Of a DNA stretch of 64,000 nucleotides, positions 1 through 64,000 are shown piece after piece. This DNA is from Shouchella clausii (GTDB taxonomy: Bacteria; Bacillota; Bacilli; Bacillales; Bacillaceae_D), in contig NZ_CP019985.1 in assembly GCF_002250115.1 (NCBI RefSeq), positions 1,860,001-1,924,000 on the forward strand. Direction: 5' to 3'. The first letter of the stretch is position 1. Every line of letters starts with the position of its first letter. The notes under the pieces were generated by a model that made no database searches, was not told the origin of the DNA, and saw only the letters and a program-made list of their open reading frames with translations. Position numbers and translations under genes: made by a program.

Positions 1-2
1 GG

Positions 3-674
3 CATTTAAAAAGCGAATTTAAAACATTGGTTGAACAACAATTCCAATTGCCTGCATTGATTTTAAACGATGCCGAACTTGCGCTTTATGCCGTTCTCGA
101 AGGCGAAAATGGGATACTGGCGATCGCAGGCACCGGCTCTGTATTGATTGGCAAAAAGGATTCAACGATCAAAATGGTTGGCGGTTGGGGGCATCTGCTC
201 GGGGATGAAGGAAGCGCTTATCACATCGGAATACAAGCGTTAAAGCAATTAGCCTCGGAAATCGAGCAGGGGAACATTCAAACCAAATTGGCCAAGGCTT
301 TGGCTACTCAGTACCAATTACCCGACGCATCAGCGATAAAGGAGTTTGTTTACTCTTCCACCAAAAAAGAAATTGCTGACATCGCCCTATTTGTGTATCG
401 ACGTGCACAAGACGATACAGATGCAAAAAAACTATTGGAACAAGCAGGAGAAGAACTAGCCCAGCAAGCCATTCGGTTAGTTAAACAACTTGAATTAGAA
501 ACATCGGCGATTCCGATCATAGTAAAAGGGAGTTTATTAGAGAAAAACGAATTTGTGCGCCACCATTTTGCCGAAAAGCTAAAACAATGTTCAACGGGCA
601 TTTCGATTGTTTGTAAAAACCGACCAACCGTAACAGGCGCTTTGCATGCATGGAAGAATTCAAACCATGATTAA
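3..674 (+). CDS. N-acetylglucosamine kinase-like protein (BadF/BadG family), 5' truncated by window edge
   Basis: The frame is open to the left edge, so only the C-terminal 223 or so codons are visible. The protein belongs to the BadF/BadG/BcrA/BcrD ATPase fold used by bacterial N-acetylglucosamine/muramic acid kinases. The phosphate-binding turn IAGTGS is followed by GGWGHLLGDEGSAY, a signature of the N-acetylglucosamine kinase group, and a C-terminal GALHAW helix. These are cytosolic enzymes that phosphorylate amino sugars in cell-wall recycling. The downstream neighbour is an insertion element, so no operon partner is visible on this side. The sugar substrate cannot be fixed from the fragment. 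Confidence 0.8.
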   Translation, partial: HLKSEFKTLVEQQFQLPALILNDAELALYAVLEGENGILAIAGTGSVLIGKKDSTIKMVGGWGHLLGDEGSAYHIGIQALKQLASEIEQGNIQTKLAKALATQYQLPDASAIKEFVYSSTKKEIADIALFVYRRAQDDTDAKKLLEQAGEELAQQAIRLVKQLELETSAIPIIVKGSLLEKNEFVRHHFAEKLKQCSTGISIVCKNRPTVTGALHAWKNSNHD

Positions 675-849
675 ATAGGACCAACTTTTGTGCCCGGGCC
701 GCTTCTTTATAGGTTAACCGTTTCAAGAGACAATGTTTATGATTGGACCCCAAGGGAAGCGATCACCTCCCTCAATAAAGTTTAATTTTCTTTCGAATAC
801 TCACGTATTCTTAGAATTTCATATACAAGCTAACCAGCTGCCCCCCCCA

Positions 850-1177
850 CTAGATAACATGCCTTGGATATAGTTAGCACAAATTTTAATTTTTTACAGG
901 GCGTGGACCATCCTAACGCCCAAACTGGATGTGTTTGGAAATTAGAGTATGACCGTGCTTCGTCGAACTCTCCACACAGCTCACGGTCGCTCACCCTCCC
1001 ATGTCTCTCTGGATCCCTAGAAAGTCCATACATTCCTTCGTCCTGCGTATCCGTGGTGTGGAGGCCGGATATGCTCCTATACTGGGTCCATGCCCGAATG
1101 GGGTAAATATGCTCCGGCTCTGCACTGTTGGTGTTTGTCTTCAAATGATTTTGTTAAGTCAGCGTTTATACAGCCTG
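850..1177 (-). other. Structured non-coding 3' flank of the IS110 element, candidate guide (bridge/seek) RNA region
   Basis: No ORF here has a convincing start and family match. Two hairpins stand out: a 6-bp stem GGGCGT/ACGCCC at 899-921, and a 7-bp stem GACCGTG/CACGGTC at 951-988 with a 24-base loop. IS110-family elements are known to encode a structured guide RNA next to the transposase. In the IS110 group it lies 5' of the gene and in the IS1111 group it lies 3'. Assigning that role here is inference. A 104-codon minus-strand reading frame at 830-1144 is probably fortuitous. Confidence 0.3.
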
Positions 1178-2449
1178 TCATGCTTGGTTCTGAGGGATGC
1201 CACACAAAAGCTTAGAACCATCAAATGGACACTGACGCTGTCCAATGACAAAAATAACTTTCAGTAACTTCCCACACAAAGCAATCAATGACTGTTGTTT
1301 TTTTAACGGCTTATCAGGGCGTTTTGTGTAATAGGAATGCAGGGCTTTAAAGGTGGAATTATGGGCAACGAGCGGGCGAATGGCAAGGTATAAAGCTCTT
1401 CTGAGCTTACTGCGGCCTCGCTTCGTTATCTTGGTTTGTCCTTTCCATTTCCCTGAACGATTTTCTCGTAAAGACAGCCCTGCTAAATTAATCAACTGCT
1501 GGGGATGGCTGTATTTGGTCAGATCGCCTGTCTCAGCCAGGATGGTTGTCACGGTAGCGACTCCCAGCCCTTTAATAGCCATCATTTTTTTAGCTCCTGG
1601 AATGGTCTTTCCCACCTCTTCAAGGTCCTGATCTAGTTCTTCCAGTTGGGTCTTGAACAGCTCGTATTGGTCGAGAAGGCAGCCCATTTCCTGCCTGGCA
1701 AAGCGAATGCCGACGGAAAGACCAATGCTTTTCTTTGCGGCTTCTACCAGCTTTGTCGCCCGTTGGATTCCCACTCCCCGTTGGACATAGGGCTTCCATT
1801 TCTGAAGCACTTCTTCAGGAGTCATCTGAGAAATGTCAGAAGGAAAAGGAAAGAACTTTAGCGTACAAAGGGCGGCTTTTCCTTCCCAGTCTCCGAATAC
1901 ACCGAAGAATTCCGGGAAGTAGCGCTGAATCAGATTTTGGATTCTGCCTTCTGTGGTCATAAGCTGTTCGACGAGCTGATCTCTTATTTTGGCGCCTTCT
2001 CTTAGTTCCGCATAAATGCCTTCTACGAGATTGGGTACGGAGTATCGCCCGTCTTTAATCAGCTGTGCAATCACTTTAGCGTCCTTTGTATCATTTTTCG
2101 TTGGTGAATTGTCATCAAGCTCTTTGCTTTTTTTCACGTGCATGGGATTGACGACAACGAACTGGTAATGCTTCGCAACAAGGTAATAAGCGAGGTTTTT
2201 CCAATAGTGACCGGTTGGTTCTGCCCCGAAAAGGATGGTCTTCTTTCCATTCTCTTGTGCATATCGTTCGGCCCAGACAATTAGCTGTTCAAAGCCATGA
2301 ATGTGGTTTTCAAAGATCAGACGTTTCCCAAACTCGATGCCCCGGTCATCCTGAGCGCGGGCTACATGTTTGTCTTTGGCGATATCAATGCCAATGATTA
2401 AGGTGGATGGTGTGATTTGCTTGATTTTCTGGTTTTGTGTATAATTCAT
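1178..2449 (-). CDS. IS110-family DEDD transposase
   Basis: A 423-residue transposase/site-specific recombinase. The N-terminal RuvC-like domain shows GIDIAKDKH (first acidic residue, D22), a later FGAEPTGHYWKNLAYYL segment (E) and KNDTKDAKVIAQLI (last D pair). The C-terminal IS116/IS110/IS902 domain carries IKGLGVATVTTILAE and GLSLRENRSGKWKG before a TKRGRSKLRRALYLAI helix, where the catalytic serine of the family is expected. I place the start at the ATG at 2449, preceded by GGAGG, rather than at an upstream in-frame start 19 codons earlier. The length is normal and the frame is intact, so the enzyme may be active. It is transcribed away from the adjacent CRISPR leader. Confidence 0.85.
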   Translation of the reverse strand: MNYTQNQKIKQITPSTLIIGIDIAKDKHVARAQDDRGIEFGKRLIFENHIHGFEQLIVWAERYAQENGKKTILFGAEPTGHYWKNLAYYLVAKHYQFVVVNPMHVKKSKELDDNSPTKNDTKDAKVIAQLIKDGRYSVPNLVEGIYAELREGAKIRDQLVEQLMTTEGRIQNLIQRYFPEFFGVFGDWEGKAALCTLKFFPFPSDISQMTPEEVLQKWKPYVQRGVGIQRATKLVEAAKKSIGLSVGIRFARQEMGCLLDQYELFKTQLEELDQDLEEVGKTIPGAKKMMAIKGLGVATVTTILAETGDLTKYSHPQQLINLAGLSLRENRSGKWKGQTKITKRGRSKLRRALYLAIRPLVAHNSTFKALHSYYTKRPDKPLKKQQSLIALCGKLLKVIFVIGQRQCPFDGSKLLCGIPQNQA

Positions 2450-2606
2450 TGCGAGTCCTCCTTGGGTATCAATTAAGGGTCCTTTTCGCTGATCAGCTTT
2501 GGACACCTCGTATCATACCAAGGGGGCTCTTTTTGTTTCAAACCTCATAAACCTTCATTACAGGAATGCTCCTTTCAAGGAGAAACGAGGACAACGAACA
2601 TTCAAA

Positions 2607-2786
2607 GTGCGAACCCCAAGCGCACATAAAATCCCTAGATCACCCGCACCAAAAATGGCCTTAAATATGTGTTAATATGTACAAAAATGTAATAATGTGA
2701 TCTTGTTCACTGTGCTATGATAGGAAATAGAGGCAAAATCAAACGTTTTCGGTTGTTTATTTTCCGGAAAATGGGTAAATGTCGCT
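2607..2786 (+). promoter_or_regulatory. CRISPR leader of array 1
   Basis: About 180 bases directly upstream of the first repeat align along most of their length with 17016-17194 upstream of array 2. Shared stretches include GTGCGAACC...AAGCGCACA, AAAATCCCTAGATCACCC, ATGTACAAAAATGTAATAAT and TTTCCGGAAAATGGGT. The first block can fold as a GTGCG/CGCAC hairpin. In type I-C loci the leader usually follows cas2, but here the IS110 element occupies that position. Confidence 0.8.
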
Positions 2787-3480
2787 GTCGCACTCTTTGT
2801 GAGTGCGTGGATTGAAATCCATTCGCGGAATGCTGACAAAGCTGGTTGCACCGTCGCACTCTTTGTGAGTGCGTGGATTGAAATGATTTGACTTTGATTA
2901 CGGTTGATGGAACAAATGTCGCACTCTTTGTGAGTGCGTGGATTGAAATTTTCTACACAAGCGAAATCTTTGATTACGAGGTTTGTCGCACTCTTTGTGA
3001 GTGCGTGGATTGAAATTTGCGACTCGACTAGGCCAGCGAGAAATTGAACGTCGCACTCTTTGTGAGTGCGTGGATTGAAATTCCTATGCTTTTGCAGCGC
3101 ATTGACGAACCGATAGGTCGCACTCTTTGTGAGTGCGTGGATTGAAATCCAGCCTTGTTCGACCTCTACCTTTCCCTTTGTGTCGCACTCTTAGTGAGTG
3201 CGTGGATTGAAATTACCACTGCTTTTACGAAGTACTCGTTTAGCTCCTGTCGCACTCTATGTGAGTGCGTGGATTGAAATCAGATGTCCATGTTGATTTG
3301 ACCTGTCTGTAAAGGTCGCACTCTATGCGAGTGCTTCATTGAATCTCTTTGACAGATGCTACCGATTCCGCGTCTAAAGGTCACACGTTGTGTAAGTAAT
3401 AGAGTCAAATAAAAGTTTCTCTGGCCCACACTCTTTTTCATTGCAAAAACGTCGCACTCTATTTTGAGTGCGACGATGAT
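2787..3480 (+). CRISPR. Type I-C-like CRISPR array 1 (8 good repeats, 3 decayed)
   Basis: The repeat unit is 32 bp, beginning GTCGCACTCTTTGTGAGTGC and ending GTGGATTGAAAT, with a 7-bp CGCACTC/GAGTGCG stem. Repeats start at 2787, 2853, 2918, 2985, 3050, 3117, 3182 and 3249. Spacers are 33-35 bp and all different. Repeat 7 has TTAGTG and repeat 8 has CTATGTG in the loop. Decayed repeats follow at 3315 (GCTTCATTGAATCT end), 3380 and 3451; the last keeps only the palindromic half. The direction is set by the leader on the left and decay on the right. No cas gene is in the window. Confidence 0.97.
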
Positions 3481-3622
3481 CACTTCCACCTCTTGTTTGA
3501 TTCCTTTCCTAACAGACCTATTTTCTTCTTGTAAAAGGTCTTTCCGATAAATGCTAGTCGGTTTGTTGTTGAAGGGTTTGCAACTTCAATTCGTGTAAGG
3601 AGAGTGTAAAATAGCGTAGCCA

Positions 3623-4498
3623 TTAAAACGAATGTGCTTTCTGGCGCAATTGGGTTGTAACGAATTGGACAAACGCTTTGACGACAGAAAGGTCGAGTGC
3701 GGAATTGGAATAGATTAACCACGTTTTTCTTAATAGTGGGTGGTTATCAATGGCAAGGATGCGGTTGTATAATTGGTCGTGCGGCCGAAGGGAAATTTGA
3801 GGGATGATTGCGTATCCTAAGCCATTGCGTACCATTTCTTTGCAAGTCTCGATACGGTCGACTTCCATCGTTACCATTGGTGGCTGGCTAAAATGATGGT
3901 TCCACCAGTCTTTGATCATATTATCAAAGATTGGATCGGTTTTATAGGATATCCTTCCAATAGAAGGTAGATCACCCATATGAATCTTATTCTCTGAAAT
4001 TAAACACACATTTTCTTCGCTAAGAAGTATACTTTGTTCTTTCCATTCGTAGCTTCCACGGATAATGCCAATATGCACTTCTTTTTTTTCTAGTTTTTGT
4101 GATATTTTTGTACTCCAGCCAGTTGTAACGTTTACTTGTACATTGGGATAGACCGCAAGAAAATCTTTTAAAATCGTTGGTAATCGATAGTGGGCGAAAT
4201 GACTGGAAACACCGATTCGCAAGTGGCCTTGGATGTTTCCGGCCATGTTTAGCAGTTGGTCTTTTGTTTTGGCTAACTCATTTAACATTTTCCTCGAATA
4301 TTCGACTAAATACTCGCCTTCGCTTGTAAACTGCAGTCTTTTCGTTCCCCGTTTGGCAATTTCAACTCCAAACTCATTTTCCAAACTTCTTAGTCTGTAC
4401 GTCAAGGCAGGTTGTGAAATAAACAATTTTTCGGCCGCTTTCGTTATGTTTTTCATTTCATATAATGTCTGCAACAGTTCCCAATCTTTTTCGTTCAT
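3623..4498 (-). CDS. LysR-family transcriptional regulator
   Basis: A 291-residue LysR-type regulator. The N-terminal winged helix-turn-helix (residues 1-60) shows NITKAAEKLFISQPALTY and RLRSLENEFGVEIAKRG. A linker helix and a periplasmic-binding-protein-like effector domain (about 90-290) follow, with HLRIGVSSHFAHYRLP at its start. The ATG at 4498 has GGAGG eight bases upstream. It diverges from the peptide importer operon that begins at 5226, the usual arrangement for a LysR regulator and its target, so it probably controls uptake of the peptide or acyl-amino-acid substrate. The effector is unknown. Confidence 0.88.
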   Translation of the reverse strand: MNEKDWELLQTLYEMKNITKAAEKLFISQPALTYRLRSLENEFGVEIAKRGTKRLQFTSEGEYLVEYSRKMLNELAKTKDQLLNMAGNIQGHLRIGVSSHFAHYRLPTILKDFLAVYPNVQVNVTTGWSTKISQKLEKKEVHIGIIRGSYEWKEQSILLSEENVCLISENKIHMGDLPSIGRISYKTDPIFDNMIKDWWNHHFSQPPMVTMEVDRIETCKEMVRNGLGYAIIPQISLRPHDQLYNRILAIDNHPLLRKTWLIYSNSALDLSVVKAFVQFVTTQLRQKAHSF

Positions 4499-4866
4499 TG
4501 CGGCCTCCCTTAATATTTTTTGAAATATCTCTCATTTTACTTTAAAAAAACAGAAACAAGAAGGGATCATATTGGACCGGGAAGAAAATAGACGGCCTTT
4601 TGTAAGTGTGTGGCTTATGATTTTCCTACCCATTTGGTTTAGTTAGGCTTACTTTCAAGAAAATATGTGTAAGATTTCTTATCAAAAAATTTTTAAAAAG
4701 ACGGAATACAGCGATTCGATAAGCGTCGATAACAGGGCTTTCGATCCCGCGTCTTTATTCAGTTATACCGCATTGTCTGCACGCTCGTTTGTTGAAGGAA
4801 TAAAACATACTTATTGAAAGCCATAGAATAAATTTATTTTATTTATCGATCTCTATTCCTTATAAT
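4499..4866 (+). promoter_or_regulatory. Divergent regulatory region with a -10 element and AT-rich palindrome
   Basis: A perfect TATAAT at 4861-4866 is a good -10 for the importer operon; the -35 position (4838-4843, TTTATT) is poor, as expected for an activated promoter. AATAAATTTATT at 4828-4839 is a perfect 12-bp palindrome overlapping the -35 position and could be a regulator site. The rest of 4499-4827 shows no coding signal. Transcription from here would leave a leader of about 350 bases before the binding-protein gene. Confidence 0.4.
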
Positions 4867-4922
4867 CAGATGTAATTCAAAGGGGGACTGGTAGAAAGCG
4901 ATTACAAATGCGGAGGATCGCT

Positions 4923-5042
4923 ATGTGGAATGAATGCAAAGACACATGCGAGCGAAGTGAGGATGGGGAAAAATATCGCCTATTTTTGGAAAATTTATTC
5001 AAGTTTCTTAATAGGGGGTGTTCTGTTGGAGTTGAAAGGTGA
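4923..5042 (+). CDS. Possible 39-residue leader ORF upstream of the importer operon
   Basis: An ATG at 4923 follows GGAGG with seven bases of spacing. The frame encodes a small, charged protein starting MWNECKDTCERSEDGEK and ending GCSVGVER, with three cysteines and no signal peptide. A second small frame with its own TTG start and GGGGG-type site follows to 5160. I recognise neither. They could be leader peptides in the long 5' region of the importer transcript, or chance frames. The good ribosome binding site is the only direct support. Confidence 0.25.
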   Translation: MWNECKDTCERSEDGEKYRLFLENLFKFLNRGCSVGVER

Positions 5043-5225
5043 AGAAACTCTCAAAAAGAAGGATCGGTGTATTCCTAACAACGTTGATAAGCAAGTAAAA
5101 GACAACAATGGCTGGAATGTTCTTTTTTTTAAAATAAGAAATACAGGGAGGGAAAGCTAAACAGGAGACTAATAATTTTAAAATTACATTCGATTCGTAT
5201 TAATGTGTATAAAGGGGGGCTTATA

Positions 5226-6806
5226 GTGAAGCGACCATTCTTGATGCAAATGATGCCGATTGTCGTTGGAGGGCTTTTGCTGTCTGGTTGTATGACGAAT
5301 GAAGAAAACATGACCACGGCTCCAGACGCTGGAGGGGAGGGAGGTGCCTCATCTAGCAATGATACCACGCTGACGATTGCCCAAGGCTCGGATATGGTTT
5401 CCTTTGATGTCCACGATCATAGCAACACGTCTACTGAAGCGATTCACGTCAATATGTTCAGCTATCTCGTCAAAAATGATGTGGAGGGTGAAGGGATTGT
5501 TCCTGATCTTGCGACTGACTGGGAATTGGTCGATGACGAAACGTGGCAATTTACGCTTAGGGATGATGCTGTGTTTCATAATGGCGATCCAGTCACAGCC
5601 GAAGACGTCAAGTTTACGCTTGAACGTGTCGCCAAAGACAATACGTTGCAAGAACATGAAAATTACCGCCAAATTAACGAAGTAGAAGTGATCGATGATC
5701 ACACTTTCCTTATTCACACAAACGGGCCGCAGCCAGTGTTGCTCAATCGATTGTCACGTCTTGGATCAGGCATTTTGCCGAAAGATTATATTGAAGAAAA
5801 TGGCTGGGATCATTTTCTACAGGAGCCAGTCGGGTCTGGTCCCTACCAATTTGTTGAATGGATTCGTGACGATCGAGTCGTATTAGAGCGGTTCGATGAT
5901 TATTTCGGCGGTGACGTAGCGGTGTGGGATCAACTCGTTTTCCGTTCGATCCCAGAGTCTTCTACTAGGGTTGGTGAAGTCATTGCAGGTGGTGTCGATA
6001 TTGCCATGAATATTGCGCCCATTGACTGGGACCGGGTCAATGAAAACGAAGGCACCTCCATTGTCGAAGGACAAACAAACCGGACGATGATGTTGGTTCC
6101 GAACCACCGAGAAGAATATCCGACTTCCGATCCGCTCGTACGGGAAGCGATTGATTTGGCAATTGATAATCAGGCACTTCTCGACAACTTGATGGGCGGA
6201 TCAGGAACACCGACTTTGACACGAGTCAACCCAGGGAATTTTGGCGCAAATGAAGCGCTTCATGGCGAGTACCGCTACGACCCTGACCGTGCCAAGGAGT
6301 TATTGGAAGAAGCCGGTTATGGGGATGGGCTAGAACTGACGCTGCATTCTCCAGATGGGCGCTACTTGCAAGATCGGGAAACAACAGAAGTAATTGCTGG
6401 GATGTTAAGCGAAGTCGGGATTGATGTAAAAATTGATTTCATGGAATGGAGCGCCTATGTCGATCTTCGTGATGCCCATGAACAGAAAGATTTGTATTTG
6501 ATCGGCCTTACTGGTTCATTGTGGGATGCGGCTCACCAATTGCGCCACCATACGTCTATGGTCGCAGAGGACCATATTGGCTACAGCAGTGAAGAATTTG
6601 ATCGGATCTATTTAGAGGCAGAAGTGAACATGGATGAAGCCGAGCGGGAACAACAGTACATCGATTTGCAGACGATGGCGGACGAAGAGTTAATCAATAT
6701 TATGCTCTTCCAGCTGGATAGTTTTTACGCTGTCAATGATCGGATTCAGTTTGAGCCTCGTCTTGATGAAATGTGGAGAGTGGAGGAAATCACATTAAGC
6801 GAATAA
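5226..6806 (+). CDS. Peptide ABC transporter substrate-binding lipoprotein (SBP_bac_5)
   Basis: A 526-residue extracellular solute-binding protein of the DppA/OppA family, anchored by a lipobox. The GTG at 5226 follows AAAGGGGGG and gives a short basic start, a hydrophobic stretch and the lipobox LLSGC; the in-frame ATG at 5205 lies upstream of this site and is disfavoured. An acidic, Gly/Ser-rich linker follows. Family landmarks include WEFTL-like WQFTLRDDAVFHNGDPVTAEDV (in part) and repeated EAIDLAIDNQALLD. It is the first gene of an importer operon and sets its specificity, probably short peptides or N-acyl amino acids given the M20 peptidases downstream. Confidence 0.88.
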   Translation: MKRPFLMQMMPIVVGGLLLSGCMTNEENMTTAPDAGGEGGASSSNDTTLTIAQGSDMVSFDVHDHSNTSTEAIHVNMFSYLVKNDVEGEGIVPDLATDWELVDDETWQFTLRDDAVFHNGDPVTAEDVKFTLERVAKDNTLQEHENYRQINEVEVIDDHTFLIHTNGPQPVLLNRLSRLGSGILPKDYIEENGWDHFLQEPVGSGPYQFVEWIRDDRVVLERFDDYFGGDVAVWDQLVFRSIPESSTRVGEVIAGGVDIAMNIAPIDWDRVNENEGTSIVEGQTNRTMMLVPNHREEYPTSDPLVREAIDLAIDNQALLDNLMGGSGTPTLTRVNPGNFGANEALHGEYRYDPDRAKELLEEAGYGDGLELTLHSPDGRYLQDRETTEVIAGMLSEVGIDVKIDFMEWSAYVDLRDAHEQKDLYLIGLTGSLWDAAHQLRHHTSMVAEDHIGYSSEEFDRIYLEAEVNMDEAEREQQYIDLQTMADEELINIMLFQLDSFYAVNDRIQFEPRLDEMWRVEEITLSE

Positions 6807-6876
6807 GGATTGAAGGCTCGGAAGGAGGAAGGATGAAGACCTTGCCTTCATCCTTTTACTATCGGGGGTGGAACGA

Positions 6877-7794
6877 TTGAGGAAGTATTTACTGTGGCGC
6901 GTTTTGCAAATCATACCGGTTCTCTTTCTAATATCGATTTTTGTGTTTGCCTTGTTGTACCTTGCTGGGGATCCTGTTGCGTTAATGCTTCCTGAGGATG
7001 CCACCCAGGAACAAGTGGATGCACTCCGGGAATCATTAGGGTTGGACCAGCCTTTTTATATTCAATATCTCTCCTTTGTTGGAGACATGATACAAGGGAA
7101 TTTCGGTTATTCTTACCGTTATAGCCAGCCAGCTTTGCCGATCGTGCTGGAAAGGTTGCCGGCAACGTTCGAATTGGCCTTTGCGTCGATGATTGTAGCT
7201 GTACTGATTGCCGTCCCTCTCGGCATTCTCTCTGCAACAAAGCGAAATACAGCACTAGATGTATTCATATCCGGTGCCTCGGTATTAGGAAAAGCGATGC
7301 CGAACTTTTGGCTGGGCATTATGCTCATTCTTATGTTGGCGATTACGTATCCGTTCTTTCCTGTGTCTGGGAGCGGAAGCGTGGCTCATCTAATATTGCC
7401 CGCGATTACATTGGGAACAGGCTGTGCTGCAGAGATGACGCGTGTGTTGCGTTCAAGCATGCTGGAAACGTTAAACCAAGATTATGTGCGGACAGCCGTA
7501 AGCAAAGGGGTAAAAAACTTCTTTGTTGTTTATAAACATGCCTTTCGAAATGCGCTGATCCCGTTTATTACGATTACTTTTTTGCAAGTATCGACACTTG
7601 TCAGTGGCGCCTTGATTACAGAAGTGGTCTTTTCCTGGCCGGGACTAGGGCAGCTCTTAATTCAAGCCATTAATGGACGGGATATGGCGGTTGTGCAAGC
7701 GACTGTTTTTATCGTTGCTTTTATTGTGATTGTTGTGAACCTGATGGCCGATGTGTTGTATCGGGTTCTTGACCCTAGGATTCAATTTGATTAG
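6877..7794 (+). CDS. Peptide ABC transporter permease (DppB/OppB type)
   Basis: A 305-residue inner-membrane permease with about six hydrophobic segments. The first membrane helix begins a few residues after RKYLLWRVLQIIPVLF. The binding-protein-dependent transport loop that contacts the ATPase is visible as RTAVSKGVKNFFVVYKHA, the EAA-type motif. I prefer the TTG at 6877, six bases after GGGGGTGG, over the GTG at 6868 that lies inside that ribosome binding site. It lies 70 bases after the binding-protein gene and pairs with the following permease. Confidence 0.88.
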   Translation: MRKYLLWRVLQIIPVLFLISIFVFALLYLAGDPVALMLPEDATQEQVDALRESLGLDQPFYIQYLSFVGDMIQGNFGYSYRYSQPALPIVLERLPATFELAFASMIVAVLIAVPLGILSATKRNTALDVFISGASVLGKAMPNFWLGIMLILMLAITYPFFPVSGSGSVAHLILPAITLGTGCAAEMTRVLRSSMLETLNQDYVRTAVSKGVKNFFVVYKHAFRNALIPFITITFLQVSTLVSGALITEVVFSWPGLGQLLIQAINGRDMAVVQATVFIVAFIVIVVNLMADVLYRVLDPRIQFD

Positions 7795-7805
7795 GAGGGG
7801 ACCCC

Positions 7806-8729
7806 ATGCAGACAGAACAACCGGTGAAGCATTTGCGCAACCATACGACCGAGAATAGGCTAGCCAACTGGACGCGTAGGTGGGCCAGGCTCCTATTTAA
7901 AAGCAAGACCGGAACCATTGGCTTGATCATTACAGGATTGATCTTCTTGTTGGCGATATTTGCCCCTGTTCTTTCTCCTTACCATCCCAATGTCCAAAAC
8001 TATGCTGCGATGAATGTACCGCCAGTATGGTTGGAAGGGGGAATGAAGGAACATCTTTTGGGGACAGACAATTTAGGGAGAGATATGCTCAGCCGAATCA
8101 TCTACGGCACACAGGTCTCGCTTTTAGTCGGGGTTTGTTCCGTCGTGGTAGCGGGGGCGATTGGCATGTTTTTTGGTTTAATCGCCGGCTATTACGGGGG
8201 GTTCATTGACAATGTGCTCATGAGAATCGTTGATGCGTTTTTAGCAATCCCTAACGTCTTGTTCATTCTTGTCATCTTAGGCGTCTTATCTCCAGGGCTG
8301 TTGACTCTTATTTTTGTTATTGGATTGACGAACTGGGTCATTTATGCCCGGCTTGTTCGAGGAGATGTCTTATCCATTAAAGAACGTGAATTTATTAAAG
8401 CAGCGCGGACAATTGGAACGAAAAATCCGGTGATCATTTGCAAGCATGTATTGCCGAATGTAATGCCGTCCTTTATTGTGATTTCGACTTTGAGTGTAGC
8501 CACGACGATTGTCCTCGAAGCATCGCTCAGCTATCTAGGGCTAGGTGTTCAGCCGCCTACGGTGTCCTGGGGTGGGATGTTGTCGGCGGGGAGGGATTAT
8601 CTGGCCACGAGCTGGTGGATTGCTACTTTTCCTGGATTAGCGATTATGATCACCGTTTTAGGGATTATCTTTTTAGGTGATTGGTTGCGGGATGTTTTGG
8701 ATCCCCGTTCCCAAACGCTCCGTTCATAG
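7806..8729 (+). CDS. Peptide ABC transporter permease (DppC/OppC type)
   Basis: A 307-residue second permease of the importer. It has a cytosolic N-terminal arm, a first membrane segment (GTIGLIITGLIFLLAIFAP), the LGTDNLGRDMLSRIIYGTQ block typical of the OppC N-terminal domain, and five more hydrophobic segments. The ATPase-docking loop reads EFIKAARTIGTKNPVIICKH. The ATG follows AGGAGGGGA, 11 bases after the upstream permease stop, so the two are translated from one message. Confidence 0.9.
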   Translation: MQTEQPVKHLRNHTTENRLANWTRRWARLLFKSKTGTIGLIITGLIFLLAIFAPVLSPYHPNVQNYAAMNVPPVWLEGGMKEHLLGTDNLGRDMLSRIIYGTQVSLLVGVCSVVVAGAIGMFFGLIAGYYGGFIDNVLMRIVDAFLAIPNVLFILVILGVLSPGLLTLIFVIGLTNWVIYARLVRGDVLSIKEREFIKAARTIGTKNPVIICKHVLPNVMPSFIVISTLSVATTIVLEASLSYLGLGVQPPTVSWGGMLSAGRDYLATSWWIATFPGLAIMITVLGIIFLGDWLRDVLDPRSQTLRS

Positions 8730-8772
8730 TCTAAACGGCAGCAATTCAAGTTCTCATCTAGGAGGTTAGCGT

Positions 8773-9771
8773 ATGGCACGACAGAACCGATTGTTAGAGG
8801 TAGAGAATTTAAAAACATACTTCCATACAGAAAACGGAACAGTCCCTTCTGTGGATGGTGTCTCGTTCCATGTGGATAGAGGGGAAACGGTGGCGATTGT
8901 AGGCGAATCAGGCAGCGGCAAAAGCGTGACGTCTTTTTCAATCATGGGTTTGGTGAGCCCACCAGGGAAGATTGAAGCGGGGCACATTCGTTTTGATGGA
9001 ACGGAACTTACTTCCCTGTCGGAACGGAAAATGCGAAAAGTGAGAGGCAATGAAATTGCGATGATTTTTCAGGAACCGCTCACTTCCCTTAACCCGGTGT
9101 TTACGGTAGGCCATCAAATTTCAGAAGCGATTTTGCTTCACCAGGACACGAAAAAAGCAGAGGCGCGCAAACAAGGCATTGCTATGCTAAAACGTGTCGG
9201 CATTTCAAGAGCCGAACAAGTTTACCAGTCTTATCCACACGCTTTAAGCGGAGGGATGAGGCAGCGTGTCATGATTGCCATGGCGTTGTCGTGCAATCCG
9301 AAAATGTTAATTGCCGATGAACCAACAACTGCACTCGATGTCACGATACAAGCGCAAATTTTGCGGCTCCTTAAAAAGATTAGCAAAGAAGTCGATACGT
9401 CGATTATATTGATCACTCATGATCTTGGTGTCGTCGCAGAACTAGTCGACCGCGTCATTGTCATGTATGCTGGCCAAATTGTGGAACAAGCCGATGTGTA
9501 TACGATTTTTAAGGATCCAAAACACCCGTATACGCAAGGGCTGCTGGAAAGTACGCCTAAGATTCACGAACTGCATGATGAGCTCAAGTCGATTCGCGGG
9601 GTTGTGCCAGTCCCAACAAACATGCCTACAGGTTGTCGTTTTCACCCTCGCTGTCCCCATGCGATGGACATATGCAAGGAAAAAGAACCGATGATGGTTG
9701 ATCGTGATGGGAAAGCGCAAGTGCAAGTGCGTTGTTGGCTCTATGCTAGTGAGAAGGAGGATGTAGGATGA
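8773..9771 (+). CDS. Peptide ABC transporter ATPase (OppD/DppD type)
   Basis: A 332-residue ATP-binding subunit. Walker A is GESGSGKS, the Q-loop lies in [10 protein letters not shown], the signature is LSGGMRQRV, Walker B is [11 protein letters not shown] and the switch histidine is in LITHDLGVV. The C-terminal oligopeptide/dipeptide transporter region has the cysteine-rich [15 protein letters not shown] segment, which in some family members binds an iron-sulfur cluster. The ATG has AGGAGG upstream. Its stop overlaps the start of the next ATPase by four bases (ATGA), showing translational coupling. Confidence 0.93.
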
Positions 9772-10802
9772 TAAAGGAAGTCGCCAATACAAAGGAGGAT
9801 GACACGCTTCTTGAAATCAAAGGGTTAAAAAAGCACTTCGATGTCACAAGAAAAATTTTTGCGAAAAAGAAAGACATTTTAAAAGCAGTGGACGGTGTCG
9901 ACTTTATCGTAAAAAAGGGAGAGACATTTGGGATTGTAGGCGAATCGGGGTGTGGGAAATCGACAACTGGGAATATGATTATGCGTCTTGCCGATCCTAC
10001 GGCAGGGTCGATCCATTTTGAAGGAAAAGACTTGAGCAAGTTGGCAAAAAATGAACAAAGCAAGATGAAAAAAGACATTCAAATGATTTTCCAGGACCCT
10101 TTTTCTTCCTTAAATCCACGAATGAGAGTGTTTGAAATCATTGCCGAGCCATTACGGACACACAAAATAGCAACAGGAAAAGAATTGAAACAACAAGTGT
10201 ATGAACTACTGGACGTCGTCGGCTTGGACCGCTCGTTGGCTAAACGTTTCCCCCATGAGTTTAGCGGTGGGCAGCGTCAGCGGATTGGCATAGCCCGCGC
10301 CTTAGCGTTGCGCCCCAAGCTTATTGTATGCGATGAACCTGTATCGGCGTTGGATGTTTCAATCCAGTCACAAGTGCTTAATTTGCTTTCAAAACTGCAG
10401 AAAGATTTTGATCTCACCTATATTTTTATTGCCCACGGCCTCCCTGTCGTCAAACATATTAGTGACCGTGTGGCAGTCATGTACCTTGGAAAAATCGTCG
10501 AAACCGCAGCAACAGAGGAGCTGTTCAAGCATCCGAAACATCCGTATACAGAAGGATTGCTTCGCGCCATCCCTGTCCCAGATCCGACATTAAGAAGCTT
10601 GGATTCTGGGGAATTGCTAGAAGGGGATTTGCCAAGCCCCGTTAATCCACCAAGTGGCTGTCACTTTCGTACGCGGTGTCCTTATGCAGATGAGAAATGC
10701 AAAGCGGAGGCCCCTAAACTACAAGAAGTAGCAAAGGCCCACTATGTAGCATGCCATTATCCATTGCAAGCGGGGCGCGGGGTCATCATGGAACATGTTT
10801 AA
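9768..10802 (+). CDS. Peptide ABC transporter ATPase (OppF/DppF type)
   Basis: A 344-residue partner ATPase. It has Walker A GESGCGKST, signature FSGGQRQRIGIARAL, Walker B IVCDEPVSALD and the C-terminal CHFRTRCPYADEKC cysteine segment. The switch region reads FIAHGLPVV, with glycine where family members usually have aspartate after the histidine. The same change occurs in the fused ATPase at 48178-50190. The start overlaps the preceding gene by four bases. With the two permeases and OppD-like ATPase it completes a standard importer. Confidence 0.92.
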   Translation: MIKEVANTKEDDTLLEIKGLKKHFDVTRKIFAKKKDILKAVDGVDFIVKKGETFGIVGESGCGKSTTGNMIMRLADPTAGSIHFEGKDLSKLAKNEQSKMKKDIQMIFQDPFSSLNPRMRVFEIIAEPLRTHKIATGKELKQQVYELLDVVGLDRSLAKRFPHEFSGGQRQRIGIARALALRPKLIVCDEPVSALDVSIQSQVLNLLSKLQKDFDLTYIFIAHGLPVVKHISDRVAVMYLGKIVETAATEELFKHPKHPYTEGLLRAIPVPDPTLRSLDSGELLEGDLPSPVNPPSGCHFRTRCPYADEKCKAEAPKLQEVAKAHYVACHYPLQAGRGVIMEHV

Positions 10803-10852
10803 AGGGAGAAGCTTATAAGATGCGTTCTTACTAGAAAAGGGAGGTGCAAATC

Positions 10853-12064
10853 GTGCAACAAACGTATGAAGCATTGAAAAACGATCCCGCCATTCAACAA
10901 GGATTGGCCTTTATTGAAGAAGATGATGAACAGACACTTGCTGAGCAAGTGGCCATGACGGAAATACCAGCGCCACCATTCAAGGAAGCGGAACGGGCGA
11001 CGTACGTGCAACAGAAGTTCAGTGAATACGGACTAGAAGCAGTGCGGCGAGATAAGGAAGGCAATGTCATCGGCTCCTATAAAGGGGTGGGAGATGGGCC
11101 TGTAATCGTCCTTTCCGCTCATTTGGACACTGTCTTCCCCGAAGGAACAGACACGAAGGTAAGACGGGAACGAGACAGGTTGTGTGCCCCAGGCATTTTT
11201 GATGATACGAGAGGGCTTGCGGAAATGCTATCCATCATTCGCGCTCTGCATAGGACGAATGTAAAAACAAGCGGCACCATCCAATTCGTCGCATCGGTAG
11301 GGGAGGAAGGAATAGGGGATTTAAGAGGTGTAAAAGCTTTTTTTGCTGACTCGCCGCATGTTGACGCCTTTATTTCTATTGACGGAACAGGTGTAGGGCA
11401 TATCGTCTATGAAGGAACAGGCAGCTGTCGTTATAAAATCACGTATTCGGCAACGGGTGGGCATAGCTATGGCGACTTCGGGCTACCAAGTGCGATTCAT
11501 GCCGCTGGAAGGGCAGTTGCAGCAATTGCCGATTGCCGGCCGCCGACTGAACCAAAAACGACCTTTACGATTGGAGAAATTGCTGGCGGAACGGCAGTCA
11601 ATGCGATTGCAAGCTCTGCTTCCTTTCACCTTGATGTCCGTTCGACAAGTCCACAAGCGTTGGAACAGTTGGAATCGACTTTCTTAAAAGCATGCGAACA
11701 AGCGGCTGAACAAGAAAATAGCCATTGGCAAAAGCACGATGTCACAGTCGATATAAAACGAGTCGGCGACCGCCCCGCAGGACGGCAAGATAAAGAGGCA
11801 ACGATTGTGCAAGCTGTTGTTCAGGCAAGCAAGGAGCTAGGCATTGCTCCGACTTTGAAAGGGGCAGCGAGTACCGATTCCAATATTCCGATTCACTTAG
11901 GAATCCCGGCGGTCACTGTGGGACGAGGAGGGAATGGAGGAGGAACACATACGCTCGGGGAGTGGTTTGAACCTGTGCATGCTTATCTCTCGCCCCAAAG
12001 AACGTTTTTGGCTGCCCTTGCCCTTGTCGGCGTTGACCAAGTGTCTCGTCCACTTCTCGCCTAG
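10853..12064 (+). CDS. M20-family metallopeptidase (tripeptidase-like)
   Basis: A 403-residue zinc peptidase of the M20 family, cytosolic (no signal peptide). Metal-site motifs are visible: SAHLDTVFPEGT (first His and Asp), DDTRGLAEML (bridging Asp) and VGEEGIGDLRG (catalytic Glu pair); a dimerisation-domain GGHSYGDFG follows. GTG at 10853 is chosen because AGGGAGGTG lies six bases upstream and overlaps the earlier in-frame GTG at 10844. Placed 50 bases after the importer ATPase, it probably hydrolyses the imported peptide. The exact substrate cannot be read from sequence. Confidence 0.85.
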   Translation: MQQTYEALKNDPAIQQGLAFIEEDDEQTLAEQVAMTEIPAPPFKEAERATYVQQKFSEYGLEAVRRDKEGNVIGSYKGVGDGPVIVLSAHLDTVFPEGTDTKVRRERDRLCAPGIFDDTRGLAEMLSIIRALHRTNVKTSGTIQFVASVGEEGIGDLRGVKAFFADSPHVDAFISIDGTGVGHIVYEGTGSCRYKITYSATGGHSYGDFGLPSAIHAAGRAVAAIADCRPPTEPKTTFTIGEIAGGTAVNAIASSASFHLDVRSTSPQALEQLESTFLKACEQAAEQENSHWQKHDVTVDIKRVGDRPAGRQDKEATIVQAVVQASKELGIAPTLKGAASTDSNIPIHLGIPAVTVGRGGNGGGTHTLGEWFEPVHAYLSPQRTFLAALALVGVDQVSRPLLA

Positions 12065-12121
12065 TCGCCTAGCAAACACCGTCATTCCGGTAAAAAATGT
12101 ATACAAATAAAGGTGGAACCG

Positions 12122-13564
12122 ATGTCCAGTCAATTGGATGCTGACAACATGAAAAAGCCAAGCAAGGCAACCTACAAATATGTGGTGCTCGGTGTGCTGC
12201 TGCTATTCTTGTTTGCCTCTCCTTTCTTGCCTGTTCCCGAGTCGATGGAACTGAGAGGGTGGAGCGCTCTTGCCGTGGTAACTTTAGGGATTGGACTGTG
12301 GTTTACCCATCTCCTTCCTCCGGCAGTGACTGCAATGCTTCTGATTGTCCTCTTCCCTTTGTTTGGCGTTCTAACGTTTGAACAATCAGCGGCGAGCCTA
12401 GGCAAAGAAGTGATTTGGCTAATCATCGCCATGCTAATGATGGGCGCCGCGGTTGAACGTACTGGATTGGACAAACGCATTGCATTCACGATCCTGATGC
12501 TGACAAAAGGAAATATCCGCCTTGTCCTACTAGCATTAATTTTTGTCGGGTTTGTGTTAACGTTTTTTCTTCCGAATGCGATCGGAAGAGTCGTCGTTTT
12601 GCTGCCGATTGCTTTAGGGGTTGTCCAGTCATTGGCAGGAACTGGCGGGCCGAACGTAGGAAAAGCGAGCATGTTTGCGATAACGTATACACCTATTATC
12701 TGTTCAGTCGCGTTAATAACTGGGGCAACGGGCTCTGTCTATGCAGCAAGTCTGTTTGAAACGATGCTCGGCTTTGAATGGCGTTACTTGTACTGGATGG
12801 CGGTCATGTTGCCGTCGACGCTTGCCATACTACTTATTCTTTGGCTTGCGCTTCTATGGCTATTTCCTATAAAGGCTGGGAAGCACGCTCAAGGAGAAGC
12901 TTATTTTGAACAGGAAAAAGACAAGCTTGGTCCAATGTCATTCCAGGAGAAGACGCTGCTCATTTTGTACGTCTTGTTAATCACGCTATGGACAACACAA
13001 AGCGTGCATCAGCTGTCTATTTCTTTCTCCGCCGTGTTGATTGTGATTGCTTTGTACATTCCGGGCATCCAACTCATGGAGTGGAAAGAAGCAGTAGCCA
13101 AAGTGGATTGGTCCATTCCTCTCTTGTTTTCTGCGGGCTTTTCAATGGCGGAAGCATTTGAAGCAGGTGGCGTTGTTCAGTGGTCTTCATCGTTGGCTTC
13201 TGCTCATTTAAATGGATTGCCAGCGTTCACACTAGCCGTGTCCTTGTTGCTCGTTGTTGCGGCTATTCGTATCGGTTTTACCAATTTAACTGCTATGATT
13301 GCGTCTTTGATGCCTGTGGCATTAACGTTTGCGGCAGGATCGAATGTGAACCCGGTCTGGCTGGGAATGATTTGCCTTGCTGCTTGCAGCACAGGCTTTC
13401 TGTTCCCTTCCCAGTCGGTAGGGACAATGATGACGTATGCTCTCGGTTACTATACAAGCCAGGAACTATTGAAAGTAGGAGCGATCCTAACATTATCGGT
13501 CATTGTCATAACCCTTCTGGCTGCATTTCTTTATTGGCCGCTTATTGGCCTGCCAGTTCATTAA
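12122..13564 (+). CDS. DASS/SLC13-type anion permease
   Basis: A 480-residue membrane protein with about eleven to twelve hydrophobic segments, of the divalent-anion:sodium symporter/ArsB-NhaD superfamily. Typical features are the paired re-entrant regions, here around FFLPNAIGRVVVLLPIALG and GFTNLTAMIASLMPVALTF. The ATG at 12122 follows AAAGGTGG. It sits between M20 peptidase genes in the same direction, so it could carry a carboxylate released from, or fed into, the same pathway. The transported anion is not determinable. Confidence 0.8.
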   Translation: MSSQLDADNMKKPSKATYKYVVLGVLLLFLFASPFLPVPESMELRGWSALAVVTLGIGLWFTHLLPPAVTAMLLIVLFPLFGVLTFEQSAASLGKEVIWLIIAMLMMGAAVERTGLDKRIAFTILMLTKGNIRLVLLALIFVGFVLTFFLPNAIGRVVVLLPIALGVVQSLAGTGGPNVGKASMFAITYTPIICSVALITGATGSVYAASLFETMLGFEWRYLYWMAVMLPSTLAILLILWLALLWLFPIKAGKHAQGEAYFEQEKDKLGPMSFQEKTLLILYVLLITLWTTQSVHQLSISFSAVLIVIALYIPGIQLMEWKEAVAKVDWSIPLLFSAGFSMAEAFEAGGVVQWSSSLASAHLNGLPAFTLAVSLLLVVAAIRIGFTNLTAMIASLMPVALTFAAGSNVNPVWLGMICLAACSTGFLFPSQSVGTMMTYALGYYTSQELLKVGAILTLSVIVITLLAAFLYWPLIGLPVH

Positions 13565-13629
13565 GTGCTAAAAGCGAAGAAATTCGCTGTAAAAGGGTGG
13601 AAACAACGCTGTTTAAAGGAGATTAATGG

Positions 13630-14822
13630 ATGTTAAAAAATAAAAGCATAACGGAGAAGAAAAGAAACATTGAAGAAGCGGTAGATCGAAGAGACAGCGA
13701 GTTGCGGCAGCTGGCGCTGAATATTCACGACCACCCAGAGTTGGGGTATCAAGAGTATAAGGCTTCTAACTGGCTGTCGACTTTGCTGGAAAAGGAAGGG
13801 TTTGCCGTGAAGCGAGGGATAGCTGGGCTGGACACAGCTTTTACAGCCACTTGGGCAGGGAAGGCAGGGGGGCCTGTTATTGGCTTGTTAGCGGAATATG
13901 ATGCGTTGCCAGGTCTTGGCCATGCCTGTGGCCATAACCTTATTGGCACTTCTTCTGTCGGTGCAGCGCTTGCATTAAAGGATGCGTTTCCAGAACTCCA
14001 GGCAACGATCCAGGTGATCGGAACGCCAGCGGAAGAAGGATTAGGCGGGAAAGTCATTATGTGCGAACACGGGGTTTTCAATCATCTTGACGCAGCGATG
14101 ATGTGCCACCCGAAAAACAAGACAATGGTCATAAGAGGCGGTCTAGCGCGGGTAGGCGCAACATTCAAATTTTATGGAAAAGAATCGCACGCAGCTTCCG
14201 CGCCAGAAAAAGGGGTGAGTGCCCTAGATGCCCTAGTGGGAGCCTATAACGCCATAAATAGTTTGCGGCAGTTTTTTTCCGATGATGTCAGAATTCATGG
14301 GGTGATTACCCATGGCGGCGATGCGGCCAATATCGTTCCTGGCTATAGTGAAGCTTCGTTCCTAATCCGCTGCAATACGCGAAAAGAACTCGAACACGTA
14401 AAAGAAAAAGTCTACACAGCTGTGCGCCAGTCGGCCGCTGCAGTGGGTGCCACAAGCAAGATTGAAGAACATCTTATTTACGCAGAACGAAACACAAACA
14501 AAACATTGGCGAATCTTTTTAAAGAAAATTTGCAATTGATGGGCATCGAAGTCAGTCCGCCGCCACTTCAAGGGGGGATCGGTTCTTCTGATATCGGCAA
14601 TGTCAGCCAGCTTGTACCTACGATTCACCCGTACATCAAAATTGGAGAGGCAACCAACCATACCCACGACTTTACAAACGAAACCAAGTCAGAGGGGGGC
14701 TGAAAGGCATGAATCAAGCTGCAAAAGCGCTCGCGATGACAGCCTATGATTTATGTGAGCTACCTGGAGCGTTACAGCGCGTCAAAGAGGAGTTTGCCAA
14801 CTGGCAATTAGAAAACGTCTAA
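13630..14822 (+). pseudogene. M20 amidohydrolase (AbgB/IAL type), frameshifted near the 3' end
   Basis: The protein is closely similar along its length to the intact neighbour at 14877-16067. Metal-site residues are present (AEYDALPGLGHACGHNLIG, GTPAEEGLGG). The frame stops at 14701-14703 after KSEGG, where the neighbour continues KSEGGMKGMNQAA. In the next frame the DNA continues KGMNQAAKALAMTAYDLC to a stop at 14820-14822. One missing A in GGC-ATG-AAA explains it. The loss removes about 39 residues of the C-terminal helix region. It is either a recent inactivation or a base-call error. Confidence 0.8.
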
Positions 14823-14876
14823 ACTTTTGTGTGCATGGCTTAAAAAATAAAGCGGTAAGAAAGGTGGATGTTTCCA

Positions 14877-16067
14877 ATGGCAGCAACAATACTGGCGGAA
14901 AAACAAGAGATTTTAACGGCATTGGATCAACGGGATAAGGAACTTAGAGAGCTGGCGCTCATGATTCATGCCAACCCAGAACTGTCTTTTAAAGAATACA
15001 AAGCAGCAGAATGGTTATCTGCTTATTTAGAAAAAGAAGGTTTCCAAGTAGAACGGGGCATTGCTGGCTTAGAGACGGCGTTTACGGCCGTTTGGGAAGG
15101 CAATCCAGGTGGCCCGGTTATCGGGATAATAGCGGAGTATGACGCATTGCCAAACTTAGGCCATGCTTGTGGCCATAATCTCATTGGCACTGCTGCTGTT
15201 GGCGCAGCCGTCGCATTAAAAGATGCCTACCCTGAATTGCAAGGAACGATTAAAGTGATAGGCACACCGGCGGAAGAAGGCGGCGGCGGGAAAATTTATA
15301 TGTGCAACCACGGCACCTTCAACGATCTCGATGCTGCGATGATGGTCCATCCAAAAAACAAAACGATGGTGTTGCGTGGAGGACTAGCATGCATGACAGC
15401 GACGTTTTCGTTTTATGGAAAAGAATCACACGCCGCCTCAGCGCCAGAAAAAGGGATCAGTGCCCTAGATGCGCTCATTCAAAGTTACAATGCCATCAAC
15501 AGTTTACGGCAGTTTTTCACCGATGATGTTCGGATCCACGGAATCATTACTAAAGGCGGCGATGCGGCCAATATCGTCCCTGGACATTGTGAAGCCCAAT
15601 TTATCATCCGCGCCGCTATAACCAATCGGCTCCATGAAATAAAGGAAAAAGTATATGAAGCGGTTCGCTATTCGAGCCAATCAGTCGGCGCCAAATACAA
15701 GATCGAAGAAGGCCTCATATATGCCGAGCGTAACAACAACCATGCCTTGGCAGAGCTTTTTAAGGAGAACTGGGAAGCAATGGGCATTGAAGTAGAAGAT
15801 CCACCAAAACAAGGAGGAATCGGCTCCTCCGACATCGGCAATGTCGGCCAGGTGACAGCCACCATTCATCCCTATATTAAAATTGGCGAAAACACGAACC
15901 ATACGTTTGAGTTTACAGAAGATACAAAGTCAGAAGGCGGCATGAAAGGCATGAATCAAGCCGCAGCGGGATTGGCGATGACCGCCTATGATCTATGTAC
16001 CAATCCAGATGCATTAAAAGCAATCCGCGATGAATTTGAGGCGTGGAAAAAGACGCAAGGACGTTAG
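14877..16067 (+). CDS. M20-family amidohydrolase (aminobenzoyl-glutamate/N-acyl amino acid hydrolase type)
   Basis: A 396-residue zinc amidohydrolase. The metal ligands lie in AEYDALPNLGHACGHNLIG; the catalytic glutamates lie in GTPAEEGGGG. HAASAPEKGISALDA marks the lid domain histidine. It is a tandem duplicate of the frameshifted gene just upstream and is the intact copy. ATG 14877 is chosen because AAAGGTGG sits nine bases upstream; the in-frame ATG at 14868 overlaps that site. As the last gene of the importer cluster it likely deacylates or hydrolyses imported amide-linked compounds. Confidence 0.88.
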   Translation: MAATILAEKQEILTALDQRDKELRELALMIHANPELSFKEYKAAEWLSAYLEKEGFQVERGIAGLETAFTAVWEGNPGGPVIGIIAEYDALPNLGHACGHNLIGTAAVGAAVALKDAYPELQGTIKVIGTPAEEGGGGKIYMCNHGTFNDLDAAMMVHPKNKTMVLRGGLACMTATFSFYGKESHAASAPEKGISALDALIQSYNAINSLRQFFTDDVRIHGIITKGGDAANIVPGHCEAQFIIRAAITNRLHEIKEKVYEAVRYSSQSVGAKYKIEEGLIYAERNNNHALAELFKENWEAMGIEVEDPPKQGGIGSSDIGNVGQVTATIHPYIKIGENTNHTFEFTEDTKSEGGMKGMNQAAAGLAMTAYDLCTNPDALKAIRDEFEAWKKTQGR

Positions 16068-16074
16068 TCAGGAA

Positions 16075-16101
16075 GCGCCTGTTTTAGACAGGTGCTTTTT
16101 T
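16075..16101 (+). terminator. Rho-independent terminator after the peptide importer cluster
   Basis: GCGCCTGT and ACAGGTGC form an 8-bp stem (one G-T pair) with a 5-base loop, followed by TTTTTT. It lies 8 bases after the last M20 stop codon. Confidence 0.85.
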
Positions 16102-16272
16102 AGGCGCAGGGAGGATTGGAGGAAACACTGGTTCCATCATGAAAAGGATTGATGGGTCCTACACGTACCAGGGATACCCGCTCCCTTGCTCTCCAGATCC
16201 AGAGGAACGTTGTAGTAAAAACCCGAATCCATAAATAAAGGTTCGAGCTTTCCAACGGGTATTTACATACGG
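16102..16272. other. Intergenic, nothing recognised
   Basis: No ORF with a start and ribosome binding site, no hairpin followed by a T-run, and no repeat related to other parts of the window was seen here. Confidence 0.5.
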
Positions 16273-16782
16273 TTAGTAACGTCTTTCCCTATTCCGAAGT
16301 ACAAACAAAGCGATCGGTGCATAGAAAGGAATAATCGATAAGACAGTATGTATCCATGCTTTTTTTGCATAGGCCTCGTAAAGGCGGTATACGATGTAGA
16401 TAAGCAGAACCCATAAAGTAATCGACACGAACCGATAGATGGGCTCTGGGATTTTAACTAATAAATGGATGTATAATTGATGGAAGGGAAGAAAGCGAAA
16501 GACAATGGTGACACACCCAATGAGTAAGACCTTTATGCCCCCATTTCCTCGTAGTTTCCCTGAAATCAATTCACCGACAATCCAAAACTGAGCAATCGGT
16601 ATCCAGCTTAGCCAAGGGTGACGGATATGGGCATTCTTGGCCATTCTCGATAAAGCAGCGGCCACTATTAAATGAGCAATAAGCCAAAGGATAAATAAAC
16701 AAATATATAGGAACAACATCAGATTCAGTACAAGAAGAAACGATTCTCTTATCTCCTCAGGCGATTGAGCATACGCCGTCAT
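16273..16782 (-). CDS. Hypothetical multi-pass membrane protein
   Basis: A 169-residue protein with four to five hydrophobic segments (about residues 15-40, 55-75, 85-105, 118-135 and 142-160). The short motif RHPWLSWIPIAQFW between segments is typical of an uncharacterised Firmicutes membrane family in which an MAKK..HPWLAWIPI stretch recurs. The ATG at 16782 has GGGAAGGGGG upstream. It stands alone between the importer operon and CRISPR array 2, transcribed away from the array. I cannot assign a function. Confidence 0.65.
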   Translation of the reverse strand: MTAYAQSPEEIRESFLLVLNLMLFLYICLFILWLIAHLIVAAALSRMAKNAHIRHPWLSWIPIAQFWIVGELISGKLRGNGGIKVLLIGCVTIVFRFLPFHQLYIHLLVKIPEPIYRFVSITLWVLLIYIVYRLYEAYAKKAWIHTVLSIIPFYAPIALFVLRNRERRY

Positions 16783-17015
16783 AAAAAATGCCCCCTTCCC
16801 ATCTATATAATCAATGTTTAGGATGCCCTCATTAAAAAAGCAAGCGTTACCAACATCCTAACACATGGACAAATCGTGTGTCTCTTATTGTAAAAACGGC
16901 GGTGGTGTTAGATAGAACCCTTAGTATTACAGAATACAATACGGTGGAACGATCCTTAAAGGCAAACGATTCTCGATTTCTTCAATAAGCATTCGCCGAT
17001 GCTCACTTTTCTCTA

Positions 17016-17194
17016 GTGCGAACCTTAAGCGCACATAAAATCCCTAGATCACCCGCACCAAAAACAGCCTCGAATATGAGTTTCTATGTACAAAAATGTA
17101 ATAATGTGACCTTGTTGGGTGTGCTATGATAAGAATTAGAAGGGGAACCATTCGTTTTCGGTTGTATATTTCCGGAAAATGGGTGAAATTCGCT
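17016..17194 (+). promoter_or_regulatory. CRISPR leader of array 2
   Basis: This is homologous to 2607-2786, including the GTGCG/CGCAC hairpin, the ATGTACAAAAATGTAATAAT block and the TTTCCGGAAAATGGGTG block next to the first repeat. Similarity begins abruptly at GTGCGAACC. Upstream DNA (16783-17015) has no cas gene and no similarity to DNA upstream of the other leader. Confidence 0.8.
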
Positions 17195-18093
17195 GTCGCA
17201 CTCTTTGTGAGTGCGTGGATTGAAATCGTAATATAGTCCGCGCCGATAAAAGGGTTGTCTATGTCGCACTCTTTGTGAGTGCGTGGATTGAAATAAATCC
17301 ATATGCTTTTAGTTTTTGAATTGCTGATGTCGCACTCTTTGTGAGTGCGTGGATTGAAATTTCGGGCGCCGCTCTTTGAACTTAGGCACAGCCCGTCGCA
17401 CTCTTTGTGAGTGCGTGGATTGAAATAGCCCCTATATCGTCAAGGACCAATAAATCACAAGTCGCACTCTTTGTGAGTGCGTGGATTGAAATCTCAGACA
17501 TATAATCCTCTCCACGACAGGTGGGGTCGCACTCTTTGTGAGTGCGTGGATTGAAATCTTTAGCTTATTAATTACGTTTTCCATTACTATCGCGTCGCAC
17601 TCTTTGTGAGTGCGTGGATTGAAATAATATACAAATCAGTTATGCGTTCGATGAATTCTTTGTCGCACTCTTTGTGAGTGCGTGGATTGAAATAAAGATC
17701 ACTGCACACCCACCAGTGCGTGACCACGTCGCACTCTATGTGAGTGCGTGGATTGAAATAACGATGTCCATTAGGTCGTTTAACGAGCAATTAAGTCGCA
17801 CTCTATGTGAGTGCGTGGATTGAAATTCTTCGAGTTCAATGATTTTCACAGTTGCTTCTAGTCGCACTCTATGTGAGTGCGTGGATTGAAATTCGAAAAT
17901 GGCGGCGACTTGCGCCACTTGCAGAAGGTCGCACTCTATGTGAGTGCGTGGATTGAAATGGTTATTTTGCATAGGTCGCCTCCACTGAGATTTTGTCGCA
18001 CTCTTTGTGGGTGCGTGGATTGAAATAACGATATAGCGAACATGCTGCAAATCATCTATGTGTCGCACTCTATGTGAGTGCGTCGCATAAACT
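17195..18093 (+). CRISPR. Type I-C-like CRISPR array 2 (14 repeats, 13 spacers)
   Basis: It carries the same 32-bp repeat as array 1. Repeats start at 17195, 17263, 17329, 17395, 17461, 17526, 17594, 17662, 17728, 17795, 17861, 17928, 17995 and 18062. Spacers are 33-36 bp and all different from each other and from array 1. Repeats 9-12 and 14 carry the CTATGTG loop variant; repeat 13 has TTTGTGG. The last repeat keeps its palindrome but loses the GGATTGAAAT end. Spacer 4 (17427-17460), read on the minus strand, encodes CDLLVLDDIGA. Confidence 0.97.
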
Positions 18094-18251
18094 AAGACAA
18101 GCCCCACCGCTTGCTGCAACAAGTCTTTCCCTGCTCAATTCGAGTGCAAAATACGTTTCTCTTACTAGACCAACAAGTGCATCACACCTATAAATACACG
18201 TATTAAAACACAAAACTAGAAAGTAAATTCCAATTAAGGGAGGAGTAAACA

Positions 18252-18761
18252 ATGGAAGAGAAAGAAATGTTAGAGCTCTTGTTACAGAAGGTAACTGACC
18301 TGGAATTGGGGTTGAAAGAGCAAAAAGCGCATAATGCTGTAGTTGCAAAAGATTTAAAAGAACAAAAAGCGCATAATGCTGTAGTTGCAAAAGATTTAAA
18401 AGAACAAAAAGCGTATAATGCTGCGGTCGCAAAAGATTTAAAAGAGCAAAAAGCCCATAATGCAGCCTTCGCAAAAGACTTAAAAGAACAAAAAAATTAT
18501 ACTGCCGGAATCACAGAGGAACTAAAAGACCAAAAAGAGCACTACCTGGCCATGGTACAAGATATCAAGGAATTAAAAGAAGATCAGCTCATAATTAAGC
18601 AAGCGGTGCTTGAAACAAATCGAAGTGTAAAGAATATTAAGACAAATATCGAGAATTTGAGTGACCAAGTGAGTCAGTTATCTGAAGATCAAAAATCAGT
18701 ACGGGAGATTTTAGGCGATCATGAAGTGGCGATTCGAACGCTTAGAAGGAAGCCGGTTTAA
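18252..18761 (+). CDS. Coiled-coil protein with 14-residue tandem repeats
   Basis: A 169-residue, highly charged protein with no signal peptide or membrane segment. After a short N-terminal helix (EEKEMLELLLQKVTDLELG) come six copies of a 14-residue unit, LKEQKAHNAVVAKD, diverging toward the C-terminus (LKDQKEHYLAMVQD), then a leucine-heptad tail with VLETNRSVKNIKTNIENL. The ATG follows GGGAGGAG. Two heptads per repeat predict one long parallel coiled coil. The function is unknown. It follows CRISPR array 2 by 158 bases, but there is no reason beyond position to link them. Confidence 0.7.
   Translation: MEEKEMLELLLQKVTDLELGLKEQKAHNAVVAKDLKEQKAHNAVVAKDLKEQKAYNAAVAKDLKEQKAHNAAFAKDLKEQKNYTAGITEELKDQKEHYLAMVQDIKELKEDQLIIKQAVLETNRSVKNIKTNIENLSDQVSQLSEDQKSVREILGDHEVAIRTLRRKPV
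18312..18563 (+). repeat. Six 42-bp tandem repeats inside the coiled-coil gene
   Basis: Units begin at 18312, 18354, 18396, 18438, 18480 and 18522. The first two are nearly identical at base level, differing at two positions, while later copies drift. This gradient suggests recent expansion at the 5' end and possible length variation between strains. Confidence 0.85.
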
Positions 18762-18826
18762 AAATTCTTGTGGGAAAATTAGGTAATACCCTTCTGAAAC
18801 ATAAAAAAATAGTAGATGATCTTTTT

Positions 18827-18858
18827 CCGCAATTATTTCGTTGCGGATTTTTATTTTC
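18827..18858 (+). terminator. Rho-independent terminator after the coiled-coil gene
   Basis: A CCGCAA/TTGCGG stem with an 8-base loop is followed by ATTTTTATTTT. The following 18859-19150 holds no ORF. It contains two copies of CCCCCATGCAGT about 65 bases apart (near 18931 and 18996), of unknown meaning, upstream of the next operon. Confidence 0.75.
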
Positions 18859-19150
18859 TTCTTATAGATTCCTTAGAGAGAACATTTCAACATTTATAAC
18901 AATATAACAAGGTTTTTAAAGCGTATTTCCCCCATGCAGTTTGGCATCAAATCGTTACACCCAGCCACTGTCGATACTTTATCCTTTCAAACACCCCCCA
19001 TGCAGTCGCATAACTCAGCACCATTTCCCTCATGTCCGTTCCTCTCTTGATAAAAATCGTTTCTGAATTTCGGATGTTTTTTTGCGATTTTAGGATTAAC
19101 GTGTGGTTGAGTCTGCTTTAACATAAGGAATAGCAAAAGGAGGGATTGTT

Positions 19151-20173
19151 TTGAAAGCGCTTAAAAAATTCGGTGTAGTGGTCGGTTTGGCTGTTGCGGC
19201 AACGGGCTGCGGCGGGAATGGAAGCAGCGGCGATAACACATTGGTCGTGTATACAACGCGTAGTGAGAGTTTGAATGAAGCGGTGATTCCCCAATTCGAG
19301 AAGGAAACGGGCATTCGCGTGCAAATGATTTCGGCTGGCACAGGGGAAGCGATTACCCGGGTCGAGTCGGAGCGCAATAACCCGCAAGGCGATGTGTTGT
19401 GGGCGGCCGATATCACGATGCTTTATGATAAAACCGATTTGTTTGAGGAGTATGTGTCGCCGGAAGATGAATATATGATGGAAGGGTTTAAAAACACAAC
19501 TGGTTATTTTTCGCCTGCCTTTTCTGATCCGACGGTGTTTATTGTCAATACCGATTTAGCGGGCGATATGAAAATTGAAAGTTTCCAGGATTTGTTGAAT
19601 CCAGAGTTGAAAGGGCGAATTGCCTTTGGCGACCCTGTCAATTCAAGTTCGGCGTTCCAGTCGTTAATTGCAATGCTTTACGCTGCGGGGGACGGCGATC
19701 CGATGTCGGATCAGGCTTGGGAGTTTGTCAAAGCGTTTGTAGCCAATTTGGATGGCAAAGTGCAAGGCAGCTCCGGCCAAGTGCATAAAGGCGTGGCCGA
19801 CGGTGAATATGTTGTTGGATTGACATGGGAAGATCCTGTTGTCCATTACAAGCAAAGCGGAGCAGCGGTTGAAGTCGTGTTTCCAACTGAAGGGGTTGTC
19901 TACCCAGGACAGTCGATCCAAATTATTAAGGGCACAAAAAATCTAGAGAATGCCAAAAAATTTGTTGACTATGTGTTATCGGAAGAAGTGCAAAGCCGTA
20001 CGGGGCAGGAGTTGACGGTTCGGCCGCTCCGTGAAGGGGTAGAGGTGGCTGACTACATGACACCACAAGAGGAAATCAAGCTGTTTGATGAGTATGACGA
20101 GATGTTTATTATCGAGAACATGGATGACATTACCGCTCGTTATGTCGAAGTGCTTGAAGGTTCAATGGATTAA
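19151..20173 (+). CDS. ABC transporter substrate-binding lipoprotein (iron/organophosphate type, AfuA/FbpA-like)
   Basis: A 340-residue lipoprotein. The TTG start follows AAAAGGAGGG; an N-terminal basic-hydrophobic stretch ends in the lipobox ATGC. The mature part starts with NTLVVYTTRSESLNEAVIP, characteristic of type-2 periplasmic binding proteins for ferric iron, phosphonates or sugar phosphates. Iron-binding paired tyrosines are not obvious, so an organophosphate substrate, as in AfuA of Actinobacillus, is at least as likely. It heads an operon with an ATPase, a fused permease and a two-component pair. Confidence 0.82.
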   Translation: MKALKKFGVVVGLAVAATGCGGNGSSGDNTLVVYTTRSESLNEAVIPQFEKETGIRVQMISAGTGEAITRVESERNNPQGDVLWAADITMLYDKTDLFEEYVSPEDEYMMEGFKNTTGYFSPAFSDPTVFIVNTDLAGDMKIESFQDLLNPELKGRIAFGDPVNSSSAFQSLIAMLYAAGDGDPMSDQAWEFVKAFVANLDGKVQGSSGQVHKGVADGEYVVGLTWEDPVVHYKQSGAAVEVVFPTEGVVYPGQSIQIIKGTKNLENAKKFVDYVLSEEVQSRTGQELTVRPLREGVEVADYMTPQEEIKLFDEYDEMFIIENMDDITARYVEVLEGSMD

Positions 20174-20236
20174 GGGCATTGGCATGCTTGCTTGTCCGGC
20201 TGGCATGCCTGATTGTGAATGGAAGGAGGCAGTAAG

Positions 20237-21331
20237 ATGGGTGTAGCAATTGATATTGACAATGTGGTCAAAATGTACGATGAGCATACAGTTATTGATG
20301 GGTTGTCGCTCAAGATTGAGCCAGGCGAATTGTTTACGTTATTAGGTCCGTCTGGTTGTGGGAAAACAACGCTCTTGCGGATGATTATCGGTTTTAATTC
20401 TGTGGATGGCGGTGCGATTAAAGTCGATGGCCAGCGCATCAATGATGTTCCTGTCAGCAAGCGGAAAATGGGGATGGTGTTTCAAAACTATGCGATTTTT
20501 CCCCATATGACAGTGGCAGAGAACATCGCTTTTGGGTTGAAGACACTTAAGGAAAGCAAGGCGCAAATGCAAAGCAAGATTGATCATATAATGAAGGTCG
20601 TTCACATTCAAGACCACCATAGCAAAAAGCCAGATAAGCTTTCAGGGGGCCAACAACAACGGGTTGCACTTGCCCGGGCGCTTGTCATTAATCCGAATGT
20701 TTTGCTAATGGATGAGCCGCTTTCGAACTTGGATGCGAAACTGCGGATTGAAATGAGAAATGCGATTAAAGAAATTCAGCAAGAAGTGGAAATAACGACC
20801 GTTTATGTAACCCATGACCAAGAAGAGGCGCTGGCGATTTCTGACCGGATTGCTGTCATGAATAAAGGGGTGATCCAACAAATTGGCAAACCTGAACAAA
20901 TTTATTTGCGTCCGTCGAATTTGTTTGTTGCCCAGTTTATTGGCACTTCCAATGTGATTAAAGCGAAGGTTGAAAAGCAAGGCACTGATACGTTCATCGT
21001 CTTTAATGGCGAATACAAAGAAAAGCTTGAGAACGTTGTAGAAACGGTTGAAAATGGGCAGGAAGTGCTGGTATCTGTCCGTCCACAGGAATTTACGATT
21101 ACGCAAGAAGCAAGTGCCATCGCTGGCGTTGTCGAAAGCACGATGTTTTTAGGGATCAATACTCATTATCTCGTCACCCTTACGACTGGAGAGCGAGTGG
21201 AAGTGGTGCAACATATCGAAGACAAAGCGATTATTCCAGAGGGAACGAATATTTATGTAAAGGTGAAGCCGCACTTAATTAACTTGTTTGATGTGGCGAA
21301 TGAACAAACGCTCATGAAGGCAGGTGAGTGA
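20237..21331 (+). CDS. ABC transporter ATPase (AfuC/FbpC/PotA class)
   Basis: A 364-residue ATPase of the CUT1/Fbp class. It has Walker A GPSGCGKTT, Q-loop VFQNYAIFPH, signature [15 protein letters not shown], Walker B LLMDEPLSNLDAKLR, switch YVTHDQEEAL, and a C-terminal TOBE/regulatory domain from about residue 240. ATG 20237 follows GGAAGGAGG; the ATG at 20219 lies upstream of that site. It powers the permease encoded directly downstream. Confidence 0.92.
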   Translation: MGVAIDIDNVVKMYDEHTVIDGLSLKIEPGELFTLLGPSGCGKTTLLRMIIGFNSVDGGAIKVDGQRINDVPVSKRKMGMVFQNYAIFPHMTVAENIAFGLKTLKESKAQMQSKIDHIMKVVHIQDHHSKKPDKLSGGQQQRVALARALVINPNVLLMDEPLSNLDAKLRIEMRNAIKEIQQEVEITTVYVTHDQEEALAISDRIAVMNKGVIQQIGKPEQIYLRPSNLFVAQFIGTSNVIKAKVEKQGTDTFIVFNGEYKEKLENVVETVENGQEVLVSVRPQEFTITQEASAIAGVVESTMFLGINTHYLVTLTTGERVEVVQHIEDKAIIPEGTNIYVKVKPHLINLFDVANEQTLMKAGE

Positions 21332-21332
21332 C

Positions 21333-22988
21333 ATGCGGCCTAAAGCGTTCAATGGCTGGAATTGGATCACGCTGTCAATTGTGCTATTCTTTGCTTTATT
21401 CATTTTGTTTCCGGTTGTGTTAGTCTTGAATAAGAGCATTTATAATGGGGAAGTGGGGCGTTTCACGCTTGAACATTTCTCGCTCTTTTTTGAACGGAAG
21501 TTTTATTGGGTGACACTGTGGAATAGCATCAAAGTGACTGTAGTAGCGACGCTCTTGGCTGTTTTGATCGGTCTGCCTCTTGCTTATATGTTGCGGCGAG
21601 TGAAAATTTTCGGAAGTGGCATTGTCCAAATTCTCATTATTGTCTCGTATATCTCGCCACCGTTTATTGGCGCCTATGCGTGGATTCAGCTACTCGGCCG
21701 AAGCGGCGTTATTACAAAATGGATCAATGATACTTTTCAACTTCAGTTTGATGGCATTTATGGTTTTGCCGGAATTGTACTTGTACTAACATTACAATCA
21801 TTCCCGCTTATTTTCATTTATATTTCTGGGGCATTGAAGAACCTTGACAATTCATTGATCGAGGCAGCGGAAAGCCTTGGCTATTCTGGGGTGCAGCGCG
21901 TCGTTAAAATTGTCGTTCCGCTGATTGCACCGACGATTCTGGCCAGCTCGCTCCTTGTCTTTATGCGCGTAATCGCTGATTTTGGCACACCGATGTTGAT
22001 TGGCGAAGGGTACAGGACGATTCCTGTTTTGATTTATACGCAGTTTATGAGTGAAGTCGGCGGCGATGCAGGCTTTGCGGCAGCACTTGCGTCGATCTTT
22101 ATTATCGTGACGATTGCTTTGTTTCTCGTGCAGCGAGTGATTGCACGGCAATACTCGTATTCAATGTCGGCCCTGCGGCCAATGGAAACAAAGAAAAGCA
22201 CAGGCATGAAAAATTTGCTTAGCCATGTGGCTGTTTATGGGGTCACACTATTGGCGATTTTGCCGCAGCTCGTTGTCGTCTACACTTCCTTTTTGGAAAC
22301 GATCGGCGGCCAAGTGTATACAGGAAAGTTCTCGTTGCAAAATTATGAGAACATCTTGTTTAACCGCGATTTGTCGATGATTTTAAATACGTACCAGTTA
22401 GGCTTGATCGCGATCGTGGTCATTGTCATTCTCGGGATATTGATTGCGTATTTAACGGTGCGCAAACGAAATAAAGTAACATCGTTGCTTGATACGGTGT
22501 CCATGCTTCCTTTTGTCATCCCTGGTTCTGTGTTAGCAATGGCGCTCATATTCGCTTTTGGCGAAGCACCTCTGTATTTAACGGGAACGAGCTTGATTAT
22601 GGTGCTAGCCTTTGTGATCCGGCGTATGCCTTATACGGTTCGTTCCAGCACGGCGATTGTTAGCCAAATTAGCCCGAGCATGGAAGAAGCGGCCATCAGT
22701 CTTGGCGCTTCCGAAAGGCGGACATTTTTTCGGGTAGTCGTGCCAATGATGATGCCTGGCGTGTTGGCGGGCGCTATTATGAGTTGGATGACGATCCTTG
22801 GTGAGTTGAGCGCGTCGATCATTTTGTATTCAACCAATACACAAACGCTCGCCGTTTCGATTTATACGGAAGTAATCCGTGGAAACTTCGGCAATGCCTC
22901 TGCTTATTCGGCGATTTTAACGGTAACGTCAATTTTGTCGCTGTTTCTCTTTTTTAAGTTGACAGGCAAAAAAGAAATGAACGTGTAA
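21333..22988 (+). CDS. ABC transporter permease, two fused permease domains (AfuB/FbpB type)
   Basis: A 551-residue membrane protein with about twelve hydrophobic segments and two ATPase-docking loops: SLIEAAESLGYSGVQRVVKI in the first half and SMEEAAISLGASERRTFFRV in the second. This is the single-chain permease layout of Fbp/Afu importers. The ATG at 21333 lies two bases after the ATPase stop, with AGGTGAG upstream, so the two are coupled. Together with the binding protein and ATPase it completes the importer. Confidence 0.9.
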   Translation: MRPKAFNGWNWITLSIVLFFALFILFPVVLVLNKSIYNGEVGRFTLEHFSLFFERKFYWVTLWNSIKVTVVATLLAVLIGLPLAYMLRRVKIFGSGIVQILIIVSYISPPFIGAYAWIQLLGRSGVITKWINDTFQLQFDGIYGFAGIVLVLTLQSFPLIFIYISGALKNLDNSLIEAAESLGYSGVQRVVKIVVPLIAPTILASSLLVFMRVIADFGTPMLIGEGYRTIPVLIYTQFMSEVGGDAGFAAALASIFIIVTIALFLVQRVIARQYSYSMSALRPMETKKSTGMKNLLSHVAVYGVTLLAILPQLVVVYTSFLETIGGQVYTGKFSLQNYENILFNRDLSMILNTYQLGLIAIVVIVILGILIAYLTVRKRNKVTSLLDTVSMLPFVIPGSVLAMALIFAFGEAPLYLTGTSLIMVLAFVIRRMPYTVRSSTAIVSQISPSMEEAAISLGASERRTFFRVVVPMMMPGVLAGAIMSWMTILGELSASIILYSTNTQTLAVSIYTEVIRGNFGNASAYSAILTVTSILSLFLFFKLTGKKEMNV

Positions 22989-23012
22989 TCTGCAGAAGAA
23001 CGCTCAGGCTAG

Positions 23013-23184
23013 GAGAAAACGCTTGCCAGCCGAGGAGAGCGTTTGTCTCAACCGTACTTAGACTGATAGAAAACGCTTGTCAGACGAGAAGTGCAGCCGA
23101 GGGAAGATGCGAATAGAACGGGGGTTCATGAGCGAATGAGTGAGGCAAACGACGAAGTATGCGAGCGTTTGTCTACAGTCTAAG
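23013..23184. repeat. Intergenic palindromic repeat element
   Basis: A long imperfect inverted repeat has arms at 23057-23077 (CTTAGACTG...AAACGCT) and 23164-23184 (AGCGTTT...CAGTCTAAG), pairing over about 20 bases around an 86-base core. A smaller AAACGCT/AGCGTTT hairpin at 23017-23044 repeats the same inner arm. A related stretch lies at 61154-61206 (CCTAGACTTTAGAGGCGAAG, then GCGCGTTTACTCTACAG). It separates the importer genes from the two-component genes and looks like a small dispersed intergenic repeat. Confidence 0.5.
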
Positions 23185-23241
23185 GGCTGCTTGTAAAAGG
23201 CAGCCCCTCGTTGTCCTATCATCATAGTGGGGTTGACCGCG

Positions 23242-24912
23242 ATGGAACGCAGACGGATGAAAGATGATATTCAACGGTCGTTTTTAACGAACGCCATCGT
23301 CATTATTTCCGCGATTTTATGTGTATATCTATTGTCTTTGCTTTTTTTATTCAATGTATCGATTGTGCGACCGAGCCAAGCGACAAATGAACGAGTGGCT
23401 AAAGAGGTCGAAGCTGAGTTTGCCCACTATAAAGAGGGAATGGCCCGTTTAGTAGCCGATGAACAAATTAGAGCGTTTTTACGTGGCGAAGGAAAAAGCG
23501 GCGAAGTGAATCAATTGCTTTACGACTTCCGTAATGCGCAAACGTTTCAGTCAGACTTTGTCTTGTTGGATAGCGAAGCGGAAATTGTCGCGACAAGCTT
23601 GTATGAAGGGCAGAAGGAACAATTGCAGCAAAGCCCGGTCTTGCGGGAACAAATGCAAAAAGCAGAGGAACATCCATTTACAGGGGAGTATGTCAATAAA
23701 CGAGCGTTTAACGCTGGCCAAGGAGGCGCTTACGTGTTTGCCGCTGCGGTTGAAGAAGGGGAAGGGCGTACAGGTTATTTGCTGTTCTTGCTTGAACATA
23801 CCCTCCAGTCGGCTAGTGAGCAAATTGTATTTGTCACCGATTCATTTTATAATGCCGTTTTTTATAGCCATACAATCGGAATTGGCGCCCTTGGAAAATT
23901 AACGATTCCAACCGATGGATTCCTTGTCCAGTATGACGGCAACCCTTTTTATGTGACGAAAACAGAAGTCGCTGGTCAGCCGATTCAAGTGATCACGCTC
24001 ACATCGGTTAAAACGTATCAGCTCCTGTTGTTGTATGGCCTCTTGGCGATGGTCGTTTCAAGCTTTGTCATGTTGGCTGTTGTTTGGCTGGTTACTCCAA
24101 AAATTTTAAAAAAGACGCTTGAACCTTTTGATGCGCTAGTCGCGCGGATTTCTTCAAAGAATAACCATCTTCATTTTCAACAAACAGACCATGTCTTTGC
24201 AGAAGTGCAGACGATTTACGAGGAATACACGAATAAAGTCCATGAAATTCAAGCACTTGTTGATAAAAACGAAGAAATTCTTGAGAAAAAACGCTTAAGT
24301 GAAATTAAACATTTAGAGGCAAAATTTAATCCCCACTTTCTTTACAATGTATTAGAAATGATTAAATATGAAACATTGGCTAACCCAGAGAGCGCAGCGG
24401 AGATGATTGTCAAAACAGCGAAATTGATGCGCTACAACGCTCATTTTGGCGACACGACCGTTTTGTTGGAAGAAGATATCGCCTACTTGCAAGACTATTT
24501 TGCTTTGCAAAAAATGCGCTATGGCAAGAGGCTCGATTACACGATTGCGATTGAACCAGAGCTAGGCCGTGCCCGTGTGCCGAAACTGCTGCTCCAACCA
24601 TTGATTGAAAATGCCATTAAGCACAATATTGACGGTATCCGCTGTTTAAACGTTGATGTAAGCGCCTATTGGGAAAACGGGGTCCTCACATTTGTGGTAG
24701 AGGACAATGGGCTCGGCATGACGCCTGGAAAAGTGGCGAAAATCAAAGCGATTATGGCAGGAGAAATGAAAGAGACGGCGCATACCGGTTTAAAAAATAC
24801 ACACCAAATGATTCAACTGCTTTACGGGCAACGATACGGGATTGACATTGCTTCAGCGCCGGAAAAAGGAGAGGGGACAACCGTCCGTATGCACATTCCA
24901 TATGAGGGGTGA
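23242..24912 (+). CDS. Sensor histidine kinase (YesM/LytS-type)
   Basis: A 556-residue membrane kinase. A first membrane helix (about 15-40) is followed by an extracellular sensor region to about residue 255, a second helix (LLLYGLLAMVVSSFVMLAVV), a HAMP-like linker, then the His_kinase domain. The phospho-accepting H-box is KFNPHFLYNVLEMIKYE; the ATPase motifs are PLIENAIKHN and VEDNGLGM. Start choice is uncertain: GTG 23227 and ATG 23257 are alternatives. It lies 250 bases after the permease and is coupled to the response regulator, and probably senses the transporter's substrate. Confidence 0.87.
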   Translation: MERRRMKDDIQRSFLTNAIVIISAILCVYLLSLLFLFNVSIVRPSQATNERVAKEVEAEFAHYKEGMARLVADEQIRAFLRGEGKSGEVNQLLYDFRNAQTFQSDFVLLDSEAEIVATSLYEGQKEQLQQSPVLREQMQKAEEHPFTGEYVNKRAFNAGQGGAYVFAAAVEEGEGRTGYLLFLLEHTLQSASEQIVFVTDSFYNAVFYSHTIGIGALGKLTIPTDGFLVQYDGNPFYVTKTEVAGQPIQVITLTSVKTYQLLLLYGLLAMVVSSFVMLAVVWLVTPKILKKTLEPFDALVARISSKNNHLHFQQTDHVFAEVQTIYEEYTNKVHEIQALVDKNEEILEKKRLSEIKHLEAKFNPHFLYNVLEMIKYETLANPESAAEMIVKTAKLMRYNAHFGDTTVLLEEDIAYLQDYFALQKMRYGKRLDYTIAIEPELGRARVPKLLLQPLIENAIKHNIDGIRCLNVDVSAYWENGVLTFVVEDNGLGMTPGKVAKIKAIMAGEMKETAHTGLKNTHQMIQLLYGQRYGIDIASAPEKGEGTTVRMHIPYEG

Positions 24913-24916
24913 CAAC

Positions 24917-25675
24917 ATGCTAAAAGTGGCAATCGTGGAAGATGAACCGATCCTGTTAAAAGGGCTGCTCTACCGCGTGGACTGGCTAAGTAACGACTGT
25001 ACGGTCGTCGGTGCCGCTGAGGATGGGGCAGAAGGGCTGAACCTCATTAAACAAACAAAACCGGACATTATTATTACAGACATCCGCATGCCGTTTAAAG
25101 ACGGTCTGGCCATGTTAAAAGAAGCAAAAGCCGACCATTCCTTTGAAGCCATTATTTTATCTGGTTTTGGCGAGTTCGATTACGCCAAGCAGGCGATCAC
25201 GATTGGCGTCCATGATTATTTGCTAAAACCAGTTGATATGCATGAATTGGAGGCTACCTTGCAAAAGCTTGTGCAAAAATTGCAGGCACAAAAAAGCAAC
25301 GATCATTTAACAAAACAAACAAAAGTGTATAGCCATCTTCTCGACTTGGGGAGAGGCAGCCATTCAACCTATGTCGCCGAAATTATGGACTTTATAAAAA
25401 AACACTACCATGAAAAAGTAACGTTAAAAGCAGCAAGCAATGAAATTGGCCTTTCCACAGTCAGCTTGAATGACAAGTTAAAGGAAAAAACAGGGTACAG
25501 CTTTAATGAATTAGTCACACGCTACCGCCTTACTAAGGCAATTAGCTTGCTTCAAGACGAAAAGCTGCTTATCTATGAAGTCGCCGAAAAAACCGGTTTT
25601 AGCGACTATAAGTATTTCAGCCAAGTGTTTAAAAAATATACCGGCATGTCGCCTAAGCAGTTTTGCGGCAAATAG
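24917..25675 (+). CDS. Response regulator with AraC-type DNA-binding domain (YesN-type)
   Basis: A 252-residue regulator. The receiver domain (1-120) has the acidic pocket in VEDEP, the phospho-accepting Asp in IIITDIRMP, and the conserved lysine in LLKPVD. The C-terminal AraC helix-turn-helix pair (about 155-252) shows LKAASNEIGLSTVSLNDKLK and YEVAEKTGFSDYKYFSQVFK. ATG 24917 follows GAGGGGTG, four bases after the kinase stop. It likely regulates the importer operon upstream. Confidence 0.92.
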   Translation: MLKVAIVEDEPILLKGLLYRVDWLSNDCTVVGAAEDGAEGLNLIKQTKPDIIITDIRMPFKDGLAMLKEAKADHSFEAIILSGFGEFDYAKQAITIGVHDYLLKPVDMHELEATLQKLVQKLQAQKSNDHLTKQTKVYSHLLDLGRGSHSTYVAEIMDFIKKHYHEKVTLKAASNEIGLSTVSLNDKLKEKTGYSFNELVTRYRLTKAISLLQDEKLLIYEVAEKTGFSDYKYFSQVFKKYTGMSPKQFCGK

Positions 25676-25690
25676 AAAAGCAAGAGAGAA

Positions 25691-25717
25691 GGCGGCACCT
25701 CCTGCGGGAGCCGCTTT
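25691..25717 (+). terminator. Terminator-like hairpin after the response regulator
   Basis: GCGGC and GCCGC arms enclose an inner CTCC/GGAG pairing, followed by only TTTAA. It lies 15 bases after the stop codon, and the T-run is weak. Confidence 0.5.
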
Positions 25718-25792
25718 AATTGGTTGCTCCCCTGCTTAGCCGAGTGTTTAGTTTTGCCTGGCCATTGGCGGCCTGCGCTAGAAGAGCAATGG

Positions 25793-26890
25793 TTATTGGC
25801 CTGCGCCTAATTTAAACAAGTTTTGCTTAGCGTGGTAGGCAATTTTTAAGTATTTTAACGCCAATGTTGTATGTCCGGCTTGTTCAAAATAAGTCGCTGC
25901 TTCTTCTGCAAGCTCGTCCACTTCAAAGTCAAAGCCTTCCGTATCTAACTGCTCAATTGCTTTGTCAATCAGTGCATAGTTGCCTTCTGCATATAATCCT
26001 CTAGTCGCTAAACATCGTGCTTTGTATTCTTTATTTCGATAAAACTCTGCCCCGATCGCCGCCTTTTTCAAATAAGGCGCGGCGTGTTGGGGCAAATTCA
26101 AACGATACAATGTATTGGCTAAATTGTACGTGTTTTTGACGCCGATAAGGGTATGCTGGAATTCATGGTAAGACAATGTTTTTTCAAACCATTGCCGAGC
26201 TTGTTCGTAATGGTGGTACCTAAGGGCGTTCAGGCCCAAAGCGCGAAGGACCGCCATTTTGGAAAAAGGGTATGGATGAGCTGCGGCGAGCGCTTCATTA
26301 AGAATCAGAACCGCCTTATCGTATTGCTTGGTTTCCGAATAAATGCCCCCAAGGATCGTTTGGCAATGAATGGAACGTTCCTTGTTTCCTAAACGGTTAA
26401 ATTCGACGAGTGCTTCTTCAATATAAGAACCAGCAAATGGGTACTGGCTGATCCGATAAAGGGAGAGGCCCATATAGTAATGAAATTCAGCTTCTTCTTC
26501 TCTGTTTTCCACATATTCGAGCAAGCGTTCAGCTTTGCGGAATAAGCGAATGGCAGAGCGATAGCGTTCATTGACAAATTCGTTTTGTCCGCATGAAAAA
26601 TAATATAAATACTTCAATAGATGGTCCACTGATTCCTCAGCTACCATCCCGGCCCTCTTCAACATTTCGTCGTCAGCGCCGCCTTGGCTAGCTTGTTTGC
26701 ACATAAGACGGTAGCGAAAGTTGACGAGTGCATAATAGGCGAGCAAACGTTCATTTTTTTCGATCTGCTTAAACATGGCGTCAACTTTTGCCTTTAATTG
26801 TGAAGCTTGTTCCACGGAACGGGCAATGATGCAACTGTACCACTCGGCAATTGTGGCTCCTGCTTTCTCAGGGGAAACAGCAACGGTCAT
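25793..26890 (-). CDS. rap: Rap-family TPR phosphatase/regulator
   Basis: A 365-residue cytosolic protein of the Rap family: an N-terminal three-helix region (SEKAGATIAEWYSCI-like) and seven TPR-like helical pairs, for example NEFVNERYRSAIRLFRKAE and HTTLALKYLKIAYHAKQN at the end. Rap proteins dephosphorylate Spo0F or block response regulators such as ComA, and are inhibited by a secreted, re-imported Phr peptide. The ATG at 26890 follows AAAGGTGA. No phr-like frame (basic-hydrophobic signal plus short tail) lies within 120 bases of its 3' end, unlike the degraded rap at 55975. The peptide partner is therefore unknown. Confidence 0.88.
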   Translation of the reverse strand: MTVAVSPEKAGATIAEWYSCIIARSVEQASQLKAKVDAMFKQIEKNERLLAYYALVNFRYRLMCKQASQGGADDEMLKRAGMVAEESVDHLLKYLYYFSCGQNEFVNERYRSAIRLFRKAERLLEYVENREEEAEFHYYMGLSLYRISQYPFAGSYIEEALVEFNRLGNKERSIHCQTILGGIYSETKQYDKAVLILNEALAAAHPYPFSKMAVLRALGLNALRYHHYEQARQWFEKTLSYHEFQHTLIGVKNTYNLANTLYRLNLPQHAAPYLKKAAIGAEFYRNKEYKARCLATRGLYAEGNYALIDKAIEQLDTEGFDFEVDELAEEAATYFEQAGHTTLALKYLKIAYHAKQNLFKLGAGQ

Positions 26891-27264
26891 CTTTTATCAC
26901 CTTTCATTGAAAATTTGTTCAATTACGTTCAGTCGTTTTACATAAAAAAACGAGTGACAGCAACAGTCGTAATAAAAAATGAAGCCACTTACCAAAACAG
27001 AATAGCGTGTTGATCGTTTGTTCGAATGAAGCTTGTTCGTTTATTATCAGCGATTTATTGGGAAATCGTCAAGACTTTTCGGCTTTTTTTACTGAATGAT
27101 TTGAATAATTATGCGGAGGAAGAGTACAAACCATTTTTAGCAATGTCCAGGAAGAGGCGGCGCTTCTAGGACCACGGTGTTAGGACGAAAGTGCATGGCA
27201 AGGTATGTTTTCCAGACGGACAAGCAACACTAACAGCAAGCAATAGAAAGAGAGGATGCTTGCG
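26891..27264. other. Divergent intergenic region between rap and the C26 hydrolase
   Basis: Both flanking genes are transcribed outward, so both promoters should lie here, but I see no clear -35/-10 pair. A short plus-strand coding-like stretch at about 27104-27170 (NNYAEEEYKPFLAMS in translation) has no start and no recognised family. Confidence 0.35.
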
Positions 27265-27987
27265 ATGGCTAAACCAGTAATAGGAATTACGAGCACAATT
27301 GCCCTTCATAATCAAATTCCAAGTGTAGACCTCGCTGAGAAGGTCGTCGAAGCCGTCATGAACGCTGGAGGTGTGCCGATCGTGCTCCCTGTAGGGAACG
27401 TCGAGCTCGCTTCTGATTGGATAAAAGCATGCGATGGCTTGATCTTAAGTAGCGGCGAAGATGTAGATCCATATTTATATAAGGCTGAACCTTCACCGAA
27501 ACTGCAAAAAACATTTAAACAACGTGATGAAGTAGAAATTGCACTAGTCAAACAAGCTTTGCAGCAGAAAAAGCCGATTTTTGCGATTTGCAGAGGCATT
27601 GGCGTCTTGAACGTTGCTTTAGGAGGAAGCTTAATGCAAGACATTGAAACAGCCCTGCCAAATGCTTGCAAACACTACCAAGAAGCAGGCCGCACAGATG
27701 TGACTCACCGTATTCAGATTGTGAAAGATAGCCTGTTGCATCAGGTGATCGGCTCCGAAGAGATAAGGGTGAACAGTTTGCATCACCAGGCAATCGGCAG
27801 GCTTGCTCCACCATTAAAGCAGGTCGCATCGGCCGCTGATGGTGTCATTGAGGCAGTAGAAGGCAAAGCAGGAATGCCCTATGTCCTTGGCGTCCAATGG
27901 CATCCAGAAGAATTAGCAGCAAACGATGCAGCGATGGCACGGTTATTCACTGTGTTGATTGAGAGAGCGAGTGAGAAGTCCCTATAG
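27265..27987 (+). CDS. Class I glutamine amidotransferase-like hydrolase (peptidase C26, PuuD-like)
   Basis: A 240-residue enzyme of the gamma-glutamyl-gamma-aminobutyrate hydrolase family. The nucleophile elbow reads FAICRGIGVLN with catalytic Cys, and the His-Glu pair is in QWHPEEL. SSGEDVDPYLY is the family's N-terminal loop. These enzymes cleave gamma-glutamyl amides, for instance in putrescine catabolism. ATG 27265 is preferred over ATG 27256 because GAGAGG then lies nine bases upstream. It stands alone, convergent with ribokinase. Confidence 0.87.
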   Translation: MAKPVIGITSTIALHNQIPSVDLAEKVVEAVMNAGGVPIVLPVGNVELASDWIKACDGLILSSGEDVDPYLYKAEPSPKLQKTFKQRDEVEIALVKQALQQKKPIFAICRGIGVLNVALGGSLMQDIETALPNACKHYQEAGRTDVTHRIQIVKDSLLHQVIGSEEIRVNSLHHQAIGRLAPPLKQVASAADGVIEAVEGKAGMPYVLGVQWHPEELAANDAAMARLFTVLIERASEKSL

Positions 27988-28061
27988 GCGTTTTGTTGCT
28001 GTACGATTGGCGAGTCGGCCACAACTCCATATTCTTCAAAACCCCAAGCAAAAGACGACTG

Positions 28062-28095
28062 AAGGCCCTTCCCTTTAGGAAAGAGCCTCTTGTTT
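28062..28095. terminator. Bidirectional terminator between convergent genes
   Basis: AGGCCCTTCC and GGAAAGAGCCT can pair around CTTTA, with TCTTGTTT on the plus side. It lies between the C26 hydrolase and ribokinase stops and just overlaps the ribokinase end. Confidence 0.55.
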
Positions 28096-28972
28096 ATGAT
28101 AAGCCTAGACGGACCAACACTTGTTGTTTTGACGGCATCCCTGCCTGTGCGCCTGCCTGTTCTACTGATAGCGAAGCAGCGGCATTAGCGAACGTCACCG
28201 CTTCGGTTAATTGCTGGCCAGAAGCCAAAGCTGCAGCAAGAGCGCCATTGAATGTATCGCCTGCTCCGGTGGTATCGACGACGTTTGCTGGGAATCCGTT
28301 CACTTGAACGAGCTGTTGGCCGTCGTGGTAGGCAGCGCCTTTTTTTCCTTCTGTTACAAGCAACTTGTTTGGATATCTCTGGACCGCTTGTTCAACCGAT
28401 TGCTTAAAAATCGTCTGGCACTCTGTTTCATTTGGAGTGATATAATCAACGAGATCAAGCAACGATGACGGCAACGGCTGTGCGGGGGCAGGATTTAGAA
28501 TGACGATGCATCGTTCTTCCTTGCCTATTTTAGCGATTTTCTCGATAAAAGGGAGCGGCACTTCAAGTTGAAGCACGAGGACGTTTGTCTGTTTGAACAC
28601 ATCACGGTATTGGGCGGCATCCTCGGGCTTCCAACTGAAATTGGCTCCAGGTGCGACAACAATCGCATTGTCGTTGTTTGTGACCGTAATCATGGCTACG
28701 CCTGTATGTCCGTCCTTCTCAACCTCTATGTAATCCGTGTTAATTTGTTCGTTTTGTAAGTTGCCTGTGACGAGCTTTCCGTACGGGTCACTGCCGACTT
28801 TGCCTATCATCGTCACGTCAGCACCAAGCCTCGCCGCAGCAACTGCTTGATTGGCCCCTTTTCCTCCTGGATTCGTTTGAAACTCGCCGCCAAGCACTGT
28901 TTCCCCTAAGACAGGCATGGTGCCCGTATGGACGACAAGATCAATGTTTATACTGCCAACAACCGTAATCAA
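28094..28972 (-). CDS. rbsK: Ribokinase
   Basis: A 292-residue PfkB-family sugar kinase that phosphorylates D-ribose at O5 with ATP. The N-terminal substrate region is GSINIDLVVHTG, with NPGGKGANQAVAAARLG at the sugar site. The C-terminal ATP and catalytic motif is DTTGAGDTFNGALAAALASG, with the catalytic Asp in GAGD. The TTG at 28972 is chosen because AGAGGAGGCG lies just upstream; the longer in-frame extension lacks such a site. No ribose transporter or rbsD is adjacent, so it is a stand-alone gene. Confidence 0.93.
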   Translation of the reverse strand: MITVVGSINIDLVVHTGTMPVLGETVLGGEFQTNPGGKGANQAVAAARLGADVTMIGKVGSDPYGKLVTGNLQNEQINTDYIEVEKDGHTGVAMITVTNNDNAIVVAPGANFSWKPEDAAQYRDVFKQTNVLVLQLEVPLPFIEKIAKIGKEERCIVILNPAPAQPLPSSLLDLVDYITPNETECQTIFKQSVEQAVQRYPNKLLVTEGKKGAAYHDGQQLVQVNGFPANVVDTTGAGDTFNGALAAALASGQQLTEAVTFANAAASLSVEQAGAQAGMPSKQQVLVRLGLS

Positions 28973-29119
28973 TGGATACGCCTCCTCTTCCGAATGACTC
29001 CATTTTACTATAAATCGTTTTGCCAGAGAAATTTCTTTCAAACAGATGTAGGACGCCAAATTGAGCCAATACGTTTTTTGCTGGAGAGGACGATAAAAGG
29101 CGCGGTAAGAAACAATAAA

Positions 29120-29153
29120 AGCGAAGCTTCCTTATCAAAGGGGCTTCGCTAAA
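29120..29153 (-). terminator. Terminator of the small minus-strand gene at 29193
   Basis: GCGAAGC/GCTTCGC is a perfect 7-bp stem; reading the minus strand it is followed by TTTTATTGTTTCT. Confidence 0.6.
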
Positions 29154-29192
29154 AGTCGATAACCGATCTCTATATTGTGACTCAAAAAAAGC

Positions 29193-29417
29193 TTAAACAG
29201 ACGTACATTCTTTTTTGCACATGGAGTTTGTCCAGTGCTCCATGATGGCCGCTTCCTTATAGTCGTTGTCAATGACATGGATGGCTTCAGGTTTGTGCTT
29301 AATGAGGCGCAAGACTGCCGCAGCCATCTCCTGCTCATCGCTAGGCGTGGCAAAGGCAAGTGACTCTAACGCGCTTATAAATTGTTGGTTTAACATATCA
29401 TAACCGACTGCATCCAT
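29193..29417 (-). CDS. Small hypothetical protein
   Basis: A 74-residue soluble, acidic, mainly helical protein (start MDAVGYDMLNQQFISALES, end MEHWTNSMCKKECTSV). ATG 29417 has GAAAGGATGG upstream; a longer in-frame version starting at 29480 lacks this support. A terminator follows, so it looks like a real single-gene unit. I do not recognise the family. Confidence 0.55.
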   Translation of the reverse strand: MDAVGYDMLNQQFISALESLAFATPSDEQEMAAAVLRLIKHKPEAIHVIDNDYKEAAIMEHWTNSMCKKECTSV

Positions 29418-29740
29418 TGGAACCATCCTTTCAAAAGTGTTGCTATTAGTTTGTACCTTTTTAAGCGAGAGCGCAAACATTATGCTTGGGGGAGTGACCG
29501 AAGGCGATGGTTGTTACGGAAGAGGGTGTTTTTCTTCCACGTGTAATGAATGAAGTAATATCAATTTCAAATAATGCTGAGGTTAAGGGGATCTAGGTGC
29601 TATTGTTTATTCTCGTTAATTTTGTAGTATTCAGCACATATTGGGTCTATTGGATAAGGGATTTATGTACAAACTATGTGCGATTTCAATTTATTTAAAA
29701 TGTACTATGAGGAAGAATATAAAATTAAGGAGTGAGCATA
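29418..29740. other. Intergenic region, one short coding-like frame
   Basis: A 29-codon frame from the ATG at 29507 (starts MVVTEEGVFLPRVMNEV) ends at a TAG near 29596. It has no recognised family and only a distant GGGGGAG upstream. Otherwise the region is AT-rich and probably holds the promoter of the gene at 29741. Confidence 0.3.
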
Positions 29741-30305
29741 TTGAGTGATCCGGCAGTAAAAATAGTTCAACAATGGGTAAACAACACATATCGTAACCGA
29801 ACAGGATATGGTGAAGAAATTGAAGAAAATGGGAGAACCGGTTGGTCTACTGTTTATGCACTAACAAGAGCTTTACAAATAGAACTAGGTATTGCTAATC
29901 CAGTAAATAACTTTGGCCCTACAACAGAATCTCGGTATATAGCATGGGGGGAAATGGAAGAAGGGTCAGTTCCAACGGATGAAAAAGGTCAAAGGATCGT
30001 AAGGATATTGCAAGGGGCATGTTATTGTAAAGGTTACGATCCTGGTGGTTTTAACGGATTTTTTGGTCCCAAAACCAAGGCAGCTGTGCAACAACTACAG
30101 ACCGATGCAGGATTACCTAATCGAGACGGTAAGGTATACGCGTATATTTTTAAAGCTTTTTTGACAATGGATGCTTACCGACTTACTCGAAATGGAAGTC
30201 AGACTATCCGCACGATTCAACAAGAGCTTAATAATAAGTATTACAAAACTGCTGGTGTACAGCCTTGTGATGGACATTACCAACGTCAGACGAATAAGTC
30301 CCGGA
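29741..30305 (+). pseudogene. Peptidoglycan-binding/DUF1906-type protein, 3' part lost at an IS3 insertion
   Basis: The TTG at 29741 follows TTAAGGAG. About 187 residues of native sequence remain. They contain two peptidoglycan-binding-like modules (VYALTRALQIELGIANPVNNFGP in part, and GGFNGFFGPKTKAAVQQLQ) and end at CDGHYQRQTNK, which in related proteins precedes a Rv2525c-like glycoside-hydrolase domain. The frame then runs into the insertion element and stops at 30346. The hydrolase domain is absent on the far side of the element as well, so DNA was deleted along with the insertion. The family assignment is from memory of motif layout. Confidence 0.6.
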
Positions 30306-30531
30306 TTAACCCCCGAATTTTGGACATAAGCTCACTTATTCTCTGATGATCTTACTTTCTTGCTGTTTGGATCTCCTTTACATATTTGTTAAACAGCCAA
30401 GTGGCTTGACATGGAGCCTCTGCGGGCATAATTCCGCTGCCAAGACACTAGCTTTTAAAAGGCTTGTCTGCACCGAACAAGGGTATCATGCCCGCCCCTC
30501 CATATAAAGCCGTGCTCAGACCTAGTCGGCC

Positions 30532-31410
30532 CTAGACACGAATTTCCTTGATTTTCATAGGTTGTGCCTTACTCATTTCGTAAAACTCTGTTGGTGAAAG
30601 ATCAAGAAGACAAGAATGCATCCTTCGATCATTGTAGAATCTCATAAACGCTGAAACTTCTTTATACGCTTCTCCATATGTTTCAAATTGAAATCGGGCT
30701 AGGCAGTCTTCCTCCAGGATTCGGTGAAAAGATTCAATATGGGCATTCATATTTGGCGTTTTTGGAGGAATCCTTTCGTGTTCCACCTGAAAGCTTTCAC
30801 ATCCCTGTTCGAAGACATGGGAAATAAACGGAGGTCCATTATCCGATCGGATGATCGGTTTCTTTTCCTGATCGAACTGTTGTCTCTTTAGTAGCGCTCG
30901 TTGTAAGGTCTGTTTGGCCTCGTCGCCACTGCAGCTAAGACCGATATGATAGTCAATAATAGAGCGATCATATACATCAATATAGGAAAGGATAAAGAAA
31001 AATCGATCTTCTCCTTTGATATAACCGTATTTGATATCCGTTTCCCAAAGCTGATTGGATTCTGTAATGATTCGGTTTCTTGCTAGTTTTCTTGGATAAG
31101 ACACCTTCTTTTTTCGCTGTGGTTTTAAAATGTCAAGTTCCTTACACAGTCGGTATACTTTTTTCTTATTTATAATAAGTCCATATTGCCGTCGAATCAT
31201 GTTCGTCAGTTTACGATATCCATAGGCGTATCCATCGCCTGCAATAGCTTTCAAAAGCCATTCTTTTATTTGTTCATCTGAAGCTTTATTACCGTTCTCA
31301 AGGATGGAGTAACCTGGTGCAGGGCGTCCCTCACTTATTTGTTTTTCCTCAACCTTGCCCTTTTTTTGATAGTAATAGGTGGAGCGAGGAATACCAATGA
31401 TCTTAAGCAC
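30532..31410 (-). CDS. IS3-family transposase OrfB (DDE integrase)
   Basis: A 292-residue catalytic part. An HTH_21-like region (DGYAYGYRKLTNMIRRQYG) is followed by the rve integrase core, with the three acidic residues in WETDIKYG, IRSDNGPPF and HIESFHRILEED. It is probably made as an OrfAB fusion by -1 frameshifting, because coding similarity extends upstream of the first start codon in this frame (EKPSLTEKLEIADKWIERG). The frame is intact. Confidence 0.88.
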   Translation of the reverse strand: MLKIIGIPRSTYYYQKKGKVEEKQISEGRPAPGYSILENGNKASDEQIKEWLLKAIAGDGYAYGYRKLTNMIRRQYGLIINKKKVYRLCKELDILKPQRKKKVSYPRKLARNRIITESNQLWETDIKYGYIKGEDRFFFILSYIDVYDRSIIDYHIGLSCSGDEAKQTLQRALLKRQQFDQEKKPIIRSDNGPPFISHVFEQGCESFQVEHERIPPKTPNMNAHIESFHRILEEDCLARFQFETYGEAYKEVSAFMRFYNDRRMHSCLLDLSPTEFYEMSKAQPMKIKEIRV

Positions 31411-31448
31411 CTTCTGTTTGACATAGCCTCTTTCAATCCATTTGTCGG

Positions 31449-31763
31449 CTATTTCAAGTTTTTCAGTAAGTGAGGGTTTTTCTTTTTTATCAAATCACGA
31501 AGGATGGCGATTTCTAGGTCTTTTTCGCCCAATAATTTTTTTAATTGATCATTCTCTTGTGACAGTTTTTTTGTTTCAATTGGACTTGTTTCAATGGTTA
31601 ACGTAGCATTGTCAAATTTACCTTCTTTGTATTCTTTAACCCATCTATTCACCATGGTAGAGCTAAGTTCATATCGGCGTGCAACTAAAGCTGCATTCCC
31701 CGTTTCAATGGCTTCTTTACATACTTGAACCTTAAATTCTTGGGGATGTTTGGTTCGTTTCAT
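31449..31763 (-). CDS. IS3-family transposase OrfA (HTH protein)
   Basis: A 104-residue protein. The N-terminal helix-turn-helix (KHPQEFKVQVCKEAIETG, then ALVARRYELSSTMVNRWVKE) is followed by a leucine-zipper-like helix (LSQENDQLKKLLGEKDLEI). The slippery heptamer AAAAAAG lies on the minus strand at 31482-31488, just before the OrfA stop, where -1 slippage would join it to OrfB. Confidence 0.87.
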   Translation of the reverse strand: MKRTKHPQEFKVQVCKEAIETGNAALVARRYELSSTMVNRWVKEYKEGKFDNATLTIETSPIETKKLSQENDQLKKLLGEKDLEIAILRDLIKKKNPHLLKNLK

Positions 31764-31834
31764 GATGTCAGCTCCTTTGATATATTCAGTATAAATATTT
31801 TAGCTAGAGCTGTCCAAGTTCATTTTGGGGCTTA

Positions 31835-32014
31835 AGAGAAAGTACAATTCGATTGGCAAAAGAATTTGACGTTTCAAGCGAGATACAACACTCCCTTGAA
31901 GAAAGCTTAGAATTGACAAGACAAGCAATAGAGCAAAAAGATATTAGCTTATTGGAAGAAGCAAATGAATATTTACAAAAGCTTGATGAACAACATTGGT
32001 ATGAAAAAAAATAG
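31835..32014 (+). pseudogene. C-terminal gene remnant beside the IS3 element
   Basis: An open plus frame without a start translates to a helical, acidic tail (RLAKEFDVSSEIQHSLEES ... EANEYLQKLDEQHWYEKK) ending at TAG 32012-32014. A second short remnant in another frame at 32055-32147 ends ENGDVSW. Neither is recognised. Both look like 3' ends of genes whose fronts were removed when the element inserted or recombined. Confidence 0.4.
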
Positions 32015-32227
32015 CAACCACTCCTAATTCCATGCAAACATAAATCATGGGATAGGAAAACGGTTGCTACAATTAGAAGAAAGGTTCCTTTCTGAAACCG
32101 GTTTACAACAAATGCACCCGTACGAAAATGGTGATGTTTCTTGGTAATATTAGAATATAAATACAACTTTACTCAGACACTATTCTTGCCCTTCTTTAAT
32201 TTAAGATCTGAAATTTTGAACGATCTT

Positions 32228-32430
32228 TCAACTCTCTTTCATATACTTTAACGCCAGCTTGGTTTTTCCTTCCTTTTCTGCAAATTAAGCAGCTTCTTCT
32301 GCTAGTTCACCTACTTCAAAATCCATTCCTTCTTTTTCAAGATCTGTATTGGCCTGATCGATCAAATCAAAGTTGTTTTCAATATAAAGGCTTTCCATAA
32401 ATAAGCAGCGGGCATCATATTCTTTGTTTT
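32228..32430 (-). pseudogene. Rap-family C-terminal remnant
   Basis: The minus strand translates to NKEYDARCLFMESLYIEN, NFDLIDQANTDLEKEGMDF and LALKYMKES, matching the C-terminal TPR region of the intact Rap at 25793-26890 (NKEYKARCLATRGLYAEGN, LALKYLKIA). It has an in-frame TAA at 32285-32287 and no 5' part. No phr frame follows. Confidence 0.75.
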
Positions 32431-32455
32431 AAATGTAATATTGATTTAAACATCT

Positions 32456-32513
32456 ATTGATAGAAATAATCTATCAATGAGTAGTTGCGGCCCAATTGGA
32501 GTAGTGCTATTAT
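32456..32513 (+). promoter_or_regulatory. Promoter with upstream palindromic operator for the monooxygenase/MetNIQ-like operon
   Basis: -35 TTGCGG (32485-32490), a 17-base spacer and -10 TATTAT (32508-32513) lie 60 bases before the first gene. Directly upstream is a perfect 9-bp inverted repeat ATTGATAGA-N5-TCTATCAAT at 32456-32478, well placed for an activator. A related ATTGA-N9-TCAAT site is at 53832-53850. Confidence 0.55.
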
Positions 32514-32572
32514 TTAGAACATTAATTCCAACAAAGTGCATAAGTATTATGTAGTATGAGGAGGTTAGGATA

Positions 32573-33571
32573 ATGAAAATCAGTATATTGGACCAAAGCC
32601 CAATTGAAGGGAAAGAAGGAGCCGCCAAAGCTTTCAAAAATACGGTTCGACTGGCACAATACGCTGATCGAGCCGGATTTCATCGCTATTGGTTGTCTGA
32701 ACATCATGGATTTAATGATCTTGCAGGCTCAGCACCTGAAGTTCTTATTCCTTATTTGCTTGCGAAAACAAAAAGAATTCGAATTGCATCAGGTGGAGTG
32801 CTCATCCAGCATTACTCACCTTACAAAATAGCTGAAACGTTTCAAGTCCTGGCCTCGCTCGAACAAGGGAGAGTCGATTTGGGAATTGGCAAATCTCCTG
32901 GAGGTTTGCCGGCGCACACGGAAGCGTTGCAGAGAGGTAAAGAAAAAGAGCCTTTTATAAAAAAGTTCACAGAGCTGCTGCAATTTCTTGAGAAATCACA
33001 TGATGAAAAAGAACCATTCGTTCTGCCTCGTACTGAAAAAGCCGTTCCGGTTTATTTATTAGGAAGTAGTGCAAAAAGCGCTGCTGTAGCAGGCACTTCA
33101 GGTGTCCCGTTTGTTTTTGCTTACTTTGTATCAAGTGATTTCGAAGAATTCAAACGTGCGATTGCTGTATATCAAGCTCATTTTGTAGGGGATGAGCAAA
33201 AGAAATCCTTTTCTGTCGCAGTTGGAGTCATCGCTGCAGACACGGACGAAGAAGCGAAAGCGTTGCTCACCTCACCGTACTGCTACCGAGTTACAGTGAA
33301 TGGACAGCAAACGATTACTGTTCATAATGAGGAAGATGCAATTCTGTATGGTGAAACAAGTGGCAATGTGTATCACATTGAAAAAATCGAATCGGGCACA
33401 ATCTACGGGACGCAAGCTGTCATTGAGGAGAAGTTGGCTCCATTCGTGCAAGAGGAAGGGGTAGATGAACTAATTGTGCATACACCGACCGCGAACTATG
33501 ATGCAAGATTACACTCCCTTCAGTTAATTAAGCAAAGTGTGCTGTTTACAGAGAAAACGACAAGCGCTTAA
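32573..33571 (+). CDS. LLM-class flavin-dependent monooxygenase (MsnO8/YtmO-like)
   Basis: A 332-residue luciferase-like TIM-barrel enzyme that uses reduced FMN and oxygen. It starts KISILDQSPIEGKEG and shows FHRYWLSEHHG, LLAKTKRIRIASGGVLIQHY and SPYKIAETFQVLASLEQGR, the blocks of the MsnO8/luciferase subgroup. The ATG follows GAGGAGG. It leads an operon with a MetNIQ-type importer and an NtaA-type monooxygenase. In B. subtilis a protein of this type (YtmO/CmoO) works with YtnJ on N-acetylated S-alkyl-cysteines. A similar role here is inferred from context. Confidence 0.85.
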   Translation: MKISILDQSPIEGKEGAAKAFKNTVRLAQYADRAGFHRYWLSEHHGFNDLAGSAPEVLIPYLLAKTKRIRIASGGVLIQHYSPYKIAETFQVLASLEQGRVDLGIGKSPGGLPAHTEALQRGKEKEPFIKKFTELLQFLEKSHDEKEPFVLPRTEKAVPVYLLGSSAKSAAVAGTSGVPFVFAYFVSSDFEEFKRAIAVYQAHFVGDEQKKSFSVAVGVIAADTDEEAKALLTSPYCYRVTVNGQQTITVHNEEDAILYGETSGNVYHIEKIESGTIYGTQAVIEEKLAPFVQEEGVDELIVHTPTANYDARLHSLQLIKQSVLFTEKTTSA

Positions 33572-33588
33572 CATCGAGGAGGAAAGAC

Positions 33589-34404
33589 ATGACGAAAAAA
33601 CTATTATTAAGCAGTGTGGTTCTACTTTTAGGATTGCTCGCTGCATGTGCAGGAGAAGAGAGCGGTTCAGAAGGCAATGAGCAAGATAAGACGGTGAAAA
33701 TCGGGGCAGCGTCAACGCCACATGCAGAGTTGCTTGAATTTATCGCAAATGATTTAGCAGAACAAGGAATTAAACTTGACATCCAGCATAGCACAGATGG
33801 TATTCAGACGAACCAGCAAACTGCTGATGGCGATTTGGACGCAAACTTTTTTCAACACACTCCTTATTTAAATCAAGTAAATCAAGATGCTGGGCTTGAT
33901 TTAGTCGATGTGGCGGGGATTCATATCGAACCGTTTGGCTTTTATTCAAACGTATATGAGGCAATCGCCGAGGTCGAAGAAGGGGCAGCTGTAGCGATTC
34001 CGAACGATCCTGTTAATCTATCACGGGCACTTGAACTACTTGAAGCAAATGGCCTGATTGGTTTAAGCGATGGAAATGACGGCAATTATTCGGTGCAAAG
34101 CATTGAAGAGAATGAGCTTCGACTTGAATTTAAAGCGATTGACGGTCCTCTCTTGCCACAGGCACTAAACGATGCCGATCTTGTCGCTATTAATACGAAC
34201 TATGCACTTGAAACAGGTTTAGAGCCTTTAAAAGACGCACTCATCATTGAAGGGGCCGATTCCCCGTACGTCAATATTCTTGTGACAACGCCGGAAAAAG
34301 CAAAGAGCGATGAGATTATAGCCTTATCCGAAGCGCTCCAGACGGATAAAGTCAAAGCATTTATTGAAGAAACTTACAAGGGTGCAGTTGTACCTGCGTT
34401 TTAA
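33589..34404 (+). CDS. metQ: NlpA/MetQ-type substrate-binding lipoprotein
   Basis: A 271-residue lipoprotein with a basic-hydrophobic leader and lipobox LAAC, then a type-2 binding fold of the NlpA family: TVKIGAASTPHAELLEFI, DANFFQHTPYLNQ, IPNDPVNLSRAL and NTNYALETGL are its hallmark blocks. Known members bind methionine or related sulfur amino acids. The ATG follows GAGGAAAG. A second, divergent binding protein lies three genes downstream in the same operon, so the importer may take two ligands. The symbol reflects the family only. Confidence 0.87.
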   Translation: MTKKLLLSSVVLLLGLLAACAGEESGSEGNEQDKTVKIGAASTPHAELLEFIANDLAEQGIKLDIQHSTDGIQTNQQTADGDLDANFFQHTPYLNQVNQDAGLDLVDVAGIHIEPFGFYSNVYEAIAEVEEGAAVAIPNDPVNLSRALELLEANGLIGLSDGNDGNYSVQSIEENELRLEFKAIDGPLLPQALNDADLVAINTNYALETGLEPLKDALIIEGADSPYVNILVTTPEKAKSDEIIALSEALQTDKVKAFIEETYKGAVVPAF

Positions 34405-34418
34405 GGGAGGAATGGGAT

Positions 34419-35435
34419 GTGATCGAGTTTCGTGGGATTGAAAAGACATTTCCGCAGAAAAGTGGGACATTGAAAGCTCTTAGTGAGATTCATTTGAACA
34501 TTGAAAAGGGAGACATCTTTGGTGTTATTGGTCATAGTGGAGCGGGAAAGAGCACGTTGTTGCGGACAGTGAATATGCTTGAACGGCCTACAGCAGGTGA
34601 TGTAATTGTTGATGGGAAGGTTCTTACAAAGTTGTCTGCAAAAGAAGTGCGCCGCGTACAGCGGAAAATCGGGATGATTTTTCAACACTTTAATTTGCTT
34701 GATTCTAAAAACGTCTTTGACAACGTCGCAATGCCATTGAAACTTGCTCGAACACCAAAAGATGAACTGATTCAAAGAGTTGACGAACAATTAGCCTTTG
34801 TAGGGTTAAGTGATAAACGTTCGAGTTACCCTAGCCAGCTTTCCGGAGGTCAAAAACAACGTGTTGCCATTGCAAGGGCACTTGCGGCAAGGCCGCATAT
34901 CTTGCTATGCGATGAGGCGACATCGGCGCTCGATCCGAAGACAACCTCATCAATTCTAGATTTATTAAAACGTGTAAACAAAGAATACAACATTACCATT
35001 CTTTTAATTACGCACGAAATGAAAGTCATTAAGCAAACATGCAACCGAGTTGCGGTCATGGAAGATGGCCGCATTGTTGAAACAGATAGCTTGTTGAACC
35101 TTTTCTCACGACCAAAATCGAAGGCTGGCCGGGAGTTTGTACAGTCAGTGCTCCGTGATGAATTTCCGCCAAATTTGCTTGCAGCAGAGCAATCAGATGA
35201 GATGTCAAAGCTAATAAAGATGGAAATTTTAGGAGAAGCTTCAGGTCAAAACCTGCTTTCGCAAGTCAGCAAACAGTTTGCTGTAGAATCCTATGTCAAG
35301 TTTGGGAATGTGTTTGAACTGCAAGGTGTGCCATTTGGCCATTTGTTTGTTGAGTTAAAAGGTACACCAACTGAAATTCGCCGGGCAGAGCGGTATATTG
35401 CTGATCAAAATGCAGCAGTACAGGAGGTGATTTAA
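34419..35435 (+). CDS. metN: MetN-type ABC ATPase with NIL domain
   Basis: A 338-residue ATPase. It has Walker A GHSGAGKST, Q-loop IFQHFNLLDSKNV, signature LSGGQKQRVAIARAL, Walker B LLCDEATSALDPKT and switch LITHEMKVI. The C-terminal 80 residues form a NIL regulatory domain (VKFGNVFELQGVPFGHLFVEL), which in MetN binds methionine for feedback inhibition. The GTG start follows GGGAGGAATG. Its stop overlaps the permease start by one base. Confidence 0.9.
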   Translation: MIEFRGIEKTFPQKSGTLKALSEIHLNIEKGDIFGVIGHSGAGKSTLLRTVNMLERPTAGDVIVDGKVLTKLSAKEVRRVQRKIGMIFQHFNLLDSKNVFDNVAMPLKLARTPKDELIQRVDEQLAFVGLSDKRSSYPSQLSGGQKQRVAIARALAARPHILLCDEATSALDPKTTSSILDLLKRVNKEYNITILLITHEMKVIKQTCNRVAVMEDGRIVETDSLLNLFSRPKSKAGREFVQSVLRDEFPPNLLAAEQSDEMSKLIKMEILGEASGQNLLSQVSKQFAVESYVKFGNVFELQGVPFGHLFVELKGTPTEIRRAERYIADQNAAVQEVI

Positions 35436-36082
35436 TGGAAGTTGGAACAGATATGCTGTGGGAAGCTCTTATTGAAACGCTATATATGGTAGGCGTTTCT
35501 TTACTTTTCGGCTCGTTAATTGCTGTGCCTCTTGGGGTACTGTTGGTTGTGACTCGACAAGGTCATATCCTTGAAAATCGTTTCATTTATTCCATTCTTA
35601 ATCCTGTTGTTAATATTATGCGCTCGATCCCGTTTATCATCTTACTCATTGCCATCATTCCTTTTACCCGTCTATTAGTGGGAACATCGATTGGTACACA
35701 AGCGGCGATTGTTCCTCTTGTATTGCACATTGGCCCGTATATGTCGCGCTTAATCGAAAATTCCCTTCTAGAAGTAAAGCCGGGTATCATTGAGGCAGCT
35801 CGTTCAATGGGAGCCCATCCACTTCAAATTATTATGCGTTTCTTGTTACCAGAGGCGTTTCCGTCTATTGTGCTGAGCATTACGATTGGAACGATTGGCC
35901 TCGTTGGAGCAACTGCAATGGCTGGTGCGATCGGTAGCGGAGGTCTTGGGAATCTAGCTCTTACTTACGGCTACCAGCGTTTCAGTACCATTACAATTGT
36001 TGTGGTTGTCATTATTTTAGTGATCATTGTCCAAGTGTTGCAGATGCTAGGAAATACGCTGGAAAGGAGGTTGCGCCATTGA
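35435..36082 (+). CDS. metI: MetI-type ABC permease
   Basis: A 215-residue membrane protein with five hydrophobic segments, the size of MetI. The docking loop is GIIEAARSMGAHPLQIIMRF. The GATAMAGAIGSGGLGNLA region near the C-terminus is highly conserved in MetI. The ATG overlaps the ATPase stop and AGGAGG precedes it; its own stop overlaps the TTG of the next gene by four bases, so the unit is translationally coupled. Confidence 0.92.
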   Translation: MEVGTDMLWEALIETLYMVGVSLLFGSLIAVPLGVLLVVTRQGHILENRFIYSILNPVVNIMRSIPFIILLIAIIPFTRLLVGTSIGTQAAIVPLVLHIGPYMSRLIENSLLEVKPGIIEAARSMGAHPLQIIMRFLLPEAFPSIVLSITIGTIGLVGATAMAGAIGSGGLGNLALTYGYQRFSTITIVVVVIILVIIVQVLQMLGNTLERRLRH

Positions 36083-36936
36083 ATACAAGTAGAAAGGTGA
36101 CGGCTGCTTTAAGCCTAATGTTACTATTAACTGCCGGGGGATGCACATCCTCCTCTTCTTCTGGTGCTGAGGACGACGAGATTCGTGTTGGAATTCGCAA
36201 CTCTGAACAGCGCACGTGGGCATATTTGCAAGAGGTAGCAGCAGAGGAAGGCATCCAACTAGAATTGGTGGAATTTAACAGCTCGGTTGATCCAAATCAA
36301 ATCTTGCTAGAAGGCGATATTGATCTAAATGCCTTTCAGCATTTGGCCTATTTAAAAACGTTTAATGAAAACCATGACGAGAGCATCGTACCAATCGGCA
36401 CGACCATTATCGCTCCGCTTGGTCTTTATTCCAATACAATTACAGAGATCAATGAACTTCCTGACAATGGGAAAATTGCCTTGCCCAATGACAGTTCAAA
36501 CTGGGGGCGTGCACTTGCTTTGTTAGAAGATGCAGGCGTCATTGAGTTAACGGATGATTTTAATGGATTAGGCGGCGAAGACAAAATAAAGAGCAACCCA
36601 AAAAAGATTGAAATTATTGCCGTTGATGCTGGTAATACTCCTCGTGCGATGGAGGACGTAGACGCTGCGATCATCAATAATGGCGTAGCGGTAGAGGCTG
36701 GATTGTCGCTAAGTGATGCGGTCATTCATGAAGACGAGACGGCTGAACCGTATATTAATGTGATTGCTACACTCGAAGACCGAAAAGACGACCCGACTTT
36801 TGCACGAATTGTTGAGTTATACCAAAGTGAGGAAACGGCTGCTTTTATCAATGAAACGTATGGGGGCAATTATTTGCCGACGTCCGTGCCATTAGAAGCA
36901 ATCGCGTTTTATCAGGAAATGAGAGAGGGGGAGTGA
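36079..36936 (+). CDS. Second NlpA/MetQ-type substrate-binding lipoprotein
   Basis: A 285-residue lipoprotein with lipobox TAGGC followed by a serine-rich linker. The NlpA blocks are present (DLNAFQHLAYLKTFN, ALPNDSSNWGRALALLEDAG, INNGVAVEAGLSL), but the sequence differs widely from the binding protein at 33589-34404. The TTG follows GGAAAGGAGG. Having two binding proteins for one MetNI core suggests a broadened ligand range, or that one serves a conjugated sulfur amino acid handled by the flanking monooxygenases. Confidence 0.85.
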   Translation: MNTSRKVTAALSLMLLLTAGGCTSSSSSGAEDDEIRVGIRNSEQRTWAYLQEVAAEEGIQLELVEFNSSVDPNQILLEGDIDLNAFQHLAYLKTFNENHDESIVPIGTTIIAPLGLYSNTITEINELPDNGKIALPNDSSNWGRALALLEDAGVIELTDDFNGLGGEDKIKSNPKKIEIIAVDAGNTPRAMEDVDAAIINNGVAVEAGLSLSDAVIHEDETAEPYINVIATLEDRKDDPTFARIVELYQSEETAAFINETYGGNYLPTSVPLEAIAFYQEMREGE

Positions 36937-36939
36937 TTG

Positions 36940-38277
36940 ATGAGCAAGCAAATGAAGCTCGCTGCTTACTTGATTGGAACAGGGATGCACGTAGCCTCAT
37001 GGCGCCATCCTGATGCAAAGCCTGGCGCCAGTATTGATGCTCGTTATTATCAAGAATTGGCGAACATCGCCGAGCAGGGAAGATTTGATATGGTTTTTTT
37101 AGCAGATAGTCTTGCCGTGAATGGGGATTCACACCCAAATATCCTTAACCGGTTTGAACCATTTATTTTGCTCGCTGCACTCGCTGAAGCGACATCATCA
37201 ATTGGACTTGGCGCCACTGCATCTACTTCTTATACAGAACCATATAATTTGGCGAGACAAGTGGCATCAATTGATATGCTCTCTGGAGGACGGGCAGGGT
37301 GGAATGTTGTAACAACGGGTGATGCGACTGGGGAAACGGGACTCAACTTTAGCCGCACCGAACATTTCTCCCATCGTGAAAGATATGAGCGAGCAGAGGA
37401 ATTTGTTGATGTCGTAAAGGGGTTATGGGATTCGTGGGAAGATGACGCATTTGTGTTTGATAAAAAAGAAGCAGTCTTTTACGATCCTGACAAACTCCAT
37501 GAACTAAACCATCAAGGCCGCCATTTTCAAGTGAAGGGCCCTTTAAATATTGCGCGATCTCGCCAAGGACAACCGGTAATAATTCAAGCTGGTTCGTCAG
37601 AGGCAGGGCAGCAACTGGCTGCGCGGACTGCAGAGGTTGTCTTTTCCCATAAAGACAATTTGAAAGCAGCAAAAATGTTCTATCGTCAGTTAAAAAGTCG
37701 ACTCGCGCAATTCGGAAGAGAACAAAATGAGCTTGTGGTTTTGCATGCAGTTGCTCCCATCATTGGTGCTACCGAAGAGGAAGCACGAAGAAAACACGCG
37801 GAACTTCAAGCGCTCGTTCCTCCAAGAGTGGGGCTCCGCTTTTTATCAGGGTATATGGGCAATGTCGATTTTTCGAAGTACTCGCTTGATACTCCGGCAA
37901 AAGAAATCGTGTTTCCTGAAGTAAACGGCATCAAAAGTCAATTTGACGAAATGAAACGAATTATTGAAGAGGAAGATTTACGTGTTGGTGATTTGTATGA
38001 GCGCTTTACGAATTCAGCTAGGGTTGATGAATTTGTTGGTACACCAACGCAGGTGGCCGACGCGTTGGAACGTTGGTTCAAAGAGGGTGCTGCTGATGGG
38101 TTTATGCTGCAAGTGCCTCTTTTACCAAGCGGACTCGAAGATTTTATTAACGAGGTTGTCCCCATTTTACAAGAACGTGGCCTCTTTCGAAAAGAGTACA
38201 CGGGTAATACGTTGCGGTCCCATCTAGGCTTAAAAAAACCGACAAATCGATTTAGCACATATCAGACACTGACTTGA
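36940..38277 (+). CDS. LLM-class flavin monooxygenase, NtaA/SnaA/DszA (YtnJ-like) type
   Basis: A 445-residue FMNH2-dependent monooxygenase of the nitrilotriacetate/dibenzothiophene-sulfone group. Typical blocks are ASWRHPDAKPGASIDARYY, GRFDMVFLADSL, LSGGRAGWNVVTT, GLWDSWEDDA and PVIIQAGSSEAGQQLAA. The ATG at 36940 follows GAGAGGGGGAG. In B. subtilis the similar YtnJ/CmoJ cleaves C-S bonds of oxidised N-acetyl-S-alkylcysteine. This gene ends the first module and is followed by a strong terminator. Confidence 0.88.
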   Translation: MSKQMKLAAYLIGTGMHVASWRHPDAKPGASIDARYYQELANIAEQGRFDMVFLADSLAVNGDSHPNILNRFEPFILLAALAEATSSIGLGATASTSYTEPYNLARQVASIDMLSGGRAGWNVVTTGDATGETGLNFSRTEHFSHRERYERAEEFVDVVKGLWDSWEDDAFVFDKKEAVFYDPDKLHELNHQGRHFQVKGPLNIARSRQGQPVIIQAGSSEAGQQLAARTAEVVFSHKDNLKAAKMFYRQLKSRLAQFGREQNELVVLHAVAPIIGATEEEARRKHAELQALVPPRVGLRFLSGYMGNVDFSKYSLDTPAKEIVFPEVNGIKSQFDEMKRIIEEEDLRVGDLYERFTNSARVDEFVGTPTQVADALERWFKEGAADGFMLQVPLLPSGLEDFINEVVPILQERGLFRKEYTGNTLRSHLGLKKPTNRFSTYQTLT

Positions 38278-38294
38278 AAGCTAGTGTGAAAGCA

Positions 38295-38330
38295 GAAAGG
38301 CAATTGCTGTTGCCTTTCTTGCTTTATTTT
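38295..38330 (+). terminator. Rho-independent terminator after the first monooxygenase operon
   Basis: GAAAGGCAA and TTGCCTTTC form a perfect 9-bp stem with a 6-base loop, followed by TTGCTTTATTTT. Confidence 0.85.
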
Positions 38331-38504
38331 AGAGAATAGGGGAACACAGTCAGTGAAAATATTGCGGCAAAGGAACGAATTCACAATCACTTATCTTTGG
38401 CTTGATTTGATCTCGTTAACAGATTGCTTACGAATTTGATAAAAAAACAATGGAACCAATAAAGAAAGTCGTGGGCTGATACGTTTTTTCTATCATTGCA
38501 GTTA

Positions 38505-38533
38505 TTGACGCGCCCTTCTTTGCAAAGTAACAT
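38505..38533 (+). promoter_or_regulatory. Candidate promoter of the second monooxygenase operon
   Basis: TTGACG, a 17-base spacer and TAACAT lie about 90 bases before the ATG at 38620. The remainder of 38331-38619 has no ORF and no obvious riboswitch fold; in particular I see no S-box or T-box pattern. Confidence 0.45.
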
Positions 38534-38619
38534 GAATAACAAGTTAATATTACAAAACACATCGTTTTAGTTGGTTTTTGGTGTTCTCATGTTTACATTA
38601 AAGATAGGAGTGCAAGCTT

Positions 38620-39957
38620 ATGAGCAAGCAGAAAAAAATGAAAATTGGAACAATGTTAAATGGATCAGGTCAAAATATATCTTCGTGGCGGCACCCACGG
38701 GCTGTAGCAGATGGGAGCATTAATATCGACCATTATCAACAACTGGCGCAAAAAGCAGAACAAGGGAAGTTGGATTTTTTATTTATCGCAGATGGACTTT
38801 ATATTACGGAACAAACAAGGCCGAATTTACTTAACCGATTTGAACCGGTCACTCTTATCACGGCACTGGCCAGAGAAACTTCACATATAGGAGTCGTGGC
38901 TACATTGTCCACCTCTTACAGCGAACCATACACTGTCGCGCGCCAGTTTGCTTCAGTTGATCATTTGAGTGGTGGCAGAGCGGGGTGGAATGTTGTGACT
39001 TCCCCGCTTGAGAAATCAGCGGCCAATTATAACAAAGGTGCACATCCAGAACATGATTTGCGTTACAAGATGGCAAAAGAATATTTGCAAGTCACGCGTG
39101 GACTTTGGGATTCCTGGGAAGAAGACTCTTTCATTCGGAATAAACAAACCGGGGAATTTTTTAATAAAGAGAAGTTACACAAATTGAACCATAAAGGTGA
39201 ATTTTATAGCGTAGAAGGTCCATTAAATATTGGACGACCGCCTCAAGGCTACCCATTGCTTTTCCAAGCCGGTTCCTCTGAAGCAGGAAGAAACTTTGCA
39301 GCAGCGGAGGCAGACGCCGTCTTTACTCGCCATTTAACTTTAAAAGAAGCTAAGCACTTTTACCAAGATGTGAAGAGACGGGCGGAAAAAGAGGGAAGAG
39401 ATCCAGACACCGTCTTGATTTTTCCGTCCATTTCGACCTTTGTGGGAGCGACGAAAGAAGAGGCTGAAGCGAAATTTAAGGAAGTCTCTGAGTTAGTAGA
39501 TGAACAAGCAGCACTTGATTATTTAGGGCGCTATTTTGACCACCATGATTTTAGCCAATATCCGCTTGACGGACCGTTCCCTGACGTAGGCGATTTAGGG
39601 CGAAATGGTTTTCAAGCGACTTCTGATCGAATTAAACAAATTGCTAAGAAAGAGCATTTAACATTGCGGGAATTGGCCTTTCGAATAACGACGCCTAAAG
39701 ATGAGAACATTTTTATCGGTACACCGGAGGAAGTTGCTGATTTAATGGAACGCTGGTTTATAGAAGGGGCAGCTGATGGGTTTGTATTAGGAAATCAAAT
39801 CCTGCCTGAGGGACTAAATGATTTCGTTGATCTTATTGTACCGGTTCTACAAGAAAGAGGCTTGTTTAAAAGAGAGTATGAAGCAATTACATTGCGTGGG
39901 CATTTTGGATTATCTAAGCCAAAAAACCAATTTGTAAATACAAAATCAAAACTTTAA
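38620..39957 (+). CDS. LLM-class flavin monooxygenase, NtaA/SnaA/DszA (YtnJ-like) type, second copy
   Basis: A 445-residue paralogue of the enzymes at 36940 and 46819. Key blocks are SSWRHPRAVADGSINIDHY, GRAGWNVVTSPLEKSAANY, GLWDSWEEDSFI and PLLFQAGSSEAGRNFAAAEA. The ATG follows ATAGGAGTG. It is the first gene of a ten-gene unit whose content closely matches the B. subtilis ytm/cmo cysteine-salvage operon (YtnJ, YtmO, amino-acid ABC importer, YtmI, YtnI, YtnL types). FMNH2 is probably supplied by the reductase at 45972. Confidence 0.88.
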   Translation: MSKQKKMKIGTMLNGSGQNISSWRHPRAVADGSINIDHYQQLAQKAEQGKLDFLFIADGLYITEQTRPNLLNRFEPVTLITALARETSHIGVVATLSTSYSEPYTVARQFASVDHLSGGRAGWNVVTSPLEKSAANYNKGAHPEHDLRYKMAKEYLQVTRGLWDSWEEDSFIRNKQTGEFFNKEKLHKLNHKGEFYSVEGPLNIGRPPQGYPLLFQAGSSEAGRNFAAAEADAVFTRHLTLKEAKHFYQDVKRRAEKEGRDPDTVLIFPSISTFVGATKEEAEAKFKEVSELVDEQAALDYLGRYFDHHDFSQYPLDGPFPDVGDLGRNGFQATSDRIKQIAKKEHLTLRELAFRITTPKDENIFIGTPEEVADLMERWFIEGAADGFVLGNQILPEGLNDFVDLIVPVLQERGLFKREYEAITLRGHFGLSKPKNQFVNTKSKL

Positions 39958-39978
39958 AAGGGAAGGAGCGTGTTAGAG

Positions 39979-40986
39979 ATGAGGCTTAGTGTTCTTGACC
40001 ACACGCCTATTAATGAGGGTGAGTCTTCACAAGCTGCGTTTCGGCGTACGATCGCACTTGCTGGAAAAGCAGAAGAATGGGGGTATCATCGATTTTGGCT
40101 ATCGGAACACCATTTTTCAAGCGAATCTGTCGGCACTGCTCCAGAAATCGTCATTGCTCATTTATTAGCGAAAACCAACTACATTCGACTTGGTTCAGGC
40201 GGAGTGATGCTTCAGCATTACAGTCCATACAAAGTAGCGGAGCAATTTCATGTGCTTGATGCGCTCGGCCCTGGTAGGGTTGATCTTGGAATTGGCAGGG
40301 CGCCTGGAGGCTTGCCATTGTCAACGTTAGCGTTGCAAGCACAACAAGATGGCACATCGGCTTCGCTAAATGAAAAGCTGCAAATCCTCCTCTACTTTCT
40401 GCAGGATAACCTACCTGAACAGCATCCGTTATATGGGTTACGGGCATTGCCAGCTCCATCTGCTCCAATTCCTGTATTTACGTTAGGAACCAGTCAAAGC
40501 AGTGCTGAACTTGCTGCTCGTTCGGGTACTGCTTATGTATTTGCGCAGTTTATTAATAGCGATGAAACGGAACTCAGCCGAGCTCTTGAATCGTATCGGA
40601 AAGAATTTGACATTGGGGCTGGACAAAGAAGCCCGTATGTAATTGCAGCCGTTTCTGTCGTTGTTGCTGATACAGATGAAGAAGCGCAAATCCTCGTCAG
40701 CAGTGATAAAAACTATCGAGTAACGCTCGAAGATGGGAAAAAAATAAATGTGGGTCATTTAGACAAAGCGAAACAATTTATTCGTGAATCAGGTCAATTG
40801 GGGACGATTGAAGTCAGTGAGAAGAAAGTTTTTGCTGGAAAGCCAGAAAACGTGCGCGATGAATTGTATGCCTTTCAAGAGGAAACGGGGATCGATGAGC
40901 TGATGATTGTCACGAAAGTAAAGGATCAGAATAAACGGATGCGCTCGTTTCAGCTTCTAGCCGAAGCCATATTAGCCAATGTTTAA
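39979..40986 (+). CDS. LLM-class flavin-dependent monooxygenase (MsnO8/YtmO-like), second copy
   Basis: A 335-residue paralogue of the enzyme at 32573. It starts RLSVLDHTPINEGESS, with YHRFWLSEHHF, NYIRLGSGGVMLQHYSPYK and GRVDLGIGRAPGGLPL. ATG 39979 is chosen because GGAAGGAG lies upstream; GTG 39970 sits on that site. Pairing of a YtmO-type with a YtnJ-type monooxygenase recurs in the first module, supporting a two-step oxidation such as sulfoxidation then C-S cleavage. The reaction is inferred. Confidence 0.85.
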   Translation: MRLSVLDHTPINEGESSQAAFRRTIALAGKAEEWGYHRFWLSEHHFSSESVGTAPEIVIAHLLAKTNYIRLGSGGVMLQHYSPYKVAEQFHVLDALGPGRVDLGIGRAPGGLPLSTLALQAQQDGTSASLNEKLQILLYFLQDNLPEQHPLYGLRALPAPSAPIPVFTLGTSQSSAELAARSGTAYVFAQFINSDETELSRALESYRKEFDIGAGQRSPYVIAAVSVVVADTDEEAQILVSSDKNYRVTLEDGKKINVGHLDKAKQFIRESGQLGTIEVSEKKVFAGKPENVRDELYAFQEETGIDELMIVTKVKDQNKRMRSFQLLAEAILANV

Positions 40987-40997
40987 GGAGAATAGCG

Positions 40998-41828
40998 ATG
41001 AAAAAACGTTTTTTAATACAAGGGGTTTTGGTCTGGCTCTACTTAATCGCTGGGTGCAGCTCGGCAGGAAGTGGGGAGGAACGTCCAGGGAACCAAGGCG
41101 TACTTGACGAAGAGAGACAAGATCATGTCATTCGGGTAGGGACGAGTGGGAAAACGATTCCTTCTACCTTCTATGATGAAAAGAATGAATTGGCTGGCTA
41201 CGATATTGACGTAATTAATGAGATTGCTGAACGAGCTGGATTTGAGGTCGAATACACTGTTGCCGATTTTAGTGGCTTATTTGGCTTGATTGAAAGTAAT
41301 CGAATTGACACGATTGCCAATCAGGCGGAGGTCACTGAAGAGCGGGAACAAAAATTTAATTTCACAGAACCATATGTGTATTCGGCTTGGCAGCTTGTTG
41401 TCCGTGAAGACGATGATTCAATTCAATCCTTAAACGACTTGGATGGGAAAATAATAGCTCAAGGTCTTGGAACGGCAAAAGAACAATACTTGGAAGAATT
41501 TCAGGCAGAGCATGGTCAAAACTTTACGCTTGAATCGTACGAAGATAGTGACGGCATTTTTTTAGATATCGTGAACGGACGCATTGATGCAAGCTTAGTC
41601 GATTATCCGAGTGGGCTTTTTAAAATTGAAAAATCGGGCTTGGACTTAAAGTACGCTGGAGAACCTTTTGCGCCAACGGTTTTTGCTTTTCCATTTAAAG
41701 AAGAGAATGATGACTTGCGTCAGCTTTTTGATGAAAAGTTGGCGGAGATGAAAGCTGACGGAACACTAAAGGAGTTGTCAGAAAAGTGGTTTGAACTTGA
41801 TATAACCGAACCGCTGGTCATCAAGTGA
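40998..41828 (+). CDS. Polar amino acid/cystine-type ABC binding lipoprotein
   Basis: A 276-residue lipoprotein (lipobox IAGC, then a Ser/Gly linker). The type-2 binding fold starts IRVGTSGKTIPSTFYDEKN, followed by ELAGYDIDVINEIAERAG, the amino-acid binding signature shared with TcyA, YtmJ/K and YxeM. The ATG follows AAGGAG. It is followed directly by its permease and ATPase. Ligand candidates are cystine or S-substituted cysteines, from operon context. Confidence 0.88.
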   Translation: MKKRFLIQGVLVWLYLIAGCSSAGSGEERPGNQGVLDEERQDHVIRVGTSGKTIPSTFYDEKNELAGYDIDVINEIAERAGFEVEYTVADFSGLFGLIESNRIDTIANQAEVTEEREQKFNFTEPYVYSAWQLVVREDDDSIQSLNDLDGKIIAQGLGTAKEQYLEEFQAEHGQNFTLESYEDSDGIFLDIVNGRIDASLVDYPSGLFKIEKSGLDLKYAGEPFAPTVFAFPFKEENDDLRQLFDEKLAEMKADGTLKELSEKWFELDITEPLVIK

Positions 41829-41852
41829 GGTGAATAGAAAGGAGCGCCGAGT

Positions 41853-42536
41853 GTGAACTTCGATTTTACGTACATGTTAGAAATGTTTCCGATCTTATTG
41901 CCATACGTGCCAATGGTGTTAGGCATGTCCGTTATTGCAACGGGTTTAGCGATTATTCTTGGATTAATTCTCGGGGTTATTACAAAAAACAGAGTTCCGA
42001 TTTTGTATCACATATCGCTTGTATTCATTTCCTATTTTCGTGGTACCCCATCGCTTGTACAAATTTTCATTTTTTATTTTGGGTTGCCTCAACTCTTCCC
42101 CCAATTGTTATTTATTAATGGCTTTACGGCTGTGATTATTGCTTTAAGTTTGCGAAATGCGGCTTATTTATCCGAAGTGTTTCGTTCAAGCCTAACGGCG
42201 GTAGAAAAAGGACAGTTAGAAGCTGCTCTATCTGTTGGCATGAGCAAAGGGCAGGCACTAAAACGAATTGTGCTTCCACAAGCCATTCGAACAGCGGTAC
42301 CACCAACTGGTAATTTTTTTATTATGATCATTAAAGAGACTTCCTTGGCTTTTACAATTGGTGTGACAGATATGTTTGCCCAGGCAAAATTATCTGCCGC
42401 GTCGAGTTACAATTTTTTTGAAAGCTATGTGGCCGTCGCCCTTATTTATTGGGCTTTAACCGCTCTTTTTTCCTTTTTGCAATCACTCTATGAGCGGAGA
42501 ATCGATAAGCCATATGAGCGGGGGGTGTCTATTTAA
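41853..42536 (+). CDS. Polar amino acid ABC permease (TcyB/YtmL/YxeN type)
   Basis: A 227-residue His/Glu/Gln-class permease with five hydrophobic segments. The N-terminal [20 protein letters not shown] and [16 protein letters not shown] blocks and the docking loop [20 protein letters not shown] are typical. The GTG at 41853 follows AAAGGAG. Its stop overlaps the ATPase ATG by one base. The B. subtilis ytm operon has two such permeases; here there is one, presumably a homodimer. Confidence 0.9.
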
Positions 42537-43321
42537 TGTTGGAAGTGGTGAACGTGAGTAAGTCTTTTCAAGGGATGGAAGTGCTTAAAAATATTGATTT
42601 TAAGGTAGAGCAAGGAGAGGTCGTAGCGATTATAGGCCCTTCAGGTGCTGGAAAATCAACATTGTTGCGTTGTCTTAATTTTCTGGAACGTCCTGACAAG
42701 GGGACGATTGAAATAGGCGGACAAAAGGTGAACGCTGAGAAACCATCTAAAAAGGATATTTTTCGTTTACGCCAACAAAGTACAATGGTTTTTCAACAAT
42801 ACCATTTATTTAAAAACAAAACCGCGCTTGAAAATGTAAGCGAGGCGTTAATTGTCACTAAGAAAATGAACAAACGAGAAGCAGAAGTGATTGGAAAAGA
42901 GCTGTTAGACGAGGTCGGTCTTTCTTCAAAATACAATCATTATCCGGTGGCATTGTCGGGAGGACAACAACAACGAGTAGGCATTGCCCGTGCTCTAGCC
43001 CTCAATCCGAGTGTGATTCTCTTTGATGAACCTACATCTTCCCTAGATCCAGAGTTAGTAGGGGAGGTTTTGCAAGTGATCCGCCAATTGGTTTTCAACA
43101 AAAATCAAACGATGCTTATTGTCACCCATGAAATGAATTTTGCTCGTGATGTCGCGGATCGGGTTATTTTTATGGCTGATGGGGTGATTGTGGAGGAAGG
43201 AACAGCCGAGGAACTATTCACAAACCCTGAACAGGACCGAACACAACGTTTTTTGCAACAGTTTACGCTCCAACAAGGGAAAAAAGGTGGGAGAGAGAAT
43301 GAGCCAGTTTCGTTTGGCTAA
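42536..43321 (+). CDS. Polar amino acid ABC ATPase (TcyC/YtmN/YxeO type)
   Basis: A 261-residue ATPase. It has Walker [11 protein letters not shown]-loop [13 protein letters not shown], signature [15 protein letters not shown], Walker [15 protein letters not shown] and switch [15 protein letters not shown]. Its 3' end overlaps the start of the acetyltransferase gene by 23 bases, a tight coupling of import to modification. Confidence 0.93.
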
Positions 43322-43868
43322 TGAAGCAGATGCAGAGCAATTGCTTCATTTGACTCGGCGTGCTTATCAACCGATTCGAGAGTTAGGCATTCATTTTTCA
43401 ACAGCGCACGCCGACCTTGATTATGTAAAAAAGAACATCAACGAGAATTTATGCTACGTCTTTGTAGGAGGAGAAGGAGTCATTCAAGCATCAGTGTCTG
43501 TGCGCTTGCCTTGGAGCAGCAATCCCGGTCCACTTGGCCTACCCCATATTTGGTGGTTTGCAGTCGACCCGATAAACGGAAGGAACGGCATCGGTAGCTC
43601 GTTATTGTCATGGTGCGAGAGAGAAGTGGTGCATACCCAGTTAAAAAGCCCGGCGGTTTCATTGGGAACTTCAAACGCTCATCCGTGGTTAGTCGATTAT
43701 TACAAACAAAGAGGCTATCACGTGGTAGAGGGATTGCAAAATGGAAAACGTCCGGATGCTGTTTTTATGAAAAAAAAGTTTAGCTATAAGGAAGAGGCTC
43801 TAGAAATTAAAGTGAGGCGCCCTATACAAGAATGGAAAATCATTGACGGGCATTCCTTAGTGGAATGA
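43299..43868 (+). CDS. GNAT-family N-acetyltransferase (YtmI/YxeL-like by context)
   Basis: A 189-residue acetyltransferase. The acetyl-CoA region is [20 protein letters not shown] (motif A, with the R/Q-x-x-G-x-G/A type turn NGRNGIG), and [18 protein letters not shown] is motif B. ATG 43299 follows GGTGGGAGAG. In the ytm and yxe systems such enzymes N-acetylate S-alkyl or S-succinyl cysteine before oxidation. That role is inferred here; the sequence alone does not give the substrate. Confidence 0.8.
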
Positions 43869-43912
43869 TGTAGTGCATGTATAAAAAACAGTTTCTAAAG
43901 GAGGAACAAAGC

Positions 43913-44224
43913 ATGTCAAATAACGTTTCCATTATCGTGTGGTCCAAACAAGGATGCCATTATTGCCAAGAGGTAAAGGACTATTTAGAGGGGCAGCAAC
44001 TCGCTTACCAAACGATTGATGTGACAAATCAGGATGATCGAAGGGATATTTTAGAAGCAAAATATGGTATTCGCCATGTACCAGTCGTTGAGATAGGAAA
44101 AAATGAGGTTTACAAGGGCATTACGCAAATCGGGTTGTCCCACTTGGAGGAGGCACTTGCTCCTTCCTTTTTGGCGAACGAAACGGTGAAGGAGCTCGTG
44201 GGAAAGAAGATGACAAAGGAGTGA
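43913..44224 (+). CDS. Glutaredoxin-like protein (YtnI-like)
   Basis: A 103-residue thioredoxin-fold protein. The redox motif is CHYC in WSKQGCHYCQEVKDYL; the cis-proline is in HVPVVEIG. ATG 43913 follows AAAGGAGG; an in-frame ATG at 43877 lies upstream of that site. A YtnI-type glutaredoxin sits next to YtnJ in B. subtilis, so its presence supports the assignment of this operon. It may reduce a mixed disulfide or an oxidised intermediate of the pathway. Confidence 0.87.
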   Translation: MSNNVSIIVWSKQGCHYCQEVKDYLEGQQLAYQTIDVTNQDDRRDILEAKYGIRHVPVVEIGKNEVYKGITQIGLSHLEEALAPSFLANETVKELVGKKMTKE

Positions 44225-44229
44225 CGCAA

Positions 44230-44841
44230 ATGCCTCAACCAATCACCATTCGTGCATTTACAGTCGCTGATAAGGACGAAGTGCAACAGCTTTTAATCGA
44301 GAGCTACAGCCAGTATGAAGCCGTATTTAGAAGCCCGGAAGCGTGGTCAGAGTATGTCATGACAATGAGAGCATCTGTTGATAATCCAAACGTCGAGCGC
44401 ATATTGGTTGCTACAAAGGGGCCCAACATTGTCGGGACGGTGCAACTATTTGAATCAGGAGATAAAGCGTATCAACGGCCAGGACTTGTAATCAACCACC
44501 CGGTTATTCGTTTGCTTGCTGTTCACCCAAACGCAAGGGGGCAAGGTGTAGCGCAACGACTTATTAAAGAAAGTTTGAAAATCGCCACGGCAAAAGGGGC
44601 AGATTATCTTTATTTGCATTCCGGTGACATCATGAGTCAGGCAATCAAATTGTACGAGTGGCTAGGCTTTAAACGAGACGAATCGAAGGAATTTTTGAAT
44701 GGCGAGTCCCTTGTAAAGTGTTTTCGTTTTGACTTAAAGAAGGAGTGTGGACGATTTGACGAAACAGGAGCTGGAAAAACGATTAATCGAGATTCGCAGG
44801 CATTTGCACCAGCATCCAGAGCTGTCAAAAGAGGAGTTTGA
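44230..44841 (+). CDS. Second GNAT-family N-acetyltransferase
   Basis: A 203-residue acetyltransferase with the acetyl-CoA motif VIRLLAVHPNARGQGVAQRL and the C-terminal block SQAIKLYEWLGFKRD. ATG 44230 follows AAAGGAG with eight bases of spacing; GTG 44221 is less well placed. The recognisable domain ends near FRFDLKKE, but the frame continues 30 more residues and overlaps the next gene by 86 bases. The tail has no family character. Confidence 0.82.
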   Translation: MPQPITIRAFTVADKDEVQQLLIESYSQYEAVFRSPEAWSEYVMTMRASVDNPNVERILVATKGPNIVGTVQLFESGDKAYQRPGLVINHPVIRLLAVHPNARGQGVAQRLIKESLKIATAKGADYLYLHSGDIMSQAIKLYEWLGFKRDESKEFLNGESLVKCFRFDLKKECGRFDETGAGKTINRDSQAFAPASRAVKRGV

Positions 44842-45916
44842 AACAACGAAGTCGATCACGGGCTGGCTGCTTGAAAAGGACATTGAGATCCGGCAAACCT
44901 CATTGCCAACTGGGGTTTTTGCGGAGATCAAAGGCGGAAAGCCTGGCCCGACGATTGCCATTCGCGCTGATATTGATGCGTTACCCATTCAAGAGCAGAC
45001 TGGTCTGCCGTTTGCTTCATTAGCGGAAGGCAAAATGCATGCGTGCGGCCATGATTTTCATACAGCTGCTTTAATCGGTGCCGCTTATTTGTTGAAGGAA
45101 GAGGAAGAACAGTTGACAGGAACAGTTCGGTTCTTGTTTCAACCAGCAGAAGAATCAGGCGCAGGAGCAGAAAAGGTGATAAACGATGGCCAGTTAGAAG
45201 GTGTGGACGCTATCATAGGCTTGCATAATAAGCCAGATTTGCCTGTGGGCACTGTTGGTTTAAAAGACGGGCCATTAATGGCAGCAGTTGATCGTTTTAA
45301 AGTGGTGGTAAAGGGCGTCGGTGGGCATGCGGGTCTGCCACAAAAAGGCCATGACCCGATCGCAGCAGCTGCTCAACTGGTCACAGCGCTACAGACAATT
45401 GTCAGCCGTGATACGTCACCATTAGAGAATGCTGTTGTTAGTGTTACAAAAATCACAGGAGGAAATAGCTGGAATATCATCCCAGAGGATGTTACGTTAG
45501 AAGGCACGGTGCGTACGTTTGATTCAGCTGTGAGGCAGCATGTGAAGGAGCGTTTCTATCAGATTTCAGAGTATATTAGCCAAGCCTTTCAAGTTGAGTC
45601 AGCTGTTAAGTGGTATGCGGGGCCACCTCCATTAGTCAACGATCCAGTGATTACTGATATAACGAGAGCGGCTGCACGATCACTTCGGCTGACGGTGGTG
45701 AATCCAGAACGTTCCACAGCTGGAGAAGATTTTTCGTATTTTTTGCACCAAATCCCAGGCTCGTTTGCTTTTTTTGGGACGAATGGCGCCGAAGATTGGC
45801 ATCACCCGTCCTTTACAGTAGATGAAACAGCACTCATAAAAGCAGCATATTACCTATTTAACAGTGGCAAAGAATTGCTTAAACATGTCCAAGTTCGTGA
45901 GGGTGTGTTGGGCTAG
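44756..45916 (+). CDS. M20D-family amidohydrolase (YtnL/YxeP-like N-acyl amino acid deacylase)
   Basis: A 386-residue zinc amidohydrolase. Metal-site blocks are MHACGHDFHTAALIGAAY and LFQPAEESGAGAEKVI; GVGGHAGLPQKGHDPIAAA is the lid domain; TAGEDFSYFLHQIPG near the C-terminus carries the last ligand region. TTG 44756 is preferred because AAGGAG lies ten bases upstream, while GTG 44747 sits almost on it. In cysteine salvage the homologous enzyme removes the acetyl group to release cysteine. It differs clearly from the AbgB-type pair at 13.6-16.1 kb. Confidence 0.88.
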   Translation: MTKQELEKRLIEIRRHLHQHPELSKEEFETTKSITGWLLEKDIEIRQTSLPTGVFAEIKGGKPGPTIAIRADIDALPIQEQTGLPFASLAEGKMHACGHDFHTAALIGAAYLLKEEEEQLTGTVRFLFQPAEESGAGAEKVINDGQLEGVDAIIGLHNKPDLPVGTVGLKDGPLMAAVDRFKVVVKGVGGHAGLPQKGHDPIAAAAQLVTALQTIVSRDTSPLENAVVSVTKITGGNSWNIIPEDVTLEGTVRTFDSAVRQHVKERFYQISEYISQAFQVESAVKWYAGPPPLVNDPVITDITRAAARSLRLTVVNPERSTAGEDFSYFLHQIPGSFAFFGTNGAEDWHHPSFTVDETALIKAAYYLFNSGKELLKHVQVREGVLG

Positions 45917-45971
45917 GTAAATTAGGAGAAAGGCCGAACGAACAATTAGAAGGAAGGATCGGTGAGGATCG

Positions 45972-46517
45972 ATGCCAAACGTTGCGATTATCTATGGGGG
46001 CAATAGCCATCAATCACGATTAAAAGGATTGTATCAAAAAACGGAATCCTATTTTAAAAAGGAAGGATTTAGCACAGAGGCGATTTTTGTTCATGAGTTG
46101 CCTGCCGAGGATTTGCTTTCAGCCAATTATGCAAGCGAAGCGATCGCACAAGCAAATGCAAAGGTTGCGAATGCTTCAGTTGTGGTTGTACTAACCCCAG
46201 TGTATAAAGCAGCCTATTCTGGTATATTGAAATCATACTTAGATTTGCTTCCGCAAAAGGGGCTTGAAGGAAAAGCAGTTCTTCCGCTTGTGCTTGGAGG
46301 GTCATTTGGACATTTGCTCGCCATCGACTATGCTTTAAAGCCAGTCCTTTCTTCCTTAGGAGCAACAACGATTTTAAGTGGCGCTTACGTACTTGATACT
46401 CATATCGAAAAACTAGGGAACGAGCAATTCTTTATTACAGCAGAGATTGACGAGCGTGTTGATCGAGTGTTGAAGCTGGCAAAGGAAGAATCGACCCGGG
46501 CGCTACGTGCGTATTAA
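45972..46517 (+). CDS. NAD(P)H-dependent FMN reductase (SsuE-like)
   Basis: A 181-residue flavodoxin-fold reductase. It starts NVAIIYGGNSHQSRLKGLY (flavin phosphate loop), and TPVYKAAYSGILKSYLDLLP is the hallmark of SsuE/NADPH-dependent FMN reductases. It provides reduced FMN to two-component monooxygenases, of which five lie within 14 kb. ATG follows GAAGGA. It closes the second module, ahead of a convergent gene. Confidence 0.88.
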   Translation: MPNVAIIYGGNSHQSRLKGLYQKTESYFKKEGFSTEAIFVHELPAEDLLSANYASEAIAQANAKVANASVVVVLTPVYKAAYSGILKSYLDLLPQKGLEGKAVLPLVLGGSFGHLLAIDYALKPVLSSLGATTILSGAYVLDTHIEKLGNEQFFITAEIDERVDRVLKLAKEESTRALRAY

Positions 46518-46818
46518 AATGATTGAAACACCGACTCTCGACTTGGAAGGAAGCTACTTCGCCCTTGGATAGGGTTGTATTGTAGACAAAAATGGAGTGA
46601 GTAAAAAGTGATTCACTTCTATTGCCTGAAACGAATAGAGCGCTCTCTTTGCCTACAGTGTGAAGAGGGTGCTTTTCTGAATAAAGGTTTCATCATTGGA
46701 GTGAATGGAAAGCAACATAAAATGAGGAATCATATTAATTTGTACGGGGTTGAAAAAATAGGAGAACCTAAAGATGATTATGTAAGTGACAAGGGGGGCG
46801 ATAAAGCCCCTCCTTATA
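46518..46818. terminator. Convergent intergenic region with a probable bidirectional terminator
   Basis: AAGGGGGGC and GCCCCTCCTT form a hairpin at 46791-46816, three bases from the stop of the minus-strand monooxygenase; T-runs are weak. An 83-codon plus-strand frame at 46608-46856 has no ribosome binding site, no family and crosses the hairpin, so I leave it out. Confidence 0.4.
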
Positions 46819-48144
46819 CTATTGTGTTTTACGAGCAGCATACCTGCTTTGTTTAAACGGTAGACCGAGATTGTCGCGTAACGTGGTGCCAGGATATTCG
46901 GTTTGGGCAATGCCGCGCTCCTGCAAGATTGGTAGTACCTTTTTAATGAAAAGATCCAAGCCATCATTGAGCAGCGGTGAACCAAAAATAATGCCATCAC
47001 AGGCCCCGGAGAGAAACCATCTTTCGATCTCATTGGCGACATGGAGGGGCGTGCCAGAAAAGCTACTCCGTGGTGTTGTTGCTTCAAGCGCGACTTCGCG
47101 CAATGTCTTTCCATGTATTCGTGCGTCTCTCTTAATTTGGTCTGTCGTTGAGCGGAAATTCTCAGACCCAATGTCGCCAATATCTGGGAATGGCTCATCC
47201 AATGGAAACTGGCTAAAATCATAGTGGTCGAAGTAACGACCTAAATAATGAAGCGCTGCTTCAATGGAGCTCCCATTTCGTAAGGCGGCATATTTTTCCT
47301 CGACTTCTTCTTCCGTGTTGCCGATAATCGGACCAATGCCGGGTAAAATTAAAAGATCCTCTGGCTTGCGGCCATACGAAACAGCTCTGTTTTTAACATC
47401 TTGATTTAAAGCTTGTGCGTCTTCGACCGTTTGATGATTTGTAAAGACCGCATCTGCTGTCTTGGCAGCAAGCTCTCTTCCTGCGTTTGAAGAACCGGCT
47501 TGAAAGACAACAGGTTGTCCTTGCTTGGAGCGTTGGATGTTTAAGGGTCCTTCTACTTGAAAATGCTTCCCGACATGGTTTAAGGTGTGCATTTTCTCTG
47601 GATCAAAGTACGTGCCGCTTTCCCGATCAAATAAAAATGCATCGTCCTCCCATGAATCCCACAATCCTTTAACGACTTCAAGGTGCTCCTCAGCAATCTC
47701 GTATCGCAATGAATGATTTGGAAAAGAGCCCCTGCTATGGTTACGGGCAGCGCCGGAAGAAGGCGAGGTAACGACATTCCATCCAGCACGCCCGCCGCTA
47801 ATCAAGTCAAGGGAGCCAAATTGTCTAGCGACTGTGAATGGTTCCGAGTAAGAACTTGACAGGGTTCCGACCAAACCGATATGGGAAGTGGTAGCTGCTA
47901 AGGCAGAAAGAATCGTAAGTGGCTCAAAGCGATTCAGAAAGTGGGGCAAGACATCTTTGTTAATTGATAAGCCGTCTGCGACAAAAGCAAAATCGAATTT
48001 TGCCTGTTCGGCTTTTTGGACAAGTTGCTGGTAATGGCTTATGTTCACACTGGCGTCTGCAGGACCGGATTCATGTTTCCATGAAGCCATATTTCCTCCA
48101 GCTCCGTGAAGCATGAAGCCGATGACAAGGTGGCGTTTTGACAA
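46819..48144 (-). CDS. LLM-class flavin monooxygenase, NtaA/SnaA/DszA (YtnJ-like) type, third copy
   Basis: A 441-residue paralogue of the enzymes at 36940 and 38620. It has blocks ASWKHESGPADASVNISHY, SGGRAGWNVVTSPSSGAARN, GLWDSWEDDAFLFD and VVFQAGSSNAGRELAAK. TTG 48144 is chosen because GGAGGAG lies six bases upstream. It is the last gene of a minus-strand operon with an Opp/Gsi-type peptide importer, giving a third importer-plus-monooxygenase module, converging on the second. Confidence 0.87.
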   Translation of the reverse strand: MSKRHLVIGFMLHGAGGNMASWKHESGPADASVNISHYQQLVQKAEQAKFDFAFVADGLSINKDVLPHFLNRFEPLTILSALAATTSHIGLVGTLSSSYSEPFTVARQFGSLDLISGGRAGWNVVTSPSSGAARNHSRGSFPNHSLRYEIAEEHLEVVKGLWDSWEDDAFLFDRESGTYFDPEKMHTLNHVGKHFQVEGPLNIQRSKQGQPVVFQAGSSNAGRELAAKTADAVFTNHQTVEDAQALNQDVKNRAVSYGRKPEDLLILPGIGPIIGNTEEEVEEKYAALRNGSSIEAALHYLGRYFDHYDFSQFPLDEPFPDIGDIGSENFRSTTDQIKRDARIHGKTLREVALEATTPRSSFSGTPLHVANEIERWFLSGACDGIIFGSPLLNDGLDLFIKKVLPILQERGIAQTEYPGTTLRDNLGLPFKQSRYAARKTQ

Positions 48145-48177
48145 TTCAATCTCCTCCAATACAGTAGTATCTTCTTC

Positions 48178-50190
48178 TTAGAGAGGGTAATGGCAAGCAA
48201 CAAAATGGTCTTCTCCAAGTGGTAGGAGAGATGGGTGTTCGGTTCGACATTTGCGATCAGCATAAGGACAACGTGTGTGAAACCGGCAGCCAGCCGGTGG
48301 GTTAATTGGTGAAGGGATTTCTCCATCAATCGCTGCATGAACCCGTTTTTGTGTTGGCTCAAGTTTTGGGTTTGATGCGATAAGCGCCTTCGTGTACGGG
48401 TGGGCAGGCGCATTAAAGATTTCTTCGCTTGGACCGATTTCAACCATTTCTCCTAAGTACATGACGCCAATTCGATCTGAAATGTAACGAACGACATTGA
48501 GCCCGTGCGCGATAAAGAGATACGTTAATCCATATTGTTTTTGCAAGTCGCGTAACAAGTTTACAATTTGGGCTTGGACGGAAACGTCAAGCGCAGACAC
48601 AGCCTCATCTGCAAGGATAAAGGACGGTTCTAACGCGATGGCTCGGGCAATGCCAATTCGCTGGCGCTGACCGCCTGAAAATTCATGGGGGTGGCGAGCT
48701 GCGCAGGCAGGGTCAAGGCCAACAGCAGAGAGTAAGTGTTCCACGCGTTGTTGTCGTTGTTTCTTAGATAATTTTTGGTGGGTTCGGAGCGGTTCGGAAA
48801 TAATGTCAGCTATCGTCCAGCGTGGATCAAGTGAACCGTATGGATCTTGGGAAATCATCTGCATATTTTGGCGAACGGCCCGTAGCTTGGCTGATTTAAA
48901 TTTTGTTAAATCTTCATTTTGGAACATTACCTCTCCCTCTGTTGCATTTTCCAATTGCAAGAGCATTCGCCCTAAAGTCGACTTTCCGCTTCCTGATTCT
49001 CCAACTAAACCAAAGGTTTCTCCTTTTCGAATCGAAAAGCTGATGTTATCTACAGCACGAATTCGTTTAGATGATTGAAAGAACATCGGTCCATTCACAC
49101 GATAATGTTTACTGACATTCTTCAATTGGAAAAGCAGTTCGTTTTTGTTGATGGAGGCGTTTGCCACTTGAGTAGAAACTTCTGGAATCACCTCCAACGG
49201 GGATGACTTTTGCTCAGTAAGAAGGACTTCCGTATGCCAGCAAGCAACCTCACGTCCCTTTTTTTGCTCAAGTGGTGGGACCTCCGTGCGGCAACGATTG
49301 GTCGCATGAGGACACCTTGGATGGAAGAGACACCCAGATGGCAAGTTTGACAAACTAGGAATCGCTCCGGCAATCGAATAAAGCCTGGTGCGCTCGTTTT
49401 GCTCCATCGTTGCGACGGATTGAAGCAAGCCTTGTGTATAGGGGTGCATAGGTGTTGCGAATAAGTCCACAGTGGTAGCTTGCTCCACCACTTTTCCTGC
49501 GTACATAACGACAATGCGATCAGCAATTTCAGCAGCAATGCCTAAGTCGTGAGTGATGAGAAGAATCGACATATTGAATTCTTGTTTTAGCTGTTGCAAC
49601 AATAACAAGATTTGAGCCTGGATGGTCACATCCAGAGCAGTCGTTGGTTCGTCGACGATTAAAAGTTCGGGCTCACAGGAGAGTGCCATCGCAATCATCG
49701 TGCGCTGTAGCATGCCTCCAGACATTTCGCCAGGATATTGTTTCATCCTCAAGGCCGGTTCTGGAATTCCAACTTTTTCAAGCAAACGAATCCCTTGTTC
49801 CCATGCTTTCTGTTTGCTCATACGCTTATGTCTAAGAATCGTTTCGGCAATCTGAAAGCCAATTGTATAAACAGGATCAAAGGCAGACATCGGTTCTTGA
49901 AAGACCATCGCTATCTTATTGCCACGCAGGTCTCGCAGTTCTTTAGGGGTTAATTCGGCGATGTTTTGGTTGTTAAAATAAATGTGTCCACCTGTAATGA
50001 TGCCTTGCTCGTAATCAATTAAGCGCATGATCGCTTTTGAGGTAACCGTTTTGCCACTGCCCGATTCTCCAACAAGGCATACCGTTTCTCCTTTATTAAT
50101 GGAAAGGGAGACATCGTTTAAAACAGGCAAGCGACGGTTTTTATTCTCAAACGCAACGTCAAGGTGCTGGATGTCTAATAGACTAGGCAT
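48178..50190 (-). CDS. Fused OppD-OppF ABC ATPase (GsiA-like)
   Basis: A 670-residue protein with two complete ATPase domains. The first has GESGSGKT, MSGGMLQRTMIAMAL and [11 protein letters not shown], and ends with the [14 protein letters not shown] segment. A linker of about 25 residues leads to the second, with [24 protein letters not shown] and ILADEAVSALD, ending CRFHTRCPYADRKC. The second switch reads FIAHGLNVV. In this operon one gene does the work of the oppD and oppF pair used at 8773-10802. The glutathione importer ATPase GsiA has the same layout, compatible with a thiol-peptide substrate. Confidence 0.9.
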   Translation of the reverse strand: MPSLLDIQHLDVAFENKNRRLPVLNDVSLSINKGETVCLVGESGSGKTVTSKAIMRLIDYEQGIITGGHIYFNNQNIAELTPKELRDLRGNKIAMVFQEPMSAFDPVYTIGFQIAETILRHKRMSKQKAWEQGIRLLEKVGIPEPALRMKQYPGEMSGGMLQRTMIAMALSCEPELLIVDEPTTALDVTIQAQILLLLQQLKQEFNMSILLITHDLGIAAEIADRIVVMYAGKVVEQATTVDLFATPMHPYTQGLLQSVATMEQNERTRLYSIAGAIPSLSNLPSGCLFHPRCPHATNRCRTEVPPLEQKKGREVACWHTEVLLTEQKSSPLEVIPEVSTQVANASINKNELLFQLKNVSKHYRVNGPMFFQSSKRIRAVDNISFSIRKGETFGLVGESGSGKSTLGRMLLQLENATEGEVMFQNEDLTKFKSAKLRAVRQNMQMISQDPYGSLDPRWTIADIISEPLRTHQKLSKKQRQQRVEHLLSAVGLDPACAARHPHEFSGGQRQRIGIARAIALEPSFILADEAVSALDVSVQAQIVNLLRDLQKQYGLTYLFIAHGLNVVRYISDRIGVMYLGEMVEIGPSEEIFNAPAHPYTKALIASNPKLEPTQKRVHAAIDGEIPSPINPPAGCRFHTRCPYADRKCRTEHPSLLPLGEDHFVACHYPL

Positions 50191-50200
50191 AACCGACCTC

Positions 50201-51094
50201 CTACACTCGTTGTTTTTTCGGATCTAAGTAGTCTCTAAGCCAGTCACCAATTATATTTATTGAAAGAACAAATGCTGTAATCGCAAGGCCCGGAAATGTA
50301 CAAATCCACCAGGCGACGGTAAGGAACCCCCTTCCCTGTGAGAGTAGAGCCCCCCAGTCAGGAACTTCATTGAGCACACCTAATCCTAGAAAGCTCAAGC
50401 CCGAACCTGCAAGAATCGCTGTTCCCATTCCCAATGTGGCCATCACAATCATTGGGGAGGCGGCATTGGGAAGAACGTGAGAGAAGAAAATCTTGCTTTG
50501 CGAGACGCCAATTGATTGGGAGGCTGTAATGAAAGGCCGTCCTTTAATGCTCATGACTTGCCCACGCATGACTCTTGCGTAACCTGGGATCGAAGCAACC
50601 GCAATGGCGAAAACAACATTAAACAGGCTTGGTCCAAGGGATGCAGCTATCGCTAAAGCAAGCAAAATGCCAGGGATTGTCATAAGAATTTCGATCATGC
50701 GCATAAGGAGACGATCTACTCTTCCGCCTATATATCCGGAAAATGCTCCGATCATTCCCCCAGCGATACCGCCAACTGCGACGGATAGACCTCCAATGAA
50801 CAGAGAGTCACGGCTTCCATGGACAACGAGGCTAAAGACATCACGGCCGAATTGATCTGTGCCAAAAAGATGGGCTATACTGGGCGCTTGAAGGATGGCT
50901 TCATGAACCATCTGCGTTGGCGGGTAAGGGGCAACCCACTGGGGAGCTAATGCGCAGACGACAATGAAACAAATAACAACCCCAGCTGCACAGGCAAAGA
51001 TGTCGGCTGAGCCAAAGGCACGCTGTTTGGTTTGAGGTGCGAGAACGTTTTTTTGCGTCTTTAATACATTTTTATTTATGGTGGTTTCCCTCAC
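50201..51094 (-). CDS. Peptide ABC permease (DppC/GsiD type)
   Basis: A 297-residue permease with six hydrophobic segments after a basic cytosolic arm. It shows LFGTDQFGRDVFSLVVHGSR and the docking loop PFITASQSIGVSQSKIFFSH. It ends GDWLRDYLDPKK, as OppC proteins usually do. It lies between the fused ATPase and the partner permease, with short gaps. Confidence 0.9.
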   Translation of the reverse strand: MRETTINKNVLKTQKNVLAPQTKQRAFGSADIFACAAGVVICFIVVCALAPQWVAPYPPTQMVHEAILQAPSIAHLFGTDQFGRDVFSLVVHGSRDSLFIGGLSVAVGGIAGGMIGAFSGYIGGRVDRLLMRMIEILMTIPGILLALAIAASLGPSLFNVVFAIAVASIPGYARVMRGQVMSIKGRPFITASQSIGVSQSKIFFSHVLPNAASPMIVMATLGMGTAILAGSGLSFLGLGVLNEVPDWGALLSQGRGFLTVAWWICTFPGLAITAFVLSINIIGDWLRDYLDPKKQRV

Positions 51095-51112
51095 CTTGGT
51101 ACCTCCTTTTGA

Positions 51113-52048
51113 TTAGTCATGTAAAATGGAGCGTCTCACACGTGGATCAATGGCTGAATAAGACAGATCAACAATGAGATTAATCAAGATATACAAAATC
51201 GCGGTAAAAAAAATCACCCCTTGGACAACAGGCAAATCACTAGCCATAATTGCATCCGCAATCAAGCGACCTATCCCTTGCCTAGAAAAAACGGTTTCGA
51301 TAATCACCGTGCCAGCTAACATATCACCAATCATCATCCCCATCATCGTTAATGCTGGAATTAAAGCATTTTTTAATGCATGTCGGTACATAATCGCTCG
51401 TTCAGTTAATCCTTTGGCACGTAGAGTTGTAATGAAATTCTCGCTGATCACCTCAAGCATGCTGTTACGTACCATTCGAATGATAAAGCCCGCTCCGATA
51501 ATGCCAAGTGTAAAGCTTGGAAGAATCAATGTTTGCCATCCATCCGATCCAAGGGAAGGGAGCCAACCAAGTGCGACGGAAAAAATGAGAATAAGCAGAA
51601 TGCCGGTCCAAAAGGTAGGCATGGAGATTCCGAATAGCCCGATCATTCTTGCCAATACATCAATCGTCTTATTTCGGTGCACTGCCGAGAGGACACCAAG
51701 CGTGATACCAACTATAATTGAAATGCAAGAGCTAACTATTGTTAAAGCGAGCGTCTTAGGGAATTGCTCGATTATTTGCGGCAGCACGGGTGTGGAGTTT
51801 ACCAATGATTGGCCAAAGTCGCCCCGAAACAGATCAGAGAAGTAATGAATGAGCCGGACATGGTAGGGTTGATCGATGCCAAGCTCTTTGCGCAAATTCT
51901 CTACCATTTCAGGCGTCGCAACGGAAGGGTCAATGATCGAGTCCACAGGGTCTCCCGGCAAGACATATAGTGTTGTAAATACTAGAATCGTTGAACCAAA
52001 GATAACAAACAAAGATGTAACAAGCCGTTCGGCTATGATTCGTGCCAT
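51113..52048 (-). CDS. Peptide ABC permease (DppB/GsiC type)
   Basis: A 311-residue permease. The N-terminal helix IIAERLVTSLFVIFGSTILV and PGDPVDSIIDPSVATPE block match DppB, and the docking loop is NFITTLRAKGLTERAIMYRH. ATG 52048 follows GGAAGGAGG, so the longer frame starting at 52087 is rejected. It is 19 bases downstream of the binding-protein gene. Confidence 0.9.
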   Translation of the reverse strand: MARIIAERLVTSLFVIFGSTILVFTTLYVLPGDPVDSIIDPSVATPEMVENLRKELGIDQPYHVRLIHYFSDLFRGDFGQSLVNSTPVLPQIIEQFPKTLALTIVSSCISIIVGITLGVLSAVHRNKTIDVLARMIGLFGISMPTFWTGILLILIFSVALGWLPSLGSDGWQTLILPSFTLGIIGAGFIIRMVRNSMLEVISENFITTLRAKGLTERAIMYRHALKNALIPALTMMGMMIGDMLAGTVIIETVFSRQGIGRLIADAIMASDLPVVQGVIFFTAILYILINLIVDLSYSAIDPRVRRSILHD

Positions 52049-52067
52049 CTTGGCGCCTCCTTCCGTG

Positions 52068-53690
52068 CTAGCGAACATAGGTGTCATTAAAGAATGGATA
52101 GCCTAAATAGTCAAAGGTGATTCCTTGAACGGATTCCTGGGTGCCAACTGTGTAAGGGAAAACATAAATGGGAATGATGATCGCCTGTTGATGAATGTAT
52201 TGCTGAATCTCTTTATAAATTGCAATCCGTTTTTCCTCATCCAATTCAATGGTGCCTTGCTCCAGCAACTCGTCTAACTTTGGGTCGTTTAACCTTGAAA
52301 GGGTCTTTCTCGCTCCTTCGTCTGGAGTACGGTAAAACTGGCGCAGGGCGTTTGGATCGCCATTCACTTGGCTGTTTCCATATAAATCATAGTCGCCATT
52401 TTCATGGATGGTTGTGCTAATATCCTTTGTCAATTCGATGATAACGTCAATGCCAATTTCTTTCAGTTGCTGCTGGACGATAACGGCAATATCATTTCGC
52501 TTTTCGCGGTTTGGGGTACTATCAACATAGTTTAAGGTTAAGCGTTCCCCATCACGCTCGCGAATGCCGTCTGTGCCTTTTTTCCAACCGATGTCTTCAA
52601 GAAGCTGTTCCGCTTTCTCCTTGTCCGGTTCAAAAGAATGCTCAAGTGACTCATCATACCCGAGAAGACCTGGGGTGATGGAGGACCAAGCTCGGTCATA
52701 GGTTCCAAAATATAAGGTGTCAACAATCTGTTGGACATCAATGCCGTATTGCAATGCTTGACGAGCTTCAAGCTCTCCCCACGGTTCATGCTCCGAGTTA
52801 ATAAAAAGCGTGTAAGGAAGTCCTTCTGTATTCTGGCTCAATAGTTTAAGCGACGGGTCACTTTCAAATGCCTCAATGTTTTGCGGAGGGATGGTTTCAG
52901 CTGCAAGAACTTGGCTGCTTTGTAAGCTGCCAACTCTTGTCGCTTCCTCTGTAATGATTTTAAACGTCAATGTATCAAGAAAAGCAGGTCCTTTGTTTTC
53001 TGATTGGGCTGAGCCCCAGTTGTAATCGTCATAGCGTTTAAGTTGAATCTCTGAATTTTCTTGCCAACTGACAAATTCAAAGGGACCGGTGCCGACTGGA
53101 TTTTGCCCAAACTGGCTGCCATGTTCTTCAGCAGCAGTCGGAGAAACAATTGACAGTTGCGTTTGCGTTAAATTTGTTAAAAAAGAAGCAGACGGTGTCG
53201 CTAAATGCAGCTTAATTGTGTGCGCGTCAATCACTTCCGCTGATTCATATGGGTGAAGTGCACTAAGGGCATTGCCCGCCTGGGTTGCTGGATCAAGGAT
53301 TCGGTCAAAGCTGTATTGGACAGCCTCGGCATCAAAAGGGGTACCGTCATGAAAAGTGACATCATCGCGAAGATGAAAAGTATATGTTTTTCCATCATCA
53401 GATATGTCCCAATCGGTTGCTAGTTGTGGTGCGATGGAGCCATCAGGAAGCCGTGTTAACAAGCCTTCGAAAATTTGGTTGTAAACTCGCGACTCAACAG
53501 CCCAGCCACTTCGACCAGGGTCGAGTGTAGAAGGGTTCGTTGCGAGCGCATACGTAAGGTCTCCAGCTTTCTCCTCTGTTGGCGTTCTATCTGGTGAAGC
53601 GCTTGATCCAGATGAACTGGAGCATCCAGAGATGATAATGGCTAAAGCTAAAATGCAGGAGTGAAAGGCTGAAGATTTAACGAATTTCAT
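52068..53690 (-). CDS. Peptide-type ABC substrate-binding lipoprotein (SBP_bac_5)
   Basis: A 540-residue lipoprotein. A signal segment ends in the lipobox ISGC, followed by a serine-rich linker. Family blocks include YNQIFEGLLTRLPDGSIAP, TDWDISDDGKTYTFHLRDDV and HDGTPFDAEAVQYSFDRILD. ATG 53690 follows AAGGAGG. It is the first gene of the minus-strand importer operon and diverges from a LysR regulator. With the monooxygenase at the operon's end, a sulfur-bearing peptide such as a glutathione conjugate is a plausible ligand, by inference. Confidence 0.9.
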   Translation of the reverse strand: MKFVKSSAFHSCILALAIIISGCSSSSGSSASPDRTPTEEKAGDLTYALATNPSTLDPGRSGWAVESRVYNQIFEGLLTRLPDGSIAPQLATDWDISDDGKTYTFHLRDDVTFHDGTPFDAEAVQYSFDRILDPATQAGNALSALHPYESAEVIDAHTIKLHLATPSASFLTNLTQTQLSIVSPTAAEEHGSQFGQNPVGTGPFEFVSWQENSEIQLKRYDDYNWGSAQSENKGPAFLDTLTFKIITEEATRVGSLQSSQVLAAETIPPQNIEAFESDPSLKLLSQNTEGLPYTLFINSEHEPWGELEARQALQYGIDVQQIVDTLYFGTYDRAWSSITPGLLGYDESLEHSFEPDKEKAEQLLEDIGWKKGTDGIRERDGERLTLNYVDSTPNREKRNDIAVIVQQQLKEIGIDVIIELTKDISTTIHENGDYDLYGNSQVNGDPNALRQFYRTPDEGARKTLSRLNDPKLDELLEQGTIELDEEKRIAIYKEIQQYIHQQAIIIPIYVFPYTVGTQESVQGITFDYLGYPFFNDTYVR

Positions 53691-53950
53691 GCAACGTCCT
53701 CCTTGTATAGTCAATGTTTTAGTTAAAGCTTCATTTAGCATTAATCGGGTAGGAATAATATGTTTTTGTTCATCCTACGCCTATCGATTTCAAATAGCAA
53801 TAGCTAAACCAATAGAAGAATTTAGGAATATATTGAAAAGTTTTATCAATTTAATAAACAGTCTAAGAAAAATACTTAATTGCATATCTTTTTAGTTGGG
53901 TATATGATGGAAGCAAATATAGTTGAGTTGTAAACGAAGGGGGAATGCTG
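53691..53950. promoter_or_regulatory. Divergent LysR/importer control region with palindrome
   Basis: ATTGA-N9-TCAAT at 53832-53850 is an interrupted palindrome resembling a LysR box and the site at 32456-32478. The surrounding DNA is AT-rich with several possible -10 elements on both strands. This is the expected place for autoregulation and for control of the peptide importer operon. Confidence 0.4.
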
Positions 53951-54865
53951 ATGAATATGGACTATTTAGAAGCGTTTATGTATGTCGTGAAATTCAAAAG
54001 CTTCCATAAAGCTGCTGAGGCGCTTTATTTAACACAGCCATCGATAACAGCACGAATAAAAGGGTTAGAACGGGAGCTAGAGACGCAGTTATTCATTAGG
54101 CAAGGTCGAGGGATTACATTAACGGAAAAAGGCAAAGACTTTATTCCGTTTGCTGAACAAATGATTCGTACGTACCAGCAAAGCAAAGAGAAGCTGAGGA
54201 GTGGATCAAAGAAAAAAAAATTTACGTTTGGCGCGAACATGATTACTGCCCAATATGTCATGCCTGAGTTTATTTGGTTCTTTTCACAACAGCTCCCTAC
54301 GCTTGAATACGACGTTGTGTGTGGTGGAAATGAATATATTTTGGAACGTGTGAGCCGGAAAGAAATTGACGTAGCTTTTGTACGACAGTTAGATAATTAT
54401 TCAGAGGAAATACTTAGTCATTCATTTTTGGATAACTCGATTCATTTAGTCGTTCATCCAAGCCACCCTTTTGCTACAACTCAAATGCCATCAGCCCACC
54501 AAATTGCCCAGGAGCCGCTTGTCTTTTTTGAGTGTGGGGCTTTTAATTGGAACTTAGTTCACAAGCTTTTTGAAGCGCATAACGCTAAAGCGAGGATTCG
54601 TCATAAAGTCGGCAACATGGAGATCGCAAAGTCGTTGATTCTTCACCAGTCAGGCATTGGATTTCTTCCAAAATTGGCAGTGAAAAAAGAACTTGAAACC
54701 GGAGCATTGCGTTCAATCGATGTGAGCCACTTGATGAACTTCAATCAACAGATTGAACGAATTCATTCATCGACTATTAACCTTCCTAAGGAAATCGAGA
54801 AATCCATTGATGAGGCCGCATACCAATTTGAATATGCTGTGCCGCAGTTGAAGGTCAAATCGTAG
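53951..54865 (+). CDS. LysR-family transcriptional regulator of the organosulfur island
   Basis: A 304-residue regulator. The helix-turn-helix shows FHKAAEALYLTQPSITARIK and GLERELETQLFIRQGRG; the effector domain begins near KKKFTFGANMITAQYVMPEF. ATG 53951 has GGGGG eight bases upstream; 53945 and 53957 are alternatives. It diverges from the Opp/Gsi-type operon. B. subtilis controls its ytm operon with the LysR protein YtlI, so this gene may regulate one or more modules of the island. That link is inferred from position only. Confidence 0.87.
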   Translation: MNMDYLEAFMYVVKFKSFHKAAEALYLTQPSITARIKGLERELETQLFIRQGRGITLTEKGKDFIPFAEQMIRTYQQSKEKLRSGSKKKKFTFGANMITAQYVMPEFIWFFSQQLPTLEYDVVCGGNEYILERVSRKEIDVAFVRQLDNYSEEILSHSFLDNSIHLVVHPSHPFATTQMPSAHQIAQEPLVFFECGAFNWNLVHKLFEAHNAKARIRHKVGNMEIAKSLILHQSGIGFLPKLAVKKELETGALRSIDVSHLMNFNQQIERIHSSTINLPKEIEKSIDEAAYQFEYAVPQLKVKS

Positions 54866-55362
54866 GCTTTGTACGCTGTCAGATGTGTAAATAAGATGCT
54901 GTCTTTGCGCACTCGCTTATTTTAACGAGGTAGGTTGATAGAGACAATGGATAAAAGGGTGCTTGAGAGCTGGACTTCCTAAAAGGCGGTTTAGTATGAC
55001 AGGAGATTAGGAATCGCTCGTTTATCATCGTATTCATGCAAATAGAAACGAGAGAGGGATTTTGCACCATCCCAGCCGGAATGACATGAAACCGAGTTTT
55101 GTAAACTGTAAATAAAGAAGAAGAACTCCACGTATGAACTGCCCCTCTCAATTTAAAGCTTTTATCTACGGCATGACTCTTTTGGAGTTATGCCATTTTT
55201 AAACTTCATTATGGAAAGAGATGTCGGCAGCAAGACCACCCTTTCGTTTTTCGAATGAACGGTCGGGTTTTAACCCCCCAAAAAAAGCTCTATCGGACCT
55301 TTGTCGACACACCTTCCCACACGTAACTTACATTGAACAAATTTATGTTAGCTTAAAAGAAA
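54866..55362. other. Intergenic region with one terminator
   Basis: No supported gene. A terminator-like hairpin is present at 55170-55201: GGCATGACTC/GAGTTATGCC with a 5-base loop, followed by ATTTTT on the plus strand. A minus-strand 90-codon frame at 54879-55151 has no ribosome binding site or family. Confidence 0.45.
55170..55201 (+). terminator. Rho-independent terminator
   Basis: The 10-base arms pair with one or two G-T pairs around TTTTG and are followed by ATTTTTAAA. It is 300 bases downstream of the LysR gene, so its partner gene is uncertain and may be a lost gene. Confidence 0.55.
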
Positions 55363-55582
55363 AAGATCGTGAAGTATATTGAAATCCATGGTTCAAGCAT
55401 CTTGGCAGAGTTATTACACACACCACCACTCACGAACTTCATCATAGAGGACAATGGTGAAAATGGGAAGGTAACTCGGATATATCCCATCGAAAATAGA
55501 TCGAAAAGAGTATGCCGTTGTGCGCTCTGGGCGAGATGAAGCGTCAGGTTATTTCTTTGTAGTTACTAAGTTATTTGATTGA
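55363..55582 (+). pseudogene. Frameshifted remnant of an unrecognised small gene
   Basis: One plus frame reads KIVKYIEIHGSSILAELLH, then LTNFIIEDNGENGKVTRIYP, to a stop at 55537-55539. The next frame, overlapping it, reads KEYAVVRSGRDEASGYFFVV to a stop at 55580-55582. The two halves look like one protein broken by a frameshift near 55500. I do not recognise the family. Confidence 0.4.
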
Positions 55583-55862
55583 GAGGCTTATGAAGGGGCT
55601 TACCAAAATTCGATGAAAAGCAGCGGCACGTGGCTGTTGATGTAAAAGCATTTGAGTGTCTTCCGCCTTGTCCTGCAAGGCTATCTTCTAAATTTACGGA
55701 GCGGAGACATTGTTCAAATAGGCTGTATCTGTTTATCCATGTTCGCATCGACTTTTTGAGGAGAAAGAGAAAAGTTCAGATGTAACACACACTAACTTTT
55801 AAAACAATCAAATAAGAAAAAGAGAGCCAGCAATTGACTCTCGATAGTTTTTAATAAAAACA

Positions 55863-55982
55863 TTATGTGAGATGGGAAGACTCTGTCGGTAAGAATGTAA
55901 TATCCACTTTTTCACCGTTTGGGCTAACTCCTAAAGTAAGTGCAACTACTAGAAGCGATAGAAAAACAATCCGTTTAAACAA
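55863..55982 (-). CDS. phr: Phr-type signalling peptide precursor
   Basis: A 39-codon minus-strand gene, too short for usual gene calls. TTG 55982 has AGGAG nine bases upstream. The product starts MFKRIVFLSLLVVALTLGVS, a short basic end plus hydrophobic export segment, followed by a hydrophilic tail ending TFLPTESSHLT. This is the size and plan of Phr precursors, in which a secreted C-terminal penta- or hexapeptide, often ending in Thr, Gly or Ile, is re-imported by Opp to inhibit its Rap partner; SSHLT would fit. It overlaps the rap stop codon by eight bases, as rap-phr pairs do. The adjacent rap is degraded, so this phr is orphaned. Confidence 0.72.
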   Translation of the reverse strand: MFKRIVFLSLLVVALTLGVSPNGEKVDITFLPTESSHLT

Positions 55983-56121
55983 ATTGATCAACTCCTAAAG
56001 TGTTTTGGTACAAACGCGCATCATGCGCAACTTTCATATAATTCAACGCCAGCTTGGTTTTTCCTTCCTTTTCTAGATCTGTAATGGCTTGATCGATCAA
56101 ATCAAAGTTGTTTTCAATAGA
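55975..56121 (-). pseudogene. Rap C-terminal remnant with internal deletion, overlapping phr
   Basis: It translates to SIENNFDLIDQAITDLEKEG, then KTKLALNYMKVAHDARLYQN and ends GVDQFV. Against the remnant at 32228-32430 it lacks the MDFEVGELAEEAA-type stretch between two EKEG segments, as if the near-identical GAAAA(A/G)GAAGGAA runs recombined. All upstream TPR sequence is missing; the DNA joins directly to the end of the DUF418-type gene. Confidence 0.75.
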
Positions 56122-56158
56122 GTGAGCCCCCATCCTGCGGCCATGCCTAGTTGGTTTC

Positions 56159-57159
56159 CTAGATAAGTATTTGTTTTGAGAACAGCACAATTAACATGAT
56201 TTCGTTGTAGATAAAAAACGTAAGCGATCGTTTTCCGAGGGACGTGATCGCCCATACAATACCGCTTGGGTTTGTTATTTTCGGTCCAATTAAGCCAAAG
56301 ATAGCGGCGTAAGCAACACCCCCTAAAATGCCTGTAAGCCATATGCAAGGAGAAAGTTAAGCCGACTAAGGCTGGCGGCAATTCGATCAGTTGGTTGCTG
56401 TATAAGGCATGTGGAACAGCGCCGATTAAGGAAATGGAGAGGCCGTAAACAGCCGCTTTTTTCAGGAATGGTTTGTTCTTTGGGCTTTCATTTAACAAGC
56501 CTTTTTGCCCGAAGTAGATACCTATAAGGATTGATACTCCAACAGGCAGCAGAAAATGAGCGATGAATGGTCCGCCTGTGGCAAATTGGATAAACTGGCT
56601 TGTGACTCGTTCGAAGTAATATGCGTAATTGCCTGGAAGGATCGCGTTTCCATTAAATTGTGCATAGGCCATCCCTATCCATGTGAGCGGCAAAATAACG
56701 ACATAAGCAAGGGATACGGCCATGATGCTTCGAAGTACGGTTTTGTCGCTTCGGAACAGTAGCCAACAACACGCGAGAAGGGCCGTCCCATAGATGGCGA
56801 GAATGTCTTTTCCACCGATTAGAACGGAGAGGATGAAGCCGAATAGAATGCGGAACCAAGCTCTTCGGTAAAGAGATGTTTTTGCATCTTTTATCGGTTT
56901 GTTTCGTTTTAAATAACTGCGCACAATCAAAGTCAGACCGTAGCCGAACAACAACGCAAACATCGCTCTTGCCCGGTTATCAACCAAAAAGACAGAAAGA
57001 TAATTGACGATGGTATCGTACATACTCATACTTTCGGGACGGGTTAACAAGGAGCTGCCCAAAAACAACGATGCATGGGCGAGGGCGACAAGACATAAAA
57101 CCTCTAGCGAGATCAAGTGAAACAAAGCGTTTTTGTCCTAGCTGAGCGATAGGATTCAT
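56159..57159 (-). pseudogene. DUF418/YeiB-type membrane protein, two frameshifts
   Basis: A multi-pass membrane protein. ATG 57159 (after AAAAAGGAGAG) opens MNPIAQLGQKRFVSLDLARG; the coding frame then changes near 57105, where membrane-like sequence continues LCLVALAHASLFLGSSLL. The long central frame is normal for the family (NRARAMFALLFGYGLTLIVR is its hallmark). It shifts again near 56350: GILGGVAYAAIFGLIGPKI and SLTFFIYNEIMLIVLFSKQ are read in another frame to a stop at 56159-56161. Two frameshifts argue for a true pseudogene rather than base-call error. Confidence 0.75.
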
Positions 57160-57404
57160 TTGTGCGTTCTCTCCTTTTTGCGTGATGGTTTCTTCCGTTT
57201 TATGGAAGTTTTAATTTATGATAGCACTGGTAGAATCGCGAGTCGAAACTTACTAGTATCTTTTATTAAAAGAGGAAAATACACATAGGTACTTATTAGT
57301 ACTATAGTTGGAAGGGGAAGTACTTTCTTATGAAAGTAAAAAAATCTTCGATGAACCTTTATAATCAATGAAAGGACATAATCCGTCTAAGAGGGGAACG
57401 TTAA

Positions 57405-58286
57405 ATGGTGAAACAAGCAGATATTATGCGTGTGGCCTTTCAGCTATTCAGTGAAAAGGGCTACTCAGCCACAAGCGTGCAAGAGATTGTCACTATATGT
57501 AAAATGTCCAAGGGTACGTTTTACAAACATTTTTCATCAAAGAAAGAACTCTTTTTTAAACTGTTAGAGCACCGGCATTTTTTGACTGATAGCGAGGAGC
57601 AAGCAATTGAGGAAAGTGGGCTTGAAGCAAAAGAGAAATTTTTGCGGAAAACGGAACTATATATGAGGAGTTTGTATGGCAATCGAAATATCTATCATCT
57701 GATTCCTTTTGTAATGGAGCAAGAAGAGTTCCGGGAATTAGACGAACCAATTAGAGAGTATAAAATTCAATCCTACCATCGTTTAAGGCAGAATATTGAG
57801 CGCGCTTACTCAAGAGAGTTTGACCATGTTTGGGACCTGGTTTTGTTCTATGAGTCGGCTGTAAAAGAGTATGTGGAAGTAGGCTCTTACTATGAAGAGG
57901 AACTTGACTTTTCACATGGGGCGCAAATGGTAGTTTTTTATCTCGATCTCCTGGTGAAGCATGGGGAAGTGAAACAGCCCCTTCTTTCGCACCGTTTGAT
58001 GAAACCATTTTGTAAGTATCAACCAATCCAGACACGCCAGATGTCGGCAAAGGAGGAAGTGGCACGTTTCGTAACTCTTTTAGAGCAGCAAATTGAGGAT
58101 GTGCCTCTATCAGGAACCGAGCGTGATGCACTTCGAGCTAATATAAAGTTGTTAAAAGAAGAACTCAATCAACCGGAGCCACGTCTTATGCTCATTCAGA
58201 CAGTGCTATCATTATTCCAACAGAACGATGCTTTTAAGGCAACCATTGAGGCAATTGCAACGTATTTGCGTGAGGGCTTTAAATGA
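57405..58286 (+). CDS. TetR-family transcriptional regulator
   Basis: A 293-residue regulator. The N-terminal TetR helix-turn-helix is clear: IMRVAFQLFSEKGYSATSVQ and CKMSKGTFYKHFSSKKELFF. The remaining 240 residues form a helical ligand domain longer than the usual 150, with a second part from about 205 (KEEVARFVTLLEQQIEDVPL). The ATG follows AGAGGGGAACG. It diverges from the DUF418-type pseudogene, which may have been its target. The effector is unknown. Confidence 0.87.
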   Translation: MVKQADIMRVAFQLFSEKGYSATSVQEIVTICKMSKGTFYKHFSSKKELFFKLLEHRHFLTDSEEQAIEESGLEAKEKFLRKTELYMRSLYGNRNIYHLIPFVMEQEEFRELDEPIREYKIQSYHRLRQNIERAYSREFDHVWDLVLFYESAVKEYVEVGSYYEEELDFSHGAQMVVFYLDLLVKHGEVKQPLLSHRLMKPFCKYQPIQTRQMSAKEEVARFVTLLEQQIEDVPLSGTERDALRANIKLLKEELNQPEPRLMLIQTVLSLFQQNDAFKATIEAIATYLREGFK

Positions 58287-58311
58287 ATGATTGGGCATAG
58301 CTATGGTGATA

Positions 58312-58344
58312 GAAGGAGTTTCCCGGCGGGGCGGCTCCTTTTTC
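58312..58344 (+). terminator. Rho-independent terminator after the TetR gene
   Basis: AAGGAG/CTCCTT arms with a GC-rich loop are followed by TTTCT, 27 bases after the TetR stop. Confidence 0.6.
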
Positions 58345-58504
58345 TATTGGCTGAGACTGCACCGTCAGTGAAATATTGTGGCGATGTCATTTCTCCATCA
58401 TTTCGAAAAAACAAAAGTATCTCCAAAGGAACTTACAGAGTTGAAAGTGCCTCATTTTTTCCAGTGTGGAACTTGTTTATACTTATTGTAAAGGGGGCAG
58501 AAAA

Positions 58505-59368
58505 ATGGAAGCGCAAATTGCACGCACGATTCGTGAGCATTGGTATGTCCAGTACAGGCAAAATGGGTATCCCCATGTGCAACAAGGATGGGTGTTGCCG
58601 CCAGGGCGAGAGCAAGATTTTGATCCTTTTGTCGTGATGGCTGATGACTGGTTTAAACGAGGGACGTTTTCCGACCATCCTCATCGTGGTTTTCAAACGA
58701 TCACGTATGTGATTGACGGCAGGTTGGAACATTCCGATAACCATGGCGGTTATTCGATTTTGGACGCAGGCGATGTCCAATATATGAATGCCGGTTACGC
58801 CGCCCGCCATGCGGAGGAGGCATTTGCCGATGATGTCATTCATACGTTGCAGTTGTGGGTGAATTTGCCGAAAGCATTAAAGCGCTCGCCTCCCAGTTAC
58901 CAGGACGTCCGTCTGGAAGAAGCGCCAGTAGTCGAAATAGACGGCGGTTTATTGCGCGTTTATGCAGGGAGAGTAGGCGGGGTGACCGGGCCGCTCCGTT
59001 CTGCAGTGCCTGTTCAGATGGTGGAGCTATCGTTACAGGCGGGGGCGGAGTACGATTTAACATTGCCTGCAAGTGACAATGGTCATCTTTATGTGCTGCA
59101 AGGGGAGTTGGCTTTTGGGCCAGAGGCAAACGAAGTCGTTTTAGGAAAAACGGGTGTCGGCTTGTTCAATTGGCCAAATGAAACGGGACAAACCGAAAGC
59201 GTCCTACGTGTCCGTGCCTTGCAGCGATCAAAAGTGCTTGTCTATTCAGGAAAGCCACTGCGCGAACAGGTCGTTGCCCATGGTCCGTTTGTCATGAATA
59301 CGATCGAGGAAATTGAAGAAGCCTATGCTGATTTTCGCGCTGGCAAATTTGGCCCGCCCTCGCAATAA
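58505..59368 (+). CDS. Pirin-family protein
   Basis: A 287-residue bicupin. The N-terminal metal site is visible in SDHPHRGFQTITYVIDGRLE and HSDNHGG. PVQMVELSLQAGAEYDLTLP begins the second cupin and FVMNTIEEIEEAYADFRAGK ends the protein, as in YhhW/pirin proteins. Some members are quercetin dioxygenases, others act as redox-linked regulators. ATG 58505 follows AAGGGGG; an in-frame ATG at 58466 lies before that site. It converges on an HxlR regulator gene three bases away. Confidence 0.9.
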   Translation: MEAQIARTIREHWYVQYRQNGYPHVQQGWVLPPGREQDFDPFVVMADDWFKRGTFSDHPHRGFQTITYVIDGRLEHSDNHGGYSILDAGDVQYMNAGYAARHAEEAFADDVIHTLQLWVNLPKALKRSPPSYQDVRLEEAPVVEIDGGLLRVYAGRVGGVTGPLRSAVPVQMVELSLQAGAEYDLTLPASDNGHLYVLQGELAFGPEANEVVLGKTGVGLFNWPNETGQTESVLRVRALQRSKVLVYSGKPLREQVVAHGPFVMNTIEEIEEAYADFRAGKFGPPSQ

Positions 59369-59371
59369 TGT

Positions 59372-59713
59372 CTATTTCTGTTGTTGCGCCGCCAGATAAG
59401 CATGGTGTGCTTTGCCCCATGCATGCAGTTGCCGCAAAATCGGCTGGAGTGTTTGGCCGTGCTCTGATAGCGAATACTCGACTTTCGGGCGACCTTGGCC
59501 AAAAACGCGGCGCTCGATTAAGTGTTCTTGTTCAAGCTCGCGCAAATGGGCGGTTAGCACTCTTTGGGTGATGTCGGGAATGGCGCGGCGCAACTCATTA
59601 AAGCGCAATGTTGTGTGATAGTCAATGTGAAGAAGGATCAACACTTTCCATTTGCCGATAATCGGCGCTAGCGCTGTGTTCACTAAGCATTCATCGGGGT
59701 GGTAGTTTTCCAT
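59372..59713 (-). CDS. HxlR-family transcriptional regulator
   Basis: A 113-residue winged-helix regulator. ALAPIIGKWKVLILLHI, RFNELRRAIPDITQRVLTAH and LRELEQEHLIERRVFGQG are the family's signature blocks. HxlR proteins often sense thiol or aldehyde stress. It diverges from the amidohydrolase at 59819 and faces the pirin gene; pirin-HxlR neighbours are common in bacilli, so it may control either. Confidence 0.9.
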   Translation of the reverse strand: MENYHPDECLVNTALAPIIGKWKVLILLHIDYHTTLRFNELRRAIPDITQRVLTAHLRELEQEHLIERRVFGQGRPKVEYSLSEHGQTLQPILRQLHAWGKAHHAYLAAQQQK

Positions 59714-59818
59714 AAAAGCAGCCCTCCAATCAAGTCGCTTCCTTTATATTTTACGAAAAACGAAACGGTACGCGCCAATGATTTGTTTTGGCGAGGGATA
59801 AACAAAGGGGGAATTTCA

Positions 59819-61153
59819 TTGACAGACAAAGTGCTTTTTAAAGGCGGCACGATTCTCACACTTGACCACAAGTTGGGTGTTCTGAATGGGGCAGACTTGC
59901 TTGTGGAAGGATCGAAAATTGCTGCTGTGGAGCAAACGATCGAGGGGGTTGACGCCGAAATCGTTGATGCCGCTGGGATGATTGTCATGCCAGGGCTTGT
60001 TGATACGCACCGCCATACGTGGCAGTCGATTATCCGTGGCATTGGCAGTGATTGGTCGTTGCAGACGTATTTACAGTCCATCTATTTTGGCAACCTTGGC
60101 AGCAAACGGCGGCCGGAAGATGATTACATCGCCCAATGGCTAGGTGCTGTTGAGGCCCTCGATGGAGGAGTAACAACGCTTTTAGATTGGACAATGATTA
60201 ACTCGGATGAACATACCGAACAGCTTATAGCTGGGTTGCGTGCTTCAGGCATCCGAGCCCGCTTTGCCTATGGTTCACCTGGGGAAGAGAGCTATTGGAA
60301 CCGAGAGAGCCGGCTCGACTTAGCGGCGAAAGCAGAAGAAGTGAAAAACGCTTATTTTGCCTCAGACGGAGAGCTTGTGACCATGGCGCTGGCGATTCGT
60401 GGGCCAGAATTTTCCTCTTGGGAAGCGACTATTGCTGAAATCGAAGCAGCGCGCCGCCTTGGCCTCGTGTGCAGCATGCATCTCGGCTTTGGCAACTGGG
60501 GTGCACAAGACCGATCTGTCACCAAGTTGCACAAGGCTGGCCTTCTTGGGCCTGATCTAAACATTGTCCATGGAAATGCGATTGCGAACGAGGAGTTGGA
60601 ACTGCTCCGCGATTTCGGCGGCAGCTTGTCGATTACGCCTGAAATTGAAATGATGATGGGGCATGGCTATCCGGTGACGGGGGCTGCGATTGAACGTGGC
60701 GTAACCGCTGCACTAGGAGTGGACGTGGTCACATCGACTGGCGGTGACCTATTTGCGCAAATGAAGTTTGCCTTGCAAGCAGAGCGTGCAAAAGAAAACC
60801 AACGTCTATTGGATGAAGGGATCATGCCTGAACAAGTGCCGTTGTCGACGAAACAAATGCTAGAAGCTGCCACAATCGAGGGGGCAAAAGCGTTAATGCT
60901 TGAAGACAAGATTGGCACACTCACGCCAGGGAAAGAAGCTGATTTGATTATGCTTCGGGGTGATGATGTGAATTTGCTGCCGGTAACGGACCCATTTGGT
61001 GCTGTAGCACAAGCGGCACATCCAGGAAATGTCGATAGCGTCTTTGTCGCAGGCAAAGCAAAAAAGCGCAACGGCCAGTTGGTTGGCATCGATAAAGACA
61101 GGTTGAAAAAGCAAGCGGTCGAGGCGCGTGATTTTATGCTAGCTTCTCGTTAA
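59819..61153 (+). CDS. TRZ/ATZ-type amidohydrolase (cytosine/guanine-deaminase-like)
   Basis: A 444-residue metal-dependent hydrolase of the ATZ/TRZ group. The first metal pair is in GLVDTHRHTWQSIIRGIG, with HLGFGNW and VHGNAIANEELELL contributing later ligands. Where the final aspartate pocket is expected it reads AALGVDVVTSTGGDLFAQMK. TTG 59819 follows AAAGGGGG; the longer frame to 59699 would overlap the divergent HxlR gene. It probably deaminates or hydrolyses an N-heterocycle. A palindromic repeat-like stretch follows at 61154-61206. Confidence 0.82.
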   Translation: MTDKVLFKGGTILTLDHKLGVLNGADLLVEGSKIAAVEQTIEGVDAEIVDAAGMIVMPGLVDTHRHTWQSIIRGIGSDWSLQTYLQSIYFGNLGSKRRPEDDYIAQWLGAVEALDGGVTTLLDWTMINSDEHTEQLIAGLRASGIRARFAYGSPGEESYWNRESRLDLAAKAEEVKNAYFASDGELVTMALAIRGPEFSSWEATIAEIEAARRLGLVCSMHLGFGNWGAQDRSVTKLHKAGLLGPDLNIVHGNAIANEELELLRDFGGSLSITPEIEMMMGHGYPVTGAAIERGVTAALGVDVVTSTGGDLFAQMKFALQAERAKENQRLLDEGIMPEQVPLSTKQMLEAATIEGAKALMLEDKIGTLTPGKEADLIMLRGDDVNLLPVTDPFGAVAQAAHPGNVDSVFVAGKAKKRNGQLVGIDKDRLKKQAVEARDFMLASR

Positions 61154-61193
61154 AGCGCGTTTACTGCACCTAGACTTTAGAGGCGAAGCGCGT

Positions 61194-62954
61194 TTACTCT
61201 ACAGTTGAAGGGGTTGTCCCAAAAGCCTTTAAAATGAAGAAGGGGAGTCGAGATTTGAGTTGATCTCGACTCCCCTTTTTTTGATGGGTCGTTGTTTTGA
61301 GTGAATAATGGCAGGCCTTGCCCGCCATTTTCCTCAGATTGAGGGCCAATCCCAGCCAACCAAGCTCCACCGTCACCTTCTCCAACCCGCGAAGATGGAA
61401 TCGTCGAAACCCGAGATTTTGTTTGGCATGCCCAAATACACTCTCGACGTCCGTTTTTCTTTGCGCGTAGAGTGTGGCTCCCCTTTCACTATGCAGTTTG
61501 GCCGCTTCTTTGGCTTTGAGTTCCTCGTAGACGGGGTTGTAATGGATTTGGCGATTCCCCTTGGCCTTCGTACAGTCCGCTTTGAACGGACACCCCTCAC
61601 AGGACTCGCATTCGTAAATCTTAAAGTCGCGCTTGAATCCATAGCGATCGGTACGGCGGCGATAGGCTTTAAAGGCGACCTTCCGGTTGTTTGGGCACCA
61701 ATAGACATCCTCGTGTTCGTCATACCACCAGTTATACGGATGGTAGGTCTGCTTTGGGAATGATCGTTTTTGCTCTTGGCGATAGGTGATGTAGGGAATG
61801 AGCGATGTGACCGTTTCTTGCTCTTCCATGTAAAGATAATTGCTTTCACTTCCGTAGCCTGCATCGGCAATGAACCAGTTTGGCAGAGGCAGACCTGTCG
61901 CTTTAAGGTGCTCATAATGCGGGATCAAACAACGGATATCGGTTGGGTGTTGGTGAACCGTGTAGTGAAGAATGAATTGGTTTTGCGTCGCCACTTGCCA
62001 GTTATACCCTGCCTTGAGTTGCCCATTGTTCATGTGATCGTCTTTCATCCGCATGAACGTGGCATCTGGGTCGGTTTTAGAAAAGCTGTTGCGCTCGCCA
62101 AAGAGACCCATCTGTTCTTCGTATTTTTCCAAACGAGGAAGATGGTCTTTCGTTAAGCTTCGATAGGCCTTTCGTAGTGGCTTGCTCGCTTCTTTGTGGG
62201 CCCGTTTTTCTTCTTTGGATGGGGCTTCTGCGATGGCTTGGTCCAGCGCATCCAGTTCCTTTTCCACCTTTGTGACGACGTCTTGAAGACGTTTGCGGCT
62301 GATTCGTTGCCGTTCAAACGTGGCGTCCTCCTGCTTTAAGGTTTCGGTATCCAACGTAATCGCTTCTTGAATGGCCTCTAACGTTTTATCGATTTTCATT
62401 TGAAGCTTCTCTTCGTGGGAAAGCGTGCTCTTTTTCCAAACGAACGAGTATTTATTGGCGTTCGCTTCGATTTTGGTGCCATCGAGAAAATAGGCCTCCA
62501 TGTCGACATAGCCTTCTTCGATCAGAAGATGCGTCATTTCGGTATACAGGCCTTCCATCAACGATTGGAAACGTTCTGAGCGAAAGCGATTGATCGTCCG
62601 AAAGTTTGGGGCTTGTCCAGCAGCGAGCCACATCATCGGCAGGTTTTCTTTGAGGGCTTGTCCCATGGCTCGGCACGAGAACCAACGTTGCGTATACGCA
62701 TATAGGACAATCTTTGTCATCATTTTCGGATGATAGGCAGGTCTGCCCCCACCTTCATACGCACGAACAAAGAAATCGTCATCCAACCCATCCACCACGT
62801 CACTGACCACACGCGCGACATGATGTTCGGGGATAAGATCGGAAAAATCCATAGGCAGATAGAGTTGATTCATGGTATACTCTTGGAAAGTGACCTTTGG
62901 GTTACGCAAAAAAATCGCCTGCTTTCGTTTGAATTTTGGTAGTGGTACCTTCAT
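61194..62954 (-). CDS. IS1182-family DDE transposase
   Basis: A 586-residue transposase. The N-terminal DUF772-type region contains YTMNQLYLPMDFSDLIPEHH and GGGRPAYHPKMMTKIVLYAY. The DDE core includes YFLDGTKIEANANKY, WFIADAGYGSESNYLY and the C-terminal RKTDVESVFGHAKQNLGFRR. Cysteines in ECESCEGCPFKADC form the family's insertion. The start is uncertain: ATG 62954 and ATG 62873 are options and neither has a strong ribosome binding site. The stop codon at 61194-61196 lies outside the left inverted repeat, so the last few residues come from flanking DNA. Confidence 0.87.
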   Translation of the reverse strand: MKVPLPKFKRKQAIFLRNPKVTFQEYTMNQLYLPMDFSDLIPEHHVARVVSDVVDGLDDDFFVRAYEGGGRPAYHPKMMTKIVLYAYTQRWFSCRAMGQALKENLPMMWLAAGQAPNFRTINRFRSERFQSLMEGLYTEMTHLLIEEGYVDMEAYFLDGTKIEANANKYSFVWKKSTLSHEEKLQMKIDKTLEAIQEAITLDTETLKQEDATFERQRISRKRLQDVVTKVEKELDALDQAIAEAPSKEEKRAHKEASKPLRKAYRSLTKDHLPRLEKYEEQMGLFGERNSFSKTDPDATFMRMKDDHMNNGQLKAGYNWQVATQNQFILHYTVHQHPTDIRCLIPHYEHLKATGLPLPNWFIADAGYGSESNYLYMEEQETVTSLIPYITYRQEQKRSFPKQTYHPYNWWYDEHEDVYWCPNNRKVAFKAYRRRTDRYGFKRDFKIYECESCEGCPFKADCTKAKGNRQIHYNPVYEELKAKEAAKLHSERGATLYAQRKTDVESVFGHAKQNLGFRRFHLRGLEKVTVELGWLGLALNLRKMAGKACHYSLKTTTHQKKGSRDQLKSRLPFFILKAFGTTPSTVE

Positions 62955-63049
62955 TTTAAACGATGAGGCGATTTTTTTGTGCTTTTTTATCCAAATGTAA
63001 AAAAGCCACCCCAAAAGGTCATTTATCTATGACCTTTTGGGACAGCTCC
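61210..63049 (-). mobile_element. IS1182-family insertion element
   Basis: Terminal inverted repeats GGGGTTGTCCCAAAAG (61210-61225) and, inverted, GGAGCTGTCCCAAAAG (63034-63049) flank one long transposase gene. A perfect 12-bp hairpin (CCAAAAGGTCAT/ATGACCTTTTGG) lies at the right end, 63011-63040. The element sits between the deaminase-like gene and the 3' end of aadK. Confidence 0.85.
61242..61282 (+). terminator. Strong terminator inside the IS1182 transposase 3' end, facing inward
   Basis: GGGGAGTCGAGAT/ATCTCGACTCCCC is a perfect 13-bp stem with an 8-base loop and TTTTTTT on the plus strand. It would stop transcripts entering from the deaminase-like gene, antisense to the transposase. Confidence 0.8.
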
Positions 63050-63056
63050 GATTTTT

Positions 63057-63926
63057 TTAGTAAATCTCCGTTGCGTCTTCGGGCAAAGCTTGAATGTGCC
63101 GCAAATACGTTTGTACGTTTTCGGCATCTGTGTGTCGGTAGTCAAACGAGAAGCAGGCGGCCACCTCTTGCGCTAGCTCTTCAAAAAGGTGTGCCATCGC
63201 CCATAGCGCGCGCCACATATCTTCGTAAGTGGGGCTAGGGAAAGTCGATAGAAACAGCTGCCACCGTTCTTCGTCCATATACTGTTCGAGATATTTGCCA
63301 TGTTTGCCAACGCTGACGCGAAACTCGTTGTCGATGCCAACTGTCCATTCCAGCATGCGCAAAAGCATGGCCCGGATGACATTCAAGTGATCGTATGCAT
63401 ACGTAAACTCTTGGCGCCACAATCCTTTTGCGACATAGGTGGACACCCACCAAAATTCATTGCAGCAATCTGAATAAAGGGTTTGGTTCGGCTTTTGGAT
63501 CCAATAATCACAATCAGTCGGTGCAGGCAATGGCGGCAACGCTTCATCTTTGTCCAATAACACGACAGACAAGCGGTCGCCTTGGTTCCATGTCGCGCGC
63601 CTTTCGATTGGACAAAGTGTTAAATCAATCCGGTTTCCATCTGTAAATAACATCAAGTATGCAAATGTCCCGTCGCTTTCTGGCGGAATGAGCGTCATCT
63701 TTTCTGGCGTCTGCAGGATGATTCGTTCGCCAAAACAATCAATCCAGCCAGGATCGGAGACAAAAGAGTCGACGTCACGGACAATGTAAACAATGTCGTA
63801 ATCTTGAAACGGGTCTTTTCGGGCATTTCGGTTGGTTCGAGATCCATTCATACATACGGCCCTGATCCGTTCGTCTGATTTGGCCACACCTAGCAACAAG
63901 TTAATCATTTCGTTATATGTTCGCAT
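63057..63926 (-). CDS. aadK: Aminoglycoside 6-adenylyltransferase (AadK/ANT(6) family)
   Basis: A 289-residue nucleotidyltransferase that adenylylates streptomycin at O-6. The metal and ATP site is VCMNGSRTNRN followed by FQDYDIVYIV (G-S ... D-x-D), with RIDLTLCPIE carrying the third acidic residue. WWVSTYVAKGLWRQE and VGKHGKYLEQYM are typical of AadK. ATG 63926 follows GGAGAAAACG. Chromosomal AadK proteins are widespread in Bacillus and give low-level resistance. The IS1182 inverted repeat ends seven bases beyond its stop codon, so its native terminator was probably displaced. Confidence 0.87.
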   Translation of the reverse strand: MRTYNEMINLLLGVAKSDERIRAVCMNGSRTNRNARKDPFQDYDIVYIVRDVDSFVSDPGWIDCFGERIILQTPEKMTLIPPESDGTFAYLMLFTDGNRIDLTLCPIERRATWNQGDRLSVVLLDKDEALPPLPAPTDCDYWIQKPNQTLYSDCCNEFWWVSTYVAKGLWRQEFTYAYDHLNVIRAMLLRMLEWTVGIDNEFRVSVGKHGKYLEQYMDEERWQLFLSTFPSPTYEDMWRALWAMAHLFEELAQEVAACFSFDYRHTDAENVQTYLRHIQALPEDATEIY

Positions 63927-64000
63927 CGTTTTCTCCTCCATCTGCTTTCAATTTAAGGGCTGATTTGCTGGGAGAGAGGAGGCGCGCGAATTGGGTATTG

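Follow-up and report, generated by a model that had tools for sequence, protein, structure and literature searches.

The 64,000 nucleotides of Shouchella clausii DNA analyzed here (the window) contain a small phr gene that follows the 3' end of a destroyed rap gene. The phr frame translates as MFKRIVFLSLLVVALTLGVSPNGEKVDITFLPTESSHLT. The initial annotation had described a short frame with AGGAG and a TTG start that overlaps the rap stop by 8 bases, and the locus is as described (overlap at 55975-55982, stop included). A 42-codon version starting three codons upstream was rejected; 55982 is the better start because the TTG at 55991 abuts AGGAG. The predicted export segment is a hydrophobic stretch after a basic start, and its best 11-residue Kyte-Doolittle mean is 3.19 in the G011 and G010 orthologues. 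Pfam and NCBIfam gave no matches for the 42- and 71-residue frames of phr and the rap remnant, so both assignments rest on synteny and comparison. The features of the locus are listed in Table 1.

Table 1. Features of the orphan phr locus and related rap sequences in the window (window coordinates)
Feature	Coordinates	Strand	Remark
Intact phr-less Rap, candidate listener of the initial annotation	25793..26890	-	poor pocket match
Second fragment of the same rap, decayed, without phr	32236..32438	-	
Block of about 23.4 kb between the two rap fragments	32439..55862	.	missing at this locus in G006, G010 and G011
Orphan phr gene, 39 codons, TTG start, TAA stop	55863..55982	-	same frame at same locus in G006, G010 and G011
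C-terminal tail FLPTESSHLT, predicted to be removed	55866..55895	-	
Proposed mature hexapeptide EKVDIT, codons 24-29	55896..55913	-	comparison and covariation
N-terminal export segment (predicted), codons 1-20, MFKRIVFLSLLVVALTLGVS	55923..55982	-	read from sequence; hydropathy of orthologues
rap remnant, 3' end with stop, internal 60-bp deletion near 56074/56075	55975..56119	-	
Shine-Dalgarno AGGAG, TTG at 55982 is 9 bases downstream	55992..55996	-	
Sigma-H-type promoter (predicted), GAAGGAAAA-N11-GTTGAATTA, in rap remnant	56039..56067	-	consensus match
Frame-broken DUF418 gene, C-terminal end lost at rap junction	56120..57159	-	

The window genome (G000) was compared with 12 other genomes of the genus. 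The phr frame was found at the same locus in three of them (G006, G010, and G011) with 95-97% identity, which indicates that it is more than a chance reading frame. In G010 and G011, an intact Rap of 364 residues, here called RapX, precedes phr with the same 8-base overlap. The initial annotation had pointed to an intact rap-phr pair in related genomes as the thing to look for, and to a lack of conservation of the frame beside intact rap homologues as evidence against it; the pair is present in both genomes and the frame is conserved. Its view that a genuine Phr-type precursor gene persists behind a destroyed rap therefore holds. Judged from these comparisons, we consider 55863-55982 to be a true phr gene whose own receptor has been lost, and its orphan state to be real.

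In G000, approximately 145 bp of the rap 3' end are left, joined to the frame-broken DUF418 gene. The RapH_N three-helix domain and the TPR repeats in open frame are absent from this remnant and only the last rap residues are left, whereas the 364-residue frame is open in G010 and G011. In G006, rap is truncated at another breakpoint, phr is kept, and the DUF418 gene is whole. Either rap was lost twice (in G000 and in G006) or a first truncation was later enlarged in G000, so that the losses could be nested. A 2-kb probe from the block between the two rap fragments matched one of the 13 genomes, G000 only. Nine of its proteins were scanned, and the block encodes luciferase-like monooxygenases, an NlpA lipoprotein, an M20 peptidase, an oligopeptide-type ABC transporter, and a LysR regulator. 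The two direct copies of a rap segment around this apparently foreign block look like the result of integration via recombination in rap. An oligopeptide/dipeptide ABC transporter set lies inside the inserted block at 48178-53741 of the window, about 2 kb from the orphan phr, and an IS3-type transposase (rve, HTH_21) lies at 30532-31410, near the left rap fragment.

The rap genes of the genus were collected to determine which residues of the orphan precursor form the signal. From 80 places matching approximately 300 Rap residues or more, three were absent from the locus set (G006:524206, G002:1030974, and G012:C10), leaving 77 raps. By a fixed rule, 69 of the 77 have a phr, and these are the rap-phr pairs of the genus. 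The eight raps without phr by this rule are four orthologues of the phr-less rap in the window, G001:3388694, and three others. G001:3388694 does have a phr (its tail contains a lysine), which the rule missed because the rap match ran past the stop. In RapF, the conserved Asp194 binds the basic residue at peptide position 2 (PMC3601957). Among the 69 pairs, Rap residue 194 was acidic (Glu or Asp) in 64, and the Phr tail contained a lysine in all 64, any lysine in the tail being counted. The other five pairs have Ile194, and none of their Phr tails contains a lysine. A precedent for residue 194 and the basic peptide residue changing together is RapBL3-PhrBL3 (PMC5199041). RapX carries Glu194, and the sole lysine of the orphan Phr tail falls in EKVDIT, so a basic position 2 would face an acidic Rap194 in this pair, given the peptide that we propose.

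The peptides of the nearest relatives are DKGDIT (repeated), DKVDIS, DKVEIS, DKADIS, DKAEMT, and DKGDMT, the last five of them C-terminal, and the motif [DEG]K-x-[DE]-[IM]-[ST] recurs among related Phr. EKVDIT is identical in G010 and G011, the genomes with an intact RapX, and its codons show one synonymous and zero amino-acid changes across the four genomes. The initial annotation had placed the activity in the C-terminal pentapeptide, SSHLT. The comparison favours the internal EKVDIT instead: the residue at position 2 of SSHLT is not basic, and no SSHLT-like C-terminus was found among the related Phr compared. A mature peptide at the extreme C-terminus is not a requirement of the Phr family. 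Internal, repeated peptides occur in the Phr of the paralogue at 2669511, and the tail FLPTESSHLT resembles the tail after the last repeat in that precursor (DKGDIT-FIHTAKPKA). We believe that the signal is probably the internal hexapeptide EKVDIT rather than the C-terminal SSHLT.

The covariation between Rap columns and peptide positions was analyzed in 61 of the 69 pairs. The five Ile194 pairs (no lysine) and three pairs with ambiguous repeats (G009:259065, G004:580085, and G001:3791781) were left out. The hexapeptide register was set by hand with the lysine as position 2. Rap alignment columns (338-350) were ranked by mutual information with each peptide position, after thinning for redundancy to 41, 27, and 21 representatives. 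The results are rankings against other columns of the same ancestry, and the P values are nominal because pairs on a tree share ancestry and are not independent.

The RapF residues that touch PhrF residue 1 are 226, 263, 266, 300, and 303 (PMC3601957). For position 1, the top three of 350 columns were 300, 303, and 266 with 41 representatives, and the same three, which are three of the five RapF contacts, also led with 27 and 21. The remaining contacts 226 and 263 ranked only 23-40 and 56-70. An acidic Rap266 was paired with an acidic peptide residue 1 in 0 of 11 representatives, compared with 21 of 30 otherwise (nominal P 5e-5). The residues at 266 and 303 gave a simple rule for position 1: Ser-Arg goes with E (3/3), Asn-Arg with D (16/17), and Asp-Arg with G (5/5). 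RapX has Ser266 and Arg303, and its Phr peptide starts with E. In a leave-one-out prediction, position 1 was right in 32 of 38 cases and 3 of the 41 had no like pair; the commonest letter, D, accounts for 17 of 41. With the coarser label of residue 1 being acidic or not, column 362 ranked first, and 300, 266, and 303 were at ranks 2, 8, and 16.

Column 66, which holds the peptide C-terminus in RapF (PMC3601957), was first for position 6 at all three cut-offs. Column 152, which holds the main chain at peptide residue 3 in RapF (PMC3601957), was first for position 3 in one run. No contact signal was obtained for position 4, where columns 226, 227, 252, and 263 ranked 128-302. At RapF position 227, where the RNPP family has been said to have a strictly conserved Asn, many Shouchella Raps carry Thr, Ser, or Ala and have Arg at 226, provided that the alignment is correct there. 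The signal for position 5 was weak: column 154, which is no listed contact, ranked first, and at the stricter cut-offs column 145 fell to 42 and 19, column 149 fell to 101 and 115, and column 187 rose to 6 and 5. As controls, the position-1 contacts ranked 119-291 for the residue before position 1 and 243-312 for the residue after position 6 (position 7), yet the latter picked 149 and 145, and it is therefore not a clean control for position 5. These rankings suggest a natural specificity code in which Rap266 and Rap303 largely predict peptide residue 1 and Rap66 tracks residue 6.

The pocket of RapX, Ser266-Arg303-Arg66-Gln145-Leu149, is in line with EKVDIT. The window genome encodes six intact Raps, none with Ser266. 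The listener named by the initial annotation was the phr-less Rap of the window. It has the domains of a Rap phosphatase (RapH_N, PF18801, E 2.2e-24; TPR_12, E 2.7e-10), but its pocket equals that of RapX at only 9 of 19 contact positions. It was without a recognizable phr in all four genomes (G000, G006, G010, and G011), which makes its orphan state older than the loss of rapX. It carries Gln66, and all 12 representatives with this residue have V, A, or G at peptide position 6; Arg66 pairs with S or T in 6 of 10. It also carries Glu194, which in the pairs above always goes with a lysine, and SSHLT offers none. We consider it very improbable that SSHLT acts on this Rap, even though the Rap is intact and without a phr of its own, and SSHLT is constant in the four genomes while the preceding residue varies (E or A). 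This Rap is thus not favoured as the listener.

Two paralogues elsewhere in the genome appear to fit better than the phr-less Rap. The Rap at G000:C1:2669511 is 74% identical to RapX, equals it at 16 of 19 pocket residues, and has DKGDIT as its own peptides. The Rap at 2122444 is 61% identical, equals RapX at 15 of 19, and has DKVEIS as its own peptide. Both have Arg66, Gln145, Leu149, Glu194, Tyr300, and Arg303 in common with RapX and differ from it at 266. With this likeness, EKVDIT might inhibit a surviving paralogue at home, above all one of these two. The Asn266 Rap at 1708718 pairs with a peptide that has Glu at position 1, so Asn266 may tolerate Glu there. On the other hand, RapX and the Rap at 2669511 differ at 266 (Ser and Asn), the position that tracks E or D. 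The two also coexist in G010 and G011, where insulation between them is expected, and Even-Tov et al. 2016 report that they saw no strong cross-interactions within one genome (PMC5199041). For these last two reasons, we regard such cross-wiring as unlikely. The rap at 1708718 (G000:C1:1708718-1709815, L006) is followed by two consecutive phr frames with the ends EKPGTAT and GKPDTAT, and the same is true in G006. RapX-bearing strains such as G010 and G011 could hear EKVDIT, since the hexapeptide is identical there.

Both strands of the 64-kb window were scanned for RNAGGAWWW/RNNGAATWW with a spacer of 10-13, which is the sigma-H consensus as printed in PMC8510167. The site in the rap remnant, which lies 56 bases before phr, matches perfectly and is alone in doing so in the window, where 0.275 such matches would be expected. 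Its score was 15.5, the maximum, compared with at most 14.5 in the 77 raps. A single base difference from the relatives, AAG to AAT, completes the match to RNAGGAWWW-N11-RNNGAATWW. In 20 of the 77 raps, the top-scoring sigma-H-type site is 84-90 bases from the rap stop, on its upstream side, and scores at least 13.5; in the other 57, including the phr-bearing Rap at 1925641, it lies elsewhere or scores lower. All 12 raps of the RapX group have TTG as the leucine codon in the -10 part, and the four phr-less orthologues have TTA. TTA is also found in three phr-bearing raps of the 1925641 group, and overall this codon is TTG in 23 of 59 raps, TTG being 16% of the leucine codons across the raps compared. 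A promoter farther upstream in rap, in the stretch deleted here, was rejected by eye; the best site in RapX is at -90. Sigma-H promoters drive several B. subtilis phr genes. The window genome encodes SigH, a Spo0F homologue (57% identity), and 15 SBP_bac_5 (oligopeptide-binding) proteins. The phr gene is probably still expressible, as far as its sequence tells, in a strain that lacks the cognate receptor.

Whether the peptide is of use to the strain is a separate question from whether it is encoded. A 120-bp frame would survive neutrally with a probability of 0.67-0.92 at 1-1.5% divergence and indel rates of 0.05-0.2 per substitution. The intact phr frame is weak evidence of use because of this, and its survival by chance is likely. 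On the window branch, phr has one change, which is synonymous, and this is too few to show constraint. The gene may thus be a plain relic of a recent rap loss, not yet decayed and with a peptide useless to the strain; the adjoining DUF418 gene and the other rap fragment are also broken. Several points weigh against this. Nothing is broken in the promoter sequence, ribosome binding site, start, export segment, or hexapeptide, and the promoter is nearer to the consensus than in any of the 77 raps. G006 also keeps phr behind another rap breakpoint, though the losses could be nested as mentioned. Between G000 and G006, 4 of 5 phr changes are synonymous, a borderline excess (P 0.02-0.04 by mutation model) over an interval that partly predates the rap loss. 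We give the relic reading somewhat less than an even chance; it concerns use rather than coding, and so overlaps with the explanation preferred below.

Other phr genes behind broken raps occur in the genus. Outside G008, seven rap remnants reach residue 345 or beyond of 364. Four of them precede an intact phr frame (two in G000 and two in G006), two are without phr (G000:32236 and G005:43905), and G004:3548521 has a phr-like frame with TTA where the relatives start. At G002:3543192, phr is kept though the rap 3' end is gone, and at G011:355685 it lies 366 bases after a partial rap match. G008 has four split raps, each followed by phr, and was set apart because its assembly has 290 contigs and the frameshifts may be sequencing errors. 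A general rule that phr outlives rap is not claimed, as remnants without phr also occur. At G000:C1:4125061-4125644 (L172), a second intact phr (DKIDTM...DKIDTV) lies behind another broken rap, and this phr matched nothing in the 12 other genomes of the genus.

We think it fairly probable that the phr gene is a sender left without its receptor: it would still make EKVDIT, for which the strain has lost the cognate receptor and which RapX-bearing relatives could hear. The retained 3' end of rapX keeps a sigma-H-type promoter sequence, a ribosome binding site, and the complete phr frame. Transcription of phr by sigma-H would begin as cells enter stationary phase. The precursor of 39 residues would be exported, proteases would release the internal EKVDIT, and the hexapeptide could be re-imported via an oligopeptide permease. 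At home, no intact Rap has the full set of predicted binding residues, and EKVDIT may at most touch the paralogues at 2669511 and 2122444, which differ from RapX at 266 and a few other contacts. Its natural receptor would be RapX in the relatives that still hold it. In a RapX cell, EKVDIT would block RapX and thereby free the response regulator (Spo0F or a ComA-like regulator).

The pair resembles known systems in several respects. As in RapF-PhrF, RapG-PhrG, and RapK2-PhrK2 of Bacillus, phr is directly downstream of rap, with an export segment, a short peptide with a basic position 2, and an acidic Rap194. PhrG-RapG has the same Lys/Glu pairing as that proposed for EKVDIT/RapX (PMC3601957), and for RapK2, hexapeptides are active where pentapeptides are not (PMC5199041). 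The present locus departs from the Bacillus pairs in its destroyed Rap and in the internal position of the proposed peptide, which is followed by a 10-residue tail. Multi-copy Phr precursors have been described by Even-Tov et al. 2016, whose S11 Fig contains B. clausii Raps (PMC5199041). The closest paralogue in the window genome (G000:C1:2669511-2670599, L062) is followed by such a precursor, encoding five DKGDIT and one DQGDIT (6, 4, 4, and 3 units in four genomes); the orphan Phr holds a single copy.

Loss of one half of a receptor-signal pair is likewise known from orphan rap genes in B. subtilis (RapB, RapD, and RapJ; PMC5199041) and from orphan RRNPP regulators in Clostridium, where the accessible text of the source discusses orphan regulators and not orphan signals (PMC7376267). 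The present case is the mirror image of the orphan raps: here it is the receptor that was lost and the signal gene that persists. No account of a phr without its rap was found in a search of open-licence papers, as judged from titles, the beginnings of abstracts, and selected passages.

Finding the signal of the orphan required reading the Rap-Phr specificity code. The identification of the Rap positions that are crucial for coevolution was named a key future challenge by Even-Tov et al. 2016 (PMC5199041), and covariation within one genus singles out the structural contacts 266, 300, 303, and 66. Such a code gives exact and cheap predictions of which peptide matches which Rap. A sender without a receptor also lends itself to the question of whether a strain can steer its neighbours without listening to them. 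It is rather improbable, in our view, that selection has kept phr as a receptor-free broadcast signal, with the strain ignoring RapX, still emitting EKVDIT, and having reached the full sigma-H consensus in its lineage. If this were true, EKVDIT would lift repression in RapX-bearing neighbours from the same species group, and the remaining phr genes that follow broken raps in the genus would be further cases.
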